The translations under genes and the position numbers were made by a program. A model generated the notes under the pieces. It saw only the letters and a program-made list of their open reading frames with translations, was not told where the DNA came from and did no database searches. From NCBI GenBank assembly GCA_020720425.1, contig DYOP01000001.1:1-32115 (forward strand): 32,115 nucleotides of DNA, in the 5' to 3' direction. The stretch is from Bdellovibrio sp. (GTDB lineage Bacteria; Bdellovibrionota; Bdellovibrionia; Bdellovibrionales; Bdellovibrionaceae). This document shows positions 1 to 32,115 of this stretch, piece by piece (position 1 is the stretch's first letter; every line of letters begins with the position of its first letter).

Positions 1-147
1 TCCCAATGCCCCCTATAAATCGCCTTTTTTGGCCCAAGTGTAAACAATGTATACATACTTTTTGTTTCAGCTCGCTTATATCAAATCTCTGCTTTGGTCA
101 TAAAGTTGCTTATAGTTTTGTATCATCAACCAATGAGGAGATAAGCC

Positions 148-870
148 ATGTCACATCTATCAAGTCGTTCAGATCGTTCGAATAAGTCACATAAGTTAAT
201 TTTAGGAATTACTTTATTAACTTTAGTAAGCAGCATGGCCTTTGCGGCGCCCAATGCACTAAAGCCCTCTGAAGTGAGAGAAAAAATATCACGCAATTTG
301 ATTGATGTTAATGCCAAAGGCAAAGTAGATGCTTTAAAGCTAACGGCACTTATTAAACAAAATATGCTTCAGATGACCCGAGGTAAAATATCTTCTACTG
401 AGCTAGAATTAGCACTAAAAAAATCATTTTCAATTAAAGAAGATGGTATCGCACAAGAAGTTAATTTAGTTGAAGTATCTAAAACGATAGAAGCCACAAG
501 AGGCACCCTTGAAAAACTAAATCGCAACGAGCTTGATGCCGATGCTCAGTTATTAGTTCAACAGCTTGAGCGCGGACTCGAAGTCACTCCCCGATTTTTA
601 GCTTTAGCTGCTCTAACTTCAAAAGCTGGTTCAAATGTGACCCATGTTGAGGCTTTTGCAAAAGAACTTTCTTTGATTAAAGAAATTTTAACCCAAATGA
701 AACCTGAAGAAACCAAATCCCATTTAGATGTTATGGAATTAGCTGTTGAATTAAAATTAAGAAGCCCTGAGACCACAGGCGACCAAGCCTTTTTTAATGC
801 TCTTAAAGATAAATACGGCGAAGAGCTAGCCAGTAAAAAAATGCAAGAATTATTAAATTGTGTAAGATAA
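148..870 (+). CDS. Exported helical protein of unknown function (240 aa)
   Basis: I do not recognise this protein. Residues 1-16 are polar and basic, residues 17-33 are a hydrophobic segment, and the motif AFA followed by APN gives a good signal peptidase I site near residue 34, so export to the periplasm is likely. The mature part (about 205 residues) is rich in Leu, Glu, Lys and Ala with few aromatics, and reads as mostly alpha-helical. A Cys lies two residues from the C-terminus (NCVR). There is no transmembrane segment after the signal peptide and no lipobox. The ATG at 148 follows a GAGGAG ribosome-binding site at 134-139. The gene ends 5 bp before the convergent RND permease gene, leaving no room for a separate terminator. 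A short palindrome, ATGTATACAT, lies upstream at 47-56. The coding call is solid; the function is unknown. Confidence 0.8.
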   Translation: MSHLSSRSDRSNKSHKLILGITLLTLVSSMAFAAPNALKPSEVREKISRNLIDVNAKGKVDALKLTALIKQNMLQMTRGKISSTELELALKKSFSIKEDGIAQEVNLVEVSKTIEATRGTLEKLNRNELDADAQLLVQQLERGLEVTPRFLALAALTSKAGSNVTHVEAFAKELSLIKEILTQMKPEETKSHLDVMELAVELKLRSPETTGDQAFFNALKDKYGEELASKKMQELLNCVR

Positions 871-875
871 AAAAG

Positions 876-3800
876 TTAATTTTGTCTTTCAATAAAGCTT
901 AAATAATAATAAAGAACCGGCACAAAATAAAGCGTAAGCAGGGTCGAAAAAAAGACCCCGCCGACGATGGTTAGCGCCATACTTGATGTCGCTTCATGCC
1001 CCATCCCCCCCTTAACTAATAAAGGAAGAGCGGCCAGCATCGTTGCTACCGAAGTCATAAGAATGGGCCTTAGCCTCACCGGGCAAGATTTTGCCAAAGC
1101 CTCTTTGATTGATAAATTAGGATTCAAAGCTCGCGTTTGATTGGCAAACTCAACCAATAGAATTGAATTTTTTTTAGCAATACCCATTAAAACAATAAGA
1201 CCAATTAACGAATAAAGATTAAGTGAGTTGGATGTAAAATAAAGAACAATAAAAGCTCCTATAACGGCAAATGGCAATGGCGCCAAAACTGATAAGGGAT
1301 GAACAAAACTATTATATTGTATTGCCAAAATAAGATAAGCCACAAGCAACCCAAATAAAATCGACCAAGTAATACTTTTAAATGATTCTGAAAACTGCGA
1401 AGAAGCTCCTTCAAAAACCAACTGATAGGGGGCTGGTAAAATTTCTACGGCTATTTGCTGAGCTTTATCTAAGGCCTCTTGCTGAGAAACCTTTGAAGTT
1501 AGGTTACCAAAAACAGAAATTGATCTTTGCCGATTAATTCGGTTAATGGATTGCACAACCGGCTCTTCGCGTACTTCAATAAAATACGAAAGAGGCTCAA
1601 GGTTACCCACTAAATTCCGCACATAAATTTTATTAAAATCCTTTTGCGATAAAATCGCATCCGCTTCGGCCTTTAGCCTAATATCAAATCTTTTGCCATT
1701 TGAAGTCATTTGACCAACAACAAAACTGCCTACTAATGTCTGGAGGGTTCGGCTAATGGCATCCATAGAAACCCCGCGAGAGGCCATGGCATCGCGTTTT
1801 GGGTAAACCCTAATTTCTTTAATTCCTCTTTTATAATCTAAATCTAACTCTTGTGCCACGCCTTCGCTCTCAAGTTTTTTAATAATTTCAGCTGCGTATT
1901 GATCAAGCTTTTCCAAATCGGGCCCTCTTAGGTTAAACGAAACCGGAAAGCTTCGACCCGAGGTTAAGCCACGAGTCGAAACATCTCGAATCTGTACTTT
2001 TACACCCTCAACTAATTTTAATGCCTTTCTTACCTTTTCGATCACTTGAGTGTGACTTGCCTTTCGTAAATTTTGATCAAGTAAAATAAGAGGGGCAAAA
2101 CCCTGATTGGCTGAGCTTGAAGGCCCACCCGCTCCAACAGAAATAAAAAACCCTTTGATTTCAGGAATTCCTTTTAGAGCTTGGGCAATTTCTTTACCCT
2201 TTTCATAAGTAACCTCTAAGGCCGAATCAAGCTGAGTCTGAAAAGACATAATTAAAAAGTTTTGATCTTGGCTTGGAACAAATTCTTTTTTTATTTTTTT
2301 AAATAAATATAAACTCGAACCAAAAAACGCCAACGAAATCATGATGGTGATTAAAGGAACTTTTAAAGACCATTTAAGCGATGATTGATACCAGCCCGAT
2401 AGGGACTCAAAAAATATTTCAAGCCTATGCTCCCATTTTGATGGCTTAAAACTTCCCGAAAGCATTTGACTTGCCCGCATGGGCGTTATGGTAACAGCAT
2501 CAAGAAGTGATAATGCCACCGCCACCGACATGACTACGCCAAACTGAAAAAAGAATTTTCCGATAATTCCTTTCATAAAAACAATCGGCAAAAAAACGGC
2601 TATCACAGCCAAGGTCGCCGCAATAGTTGCTCCTAGCACCTCATGAGTGCCATCTAAAGCCGCCTGGTGAGCTGATTTGTTCATTCGATAGTGGCGAATA
2701 ATGTTTTCTAAAACCATAATGGCATCATCAACAACAATAGAAACAACCAAGGCCAAGGCCAGCATAGAAAATAAATTAAGAGTAAAGTTACCCAAAAGCA
2801 TAACAATAAAGGTTCCCACAATTGATGTCGGAATTGATAAAAGAATATTGAGACTGGCTGGCAAGCTCCCTAAAAACATAAATACCACAATAATGGTTAC
2901 CAAAACAGCGATGCCAAGTTTTAATAGTGTAGAACTGACCGTGGCGCGAGTTGAAAGGGTGTAATCTACATTAATCCTAGCCTGATATCCATGGGGAAGT
3001 GCCGGAATGAGCCCGTCCATATAGGCTCGCACTTTTTTAGCGACCTCAACCTCATTGGTTCCTCTTTGCTTTCGAACAATCAATGAGACCGCATTTTTAC
3101 CATCGACTTCAGCAATACGCCGAACATCACTTGATCCGTCTTCTACACGCGCAAAATCTTTGATTTTAAAAACACGGTCATGCACAATTTGACCGCCCCT
3201 TTTTTGAATTGGTAAATTTGAAAACTCAACAGCAGATAGCGCTTCGCCCATAAGTCGCGAATTTTTTTCTTGTTTTTTATTACTAATTAAACCCAAGGGT
3301 CTTTCAACGTGTTGTTGTTGTATCGAATCAATTAAATCTGTTACCGTAAAATCAAATTGACTTAACTTTTCAAAATCAATCCATATCCTTAAGTTACGAA
3401 TACTAAACCCACCAATAGAAACCTCACCCACGCCCGCAATACCCTGAATACTAGGCATGACCGAATATTCTAAATACTCAACAACCTCTTCAAGGGGGCG
3501 ATCGGCCCAAAATCCAATAAACATAATCGGATCTTCTGTTGGGTTTTGTTTGCTAATGACAGGAGCCTCGGTAACACCTTCGGGCATTCTGATTTGAGAT
3601 ATCGCTGTTTGAACCTCCTGTAAGGCAACATCAATATTTTTATTAATATCAAATTCAACCTGAATCGAGCCTTGCCCCGACCGGGCTGAGGATTTAACTT
3701 CAATGATTCCTTCGACCGAAGCCAATCGTTGCTCGACTTTATCAAGTATTTCCGCTTCAACCACCTCAGGAGAGGCCCCTTCATAAACGATTGATATTGA

Positions 3801-3935
3801 TAAAATTGGAAAATCAACATCTGGCATTTGGCTGATCCCAAGCCTTGAAAGACTAATTCCCCCAAACACAATAAGCGAAAACATGGTAACCCATGCAAAA
3901 ACAGGTTTTTTTATCGAAAGCTCAACGATATTCAC
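876..3935 (-). CDS. RND-family (AcrB/MexB-like) efflux permease
   Basis: This is a 1019-residue inner-membrane transporter of the hydrophobe/amphiphile efflux RND family, full length for the family (about 1020-1050). It shows the N-terminal TM1 (residues 1-30, MNIVELSIKKPVFAW), two large periplasmic loops, and the duplicated 12-TM layout. The proton-relay residues are present: an Asp pair in TM4 (VVDDAIMVLEN, about residues 402-403) and a Lys in TM10 (GIAKKNSILLVEF, about residue 920), so it should be an active proton antiporter. The start is a GTG at 3935 placed directly after the motB stop (TAA then GTG), with an AGGTG ribosome-binding site a few bases upstream inside motB, which implies translational coupling. 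No HlyD-type adaptor or TolC-type channel gene is next to it, so its partners and substrate cannot be inferred here. Being third in a motAB operon is unusual. Confidence 0.95.
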   Translation of the reverse strand: MNIVELSIKKPVFAWVTMFSLIVFGGISLSRLGISQMPDVDFPILSISIVYEGASPEVVEAEILDKVEQRLASVEGIIEVKSSARSGQGSIQVEFDINKNIDVALQEVQTAISQIRMPEGVTEAPVISKQNPTEDPIMFIGFWADRPLEEVVEYLEYSVMPSIQGIAGVGEVSIGGFSIRNLRIWIDFEKLSQFDFTVTDLIDSIQQQHVERPLGLISNKKQEKNSRLMGEALSAVEFSNLPIQKRGGQIVHDRVFKIKDFARVEDGSSDVRRIAEVDGKNAVSLIVRKQRGTNEVEVAKKVRAYMDGLIPALPHGYQARINVDYTLSTRATVSSTLLKLGIAVLVTIIVVFMFLGSLPASLNILLSIPTSIVGTFIVMLLGNFTLNLFSMLALALVVSIVVDDAIMVLENIIRHYRMNKSAHQAALDGTHEVLGATIAATLAVIAVFLPIVFMKGIIGKFFFQFGVVMSVAVALSLLDAVTITPMRASQMLSGSFKPSKWEHRLEIFFESLSGWYQSSLKWSLKVPLITIMISLAFFGSSLYLFKKIKKEFVPSQDQNFLIMSFQTQLDSALEVTYEKGKEIAQALKGIPEIKGFFISVGAGGPSSSANQGFAPLILLDQNLRKASHTQVIEKVRKALKLVEGVKVQIRDVSTRGLTSGRSFPVSFNLRGPDLEKLDQYAAEIIKKLESEGVAQELDLDYKRGIKEIRVYPKRDAMASRGVSMDAISRTLQTLVGSFVVGQMTSNGKRFDIRLKAEADAILSQKDFNKIYVRNLVGNLEPLSYFIEVREEPVVQSINRINRQRSISVFGNLTSKVSQQEALDKAQQIAVEILPAPYQLVFEGASSQFSESFKSITWSILFGLLVAYLILAIQYNSFVHPLSVLAPLPFAVIGAFIVLYFTSNSLNLYSLIGLIVLMGIAKKNSILLVEFANQTRALNPNLSIKEALAKSCPVRLRPILMTSVATMLAALPLLVKGGMGHEATSSMALTIVGGVFFSTLLTLYFVPVLYYYLSFIERQN

Positions 3936-4637
3936 TTAGAACACCTTTAATATAATATTAATTTGCTCGACCTCGGCATCAACATCGGCATCGACATCAG
4001 CATCATGCTCTTGATACGAAACAAGGTCTTTACTTATAGGGCCAGCCTTAATAAAAAATCGGCCCATCTGATAGGCGCGGTTTATTGACAAAAAAGATTG
4101 GGGATCTTTCCCGCGGGTAGCACTCATTACAATCGGAACATCAATTTGTTTTATAAGTTTGGCCAGCTGATATCCAACAGAAATAAAATTATTTTTAAAT
4201 TCCGAAGACAAATCATTAAATATAATCTGACTTGGCACAATAATAACGATGTCTTTTTGTTGCTGACTTATTTTAATGTTTTTTAAGCTCGGTTCAGACT
4301 GAATTGCCTTTACAATAAAATCATAAATATCAATGGCCTCTACTTTATTAGAAGATGACTTAATTCCGATATCAATAATATCCGTGCCTGCCCCTTTACT
4401 TTGCGATCCTTGTCCTTCCTCGTCACCACCTGTAACCCCAACTCCTGCCATCACTTGAGAGCCAATAAAATGCATTTTTTTTTGAATGCTCTCTTGAAAT
4501 TCTTTTTGTTTTTTTTGGTCACTGTTTGATGTAGCATAAAGAACAACAAAAAAGGCAAAGAGCAAAGTAATAAAATCGGCATAGGATACCAGCCAACGTT
4601 CGTGGCTTTCGCTTTCGTGCTTGAGTTTACGCTTCAT
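3936..4637 (-). CDS. motB: MotB-like flagellar stator protein with a degenerate OmpA domain
   Basis: This is the stator subunit that pairs with MotA to form the ion channel of the flagellar motor. The N-terminus is basic and leads into one TM helix (about residues 14-36) with the family signature SYADFITLLFAFF; Asp21 matches the ion-carrying Asp32 of E. coli MotB. A periplasmic linker rich in Gly and Ser follows (about 60-95). The C-terminal peptidoglycan-binding OmpA-like region is only partly recognisable: LSINRAYQMGRFF (residues about 186-200) fits the NxxLSxxRA block, but the usual TD motif reads TR. The segment where a conserved GxxxP region is expected is replaced by an acidic repeat (DADV-DADV-DAEV, residues 212-223). 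At 233 residues it is short for the family. Its ATG directly abuts the motA stop. The MotB family call is strong; firm cell-wall anchoring is uncertain. Confidence 0.88.
   Translation of the reverse strand: MKRKLKHESESHERWLVSYADFITLLFAFFVVLYATSNSDQKKQKEFQESIQKKMHFIGSQVMAGVGVTGGDEEGQGSQSKGAGTDIIDIGIKSSSNKVEAIDIYDFIVKAIQSEPSLKNIKISQQQKDIVIIVPSQIIFNDLSSEFKNNFISVGYQLAKLIKQIDVPIVMSATRGKDPQSFLSINRAYQMGRFFIKAGPISKDLVSYQEHDADVDADVDAEVEQINIILKVF
3969..4004 (-). repeat. In-frame 12-bp tandem repeat inside motB
   Basis: Three consecutive 12-base units on the minus strand encode DADV, DADV and DAEV (residues 212-223 of the MotB-like protein). The units differ only at third-codon positions plus one Asp/Glu change. 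Gain or loss of a unit would keep the frame and change the length of an acidic stretch near the C-terminus. Confidence 0.7.
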
Positions 4638-5384
4638 TTATTTAAGTTCCAAATAAGAATTCATCTTCATTTCTACTAAAAATGGACTGAGGTCATCTTT
4701 TAAGCCCAAGGCCCCAGCAAGTAACATCTCTTTTTCTGAAACATCTTGTTCGATTATTTTTTTAATTTTATTAGCAAGTGGTAAAAAAAGTAAGTTCGCA
4801 AGTGATACCCCATAAATAGTAGCAACAAAGGCCACCGCAATCCCTGATCCCAATTTTGAAGTATCCGTTAGATTTGCCATAACATGGATTAACCCCAAAA
4901 CGGCGCCAATAATGCCAATGGTGGGCGAAAACCCGCCGGCATCGGTTAATACTTTAACTGCATTGAGTTGCCTTTTTTCAAATTGATCAAGCCTGGCCTC
5001 AAAAGTATCAAGTATCACTTCGCGGCTAGCCCCATCAACTACGGCGCTTAAAATATCTTTAAACCAAATGTCTTTAATCTGAGAAAGTCTTGGCTCAAGA
5101 GTCACCAGGCCCTCTTTTTTTGCCTGCCGAACAAAGGCCAGCATGGTGTTTATATTTTCTGTATTTTGAGTTTTCTGATTAAAAAAAGCTTTTTTAATTA
5201 AGCTCATACACAGGGTAACATCAGACCAATTATTTGATAAAAACACGGCCCCAAGGGTGCCTCCCGCGACAATTAAAAAAGCAGAGCCCTGCAAAAGGCT
5301 TTCAAAATGCCCGCCTTCTATGCTGTTACCCAAAAAAATAGCGCCAAAACCAATAATAAGTCCGAAGATTGAAATTTTATTCAT
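4638..5384 (-). CDS. motA: MotA flagellar motor stator protein
   Basis: This is the four-TM stator subunit that surrounds MotB and couples ion flow to rotor torque. TM1 lies at about residues 5-19, TM2 at 33-50, TM3 at about 152-170 and TM4 at about 181-203. The large cytoplasmic loop (51-150) holds the charged rotor-facing region. The family Pro residues are present in GFSPTIGIIG (Pro154) and LFLPLANK (Pro202), matching the functionally essential Pro173 and Pro222 of E. coli MotA. At 248 residues it is typical of the shorter MotA/PomA types. It is the first gene of motA-motB-RND permease; the stop TAA is directly followed by the motB ATG. The ribosome-binding AAGG lies 7 bp before the ATG and is part of a small hairpin. 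Whether the driving ion is proton or sodium cannot be told from the sequence. Confidence 0.93.
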   Translation of the reverse strand: MNKISIFGLIIGFGAIFLGNSIEGGHFESLLQGSAFLIVAGGTLGAVFLSNNWSDVTLCMSLIKKAFFNQKTQNTENINTMLAFVRQAKKEGLVTLEPRLSQIKDIWFKDILSAVVDGASREVILDTFEARLDQFEKRQLNAVKVLTDAGGFSPTIGIIGAVLGLIHVMANLTDTSKLGSGIAVAFVATIYGVSLANLLFLPLANKIKKIIEQDVSEKEMLLAGALGLKDDLSPFLVEMKMNSYLELK

Positions 5385-5391
5385 TTGATTA

Positions 5392-5415
5392 CCTTAGCTT
5401 GGAGTCAGCCTAAGG
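5392..5415 (-). promoter_or_regulatory. Hairpin covering the motA ribosome-binding site
   Basis: On the minus strand CCTTAG (5415-5410) pairs with CTAAGG (5397-5392), extended by a CT/AG pair across a bulged G, giving about 8 base pairs around a 7-base loop. The AAGG inside the 3' arm is the only plausible Shine-Dalgarno sequence for motA, so the folded form should hide it. The pairing is visible in the sequence; a role in control of translation is inference. Confidence 0.45.
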
Positions 5416-5417
5416 GC

Positions 5418-5584
5418 AAAAAAAAATTCCAGAAAGTACTGAAAGCAATAACCCCAAAGTCTAAGGTGGGTGGCCATGGTAACAACTTTAGGCTTCCCGA
5501 TACTAAGTCGGGCCTGCACACCATCGTCAGGGACAGCCCCCTAAAATAAAGCTTGTCGGGTTATTCTTTTCTGACTTTCTGGAA
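5418..5584 (-). ncRNA. Candidate structured RNA (about 167 nt, 6S-like rod shape)
   Basis: On the minus strand the stretch folds into one long irregular rod. An 11-bp perfect closing stem joins 5584-5574 to 5437-5427 (TTCCAGAAAGT with ACTTTCTGGAA). It continues through a short internal loop into an 8-bp stem, AATAACCC (5565-5558) with GGGTTATT (5454-5447). Further in are a wide bubble, an irregular stem of about 9 pairs, ATGGT/ACCAT, and a terminal AGGC-CCGA hairpin with a 7-base loop at about 5512-5496. The 3' end of the closing stem is followed at once by nine U (5426-5418), as in an intrinsic terminator. A promoter-like pair ends 7 bp before the 5' arm. The size, single-rod shape, central bubble and U-tract recall 6S RNA, but I see no confident sequence match. 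It could instead be a motA leader/attenuator. Confidence 0.55.
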
Positions 5585-5591
5585 CAATTTA

Positions 5592-5619
5592 AGTTTATTC
5601 GTTTTTTAAATGATTTCAA
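5592..5619 (-). promoter_or_regulatory. Sigma70-type promoter for the candidate RNA
   Basis: On the minus strand TTGAAA (5619-5614) and TAAACT (5597-5592) are 16 bp apart, followed by 7 bp to the first paired base at 5584. The -35 box fits 5 of 6 consensus positions and the -10 box 4 of 6. The placement relative to the start of the fold is what makes it persuasive. Confidence 0.4.
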
Positions 5620-5684
5620 TTAAAATTCAAATACCTCGCCTTTTTGATACATAAATTAAAAAAAAAGCTAACTCTAAATACTCT

Positions 5685-7088
5685 TTACTTTTTTACGCTC
5701 ATTAAATGGGCAAGTTGATCCATTTCAATCGAAACAGCTGTGGTTAGCTCGACCGACTCAGAAGAAAACTTTTCAACGCTTGAGGCTACATGGGCAATAT
5801 TTTGCGTTCCTTTATCAATTTCATTAATAGCCATGCTTATTTGAGATATGCCTTGCGATTGTTCCGAGGAGGCAACCGATATTTCTTCGGTTACTGAACT
5901 CAATTTTTCGATATTTCCAAAAATGCTTTTTAACAACTGGCCTGACTCGCTGGCTAGCCCCTGACCGCCTTTGACCAAATCAACCGTTTCTTGAATTAAT
6001 CCACCAATGAGCTTAGCTGATTCCGAAGTTTTTTGAGACAAAGCCCTAACGGCATCAGCAACCACGGCAAACCCTCTGCCCGCTTCACCCGCACGAGCCG
6101 CCTCAACCGAAGCATTAAGAGCTAACAAATTAGTTTGAAAGGCAATATCGTCAATGACCGTCGTGATTTTAGCAATTTCATTAGATGAAGTTGCTATTTT
6201 CATAATAAAACTAAATAAATCATCCATCTTTTTTTCGCCAACTTTAGCGCTTTCCGAGGATTGTCCCGAAAACTGAGCTGCCATTTGTACATTTTCAGCG
6301 TTTCTTTTAACCATCGAAGACAACTCTTCGACAGAGGCGGCAATTTCTTCAACGGCCGCAGCCTGGGCCTCAGCGCCCGAAGCCAGTTGGCCCGAAAGAA
6401 CATTCATTTCTGTCGATTGATCTTTGGTTTTTTGCATACTTATCATGGCCTCATCCATAATTTTTTTAACAATTGAGGTCATACTTTTTAAATATGCAAA
6501 TCCCAATACGAGTGGCAAAACTCCGAGAGCTACAACAAAAATAAGCATTATATTTTGTGTTTTTTGACTGTTGTTTGTTTCGGTAACAAAAGCTTTTTTT
6601 ACATCGCCATCAACCGTAATAATTAATTTGTCTAAATGTTCAAAAGCCTTTTCGGCTAATGGAATTAAATCTGAAATAGCCATGGCAAATGCCGAATTTT
6701 TATCTTTTTTTCTGGCCTCCTGAACGGCCACCCACTTTTCTGAATAGAGATTGACCTCTTTTTTTACCTCATCATAGGGCCCCATACTCGTTTCTAAAAG
6801 CTTATTTACCTCGGCAAAATAACTTTGAGCAATTTCTACTCGAATCATATAGGCTTCATCATCTTGCTCCCCGAGTGCCGCCAAAACATTTGAATTAAAA
6901 AGGCCAAAGTTTTTTAAAATATTTGTGGCCTGCATAACGCTATTTAAGCCATTATTAGCTGTTTCCGTTAATACCGTTGTCGTTTTTTTTGATACAAAAT
7001 AATAAACTCCGCCCATAGCCACTGTTAAAATACTGATAAGCAAAATAAACATAACGGTGGCTTTAGCAAATCCTAACTTTTTAATCAT
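5685..7088 (-). CDS. Methyl-accepting chemotaxis protein without a HAMP domain
   Basis: This is an inner-membrane chemoreceptor. From the start chosen here (467 aa) TM1 covers about residues 10-31, the periplasmic sensing region about 32-178, and TM2 about 179-201. The cytoplasmic coiled-coil signalling domain follows, with the hairpin-tip signature ([19 protein letters not shown], then [17 protein letters not shown]) at about 313-348, which contacts CheA and CheW. TM2 runs almost directly into the signalling helix, leaving no room for the usual HAMP domain of about 50 residues. There is no C-terminal NWETF-type CheR tether; the protein ends MSVKK. The ATG at 7088 is preferred over an upstream ATG at 7127 because TAAGGAG sits 7 bp before it (7102-7096) and the upstream extension is polar and Arg-rich. 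The ligand is unknown. The motAB genes lie downstream on the same strand. Confidence 0.93.
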
Positions 7089-7194
7089 ACAAGTGCTCCT
7101 TACTCTTGATCTAATATGCCACGGCACGACTGAGATTTTAAATCTGAATTTTATTATTAGACTAAGGGCTTGATCGTCGGGGGCTTAATTTTTG

Positions 7195-7227
7195 TTGATT
7201 GCCTAAATTCTTTAGCCTATTTATATC
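7195..7227 (+). promoter_or_regulatory. Possible xseA promoter close to the start codon
   Basis: TTGATT (7195-7200) is followed 17 bp later by TATTTA (7218-7223), with TATATC overlapping at 7222-7227. Either -10 choice puts the transcript start within a few bases of the GTG at 7231, so the message may be leaderless or nearly so. The match is moderate. Confidence 0.3.
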
Positions 7228-7230
7228 GAG

Positions 7231-8631
7231 GTGAATTCGACTCAAACAAATAATAATCTTTTATCGTCTAAACAGGCCCTCAAAATTTCGGAGGTTAATC
7301 TTTTAATTAAATCCACACTCGAGTCGCAAATTGGCTCAGTTTGGGTTCAGGGTGAAATTTCAAACTTCAAACCCCATAGTTCGGGTCACTACTATTTTTC
7401 GCTTAAAGATGAGTCCTCACAAATTAAAGCCGTTATGTTTAAGGGCTATAACAGTAAACTTAAATTTAGACCTACCGAAGGAATGTCTGTTTTAGCCCGC
7501 GGCCAAATCAGTTCTTATCCAGCCCGCGGTGAATATCAAATTTATGTTGAGCTTTTAGAGCCTCTGGGTGCTGGCGCCTTACAAAAAGCATTTGAGGAGT
7601 TAAAAAACAAATTGCGCTCTGAGGGTCTTTTTGATCTTGCAAAAAAACGCCCCCTCCCTTTATATCCCCAGCATATCGCCCTGGTAACATCCCCTACGGG
7701 CGCAGCCATTCAAGACATGGTCCATGTTTTAAAAAGACGCAGTAAATCGGTTCGCATAACTCTTGTGCCAGCCTTGGTTCAGGGGGCTCAGGCCGCCAGT
7801 GATCTTTGCCAAGCCTTAGATAAAATTTATAAACTTAATCTTTTTGATCTTATTATTATTGGCCGAGGAGGAGGATCTACCGAAGATCTTTGGCCATTTA
7901 ATGATGAGGCGCTCGCTCGAAAATTATCACAAAGTCCTATCCCTACAATCTCTGCCGTAGGGCACGAAGTGGATTTTACAATAACCGATTTTGTGGCTGA
8001 TCTTAGGGCTCCAACCCCTTCGGCGGCAGCTGAGCTTGCCGTTAAATCAGATGAAGAAATATTTTTAATGCTTCAAAAACAACAGCGCTCATTAATTCTT
8101 TCTTTTCGTAGACAGCTCGAAATGCGCCAACAGTTACTTTCTTCTTTTTTATCGCGCTTAACTGATCCTAAAAAACGGTTACATGATTTACTCCTTAAGC
8201 ATGATGATCTAACCGAAAGATTAAATTATTCAATCAAGAGAATTTTTCAACAAAAACTTATTGCTCTAAACTTACTTCAAAAAGGCCTTCCAGATCCAAA
8301 ACTTAAACTCGTCACGCTTTTTAAACAAATTGATCAACTTGGTAGCTCTCTTTTTTTAGGCATAAATCAAAGGTTTACATTGTCAAACCAAAAACTCAAA
8401 TCTCAGGTCAATTTACTTAATAATCTTAACCCCCTTAACACGATCCTTCGGGGTTACTCGGTTACTAAAAGCTTATCAGATTCAAAAATAATTACTCATA
8501 CTTCTGAAATTAAACCCTCAGATATGATTCTAACTTATTTAACTGATGGGGTTGTTACCAGCCAGGTAACACAAGTTACCAAACAACCTTTATTAACGTT
8601 TAACCATGGTTCCACAAAGGAGTCTTTATGA
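7231..8631 (+). CDS. xseA: Exodeoxyribonuclease VII large subunit
   Basis: This is the catalytic subunit of ExoVII, a cytoplasmic nuclease that degrades single-stranded DNA from both ends into oligonucleotides and acts in repair. The 466 residues fit the family (about 400-460). An N-terminal OB-fold (about residues 18-115) carries VWVQGEISNFKPHSSGH and YYFSLKD. The central catalytic domain has ALVTSPTGAAIQDM, then IIGRGGGSTEDLWPFNDE and ISAVGHEVDFTITDFVADLRAPTPSAA. A helical region and a C-terminal RGYSVTKS-type block close the protein. The start is a GTG at 7231: an in-frame stop lies at 7213-7215, and the conserved VSELN-like block (ISEVNLLIKSTLE) begins soon after. There is no separated Shine-Dalgarno sequence. 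The gene overlaps xseB by 4 bp (ATGA). Confidence 0.96.
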   Translation: MNSTQTNNNLLSSKQALKISEVNLLIKSTLESQIGSVWVQGEISNFKPHSSGHYYFSLKDESSQIKAVMFKGYNSKLKFRPTEGMSVLARGQISSYPARGEYQIYVELLEPLGAGALQKAFEELKNKLRSEGLFDLAKKRPLPLYPQHIALVTSPTGAAIQDMVHVLKRRSKSVRITLVPALVQGAQAASDLCQALDKIYKLNLFDLIIIGRGGGSTEDLWPFNDEALARKLSQSPIPTISAVGHEVDFTITDFVADLRAPTPSAAAELAVKSDEEIFLMLQKQQRSLILSFRRQLEMRQQLLSSFLSRLTDPKKRLHDLLLKHDDLTERLNYSIKRIFQQKLIALNLLQKGLPDPKLKLVTLFKQIDQLGSSLFLGINQRFTLSNQKLKSQVNLLNNLNPLNTILRGYSVTKSLSDSKIITHTSEIKPSDMILTYLTDGVVTSQVTQVTKQPLLTFNHGSTKESL

Positions 8632-8873
8632 ACTTTGAAAAAAAACTTTTAAGACTTGAGCATATTGTTCAAAAAATGGAAAAAGGCGAGCTGAGCCTCG
8701 AAGAGTCCTTAGCCCTTTACGAAGAGGGCATTAAGCTCACGCGCGAATGTCAAACACAGCTGACTGAAGCCGAAGAACATGTCAAAAAACTTTCATCAAT
8801 CGATGCCAATGGTCAACCCACATTTGAAACTATAATCACAACAAGCTCTGCTTCAAACATGAATGAGTCTTGA
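8628..8873 (+). CDS. xseB: Exodeoxyribonuclease VII small subunit
   Basis: This is the small helical partner that binds several-fold to XseA and keeps the ExoVII complex stable and regulated. At 81 residues it has the family length and the signature FEKKLLRLEHIVQKMEKGEL, then SLEESLALYEEGIKL (residues about 3-37), which forms the antiparallel helical hairpin. A Ser/Thr-rich tail follows (residues about 58-81). It is translationally coupled to xseA through an ATGA overlap, and AGGAG lies just upstream (8618-8622). The next gene, ispA, begins inside its 3' end. Confidence 0.95.
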   Translation: MNFEKKLLRLEHIVQKMEKGELSLEESLALYEEGIKLTRECQTQLTEAEEHVKKLSSIDANGQPTFETIITTSSASNMNES

Positions 8874-9705
8874 TTTAATGAATGATTTTCAAAAACATGT
8901 GACCCACTATATACAGTGGCTCGAAGGCCTACAGCACCCCCTCACTTTAGATTTAGCTAAATCCATTGGCTACTCATTAAATGGCGGAGGAAAAAGGTTT
9001 AGACCCCTATTAGGCCTTTCCCTAGCCACTGATTTTGATTTCGATTTGTCTCCGGTGTATCCTTGGCTTTTTTCAATTGAAATGATTCACACTTACTCAC
9101 TTATCCATGATGATTTACCGATTATGGATAACGATGACTACAGACGAAACCGCCCAACCAATCACAAAGTGTTTGGTCCTAGCACAGCTCTTTTGGCTGG
9201 TGATGCTCTTATTAGCGAATCAATTTTAAATTTGGTAAAACATTATCCCAATGACTCTGTGCTAGCTTTAAAACTTATAAAGTTACTCTGCACCGCCATA
9301 GGGCCCGAAGGCATGGTCCAAGGCCAAATGCTCGATATAACATCTAAAAACTCGCTTCTTAATTTAAAAGACCTGACCTATATGCATCGACTTAAAACGG
9401 GGGCTCTCATTTGGGCAACGCTTTTAGGAACCGCTTATATTTTAAATCTGAGTGATGATCAGTTATCATGGGTTGACCAATTAGGCTGGGATATAGGTTT
9501 GGCTTTTCAAATTAAAGATGATCTTTCTGACTCTTCTGAAAATATTGAGCACGGGAGCCTTCCCCATTTAATTGGCCTTGATGGATCAAATGATCTTTTA
9601 AATTCGACCATTCAAAGGTTTGACACCCATCTTTCGCATCTTAATTTAAAAGAAAAAGAACTTTCAATACTTATTTATCATTATCTAGAAAACAAGGGCA
9701 GGTAA
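8863..9705 (+). CDS. ispA: Farnesyl/geranyl diphosphate synthase (trans-prenyltransferase)
   Basis: This cytoplasmic enzyme condenses IPP with allylic diphosphates to make C15 (or C10/C20) prenyl diphosphates for quinones and undecaprenyl carriers. Visible motifs are GGGKRFRP (residues 41-48), the first Asp-rich motif DDLPIMD (83-89; the DDx4D spacing of bacterial type II farnesyl synthases), the GQMLDI block (about 154-159), and the second Asp-rich motif DDLSD (219-223), preceded by FQIK. At 280 residues it is slightly shorter than the usual 295-300. The start at 8863 overlaps xseB by 11 bp and has no clear ribosome-binding site. An in-frame ATG at 8878 gives an N-terminus (MNDFQKH) more like known homologues, so the true protein may be five residues shorter. 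The xseA-xseB-ispA order is widespread in bacteria. Product chain length cannot be fixed from sequence alone. Confidence 0.92.
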   Translation: MSLDLMNDFQKHVTHYIQWLEGLQHPLTLDLAKSIGYSLNGGGKRFRPLLGLSLATDFDFDLSPVYPWLFSIEMIHTYSLIHDDLPIMDNDDYRRNRPTNHKVFGPSTALLAGDALISESILNLVKHYPNDSVLALKLIKLLCTAIGPEGMVQGQMLDITSKNSLLNLKDLTYMHRLKTGALIWATLLGTAYILNLSDDQLSWVDQLGWDIGLAFQIKDDLSDSSENIEHGSLPHLIGLDGSNDLLNSTIQRFDTHLSHLNLKEKELSILIYHYLENKGR

Positions 9706-9706
9706 C

Positions 9707-10498
9707 ATGATTTTGTTTCGAATACTTTTTTTTGCAATCAAGTTTTCTTATTTTATTTTAAGTGTTTTCATTTATTTATTATCCGGAACTCTTGCGCATA
9801 TTTTAATTAAGGATTTTTATTTAAGACACAACCTAACCTCGCAAATTCTTCATTATTTATCTAAATTGGGCCTGGTGATTTTTAATGTTAAAGTAAAATC
9901 TATTAATTATGATAAGCACACCCTTAAGCCGCCCCTTTTAGTTGTTTCTAATCATGTTGGGTTTTTAGATGTATTAATTATTGTGGCAAAAACGCCTTGT
10001 TTATTTGTTACTTCATACGAGATTAAAGAAACTCCCTTTTTAGGATGGCTAACCGATGCCGCTGGCTGCCTATATGTTGAAAGGCGCAATCGTGGCAACA
10101 TTCATAACGAAGTTGGTAACATACGAAATGCACTTAACCTTGGCTTAAATGTTGTTTTATTTCCCGAGGCGACATCATCCAATGGCTGCCAAGTGTTACC
10201 ATTTAAAAAATCCATGTTTGTAGCTGCTGCCAACTCAAAAGCCCTAATTTTGCCTATCACCCTTAACTATACTCAAATTGATAAAAGGCCAGTCACCTCT
10301 TCAAATAAAGATTATGCTTTTTGGTATGGAGATCAGTCATTTTTTCCAGCTCTTATCAAACTTTTTTCAAACTTTTCTATTGATGTTGAGCTAACCTATT
10401 CAGAAAAACTAAAAATGAATCACGCCGATGATCGAACCCCTGTTTCAATTAGGGCTCACGAGCTGATCTCTTCAAATTACCGCCCCATATTAGACTAA
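9707..10498 (+). CDS. plsC: PlsC-family 1-acylglycerol-3-phosphate acyltransferase
   Basis: This is a membrane-bound acyltransferase that probably acylates lysophosphatidic acid to phosphatidic acid in phospholipid synthesis. An N-terminal hydrophobic anchor spans about residues 3-32. The acyltransferase motifs are NHVGFLD (His83 and Asp88; catalytic HX4D), YVERRNRG (motif II, about 123-130) and FPEATSSNG (motif III, about 152-160; the usual Gly-Thr is Ala-Thr here), then a Pro-containing block (LILPITLNY). At 263 residues the length is typical. The start lies 1 bp after the ispA stop, with AGG at the very end of ispA as its ribosome-binding site. It is last in the xseA-xseB-ispA-plsC run and converges on nuoN. 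The exact acceptor is not certain: related enzymes also act on lyso-ornithine lipids and similar acceptors. Confidence 0.88.
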   Translation: MILFRILFFAIKFSYFILSVFIYLLSGTLAHILIKDFYLRHNLTSQILHYLSKLGLVIFNVKVKSINYDKHTLKPPLLVVSNHVGFLDVLIIVAKTPCLFVTSYEIKETPFLGWLTDAAGCLYVERRNRGNIHNEVGNIRNALNLGLNVVLFPEATSSNGCQVLPFKKSMFVAAANSKALILPITLNYTQIDKRPVTSSNKDYAFWYGDQSFFPALIKLFSNFSIDVELTYSEKLKMNHADDRTPVSIRAHELISSNYRPILD

Positions 10499-10589
10499 TT
10501 ACTTTTTATTTATCCCGAGCCTGAAGGCTTCGAAAAATACTTTGTAAATTTATATATCCCCAAAAGCTCACCAACAAAAAACCTCGGGA

Positions 10590-10708
10590 AGCTCAAAAGT
10601 GATCCCTATTTTTTATCCTTGAGGCCTCAAGCGCAGGATAGCGCCATGCTTGCAGAGGCCATGGATGGCCGTGCCTCAAAGATAAAAAGTAGGGATCACT
10701 TTTGAGCT
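10590..10708. repeat. Large palindromic element between convergent operons
   Basis: Arms of 36 bp (10590-10625 and 10673-10708) are inverted copies of each other with 34 of 36 positions matching; one of the two differences would be a G-U pair in RNA. The arms begin AGCTCAAAAGTGATCCC and end TTGAGGC. The 47-bp centre contains further short inverted repeats: TTGAGGCCTCAA (10619-10630), CAAGC/GCTTG, and GGCCAT with ATGGCC around GG. It sits between the plsC stop and the nuoN stop and could end both transcripts, although no long U-tract follows. A 29-bp core (10661-10689) recurs inverted at 32087-32115, so this is a member of a dispersed family and not a one-off terminator. The rest of 10499-10772 holds only a short AGCC/GGCT hairpin near 10516. 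Confidence 0.85.
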
Positions 10709-10772
10709 GTACAATGTTTTTTTAAGTATCACCACTTAAATAATGGATTTTAAGAACCAGCTCTGCTCGTTT

Positions 10773-12275
10773 TTATAATCGCGCACTAAGCAGGTGATAT
10801 AGCAATGTATTTAAAAGCCCGATTACCAATATCGTAAAGGCTGAGGCCAAAACAACTGTTTTAGTAAACCATTTTCTATTGTTGTAGACTTCATGATCTT
10901 TAGCGGCCTCTGATATAACTTCATTTTGATCATCATCTTTTATCATATACATATATACAATAGGCTTAAGATATATATAGGCCCCTACAACAGAACCCAG
11001 GCCTGCCCAGAGCGTAAGCCATAAAAGCCCCTGATCTAAGGCTTGTGTGAAAATAAAAAACTTACCAAAAAACCCAAGTGCGGGCGGCACTCCCGCCAGT
11101 GAAATTAAAAGCACTGTAAATGATCCTGCAAGCCAGGGGCGTTTATAGGCCAAGCCTTTTATATGATCTGTGCTAATTTCGTCTGAATATGATTTTTCTA
11201 AAAAACTAACCATAGCCAATGCCCCCATATTCATTATCGAATAGGTGACTAAATAAAACATAACCGCCGTCATGCCAAGTTTTGTGGCTCCTAATCCTAT
11301 TACAATGATACCCATTAAAATATATCCCGAGTGGGCAACGCTCGAAAATGCCAACATTCTTTTTAGATTATTTTGAACAAGGGCTCCGGCGTTACCGGCA
11401 AATATTGTTATAGCGCCTATCCATTGTAAAATATTTAACATCGAATCGTGGTTAACCAAAAAGCTACCTACAAATATTCGGGCAAAAGCCGCAAATGAGG
11501 CCATTTTAACGGCTGTTGACATAAAGGCTGTATGAGGAGTGGGAGCTCCTTGATAAACATCCGCTGTCCATACATGAAATGGAAACAAAGATACTTTAAA
11601 TAAAAATCCGATCATCAAAAAGATCATACCGACAGCAAATAAAGGTGATTGGCCAATTAGCAGATCAGCTTTTTCGGTTAAAACGGTTATAGAAGTTGTG
11701 CCAAGGTTACCATAAATAAAAGCAATTCCCTGAAGCAAAATGGCTGAAGCAAAACTGCCCAAAACAAAATATTTTATGGCGGCTTCTTTAGATAGTTTTT
11801 GCTCATGAGAAATACCAATCATCATATATAAGGCAAGCGACATAACTTCTATTCCAACAAATAGGGTTAATAGGTCTGTCGCCATAACCAGAACCAGCAT
11901 CCCCAACACCGAATTGAGTGTTAAAAACACAAGTTCTGCAAACTGATCCCCATTTGTACTTTGGTTATCTCTCATTAAAAACAATGAGGCCAGGGCCAAA
12001 AGTAAACATGTTGTTGAGGCTATAATGGCAATCCCATCAACGGCAATCAGGTTTGAAAAAGCAAAGGGATTGGCTCTGCTTAGTAAAAGAAAATAAACAG
12101 TTACCATTAGAAGAAGAGCGGCTAGGATTGTGCCAACTCCTTGAATCATTGATAAAAAATTATTTGGTTCTTTGTTTTTATTTAAGACCTTAACAATAAG
12201 AGGTGTTAAAGAGCCCATAAATAATACAAAAAGTGGAGAGGCAACGATAAGATCTGCAGCCGAAGCAAGTAACAT
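10773..12275 (-). CDS. nuoN: NADH-quinone oxidoreductase subunit N
   Basis: This is one of the three antiporter-like, proton-pumping subunits of complex I in the inner membrane. At 500 residues with about 14 hydrophobic segments it matches the family. The conserved core is visible: GIEVMSLALYMMIG (TM5 Glu region, about residue 142), AAIKYFVLGSFASAILLQG, then FKVSLFPFHVWTADVYQGAP (TM7 Lys region, about 226-245), and LKRMLAFSSVAHSGYILMG (about 304-322). It is the last gene of nuoA-H-J-K-L-M-N, starting 11 bp after nuoM, and is followed by the palindromic element at the convergent junction with plsC. Confidence 0.96.
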   Translation of the reverse strand: MLLASAADLIVASPLFVLFMGSLTPLIVKVLNKNKEPNNFLSMIQGVGTILAALLLMVTVYFLLLSRANPFAFSNLIAVDGIAIIASTTCLLLALASLFLMRDNQSTNGDQFAELVFLTLNSVLGMLVLVMATDLLTLFVGIEVMSLALYMMIGISHEQKLSKEAAIKYFVLGSFASAILLQGIAFIYGNLGTTSITVLTEKADLLIGQSPLFAVGMIFLMIGFLFKVSLFPFHVWTADVYQGAPTPHTAFMSTAVKMASFAAFARIFVGSFLVNHDSMLNILQWIGAITIFAGNAGALVQNNLKRMLAFSSVAHSGYILMGIIVIGLGATKLGMTAVMFYLVTYSIMNMGALAMVSFLEKSYSDEISTDHIKGLAYKRPWLAGSFTVLLISLAGVPPALGFFGKFFIFTQALDQGLLWLTLWAGLGSVVGAYIYLKPIVYMYMIKDDDQNEVISEAAKDHEVYNNRKWFTKTVVLASAFTILVIGLLNTLLYHLLSARL

Positions 12276-12286
12276 GAGTCCCCCTG

Positions 12287-13804
12287 TTATTTTTTTACAT
12301 CAAGAGTGTAAGATGATTGATTTTTAACCCAATGCTCTAAACTATGCCTAGAGTAATTTAAAAAGTCATTTGGCCTAAGTCCCATCCAAAAAACAAGCAC
12401 AATGAATGGACTTAAAATGATCCACTCTCTTGCGCTTAGATCAACTAAATGATCTTTGTGCCCAGACAGCTCTTTGCCCGTAGGACCATAAAACACTTTT
12501 TTAACCATCCAAAGCATATAGGCTGCGCCCAACACTACGCCAATAACTGCAAAATAGGCCCAAACAGGATTTGATTTATAGCTACCCATTAAAATCAAAA
12601 ACTCACCAATAAATCCATTCGTCATAGGAACTGCAATCGAAGATAGCGTAATAATTAAAAACGCAATCGTATACCATGGCATAAAGGGAGCTAGGCCCCC
12701 ATAGTGGGCAATTTGCCTTGTGTGGGTTCTCTCATAAATCATTCCCACCAAAAAGAACAAGGCCCCTGTTGAAATTCCATGATTAAGCATTTGATAAAGG
12801 GCTCCGGTAACACCCATTTGATTAAGCGCAAACAAACCCATAAGCACATATCCCATATGAGACACAGACGAATAGGCTACAAGCTTTTTAATGTCGGTTT
12901 GAACTAAAGCCATAAGGGCCCCATAAATTATACCAATCACCCCAATCACCATAAATAGCCAGGCCCAGTATTGAGCCGCCTGCGGAAACAAAGGAATGAC
13001 CCATCTAACAAATCCATAGGTTCCCATTTTTAACATGACGGCGGCAAGTAGCACCGAGCCCGCTGTTGGTGCTTCTACGTGCGCATCTGGTAACCATGTG
13101 TGAACCGGAAAGGCCGGCGTTTTAATAGCAAAGGCTATTGAGAAGGCAAAAAACATAAGCGTTTGAGGGGTCAGAAGCACGCCTCCCACAAATGGAATTT
13201 GCATTTTATACCAATCCAATAAATTGGCTGAATAACTGCCCATAAGCTCTTTATGCATTAAAATTAAATAGATCATGGCCAGTAACATTAAAATAGAGCC
13301 TGCCATAGTATAAATAAAAAATTTAACAGTTGCATAAATCCTTCTGGCCCCGCCCCAGATGCCAATTATAAAATACATAGGGACAAGCGAAAGCTCCCAG
13401 AATAAATAAAATAAGATGGCATCAATAGATAAAAAGGTGCCAATCATTGCCGTTTGAAGCACAAATAGCGAGGCGTAGTAACCTTTTTGGCTTTTATTTA
13501 TCGAGTTCCATGATCCTAAAATAGCTATCGGAAATATAAACACGGTCAGTAAAACAAGCCAAAACGATAAACCATCAACACCAATTGAATAAGATATACC
13601 AAACTGAGAAATCCACGAGTAATTTTCAGTTAATTGTAAGCTCGCTGTTGAGGGGTCAAAGGCCATAAATAATTTAGCACCCAATAACAATTCAGCGAGG
13701 CTTAAACCCAGTGCGGCCTGTTTTAAAAGATCTGATTTGCTGTTAAAAATTAACAGAATAATCGCGGCCAAAAGAGGAAATAAAATAATCTGGCTTAGTA
13801 ACAT
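12287..13804 (-). CDS. nuoM: NADH-quinone oxidoreductase subunit M
   Basis: This is the second antiporter-like proton-pumping subunit of complex I (505 residues, about 14 TM helices). Diagnostic blocks are YSIGVDGLSFWLVLLT near residue 70, FYLFWELSLVPMYFIIGIWG with the TM5 Glu (about 131-150), FAIKTPAFPVHTWLPDAHVE (about 224-243, TM7 Lys), APTAGSVLLAAVMLKMGTYG after it, and DIKKLVAYSSVSHMGYVLMG. It starts 8 bp after the nuoL stop and ends 11 bp before nuoN. Nothing is missing compared with the family. Confidence 0.97.
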   Translation of the reverse strand: MLLSQIILFPLLAAIILLIFNSKSDLLKQAALGLSLAELLLGAKLFMAFDPSTASLQLTENYSWISQFGISYSIGVDGLSFWLVLLTVFIFPIAILGSWNSINKSQKGYYASLFVLQTAMIGTFLSIDAILFYLFWELSLVPMYFIIGIWGGARRIYATVKFFIYTMAGSILMLLAMIYLILMHKELMGSYSANLLDWYKMQIPFVGGVLLTPQTLMFFAFSIAFAIKTPAFPVHTWLPDAHVEAPTAGSVLLAAVMLKMGTYGFVRWVIPLFPQAAQYWAWLFMVIGVIGIIYGALMALVQTDIKKLVAYSSVSHMGYVLMGLFALNQMGVTGALYQMLNHGISTGALFFLVGMIYERTHTRQIAHYGGLAPFMPWYTIAFLIITLSSIAVPMTNGFIGEFLILMGSYKSNPVWAYFAVIGVVLGAAYMLWMVKKVFYGPTGKELSGHKDHLVDLSAREWIILSPFIVLVFWMGLRPNDFLNYSRHSLEHWVKNQSSYTLDVKK

Positions 13805-13812
13805 AGACTCAC

Positions 13813-15771
13813 CTATACCCCAAAGAAAATGGTTAAAATAATAGCAACACCCATAACAATGTATAAAGCATAGGTTTGTATGTTACCGGTTTGCATGGCT
13901 TTACTCATTTTTCCGGTACCAATTGACATATCAGTTAATACGTAAGTTAGCTTATCAATAATACGCACATCCACGTACAACCAAAGGTCTTCGGATGCCT
14001 TAACAAGAGGATTTAAAATATAACGCTGATAAATTTCATCAACATAGTATTTGTTAAACACAAGTTCATAAGCTTGACCTAGTTTTTGAACTAATAATTT
14101 TGGAATTTCAGGTTTTACAATATAAAACACATAAGCCGTTACCGCCGAAAGTAACGCTAAACCAACACTTAATCCCATAAGGCCCCACTCAAGGGCTGCA
14201 TGATCAGCATGGCCCCCATCCACAGCCGTTGCCGCTATCGGATGCACAAGGCTACCCTCAAGCCAATGCTCTAAGACATTCGCAGGGTGGGCTGGTAACA
14301 CCTCTGATATAACATGAGGAATTCCTAACCAACCCCCAACAATAGATAGTACAGCTAGGGCAATCAGGGGTATAAGCATAGAGTAAGGTGACTCATGAGG
14401 GTGGTGGTGCTTTTTATCAAAGCGCTCTTGACCCCAAAAAGTAAGGGCCATAAGGCGAGTCATATAAAAAGAAGTCAGAGTGGCGCCGAGCACCCCGATA
14501 GCCCAAAAAATCCAATGCCCATTTGAGCTTGAAAAACTTTGCCATAATATTTCATCTTTCGAAAAAAATCCGGCAAAAGGCGGCATTCCAATAATGGCAA
14601 GCCAGCCCGCTAAAAATGTAAAATACGTAATTGGTAAATATTTTTTAAGTCCACCCATACGTCTCATGTCCTGCTCATGATGCATTCCATGAATCACTGA
14701 TCCCGATCCTAAAAACATGAGGGCTTTAAAAAAAGCATGGGTCATTAAATGAAATAGAGCGGCCCCAAAAGCCCCCACACCACAGGCCAAAAACATATAC
14801 CCAAGCTGTGAAACAGTTGAATAGGCCAAAACTTTTTTAATATCCCATTGAGCAAGTCCAATGGTGGCAGCAAGCACCACGGTTAATGCCCCAATAATAG
14901 CAATAACCATTAAAGTATAAGGGGCTGCCGCAAATAAAAAGCTCAATCTAACAATCATATAAACACCAGCTGTTACCATTGTGGCAGCATGGATAAGAGC
15001 CGAAACTGGTGTTGGCCCAGCCATAGCATCAGGAAGCCATACATATAACGGAATTTGAGCTGATTTTCCGGTAGCACCAATAAATAACAACAGCGTCCCT
15101 AAAGTTAGAGGGCTGAGCCAAGAAAGTGTTGGGCCGACGGGGACAAGTGAATTAATTTTTTCAAACTCCAGAGTTCCGAAGTGAAAAAACAATATAAACA
15201 TTCCAATAATAAAAGCCGCATCCCCAATTCGATTGGTAATAAAGGCTTTCATGCCTGCGGTTGCTTTTTCTTCGTCGTTAAACCAAAATCCAATCAAAAG
15301 ATAAGAGGCAAGACCTACGCCCTCCCATCCCACAAACATAATTGGCAAACTGTCGCCGGTAACAAGGACCAACATATTAAACAAGAAAAAGTTTAAATAT
15401 GAAAAATATTTAGTAACACCCCTGTCTTCGTGCATATAGCCTATCGAAAACAAATGGATCAAGGTCCCCACACCTGTTACGACTAAAACCATAATGGCAC
15501 TAATCGGATCAACCACAAAGCGAGCTGGTATTTTGAGTTCATCAACGGTTATCCAGTCAAAAAATGTGGCCGAAATGATTCGGGGTCCATCGGCCAATTC
15601 GGTTAATCCAAAAACCAAATAAGCTGCCGAAGCAAATGAGGTCAATGCAAAAAAAGTCGCGATTGCTCCTGAGGTATAACCCCCCCAGCGGCCACGGCCA
15701 AATATTCCGTTAATCAAAAAACCCACTAAGGGTGATAGTAACATAATTGCAATAAAGTATTCGTTTGTCAT
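13813..15771 (-). CDS. nuoL: NADH-quinone oxidoreductase subunit L
   Basis: This is the distal antiporter-like subunit of complex I, which carries the long lateral helix linking the pump units. At 652 residues it is full length. Blocks seen: GYMHEDRGVTKYFSYLNFFLF (about 111-131, split here as one conserved block), MFVGWEGVGLASYLLIGFWF with the TM5 Glu (about 145-164), GKSAQIPLYVWLPDAMAGPT (about 234-253), and DIKKVLAYSTVSQLGYMFLA. A His-rich cytoplasmic stretch (KKHHHPHES, about residue 450) precedes the C-terminal part, which holds the extra helices and the YVDEIYQRYILNPL region. The start is 3 bp after the nuoK stop. Confidence 0.97.
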   Translation of the reverse strand: MTNEYFIAIMLLSPLVGFLINGIFGRGRWGGYTSGAIATFFALTSFASAAYLVFGLTELADGPRIISATFFDWITVDELKIPARFVVDPISAIMVLVVTGVGTLIHLFSIGYMHEDRGVTKYFSYLNFFLFNMLVLVTGDSLPIMFVGWEGVGLASYLLIGFWFNDEEKATAGMKAFITNRIGDAAFIIGMFILFFHFGTLEFEKINSLVPVGPTLSWLSPLTLGTLLLFIGATGKSAQIPLYVWLPDAMAGPTPVSALIHAATMVTAGVYMIVRLSFLFAAAPYTLMVIAIIGALTVVLAATIGLAQWDIKKVLAYSTVSQLGYMFLACGVGAFGAALFHLMTHAFFKALMFLGSGSVIHGMHHEQDMRRMGGLKKYLPITYFTFLAGWLAIIGMPPFAGFFSKDEILWQSFSSSNGHWIFWAIGVLGATLTSFYMTRLMALTFWGQERFDKKHHHPHESPYSMLIPLIALAVLSIVGGWLGIPHVISEVLPAHPANVLEHWLEGSLVHPIAATAVDGGHADHAALEWGLMGLSVGLALLSAVTAYVFYIVKPEIPKLLVQKLGQAYELVFNKYYVDEIYQRYILNPLVKASEDLWLYVDVRIIDKLTYVLTDMSIGTGKMSKAMQTGNIQTYALYIVMGVAIILTIFFGV

Positions 15772-15774
15772 AAG

Positions 15775-16098
15775 TTACCCTTTTAAATGTTCAAAAAAGC
15801 GAATGTTTACTTCTTTAAATCTTTTAAATACGGCTACCACCAAGGCTAAGCCAACTCCTGCCTCTGCCGCCGCAATTGTCATTATAAAAAAAACAATAAT
15901 TTGTCCGTCGAGCTGATTTAAAGAACGCGCATAGGCCACAAAACTTAGGTTAATAGCATTTAACATAAGTTCAATAGACATGAGAACGGTTAAAATATTT
16001 TTTCTTAATAAAACACCTAACATCCCTGTTATAAATAGGATCATAGATAAAACTAAAAAATGGCCTAGTCCTATTTCACTAATCGATTCTGCGAGCAT
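15775..16098 (-). CDS. nuoK: NADH-quinone oxidoreductase subunit K
   Basis: This small three-TM subunit of the complex I membrane arm carries buried Glu residues on the proton path: MSIELMLNAINL (Glu about residue 42) and AAAEAGVGLALVV (Glu about residue 78). The ATG at 16098 gives 107 residues, the normal length, and has an ideal AAGGAGG 5 bp upstream. An in-frame ATG at 16149 would add 17 residues inside nuoJ without support. The gene overlaps the end of nuoJ by 20 bp in another frame. The conserved N-terminal block LGHFLVLSMILFITGMLGVL begins about residue 10. Confidence 0.96.
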   Translation of the reverse strand: MLAESISEIGLGHFLVLSMILFITGMLGVLLRKNILTVLMSIELMLNAINLSFVAYARSLNQLDGQIIVFFIMTIAAAEAGVGLALVVAVFKRFKEVNIRFFEHLKG

Positions 16099-16615
16099 GA
16101 GTGCCTCCTTTAGACCTAGAAAGAGCAACCGCGCCGACTGCCACAACAAGAAGCAGGGCGCCTAAAATTTCAAATATGATTACGTATTGTGTAAAAAGTT
16201 TGTTACCAAGCAATCGTGTGGGCTGCATTCCAAAATCAGCCTGACCTTGAAATTTAATAGCCACGCCCTGGGTTGTTACCATAATCGCACTTAAGATTAA
16301 TCCCGCTAGCACCGCCACTGAGCCGATTTTAAAAACACCGCCCAATGTCCCTTTTGTAAAGGCTTTGATTTCGGATTTAAGGTCAAAGAGCATCATCACC
16401 ATTACAAATAAAACTAATACGGCTCCGGCGTAAACAATCACCTGAACGCCCGCTAAAAAATAGGCGCCTAAAAGCGCAAAAAGGGCAGAAACTCCAATCA
16501 TGGTCATTATTAAACTAAAGGCCGAGTAAATGGGGTTTGGCATAAAAAGCACACCCAGTGCCGAAACAACAGTAACAATTGCTAAAAACCAAAATAAAAA
16601 AACTTCAGCTGTCAC
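16079..16615 (-). CDS. nuoJ: NADH-quinone oxidoreductase subunit J
   Basis: This is a five-TM subunit of the complex I membrane arm next to NuoK and NuoA. The 178 residues include the conserved N-terminal block NPIYSAFSLIMTMIGVSALF (about 27-46) and the pi-bulge helix region QVIVYAGAVLVLFVMVMMLF (about 58-77), which are diagnostic. The C-terminal end (SRSKGGTHARRID) is hydrophilic, and its coding DNA overlaps the nuoK start by 20 bp. It begins 12 bp after nuoH. Confidence 0.96.
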   Translation of the reverse strand: MTAEVFLFWFLAIVTVVSALGVLFMPNPIYSAFSLIMTMIGVSALFALLGAYFLAGVQVIVYAGAVLVLFVMVMMLFDLKSEIKAFTKGTLGGVFKIGSVAVLAGLILSAIMVTTQGVAIKFQGQADFGMQPTRLLGNKLFTQYVIIFEILGALLLVVAVGAVALSRSKGGTHARRID

Positions 16616-16627
16616 GGACGATCCCCC

Positions 16628-17776
16628 CTAATGAATTGCCGCCATTATAACTGCGGTTAAAATAAGATTACCTAAAGCCCATGGTAACATCGTCTTCCAT
16701 CCTAATTCCATAAGTTGATCATATCTAAAGCGCGGAAGACTCCATCTGACGTGTATAAAAATCCATAAAAATATAAATACTTTTATAGAAAAGGCCCCTA
16801 AATGAATAAGCCCCGATAAAACGGCCGTCATATTTTGTGAATCAATAAATCCCGATAAAAATTGAGTCACCTGCTCAGGAGAAACTCCCGGAATAAGGTA
16901 ACCACCAAAATAAAAAATAACCATAAGCGCCGAGGCCACGATCATATGACCATATTCGCCAATAAAAAATAAATTCATTTTTAGTCCGCCGTACTCAGTG
17001 TGAAAACCTGCTACGAGCTCTGACTCCCCCTCGGGTAAGTCAAAGGGCAAACGGTTACTTTCGGCAAAGGCTGCCGCCAAAAACAGAAAAGCTCCTATGG
17101 GCTGATAAAAAATGCCCCAATTAGGTAAAAACGATAATGTCATCGAATAATCGAAAGCCGAAAAAGAAAGGGGGCCATTTTGAGCCGTCACCATTTCGTT
17201 TAAATTAAAGGTTCCAAATATTAAAATAACGCCCAAAATCGCAAGCCCCATGGCTAGCTCATAAGATATAATTTGTGAGCTACCCCGCAAGGCTCCAAAT
17301 AAACTATATTTATTTCCCGATCCCCATCCCGCCATTAATATCGGATAAACGGCTAACGACGAAGCGGCCAAAACAAACAAAATACCTAAACTGGCCTCGT
17401 ACCCTTGTATTGAAAATATATAAGGGCCCCAAGTCTGACCAAAAGCTTCAAACGGAATAATGTTTATAATGGGCCCTAATGGCAAAGCACAAAGCGCCAA
17501 GCTAGCGGGTAACAGGGCAAATACGGGGGCCCCATAAAACATAAACTTAATGGCCTTGGCCGGCACAAACTCTTCTTTAAAAATAAACTTAACGGCATCT
17601 GCGGCGAGTTGGGTTAGCCCTAATGGCCCCACACGGTTTGGCCCTAGGCGATCTTGAATAAAGGCGGCCCCTCTTCTTTCTAGCCATACCAATGACGGAA
17701 CAAGTGAAACCATAACTAAAAAAATTGTTACAAGCTTTAAGGCATTTACTGTTACCTCAAAAATATCGCTACCCAT
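16628..17776 (-). CDS. nuoH: NADH-quinone oxidoreductase subunit H
   Basis: This subunit lines the quinone chamber where the membrane and peripheral arms of complex I meet. With the start chosen here it has 382 residues and about 8-9 TM helices. Diagnostic blocks are LVWLERRGAAFIQDRLGPNR (starting about residue 29), ELAMGLAILGVIL, and ESNRLPFDLPEGESELVAGF followed by HTEYGG (the acidic quinone-site loop). The ATG at 17776 is preferred to the in-frame ATG at 17791 because GGGAG, inside the last codons of nuoA, lies 8 bp before it, while 17791 has no ribosome-binding site. The gene therefore starts 5 bp after the nuoA stop. Confidence 0.95.
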   Translation of the reverse strand: MGSDIFEVTVNALKLVTIFLVMVSLVPSLVWLERRGAAFIQDRLGPNRVGPLGLTQLAADAVKFIFKEEFVPAKAIKFMFYGAPVFALLPASLALCALPLGPIINIIPFEAFGQTWGPYIFSIQGYEASLGILFVLAASSLAVYPILMAGWGSGNKYSLFGALRGSSQIISYELAMGLAILGVILIFGTFNLNEMVTAQNGPLSFSAFDYSMTLSFLPNWGIFYQPIGAFLFLAAAFAESNRLPFDLPEGESELVAGFHTEYGGLKMNLFFIGEYGHMIVASALMVIFYFGGYLIPGVSPEQVTQFLSGFIDSQNMTAVLSGLIHLGAFSIKVFIFLWIFIHVRWSLPRFRYDQLMELGWKTMLPWALGNLILTAVIMAAIH

Positions 17777-17781
17777 ATTGG

Positions 17782-18159
17782 CTACTCCCATTCAAGCGCT
17801 TTTGATTTAATTTCCCACCAAAGACCAAAAATAAAAACACCCATAAAAATTCCCATGGCTCCTAGGCTATAAAGGCCATTTCCTGAGGCAATAAACTCTT
17901 TATAAGTAGCTGCCCATGGGTACATAAAAATAATTTCAATATCAAAAATAATAAACAAAATGGCAGTTAAATAAAATTTGATCGATATTTTTGTGTCCAC
18001 CTTATCTTGTACGGCAATACCGCACTCGTAGGTTTCATCTTTTACTTTATCTTTATAAACTTTTCCTACTTTAGAAGCAGCAAATAAAAGTAAAGCACCA
18101 AAAAGGGTAACAAAAATTGTAATAAAAATTACGGCATAAAGTGGCACACAGCCCCCCAT
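17782..18159 (-). CDS. nuoA: NADH-quinone oxidoreductase subunit A
   Basis: This is a three-TM subunit of the complex I membrane arm near the quinone site and first gene of the nuoAHJKLMN run. The 125 residues include TM1 (about 7-28), the signature YECGIAVQDK (about 44-53; family consensus YECG), FYLTAILFIIFDIEIIFMYPW (TM2, about 62-82) and TM3 (about 96-116). The ATG at 18159 has no clear ribosome-binding site. A GTG four codons in (18147) follows a G-rich stretch and may be the real start, giving a protein beginning PLYAVIF. Confidence 0.94.
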   Translation of the reverse strand: MGGCVPLYAVIFITIFVTLFGALLLFAASKVGKVYKDKVKDETYECGIAVQDKVDTKISIKFYLTAILFIIFDIEIIFMYPWAATYKEFIASGNGLYSLGAMGIFMGVFIFGLWWEIKSKALEWE

Positions 18160-18166
18160 TTATATC

Positions 18167-18193
18167 TTGTAAATTATTACCTCAGAATATAAA
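18167..18193 (+). promoter_or_regulatory. Possible mfd promoter overlapping the nuo promoter
   Basis: TTGTAA (18167-18172) and TATAAA (18188-18193) are separated by 15 bp, shorter than ideal. The -10 box overlaps the -10 box of the nuo promoter on the other strand. It is a weak call, supported mainly by the small 75-bp divergent gap. Confidence 0.25.
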
Positions 18194-18215
18194 CGAGCTA
18201 TTTAAATAAATCCAA
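18186..18215 (-). promoter_or_regulatory. Probable nuo operon promoter
   Basis: On the minus strand TTGGAT (18215-18210) and TATATT (18191-18186) are 18 bp apart, which would place transcript start about 20 bp before the nuoA ATG. Each box matches the sigma70 consensus at four or five of six positions. Confidence 0.4.
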
Positions 18216-18234
18216 GAGATAATAATGGGCATAC

Positions 18235-21200
18235 ATGGCAAACTCACTTGAACCGCACTTAAATAAAATTATTTTTCGTGAGCTCTCTAGGCGTCACAAC
18301 CAACTTCAAATCACCGGAGTTTCTAGCCTTTTCCCACTTGCTCAGGCTCTTTGTCATACCGAATCGCTTAAGGCTCTTCAAAGCTCTCACCTTGTGGTAA
18401 CACCCAATGAAGATGACGCTAAGCGTTTTATAGACTTCTTAAAATTTGTCGATCCCCATATGCCTTATTCTTATTTACCCCCATGGGATACCTCTTTTTT
18501 TTCTGAGCTTGAGCCCTCTCCCACAATTACTAAACAACGTATTTCTTTTTTATCTTCAGCCAAGGACTCTCCCTACCACCATATTTTTATTACAACCGCA
18601 GCCTCTCTTTCGGAGCCCACTTTACCTTTTTCCATCTTTACTCAGTCCTGTATCAAGCTTAAACCAAACCTCGATTTAGCTCCTGATTTTTATAATCATC
18701 TTTTAAATTTAGGATACTCCGAAGCCCCCTTAGTTGAAGATCACGGCCGCTTTGCTAGGCGCGGAGGGGCCGGTAATATTTTTGATATTGCTTCTCCTCA
18801 GTATCCCAACCCTCTCCGTATTGAGCTTTTCGGAGATCAAATCGAATCAATTCGCTTTTTTGATTTTCAAACCCAGCTTTCTGAAAAAATGACCCAGCCC
18901 GAAGTCATCATAGTCCCCTGCCGCGAAACAATTTATCAAGACGACAAGCTCGGAGAGTTGGTAACCCAGCTTAAACGCATCCAAGCTTCCGATGAAATTA
19001 TTAGGGCCGCCTCACGCAAACAAATTTTTTCAGGGATCGAATACTATTTGCCTTTATTTTATGACAAACCCACCTCGGTGCTTGATCATTTTTCTTGCCC
19101 CCTGACCCTTTGGCTCTACCACCCCAACGAAATCTATATTAACGATGAATCCGTTTTAACTCAGTTAGTAAAAGACAAAACCCAGTCCCCGCTGGGCCTT
19201 GCTCAGCTTGATCCAAGCTTGTTTTATATTCCTTTTTCTCAATCTATAAAGCACCCTTTTGATACCATCATTGAGCTATCAAGTATCGATTTTGACGAGC
19301 TAAGCAGCCAAACCGAAGAATCAATTAAAATTAAATATCCAGCCCACCCCGCCACCGAACTTGTACCTAAAAACCGGGCCGCTTCAATGGGCACACCCCA
19401 ATGGGTTGAAATTATTAGATCTAAATTTTCATCATGGATTGATAATGGCTTTTTTATTTTAGTTGCCATCAGAAATCATACCCAACTTCAAAGATTATCA
19501 ATTTTATTAGAGCCCACCGAATTCCCTATTCATACTATCAACGAAACTCAGGATTCGGTTTATCTTTTTGATCTAAAATCAGACCATATTAATCTTGTCC
19601 ATCGCTTTATCCCCGAAAGCGTTGTGTTACCCCAGCAAAAAATTATTTTATTAAAAGATGAAGATTTTTTTGGCAAAAAAATTGGTCGCTCCACCTCTCA
19701 AACCGACGTTCAGGCTTTCGAACAAAAAGCAGACCTCCTTGCTTTTTCTGATTTAAAAGTGGGCGACTTAGTGGTTCACACCAAGCATGGAATCGGCATT
19801 TTTGATGGTTTAAAAAAAATGAAAGTGGGCGAGCATGACGCCGAATTTGTGCAAATTAACTATAAGGACAATGACAAACTCTACCTACCCGTTACCAGAT
19901 TAAATCAATTGCAACGTTACTCGGGCCCTTCGGCGCATTTACCAATATTAGATCGCTTAGGCGGGCAAAGCTGGGAAAAAACAAAACTTAAAGTTAAAAA
20001 CTCTTTGCGCGATTTAGCGAGCGAACTTTTAAATCTTTATGCTCAAAGAGCCATGGCCACACGACCTGCTTACGCCAGCCACAATGAACGCATTAATCAG
20101 TTTGAACTCGCCTTTCAGTACGAAGAAACCGAAGATCAGCTTAGGGCTATAAAAGAGGTTTCTTCTGATCTTTTTTCAAATAAACCCATGGACCGGCTGA
20201 TTTGCGCCGATGTGGGCTTTGGAAAAACTGAAATCGCTATGCGCGCGGCCTTTATTGCAGCCGATAGCGGCAAACAAGTGGCTTTTATCTGTCCTACGAC
20301 AGTTCTTAGTTTTCAGCATTTTGAAAGCCTCAAGCAACGCTTTAAAGATTGGGAGATTCAGATTGATCAATTTAACCGCTTTACATCTCCCCCTGATGCC
20401 AAGCGCATTTTACAAGATGTGACCAGCGGAAAAGCTCAAATTATTGTGGGTACACATCGACTATTAAGCCAGGATGTTCAATTTAAAAATTTAGGTTTAG
20501 TCATTATTGATGAAGAGCAAAAATTTGGGGTTACCCATAAAGAAAAGCTTAAAAAATTTCGCGCTCATGTTGATACTTTAACTTTATCAGCGACCCCTAT
20601 TCCACGAACTTTAAATTTAAGCCTTATGGGGGTAAGAGATTTATCTTTTATCAACACGCCCCCCACAGATAGGCTCCCCACGCGAACTTTTGTTACCAAA
20701 TGGAATGATGAATTAATAAAAAAGTCTATATTAAGCGAAATCCAAAGAGGAGGTCAGATTTACTTTATACACAACCGTGTACAGAGTCTCTATGAATTGG
20801 CACAAGACTTAAAAAGACTGTTACCCGAAGATTGCCGAATTGGAGTAGCCCATGGCCAACTTCCTGAGCATGAGCTTGAAGATATTATGATCCGATTTTT
20901 TCACCACGAATTAGACGTCCTTGTTTGCACCGCCATTGTCGAATCGGGGATGGATGTTCCGCGGGCCAATACTATGTTTATCGACTTACCTCATTTATTA
21001 GGATTAAGTCAGCTCTATCAGCTCAGAGGGCGAGTTGGCCGCTCTAAAGAAAGGGCTTACTGCTATTTACTGTTACCAAAAAACCGAGAGCTTGATGAAA
21101 ATGCGGCTCAACGGCTTAAAATTATCAAAGAAAACTCAGCCCTAGGCTCTGGCATTCGCATTGCTCAGTACGATCTCGAGCTCAGAGGTTCTGGTAACAT

Positions 21201-21744
21201 ATTGGGCGATGAGCAATCAGGGCACATTAATACTGTAGGCTACGAACTCTATATGGATTTATTAACTCAAACAATTGACGAGCTGAGGGGCTCACCCACA
21301 TCTCACAAGCCCATTGATTGCGAGGTAAATCTTAAAATTCAAGCCCTTATTCCTGATCAATATATTTCTGATATTCGCATTCGCTTGGCCTATTATAAAG
21401 CCTTAAGCCAAGTTACATCTGAAAATGATTTTGATATACTCGAAGCCGAACTCAGTGATCAGTTTGGCCCCCCTCCTCAGGCCGTAATTAACTTACTCGG
21501 AATTTCTCTGATCCGCTGGCACGCCAGTCAATTTGGGGTCTTAGATATCTCTCAAGGTCTTAAAAATATCACCCTTACTTTTTCTGCACAAACGCCCTTA
21601 ACTCCCGATAACGCCATTAAGCTGGCCATGCGATCTAATAAAAAATATCAACTTTTACCTAACAACCGTTTGGTTATTCGCATGAACGAAATTACTTGGC
21701 CCAGGGTCTATGAAGAACTTAATTTATTAATTAAGCAAAGCTAA
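18235..21744 (+). CDS. mfd: Transcription-repair coupling factor Mfd
   Basis: Mfd is an ATP-driven DNA translocase that removes RNA polymerase stalled at lesions and recruits UvrA. At 1169 residues it is full length. The UvrB-like N-terminal region spans roughly residues 1-370 (DHGRFARRGGAGNIFDI at about 167-183). The RNA-polymerase-interacting domain begins near 505 (LKVGDLVVHTKHGIGIFDGL). The helicase motor has Walker A in CADVGFGKTE (about 656-665), DEEQ (about 758-761), and LSATPIPRTL. Lobe 2 has VESGMDVPRANT and QLRGRVGRS, then the TRG-type region. The C-terminal UvrA-inhibiting domain is at about 1010-1169. The ATG at 18235 has no strong ribosome-binding site. It diverges from nuoA across 75 bp. 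No partner genes lie next to it. After the stop, the 150 bp to the next gene has only a weak GCCC/GGGC stem near 21793-21811. Confidence 0.97.
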   Translation: MANSLEPHLNKIIFRELSRRHNQLQITGVSSLFPLAQALCHTESLKALQSSHLVVTPNEDDAKRFIDFLKFVDPHMPYSYLPPWDTSFFSELEPSPTITKQRISFLSSAKDSPYHHIFITTAASLSEPTLPFSIFTQSCIKLKPNLDLAPDFYNHLLNLGYSEAPLVEDHGRFARRGGAGNIFDIASPQYPNPLRIELFGDQIESIRFFDFQTQLSEKMTQPEVIIVPCRETIYQDDKLGELVTQLKRIQASDEIIRAASRKQIFSGIEYYLPLFYDKPTSVLDHFSCPLTLWLYHPNEIYINDESVLTQLVKDKTQSPLGLAQLDPSLFYIPFSQSIKHPFDTIIELSSIDFDELSSQTEESIKIKYPAHPATELVPKNRAASMGTPQWVEIIRSKFSSWIDNGFFILVAIRNHTQLQRLSILLEPTEFPIHTINETQDSVYLFDLKSDHINLVHRFIPESVVLPQQKIILLKDEDFFGKKIGRSTSQTDVQAFEQKADLLAFSDLKVGDLVVHTKHGIGIFDGLKKMKVGEHDAEFVQINYKDNDKLYLPVTRLNQLQRYSGPSAHLPILDRLGGQSWEKTKLKVKNSLRDLASELLNLYAQRAMATRPAYASHNERINQFELAFQYEETEDQLRAIKEVSSDLFSNKPMDRLICADVGFGKTEIAMRAAFIAADSGKQVAFICPTTVLSFQHFESLKQRFKDWEIQIDQFNRFTSPPDAKRILQDVTSGKAQIIVGTHRLLSQDVQFKNLGLVIIDEEQKFGVTHKEKLKKFRAHVDTLTLSATPIPRTLNLSLMGVRDLSFINTPPTDRLPTRTFVTKWNDELIKKSILSEIQRGGQIYFIHNRVQSLYELAQDLKRLLPEDCRIGVAHGQLPEHELEDIMIRFFHHELDVLVCTAIVESGMDVPRANTMFIDLPHLLGLSQLYQLRGRVGRSKERAYCYLLLPKNRELDENAAQRLKIIKENSALGSGIRIAQYDLELRGSGNILGDEQSGHINTVGYELYMDLLTQTIDELRGSPTSHKPIDCEVNLKIQALIPDQYISDIRIRLAYYKALSQVTSENDFDILEAELSDQFGPPPQAVINLLGISLIRWHASQFGVLDISQGLKNITLTFSAQTPLTPDNAIKLAMRSNKKYQLLPNNRLVIRMNEITWPRVYEELNLLIKQS

Positions 21745-21895
21745 GTCTCGCGCCGCCTCTACCTAACTGGCTACTCCATTCCCCCCGCGCTGGCCCCCAT
21801 CTCTCTTTGGGCTTAATATTTAAAAATGGTTTCATAAGTCATATTTGACTGTTATATTATTTTTGAATACGAATATTTTTTGAAAGGCATATGCA

Positions 21896-22258
21896 ATGGC
21901 TCAACATCCCCTTTTTAACAGAAATGTTTTAACTTTTATTGGCTTTATTCTTTGTTTTTTTCCTTTATTTTTACAGGCTAAAGGCTCGATCTATTTAGAA
22001 GACAATAAAACAAAAACTGCCTCCAAAAACAGGCCCGATCTGCCGGTGTTAGCACCTTTATCTATCGTCCCATTTTTGGTAACAAATAAAGACACTCTAT
22101 TAAAGGGCTCATCCCTTGATTCGCGTGTTGCCGTTTGGGACAGGCTCGAAACGGTTGGCATGAATTTTAAACACTCCCCCTCTGATCCTAACTCTTTAGC
22201 CGACCTAGATACCATCTTAATTCCCAACCCCCAGGCTCCCCAATTATGCATTTTTTAA
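21896..22258 (+). CDS. Small exported protein of unknown function (120 aa)
   Basis: I do not recognise this protein. Residues 10-27 (NVLTFIGFILCFFPLFLQA) form a hydrophobic signal segment ending in an LQA cleavage-like site, so it is probably exported. The mature part of about 92 residues is rich in Pro, Ser, Leu and Asp and has no obvious domain; PDLPVLAPLSIVPFLV is the most hydrophobic stretch. The ATG follows AAAGG by 8 bp, and an AT-rich promoter-like region (TTGACT at about 21846 and nearby TATATT) lies upstream. The end overlaps the next gene by 13 bp in a different frame, which implies coupled translation. It is probably a partner or accessory of the following envelope protein. Confidence 0.65.
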   Translation: MAQHPLFNRNVLTFIGFILCFFPLFLQAKGSIYLEDNKTKTASKNRPDLPVLAPLSIVPFLVTNKDTLLKGSSLDSRVAVWDRLETVGMNFKHSPSDPNSLADLDTILIPNPQAPQLCIF

Positions 22259-22944
22259 TTTTATTTTTTACTTTTTTTATTAGCTTCATTCTGCCATTGA
22301 AATCGCTCTTTGCATCTGTCGAAATTGAGCACCAAACGGACTCTTCGCTCAGTTATTCAGATAGACGCTCTCATGTGACGACCCTTTGGAGCCTCTCTCA
22401 AAATCAATATCTCCCGTCTTCTTTTAAATCACAAATTGATGGTAACTCTTATTCAAATTTATTTGGTAACGACTCAATACCGCTTAATGAATTTTCTTTT
22501 TTTTTCCGAAAGCAGCTTCGCCCCTTTGATTTGGGCTTAGGCCTAAGCTACGCCTCAGGTGAGCTTTCTGATAGACGCGTTGGGGATTTAGTGACCCTAT
22601 CATTAGCTCTTAGAAGTTTAGCTTTTGGCGTTTGGCTTTCTGATTTATACGATGAGCCCTATGTCGTTCCATTTGCTTTAATTTACATTTCTGATTCTAG
22701 CTTAACCGAAAAAGACTCACTTTTAAATCAGAGCTTTAATGTTACCGGATCTATTTGGTCAAAAATCGGTTTACACATACAACTAAGCCCTCTCGAACCA
22801 GATGTTGCCAAAAAGGCCATTCATTCGATTGGACTTCAAAATTCATTTATTGATTTTTATCTATTACAAGGAGTGACGGCCCCAAGCCAGCCAAATATTT
22901 TAACTTCTTTATCTTGGGGTATGGGCTTAACTCTTGAGTTCTAG
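22246..22944 (+). CDS. Putative outer-membrane beta-barrel-like protein (232 aa)
   Basis: I do not recognise a named family. Residues 1-24 (MHFLILFFTFFISFILPLKS, then LFA) form a signal peptide. The rest alternates short polar and hydrophobic/aromatic stretches (for example FSFFFRKQLRPFDLGLGLSY, LVTLSLALRSLAFGVWL, GLTLEF), as in beta-strands of small outer-membrane barrels. The last residue is Phe, the usual C-terminal signal for barrel assembly. The start overlaps the preceding exported-protein gene by 13 bp. The 3' end overlaps the convergent atpC gene by 18 bp (22927-22944). The barrel assignment rests on pattern alone. Confidence 0.7.
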   Translation: MHFLILFFTFFISFILPLKSLFASVEIEHQTDSSLSYSDRRSHVTTLWSLSQNQYLPSSFKSQIDGNSYSNLFGNDSIPLNEFSFFFRKQLRPFDLGLGLSYASGELSDRRVGDLVTLSLALRSLAFGVWLSDLYDEPYVVPFALIYISDSSLTEKDSLLNQSFNVTGSIWSKIGLHIQLSPLEPDVAKKAIHSIGLQNSFIDFYLLQGVTAPSQPNILTSLSWGMGLTLEF

Positions 22945-23325
22945 TTGGGCACGTATTTCGTGCATTTGCTTAATCAAGTCGAAATAAGCCTTATCTTCAA
23001 GCGTTTCTTGATTAATTTTATCTTCGAGTTGTTTATACTCTTTAGAAATTTGACCTATATTAATTTGGTCCTTATCAAAGGCTTTTTCTGCTAAAACAGT
23101 AACACCTTCAGGCGTTATCTGACAGTAACCCCAAGCAATAGCATAATCAAAAAGTGACCCATCCATAAGTTTAAACGAAAGCTTACCTGCTGTTAAAACA
23201 GTCATAAGCTCTGAGTGCCCAGGTAATATATTAAGCTCTCCGCTATGAGCTGGCAAAGTGATCTCTGCCAACTCAGCATCTTTAATGATTGTTTTTTCTG
23301 GTGTTACTATAGTCAGTTTGAACAC
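22927..23325 (-). CDS. atpC: ATP synthase F1 subunit epsilon
   Basis: This is the regulatory and structural subunit of the F1 central stalk. The 132 residues have the N-terminal beta-sandwich (MFKLTIVTPEKTI, then LPAHSGELNILPGHSELMT at about residues 24-42) and a C-terminal helical hairpin (about 88-132) that can inhibit ATP hydrolysis. The length is normal. It starts 15 bp after atpD and is last in the operon. Its stop lies within the coding end of the convergent exported-protein gene, so there is no space for a dedicated terminator. Confidence 0.96.
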   Translation of the reverse strand: MFKLTIVTPEKTIIKDAELAEITLPAHSGELNILPGHSELMTVLTAGKLSFKLMDGSLFDYAIAWGYCQITPEGVTVLAEKAFDKDQINIGQISKEYKQLEDKINQETLEDKAYFDLIKQMHEIRAQLELKS

Positions 23326-23340
23326 AGTAGAAACTCCTTA

Positions 23341-24744
<1,404 letters not shown>

Positions 24745-24761
24745 TTACTCTCCCCTTTTCT

Positions 24762-25679
24762 TTATAGCGCCTCAGCGCCGCTGACGATTTCAGTTAATTC
24801 AGTTGTAATTTTTTCTTGTCTTATTTTGTTATATGTCAGAGTGAGCTTAGAAATAACATCTCTAGCATTATTGGTTGCATTTTCCATTGCCGTCATTCGG
24901 GCCCCATGCTCGGCCGCCACGCTTTCAGCCAAATACCTAAATATCTGAACAACAATATGCTTTTCAATTAATTCATTTAAAATTAGCTCCGATGCGGGCT
25001 CAAATATAAACTGTCTCGCCTCAGGCGTTACCAAATTAAGCTCTTTTGATATACCTTCTTGTACATGAGCTTTATGAGTTATGGGTAACAGCTGTTCACA
25101 ATTTACTTTTTGCGAGATGGCCGATTTGAATTCATTAAATACAAATTTAATTTCTTGATAGTTTCCGCTCGTAAAATACTCAGTTAGCTTGCTCCCTAAT
25201 TGAGTTGCTAAATTATATGATATGTCTTTGTCTAAACGGTAAATTACCTCAACGGCCTCAGCACCCCTTCTGGCAAAATATTCTGCACCTTTTTTGCCAA
25301 CAATAAACACATCTATCTTGTCGTATTGAGTTTTATTTTCTTCAATAAAAGCTTCTGAAAATTTTATAACTTGGCCATTAAAGCCCCCACATAAACCTCG
25401 ATCCGAAGTTAATATAACGAGCAAAAGATTTTTAGCCTCTGAACTATTTAACTCTACTTGTTCACCCAAAGACCCCTTTATAAGGGGATGCTTTACGCTA
25501 TCAGCTTTAACTAAATTTTGAATCACATACATTAAACCCTGAGCATAAGGCCTCATGCTCACAATTTGTTGTTGCGCTTTTCTTAGCTTGGCTGCGGCAA
25601 CTAATTTCATAGCCTTTGTAATTTGCTGTGTATTTTTAGTTGCATCAATCCGGGTGCGTATATCCTTTAAGCTTGGCAT
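24762..25679 (-). CDS. atpG: ATP synthase F1 subunit gamma
   Basis: This is the rotating central shaft of F1. The 305 residues show the N-terminal coiled-coil helix (MPSLKDIRTRIDATKNTQQI, then TKAMKLVAAAKLRKAQ) and the C-terminal helix (ARMTAMENATNNARDVI near 261-277, LTLTYNKIRQEKITTELTEI near 280-299) that inserts into the alpha/beta ring, with the Rossmann-like part between, including LTSDRGLCGGFN (about 88-99). The ATG follows AAGGG and starts 8 bp after the atpA stop. Confidence 0.97.
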   Translation of the reverse strand: MPSLKDIRTRIDATKNTQQITKAMKLVAAAKLRKAQQQIVSMRPYAQGLMYVIQNLVKADSVKHPLIKGSLGEQVELNSSEAKNLLLVILTSDRGLCGGFNGQVIKFSEAFIEENKTQYDKIDVFIVGKKGAEYFARRGAEAVEVIYRLDKDISYNLATQLGSKLTEYFTSGNYQEIKFVFNEFKSAISQKVNCEQLLPITHKAHVQEGISKELNLVTPEARQFIFEPASELILNELIEKHIVVQIFRYLAESVAAEHGARMTAMENATNNARDVISKLTLTYNKIRQEKITTELTEIVSGAEAL

Positions 25680-25687
25680 ATCATCCC

Positions 25688-27208
25688 TTAGACTTGTGGT
25701 TTAAAAATAACTGAAAACTCATCTGCTGCGGCTTTTAGCGATGCTTTAATTTCATCTGTTACCGCTTTTTTCTCGGCAATATTTTTTAAGACATGGCTAT
25801 GTTTATTTTTTAGAAACTCAATAAATTGTTTTTCAAAAGCTGACACTTGATTTTCGGCAACAGCATCTAAATATCCATTTGTTGCAATCCATACGCTCAC
25901 CACTTGATCCTCTACGGCAAATGGAGCATACAAACCCTGTTTAAGTAACTCAACAAGTCTTCGGCCTCTTGATAATTGTTTTTGTGACGCCGAATCTAGA
26001 TCTGATGCAAAAGCAGCAAAGGCTTCAAGCGCTCTAAACTGGGCAAGCTCTAGCTTGAGAGTTCCTGCTACCTGTTTCATCGCTTTTATTTGAGCCGCGC
26101 CTCCGACCCTTGATACCGATTTACCAACATCAATGGCGGGTCTTATCCCTTTATAAAACAAGTCTGTTACCAAGAAAATCTGCCCATCCGTAATTGAAAT
26201 CACGTTAGTCGGAATATAGGCCGAAATATCTCCCGCTTGCGTTTCGATAATGGGCAATGCAGTTAACGACCCCCCCCCTTTATCGTCTGACATTTTTGCT
26301 GCTCGCTCTAAAAGTCTTGAGTGAAGATAAAAAATATCTCCGGGGTAGGCTTCACGTCCTGGCGGCCTTCTGAGTAACAATGACATCTGCCTATAGGCTT
26401 GAGCTTGTTTAGTTAAATCGTCATATACAACAAGAGAGTGGCCGCCATTATCTCTAAAGTATTCGGCCATAGCTGTGCCTGAGTAAGGGGCTATAAATTG
26501 CAAGGGGGCCGCGTCAGAAGCGCTGGCGACAATCACCGTTGTATAATCCATCGCGCCCGCTTGTCTTAGCTTTTCAACAACAAGAGCCACGGTCGATTGC
26601 TTTTGTCCAATAGCCACATAAAAACACTGAACTCCCTGACCCTTTTGATTTATAATAGTATCAATGGCAACTGACGTTTTACCGGTTTGGCGATCACCAA
26701 TAATTAATTCCCTTTGACCCCGGCCAATCGGAATCATGGTATCTATGGCTTTAATCCCTGTTTGAAGAGGCTGATGCACAGGCTGTCTATACACAATGCC
26801 CGGGGCTTTAAGCTCCATTTTACGATATTCTTTAGCCTGAATGGGGCCAAGTCCATCAATGGGTAACCCTAAGGCGTTAACCACACGGCCCAGCAGAGCT
26901 TCTCCCGCAGGAACTTCCACAATTTTTTTAGTTCTTTTGACCGAATCGCCTTCTTTAATTTTTCTATCATCTCCAAAAATCACAGCCCCAACGGTTGTAT
27001 CTTCTAGGTTTAAAATCATACCTACAACGCCCGATGAAAACTCGATCAGCTCACCACTCATTACATTTTCTAGTCCGTAAATGCGCGCAACACCATCACC
27101 AACAGCTAATACGTTACCCGTTTCAGCTGTTTCTACCTGTTTTTCATAGCCTTCAATTTTTTCTTTTAATATTCTACTGATCTCATCGACTTTAATTTGC
27201 ATATCCAT
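25688..27208 (-). CDS. atpA: ATP synthase F1 subunit alpha
   Basis: This is the non-catalytic nucleotide-binding subunit of the F1 head. The 506 residues include the N-terminal crown ([16 protein letters not shown], about 31-46), Walker [14 protein letters not shown] (about 170-182), [16 protein letters not shown] (about 287-302) and the [20 protein letters not shown] block (about 374-393). The ATG follows an AAAGGAG ribosome-binding site. A second in-frame ATG two codons in is possible but less well placed. It starts 27 bp after atpH. Confidence 0.98.
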
Positions 27209-27235
27209 TAATTTAATCTCCTTTATATAAATTTT

Positions 27236-27778
27236 TTAATTTTTCAATTGAGCAAAGATTTTTTCTTTATATGATTTCAAACTATCATCAAAGGTCCAAC
27301 CGGCTATTTTTATCATGGCCCCACCAATCAAATCAGGCTGGGTTACCGCGTTTAATTTAACTTGTTTACTTAGCTTTTTAGATAAAGCTTGCTCAAGTTG
27401 TGCAACACTCTCGGGGCTTATTTGTGTTGCAGTATATACTATACCCCTTGATATTTGGTTAGCTTCGTCTTTTTGTTTTGAAAACCGATCTTCGATATGC
27501 GGCAATAGCGATATGCGACCATTTTTTGCCAAAAGCTCAATTAAGTTACTAATGCTTTTTGGAGCATTATTTTTTTTGATTTCATGAGCTAATTGCTCAG
27601 CCACGGTGGCCATTAATTTTTTATTGCCAATATGCTTGGGCTTAACTGAGTTATGAAAGGTTTTCGTTAGTACAGATAAAAAGCTTTGTACAGTTTCTTG
27701 AGCCTCTTGAGATTGACACATTTCAAAAAGTGCTTTTGCGTATTTTGAAGCGATAATGCTTGGTTCTGTTTTTTTCAT
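27236..27778 (-). CDS. atpH: ATP synthase subunit delta
   Basis: This subunit joins the peripheral b stalk to the top of F1. The 180 residues match the family: an N-terminal six-helix bundle starting ASKYAKALFEMCQ (about 10-22), a middle FLSVL...LLAKNGRISLLPHI stretch (about 66-120), and the C-terminal block LIGGAMIKIAGWTFDDSLKS (about 149-168). It starts 10 bp after atpF and ends 27 bp before atpA. Confidence 0.95.
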   Translation of the reverse strand: MKKTEPSIIASKYAKALFEMCQSQEAQETVQSFLSVLTKTFHNSVKPKHIGNKKLMATVAEQLAHEIKKNNAPKSISNLIELLAKNGRISLLPHIEDRFSKQKDEANQISRGIVYTATQISPESVAQLEQALSKKLSKQVKLNAVTQPDLIGGAMIKIAGWTFDDSLKSYKEKIFAQLKN

Positions 27779-27788
27779 TTTATATTTC

Positions 27789-28376
27789 CTAGTTCAGAGC
27801 CCGAATTATGTTTTCGCCAATTTTTTCATTTTTATTTTCTTTATTCCATGTTGCTATTTCACTATCAATTTTATGGCTAATTGACTCAACGACTTCTTGT
27901 ATCATTGTATTTTGCAATCTGTTTTTTTCTGCTTCAATTGCTTTTTTTGCTTCAGCAAGGGCCCTTTCAGCATTTTCCTGCGCTAGGCTTTCTAGCTTTT
28001 CTCGTTGCTCGGCCGCCTCTGCCTGAGCTCTCATTAACGACTCAGACCAATTTGCCTCAATTTGGCTTAGTTTTTTTTGAGATTCTTCAAGGTTTGCCTG
28101 CGCTAGGGCCAGCGATTTTTTAGCCACTTCCGCATTAGCTAAATAGGCCTTTGATTTTTGATTTAAAAATTCTTGAATTGGCTTTTTTAAAAAATAAACA
28201 AGTGCCACTATTAGAATGGTAACATTAATTAATTGATAGGTAAAAAGATGGGTTGCATGGTTATCCCATTCTCCTCCATGTCCACCACCCTCGCCGCCGC
28301 TAGCAGAGGCAACTAAGGATATTAGCTGAACAAATAGAATGGACCCCCATAATCGCAAATTTTGATTGATTATCAT
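27789..28376 (-). CDS. atpF: ATP synthase Fo subunit b with an exported-type N-terminus
   Basis: This is the peripheral stalk subunit of ATP synthase. In its 195 residues an N-terminal hydrophobic segment (about 8-26) looks like a signal peptide and is followed by a short Gly/His-rich stretch (GGEGGGHGGEWDNHATH, about 27-43). Then comes the usual single TM anchor (about 47-65), with the KPIQEFLNQKSKAY block after it, and a long Ala/Glu/Lys-rich coiled coil to the end. The extra N-terminal segment is known from some delta-type and Bdellovibrio-like ATP synthases. It starts 2 bp after the preceding b-type gene, so the complex probably has two different b subunits. Confidence 0.93.
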   Translation of the reverse strand: MIINQNLRLWGSILFVQLISLVASASGGEGGGHGGEWDNHATHLFTYQLINVTILIVALVYFLKKPIQEFLNQKSKAYLANAEVAKKSLALAQANLEESQKKLSQIEANWSESLMRAQAEAAEQREKLESLAQENAERALAEAKKAIEAEKNRLQNTMIQEVVESISHKIDSEIATWNKENKNEKIGENIIRALN

Positions 28377-28378
28377 GG

Positions 28379-28816
28379 TTATATTTTTCCTAGTAATTTT
28401 ATTTTTACTTGTTCAGCCAACTCTTTTGAAATGGCCTCTTTATGCTGACTAAATTCATTTTTAGCTATTTGAATTTTTTCAGCAAGCTTGCTTTGCTCGG
28501 CTTCAATTTGTTTTTGAGTGTTTTTTAATGAAACTTCTGATGACTTTTTTGCAATCACTGTTTGCTCTTCAAAAATGCCAATTATTTTTTGGTTCAGCTC
28601 TTTTGTTTTTTCAATGTAGGCCATATCAATAAGGTCTTTTTTCTTTATAAGTGAATCCACATTGTCAGTGCTTCCCTCTGTGTTTTGAAGCCTTATAAGA
28701 AGTGAATTTTGAAATGGCTTAAACACAACAAGGGTTACCGAAACAAATGTAAAAATAGCAATAAGTAATTGGTATAATACAGTATGATCTATACCTAAGG
28801 CTTCAAGTAGTGACAT
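28379..28816 (-). CDS. atpF': ATP synthase Fo subunit b' (second b-type subunit)
   Basis: This is a shorter b-type stalk protein (145 residues) and first gene of the ATP synthase run. It has one N-terminal TM helix (about 13-31, YQLLIAIFTFVSVTLVVFKP), then FQNSLLIRLQNTEGS, and a long charged coiled coil (about 55-140). It lacks the extra N-terminal segment of the next gene. The ATG follows GAGGAAATC and lies downstream of a likely promoter. Sequence similarity to known b' subunits is weak by eye; the call rests on position, TM/coiled-coil layout and length. Confidence 0.85.
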   Translation of the reverse strand: MSLLEALGIDHTVLYQLLIAIFTFVSVTLVVFKPFQNSLLIRLQNTEGSTDNVDSLIKKKDLIDMAYIEKTKELNQKIIGIFEEQTVIAKKSSEVSLKNTQKQIEAEQSKLAEKIQIAKNEFSQHKEAISKELAEQVKIKLLGKI

Positions 28817-28842
28817 GATTTCCTCTTTAATTTAATTACAAT

Positions 28843-28872
28843 ATATAAAATGGCTAAACTGTGCTTATGCAA
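28843..28872 (-). promoter_or_regulatory. Likely promoter of the ATP synthase genes
   Basis: On the minus strand TTGCAT (28872-28867) and TTATAT (28848-28843) are 18 bp apart, and TATATT overlaps just downstream. Transcription would begin about 20 bp before the atpF' ATG. It lies in the 66-bp gap after the bactofilin gene, so the atp genes may be read both from here and by read-through from parAB. Confidence 0.35.
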
Positions 28873-28882
28873 ACGTCAAGAC

Positions 28883-29224
28883 TTATGTAAAATCCTTCAC
28901 GCTTGGCATATAGGATGCGCCCTCAAATTGTGCCCCCTCTTCGACGCTTAATGAGGGGCTCAGCACAGTGCCCTTAAAGTTTGCGGGAACTTTTATTTCA
29001 ACTTTTGATTTTGCAATAATGTTACCCTCAACTTTGCCCGAAATAATCACCGTATCAGCTTCAATATTTGCATTTAAGTATGCCGTAGGCAAAACAACTA
29101 ACTTATCGGGAGTAAAAATTTCGCCTTCAAATGTTCCCGCAATTTTTAAAACCCCCTGAAAGACAAGCCTACCGCTCAACTTAACACCCTCGTCAATATA
29201 ACTTTCTATGGTTTCTGTTTTCAT
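28883..29224 (-). CDS. Bactofilin (polymer-forming cytoskeletal protein)
   Basis: Bactofilins are small beta-helical proteins that polymerise without nucleotide and scaffold cell-shape, cell-wall or chromosome-organising factors. The 113 residues show the domain as short repeating beta strands with Gly turns: YIDEGVKLSGRLVFQGVLKI (about 9-28), AGTFEGEIFTPDKLVV, ANIEADTVIISGKVEGNI (about 52-69), and AKSKVEIKVPANFKGTVLSP. The tails are short, as is typical. The ATG follows GGTGG. It lies between parB (56 bp upstream) and the atp genes. In Myxococcus, bactofilins bind ParAB and position the parS region, so a segregation role here is a reasonable inference, although many bactofilins act in cell-wall growth. 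Confidence 0.9.
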   Translation of the reverse strand: MKTETIESYIDEGVKLSGRLVFQGVLKIAGTFEGEIFTPDKLVVLPTAYLNANIEADTVIISGKVEGNIIAKSKVEIKVPANFKGTVLSPSLSVEEGAQFEGASYMPSVKDFT

Positions 29225-29280
29225 TGTCCACCGTTTTTTTATTTCTATTTATATTTTATAGGCTTCTTTTTTTTAATTTT

Positions 29281-30222
29281 TTATTTAAGCAATCTCTCTG
29301 CTATTTCATTAAGCTGTTCAAGCTGATAAAATTGGATACTCAGGCTTCCGCGCCCGCCTGATGAGTACTCAATTTTTACCTTTGTGCTTAATTTTTTTTG
29401 AAGACTATCCGTCAGGGCTTGATAGGCTTGGATACTCACGTCGCTTTTAATTTCATCATTTTGCTGCCCATCCGCTTCGTCCTGCTTTTGCTTAATCAGC
29501 GTTTCAAGCTTTCTTACTGATAACTTATCCTTTGCGCAACGCATAGCCAATTTTTTTTGTAACTTTTCATCGCTTACGCCAAGTAACACTTTGGCATGGC
29601 CCGTCGTGATTTCTTTACTTTTAAGAAGATCTCTAACGTCATAGCCTAGGTTAAGTAATCTCATTGAATTAGCTACTGTTGCCCTGTCCTTTCCGACCTT
29701 ATCAGCAATTTGTTGCTGGCTAAGTTCAAATTGAATGGATAATTTTTGATAGGCTTCGGCTTCTTCTATGGGGTTAAGGTCTTCCCTTTGTATGTTTTCA
29801 ATTAATGCTAGCTCAAGGGTTTCTAAATCATCGTATTCTTTAATAATAATGGGCACCGTATGGAGCCCCGCCACCTGAGCGGCTCGCCAACGCCTTTCTC
29901 CGGCAATAATTTCAAATCGTGAACCCTGTTTGCGAGCCACAATGGGTTGCAAAATTCCTTTTTCTTTGATCGATTTTGCGAGTTCATTAATTTTTTCTTT
30001 ATCAAACTCTTGTCTTGGCTGAAATGGCGAAGGGGCAAGCTTTTCGATATCGATATTCCAAATTCTAAGCTTCTCTGGCGTCGTGTCCACAGGCTGATTT
30101 TTGACATCATTTGCTTGGCCCAACTGGTAACCTATACCCTCATTTGCCCCACCCAACAAGGAGCCAATTCCGCGGCCAAGACTCTTTTTTTTGTTTGGAG
30201 TTTCATCATTTATATTAATCAT
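29281..30222 (-). CDS. parB: Chromosome-partitioning protein ParB
   Basis: ParB is the CTP-dependent DNA clamp that loads at parS and spreads to segregate the origin region. The 313 residues have the N-terminal ParA-activating motif LGRGIGSLLGG (15-25), the CTP-binding/ParB-N domain (about 53-150) with GERRWRAAQVAG (108-119) and ENIQREDLNPIEEAEAY (142-158), and a helix-turn-helix region for parS (SQQQIADKVGKDRATVANSM, about 168-187). A C-terminal dimerisation domain is at about 265-313. The ATG immediately follows the parA stop (TAA then ATG), with GGAG 6 bp before it. This is the chromosomal type, not the plasmid type. Confidence 0.97.
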   Translation of the reverse strand: MININDETPNKKKSLGRGIGSLLGGANEGIGYQLGQANDVKNQPVDTTPEKLRIWNIDIEKLAPSPFQPRQEFDKEKINELAKSIKEKGILQPIVARKQGSRFEIIAGERRWRAAQVAGLHTVPIIIKEYDDLETLELALIENIQREDLNPIEEAEAYQKLSIQFELSQQQIADKVGKDRATVANSMRLLNLGYDVRDLLKSKEITTGHAKVLLGVSDEKLQKKLAMRCAKDKLSVRKLETLIKQKQDEADGQQNDEIKSDVSIQAYQALTDSLQKKLSTKVKIEYSSGGRGSLSIQFYQLEQLNEIAERLLK

Positions 30223-31023
30223 TTACATCTCCGCAAAAATATTTTTGTTCTTACTTAGAACCTGTGATTTTTCAATCAGTTCGTGAGAAAGCTCCATATA
30301 TTTTATTCCGCCTACCGATTTAGCGTCATATTCAAAAATGGATTGCCCATGACTTGGGGCCTCGGACAGTCTTACGTTTCGAGGAATAACAGCTTGAAAC
30401 ACCTTATCACCAAAGTGAGTTCTGATTTCTTGAACCACCTGGTGACTTAAATTATTTCTGGTGTCAAACATGGTAAGCAATATGCCTTCAATGGCCAGAT
30501 GAGGATTTAGATTTTTTTTAATTAATCCAGCCGTATTAAGTAACTGACTTAGACCTTCTAAGGCATAGTACTCACATTGAAGGGGCACTAAAAAACTGTC
30601 TGCGCTGGTCAAAGCATTGAGTGTCAAAAGCCCCAGCGAAGGCGGGCAATCAATAATAGCATAATCATAATCTTCTCTTAAATCTTTGACTGCTTTTTTT
30701 AACTGAAACTCTCTTTGGGGAACATCAACAAGCTCAATTTCGGCGCCAACAAGATCGGGATTAGCGGGAGCCACTTTTAAATAAGGGTTACCCGTTGGAT
30801 ATATCGCCTGCTTTATAGAGACCTCTCCAATAAGAACATGGTAAATATTTAAATCTTGGTAGTCCTGACGTTTAAGCCCAAGGCCCGATGAAGCGTTACC
30901 CTGAGGATCCAAATCAATAAGTAAAACTTTTTTATTTAAATGGGCTAATCCCGAGGCTAAATTTACTGAGGTTGTTGTTTTCCCTACCCCGCCTTTTTGA
31001 TTAGCTATACAAATAATTTTCAT
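30223..31023 (-). CDS. parA: Chromosome-partitioning ATPase ParA (Soj)
   Basis: ParA is a deviant-Walker ATPase that binds DNA non-specifically as a dimer and moves ParB-bound origins. The 266 residues show KGGVGKTT (10-17; signature Lys plus P-loop), LLIDLDPQGNASSGLG (about 35-50), Walker B DYAIIDCPPSLGLLTLNAL (about 118-136), and the PRNVRLSEAPSHG block (about 218-230). There is no N-terminal DNA-binding extension, so this is the chromosomal Soj type. GAGGTG precedes the ATG by 4 bp. Upstream lie a 27-bp palindrome and a parS-like site. Confidence 0.97.
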   Translation of the reverse strand: MKIICIANQKGGVGKTTTSVNLASGLAHLNKKVLLIDLDPQGNASSGLGLKRQDYQDLNIYHVLIGEVSIKQAIYPTGNPYLKVAPANPDLVGAEIELVDVPQREFQLKKAVKDLREDYDYAIIDCPPSLGLLTLNALTSADSFLVPLQCEYYALEGLSQLLNTAGLIKKNLNPHLAIEGILLTMFDTRNNLSHQVVQEIRTHFGDKVFQAVIPRNVRLSEAPSHGQSIFEYDAKSVGGIKYMELSHELIEKSQVLSKNKNIFAEM

Positions 31024-31043
31024 TGCTCACCTCTTATTTTATC

Positions 31044-31070
31044 AATTTTGTACCAATTTGATACAAAATT
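31044..31070. promoter_or_regulatory. 27-bp palindrome upstream of parA
   Basis: The two 13-base arms match at 12 of 13 positions around a central T: AATTTTGTA at 31044-31052 and TACAAAATT at 31062-31070 pair perfectly, and the inner CAA/TTG also pairs. It lies 20 bp before the parA ATG, in AT-rich promoter-like DNA. An operator for parAB control is the simplest reading. Confidence 0.55.
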
Positions 31071-31135
31071 TATACTTCTTTAACTATTAGTGATCGGGTT
31101 TAAAAAAATATTCAAGTTTTTTAATTATGAACCGA

Positions 31136-31151
31136 TGTTCCACGTAGAACA
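31136..31151. promoter_or_regulatory. parS: parS-like centromere site
   Basis: TGTTCCACGTAGAACA differs by one base from TGTTCCACGTGGAACA, a standard bacterial parS sequence (the eleventh base is A instead of G). It lies 112 bp upstream of parA, where parS sites are often found. Its last base is the A of the ATG of the divergent lipoprotein gene. Confidence 0.8.
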
Positions 31152-31630
31152 TGAAAAATTATTTTATACTGTTTTTGTTGAGTATCTTTCTTATTTCAGG
31201 CTGCAGAAAGCCCGATCCATCAGCGCATTTAAAAAGCCCAGAGATTAGCTATCTCGAGTCAAAGCTGGCTGAGGTAACAACAGAAATTATTGATATAAAA
31301 TTTTTAGTTGCTGAAAACTTCGCGGAGTATCAAAAATCAATCGAGTCTCAGTCAAATATTAAAGCTCGACGTACCAAATATTTTCAGGCCATTGATAGAT
31401 TAGAAAGGGCAAATCAAAACAGATTATGGCTAGAAAAAAAGATTGAATCCGTAAAATTTGAAGCAAAAAAAAGATATTTAATTGCCTATAATAATAAAAC
31501 CGAAGAGCAAACAGATACGTGGCAGATCAACCGAGACAACATGCCTATCCAAAAGCTCATTGAAGCAAGAGCAACTCTCAAAATACGCTCTCCAGCAGAA
31601 CCGAAACAAGCCTCCTCCGGAGGTCATTGA
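31151..31630 (+). CDS. Small lipoprotein of unknown function (159 aa)
   Basis: The N-terminus has a short signal sequence and lipobox LISGC with Cys18 as the lipidation site, so the mature protein is probably membrane-anchored in the envelope. The residues after the Cys (RKPDP) do not contain the classic Asp+2 inner-membrane retention signal. The remainder is highly charged and helical (Lys, Glu, Arg, Gln rich), consistent with a coiled coil at about 30-140, and ends SSGGH. I do not recognise a family. The ATG at 31151 overlaps the parS-like site, an in-frame TAG precedes it at 31145-31147, and no ribosome-binding site is visible. It diverges from parA. Confidence 0.75.
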   Translation: MKNYFILFLLSIFLISGCRKPDPSAHLKSPEISYLESKLAEVTTEIIDIKFLVAENFAEYQKSIESQSNIKARRTKYFQAIDRLERANQNRLWLEKKIESVKFEAKKRYLIAYNNKTEEQTDTWQINRDNMPIQKLIEARATLKIRSPAEPKQASSGGH

Positions 31631-32086
31631 TACATGATTTTCTACTCTGGATATTGATCGGAAAATATGAGGCTAATCATCGCAAACAAAGCCTCTGGCA
31701 TTAGCATTACAAATTTATTTAGTTACTCAATTAATTCTGGGTAATTAATACAGTGAATATCCAAATTTAGTTTCCTAGATCAACAGGCTACAAACACCAA
31801 AAGACTCTCAATTTTTAATACTTATTTTAAGTTAAATTAAACATATATAATTTAAAATCAGGAGAAATTCGTAATGCATAGCCTATTATAGGATTAAAAA
31901 ACTTGGTAAAGCTATAGCCCAAAAATAATGATTTTTTTGAGGAGCCAAAACGATTTAATACAATAACCAGAAGTAATAGCGCAGAAATAATAATAAAAAT
32001 CTGGCTTAAGTATAATCCCTTATCGCGCCCTATCCTGGATGATGTTACTAAAAAATATTTTGCCCAGATCACTTTGAGAGGGCACT
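31631..32086. other. Gene-poor stretch after the lipoprotein gene
   Basis: This AT-rich stretch of about 450 bp holds no convincing gene, tRNA or structured RNA. One minus-strand open frame (GTG at 32072 to a stop at 31827, 81 codons) could encode a one- or two-TM peptide (GLYLSQIFIIISALLLLVIV near residues 19-38). It has a rare start, no ribosome-binding site, and begins at the edge of the repeat copy at the window end. I give it about 15-20% odds of being real. Confidence 0.4.
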
Positions 32087-32115
32087 CTTTTTATCCTTGA
32101 GGCACGGCCATCCAT
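32087..32115. repeat. Second, truncated copy of the palindromic repeat core
   Basis: These 29 bases match the reverse complement of 10661-10689 at 28 positions (CTTTTTATC, then TTGAGGCACGGCCATCCAT). The match runs to the last base of the window, so the rest of the copy lies outside. To its left the outer arm differs from the first copy, although GATCACTTT-GAG near 32068 resembles the first copy's outer arm in the opposite orientation. Confidence 0.8.

Follow-up and report, generated by a model that had tools for sequence, protein, structure and literature searches.

A single-copy 6S RNA gene (ssrS) between mcp and motA in a Bdellovibrio relative

The minus strand at positions 5588-5422 of the DNA analysed here, a stretch of 32,115 nucleotides from Bdellovibrio sp. 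(the window), carries a normal single-copy 6S RNA gene (ssrS) of a Bdellovibrio relative. Our explanation as a whole, which we hold to be nearly certain, is that of a single ssrS gene producing a 6S RNA of about 165 nt from its own promoter, with its end at a U-tract, that would act as an open-promoter mimic with pRNA-driven release. Family membership, structure, covariation and the conserved copy number, promoter and U-tract constitute the demonstrated part of this explanation. The RNA is of an already known kind, namely an ordinary member of the 6S family whose closing stem is somewhat short. The features of the locus and its neighbouring genes are detailed in Table 1.

Table 1. Features of the 6S RNA locus and adjoining genes, in window coordinates
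Feature	Position	Strand	Evidence
motB	3936-4637	-	
motA, neighbour outside the RNA gene	4638-5384	-	Pfam MotA_ExbB, 4.7e-27
Run of nine U 3' of the closing stem, presumed terminator tail	5418-5426	-	Sequence; U runs in relatives
6S RNA (ssrS), full-length RF00013 match	5422-5588	-	cmscan, 72.2 bits (gathering 46.4), model 1-187
Closing stem, 3' arm ACTTTCTGGAA	5427-5437	-	Sequence, fold, covariation (helix 1)
Inner stem, 3' arm GGGTTATT (also given as GGGUUAUU)	5447-5454	-	Sequence; helix 2 in covariation analysis
Central bubble, 5' side GACAAGCUUUAUUUUA, with putative pRNA start template C at 5555	5542-5557	-	Consensus structure, Rfam alignment
Putative pRNA 5'-GUCGGGUUAUUCUUUU, template 6S RNA	5555-5570	+	Bubble position, homology to E. 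coli 6S
Inner stem, 5' arm AATAACCC (also given as AAUAACCC)	5558-5565	-	Sequence; helix 2 in covariation analysis
Closing stem, 5' arm TTCCAGAAAGT	5574-5584	-	Sequence, fold, covariation (helix 1)
Sigma-70-like promoter TTGAAA-16-TAAACT	5592-5619	-	Scan, 9 of 12; similar elements at similar distance in relatives
Methyl-accepting chemotaxis protein (mcp), neighbour outside the RNA gene	5685-7127	-	Pfam MCPsignal, 2.8e-44

Family assignment and structure of the RNA

The entire window was compared with all 4227 Rfam families using cmscan under the curators' thresholds; an earlier reading of the sequence alone had recommended such a scan for 5400-5620. Only the 6S/SsrS family (RF00013) passed its gathering score: the match reaches 72.2 bits where 46.4 are required (window-wide E = 1.3e-12) and spans the full length of the model, from position 1 to position 187. 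In the alignment to the Rfam consensus, the conserved 6S blocks GGUGUGCA, CGGGAAGCCUAAA and CACCCACCU are retained, and the window RNA is about 20 consensus positions short of the model, mostly in the closing-stem part. A low-scoring match to the SAM-V riboswitch (RF01826) at 5595-5645, with 19.9 bits against a gathering score of 41 and E = 0.59, was rejected as chance.

The structural elements described in that sequence-only reading are all present: the two arms of the closing stem pair perfectly over 11 bp, those of the inner stem pair over 8 bp, and a wide bubble follows, and then an inner rod with a terminal hairpin. Both the minimum-energy fold and the consensus fold contain the closing stem, the single-stranded central bubble and the terminal stem-loop characteristic of 6S RNA. 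The rod has a fold energy of -60.3 kcal/mol, compared with a shuffle mean of -45.3 (sd 4.34), which corresponds to z = -3.47, and one of 200 shuffles folds as well. A hairpin in the 3' arm, known from some 6S RNAs once the pRNA has been made, was weak (mean z about -0.6), and a conserved 3'-arm refolding hairpin was rejected as not clearly above shuffles.

Covariation in homologues, likewise proposed in advance as a test, reveals that the stems are kept by compensatory change. Among 11 close relatives, the 50-pair structure comprises 97.1% paired cells, and double-sided changes occur at 10 pairs and in 22 cells, against shuffle means of 4.0 and 5.9, respectively, with none of 500 shuffles reaching either count. 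When the partners were slid by 1-3 columns, pairing fell to 38-52%, a control that is flattering because the structure was derived from the same alignment. Both the shuffle control and the Rfam model are consistent with the structure obtained from this alignment. The inner stem (helix 2) is nearly invariant in the closest relatives and contributes little covariation. Across the order, the core alone has double changes at 13 of its 24 pairs in 57 sequences; the outer stem varies too much for a sequence-based alignment of this set. Members of the same family carry at least two sequence types of the outer stem: one (...CUCAGGAAGUGUAAGAAAAAUAACCC) is found in the window's clade, and the other (GGUUCGACGGCGUAAAGCUCAUCGAAAAUAAACC) is longer. 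The core is nearly invariant.

Distribution of the gene and its expression signals

The window's own genome (2.6 Mb, 99.4% complete) contains one 6S copy and no second one. Exactly one 6S gene above the cut-off was found in 59 of 60 related genomes from the same family and order, representing 40 of 41 genera, and the sole relative without a hit is a 72% complete genome. The gene is free-standing, held in one copy and widely conserved among these relatives. The loci compared number 59, the window's own included; in genome G036, the 6S gene (L002) is located at C1:182914-183093 on the minus strand.

The promoter-like element that had been placed 7 bp upstream of the 5' arm is indeed there, with a -10-like TAAACT at 5597-5592. 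Its score of 9 of 12 proves nothing alone, because a 400-base stretch should hold 0.9 such sites by chance; the promoter is nevertheless supported because the same arrangement recurs in relatives. Scores of at least 9 of 12 were obtained upstream of 53% of the 6S copies, compared with 8% of mononucleotide-shuffled upstreams. At the other end of the gene, nine U directly follow the 3' arm of the closing stem, as previously described, and a run of at least five U is found at the 3' end of 54 of the 59 loci, versus 7% of random 20-base stretches. A simple terminator scan detected no classical short terminator hairpin, and the U-tract adjoins the long closing stem instead.

Alternative readings and the motA neighbourhood

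The leading guess of the sequence-only reading was a free small RNA, possibly a diverged 6S RNA. The full-length Rfam match, the presence of the gene in single copy throughout the family and order, and the covariation bear this guess out. The other proposal of that reading, a lineage-specific small RNA resembling 6S RNA merely in its rod shape, is contradicted by the Rfam match and the distribution. The shortened outer stem would suit such an RNA, and a rod with a bubble is by itself unspecific, but the match rests on the three conserved sequence blocks and not on shape alone, its score is well over the gathering cut-off, and the genome, which is 99.4% complete, contains no other 6S candidate, just as the relatives contain no 6S hits other than its counterparts. 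We consider the probability that the RNA is lineage-specific in this sense to be negligible.

The location between mcp and motA, as originally described, was confirmed by the Pfam matches of both neighbours, and the minus-strand order is mcp, 6S, motA, motB. The start of motA lies on the same strand, 37 nt downstream of the 6S 3' end (window 5384-5422), a distance that would fit a structured, cis-regulatory 5' leader of motA in place of a free RNA, or a 6S RNA with regulated read-through into motA. The same order, 6S-motA-motB, occurs with an 86-nt gap in a distant relative (G015, locus L008), which also favours these alternatives; however, recognisable motA/motB homologues adjoin the 6S gene only in the window and in G015 among the 59 loci, within flanks of about 1.5 kb and at the sensitivity of tblastn. 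Relatives keep the RNA without an adjacent motA, it ends in a U-tract, and the gene neighbours of 6S vary among relatives. A MotA-based search for related loci returned only two, in Bdellovibrionales / Pseudobdellovibrionaceae MAGs. In addition, a hairpin over the motA ribosome-binding region (5376-5428) is no better than shuffles (z = -0.4), and the neighbourhood of the 59 loci gives no sign of the RNA serving motA. The motA leader was rejected because the neighbourhood is not conserved, and a leader or regulated read-through is, taken together, very improbable. The adjacency to motA is a local accident, common to one relative only.

A further idea is that leaky termination after the 6S gene feeds motA-motB expression in this lineage and couples 6S transcription to motility, which we regard as unlikely. 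The proximity of 6S and motA and the order common to G015 leave room for read-through; nothing else supports it. Elsewhere, the window carries housekeeping genes at 10773-31023, including those for NADH dehydrogenase subunits (10773-17791), an mfd-like repair factor (18235-21744), F-type ATP synthase subunits (23341-27208) and parB/parA (29281-31023).

Proposed function and comparison with known systems

Having been identified as a 6S RNA, the window RNA most likely works as other 6S RNAs do, and polymerase binding, pRNA synthesis and a physiological role in the window's bacterium would be expected from its family. The gene would be transcribed from its own sigma-70-type promoter, and the RNA would end at the U-tract 3' of the closing stem. 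The resulting long rod, with its central bubble, would mimic DNA melted at a promoter and would bind the RNA polymerase holoenzyme carrying the housekeeping sigma, depriving ordinary promoters of it when nutrients are short. Once nucleotides are back, the polymerase would copy the bubble, starting a short pRNA (GUCGGGUUAUUC...) opposite the C at 5555, and this pRNA would open the flanking stems and release the enzyme.

The base aligned with the E. coli pRNA start, which we take to be U44, is the C at 5555, a template for an initiating G, and therefore the pRNA would begin with GUCGGGUUAUUC. A C occupies this position in 50 of the 58 sequences scored. Co-folding in a thermodynamic model that ignores the polymerase is suggestive of pRNA-driven opening, as a pRNA of 16 nt opens the outer stems and one of 14 nt does not. 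The general mechanism is established for 6S RNA (Barrick et al. 2005, cited in PMC10406553): the bubble resembles an open promoter and captures the holoenzyme, and pRNA synthesis frees it.

The attack/growth transcriptome of B. bacteriovorus includes eight attack-phase-specific small RNAs, and 6S RNA is not named in the main text of that paper (PMC3627812). If genome G036 is that of B. bacteriovorus HD100, its 6S gene is absent from those eight. The two papers that a literature search returned for 6S RNA together with Bdellovibrio use each term only once or twice. Our result is a routine 6S annotation in a lineage of predatory bacteria, for which the alignment of 57 homologues fixes the 6S structure. 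It is reasonable to ask whether 6S RNA has a role when Bdellovibrio-like predators switch between attack and growth.

Among known systems, the Ms1 RNA of Actinobacteria has the same general shape and is a 6S-like RNA that binds core polymerase (PMC9130861); the window RNA differs from it in that RF00013 is the only Rfam family whose gathering score is reached. With the 58 other loci of Bdellovibrio-like genomes, it shares the core, the nearly invariant blocks, the promoter-like element and the U-tract, whereas the outer stem varies by sub-lineage and the gene neighbours vary. Compared with the RF00013 model, the window RNA is shorter, with about 167 nt against 187 positions, and the deficit falls mostly in the closing-stem part. 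It resembles the 6S RNA (SsrS) of Escherichia coli and other Proteobacteria in its full-length covariance match and conserved sequence blocks, in its succession of closing stem, central bubble and terminal stem-loop, and in having its own promoter, a U-tract and one copy per genome.
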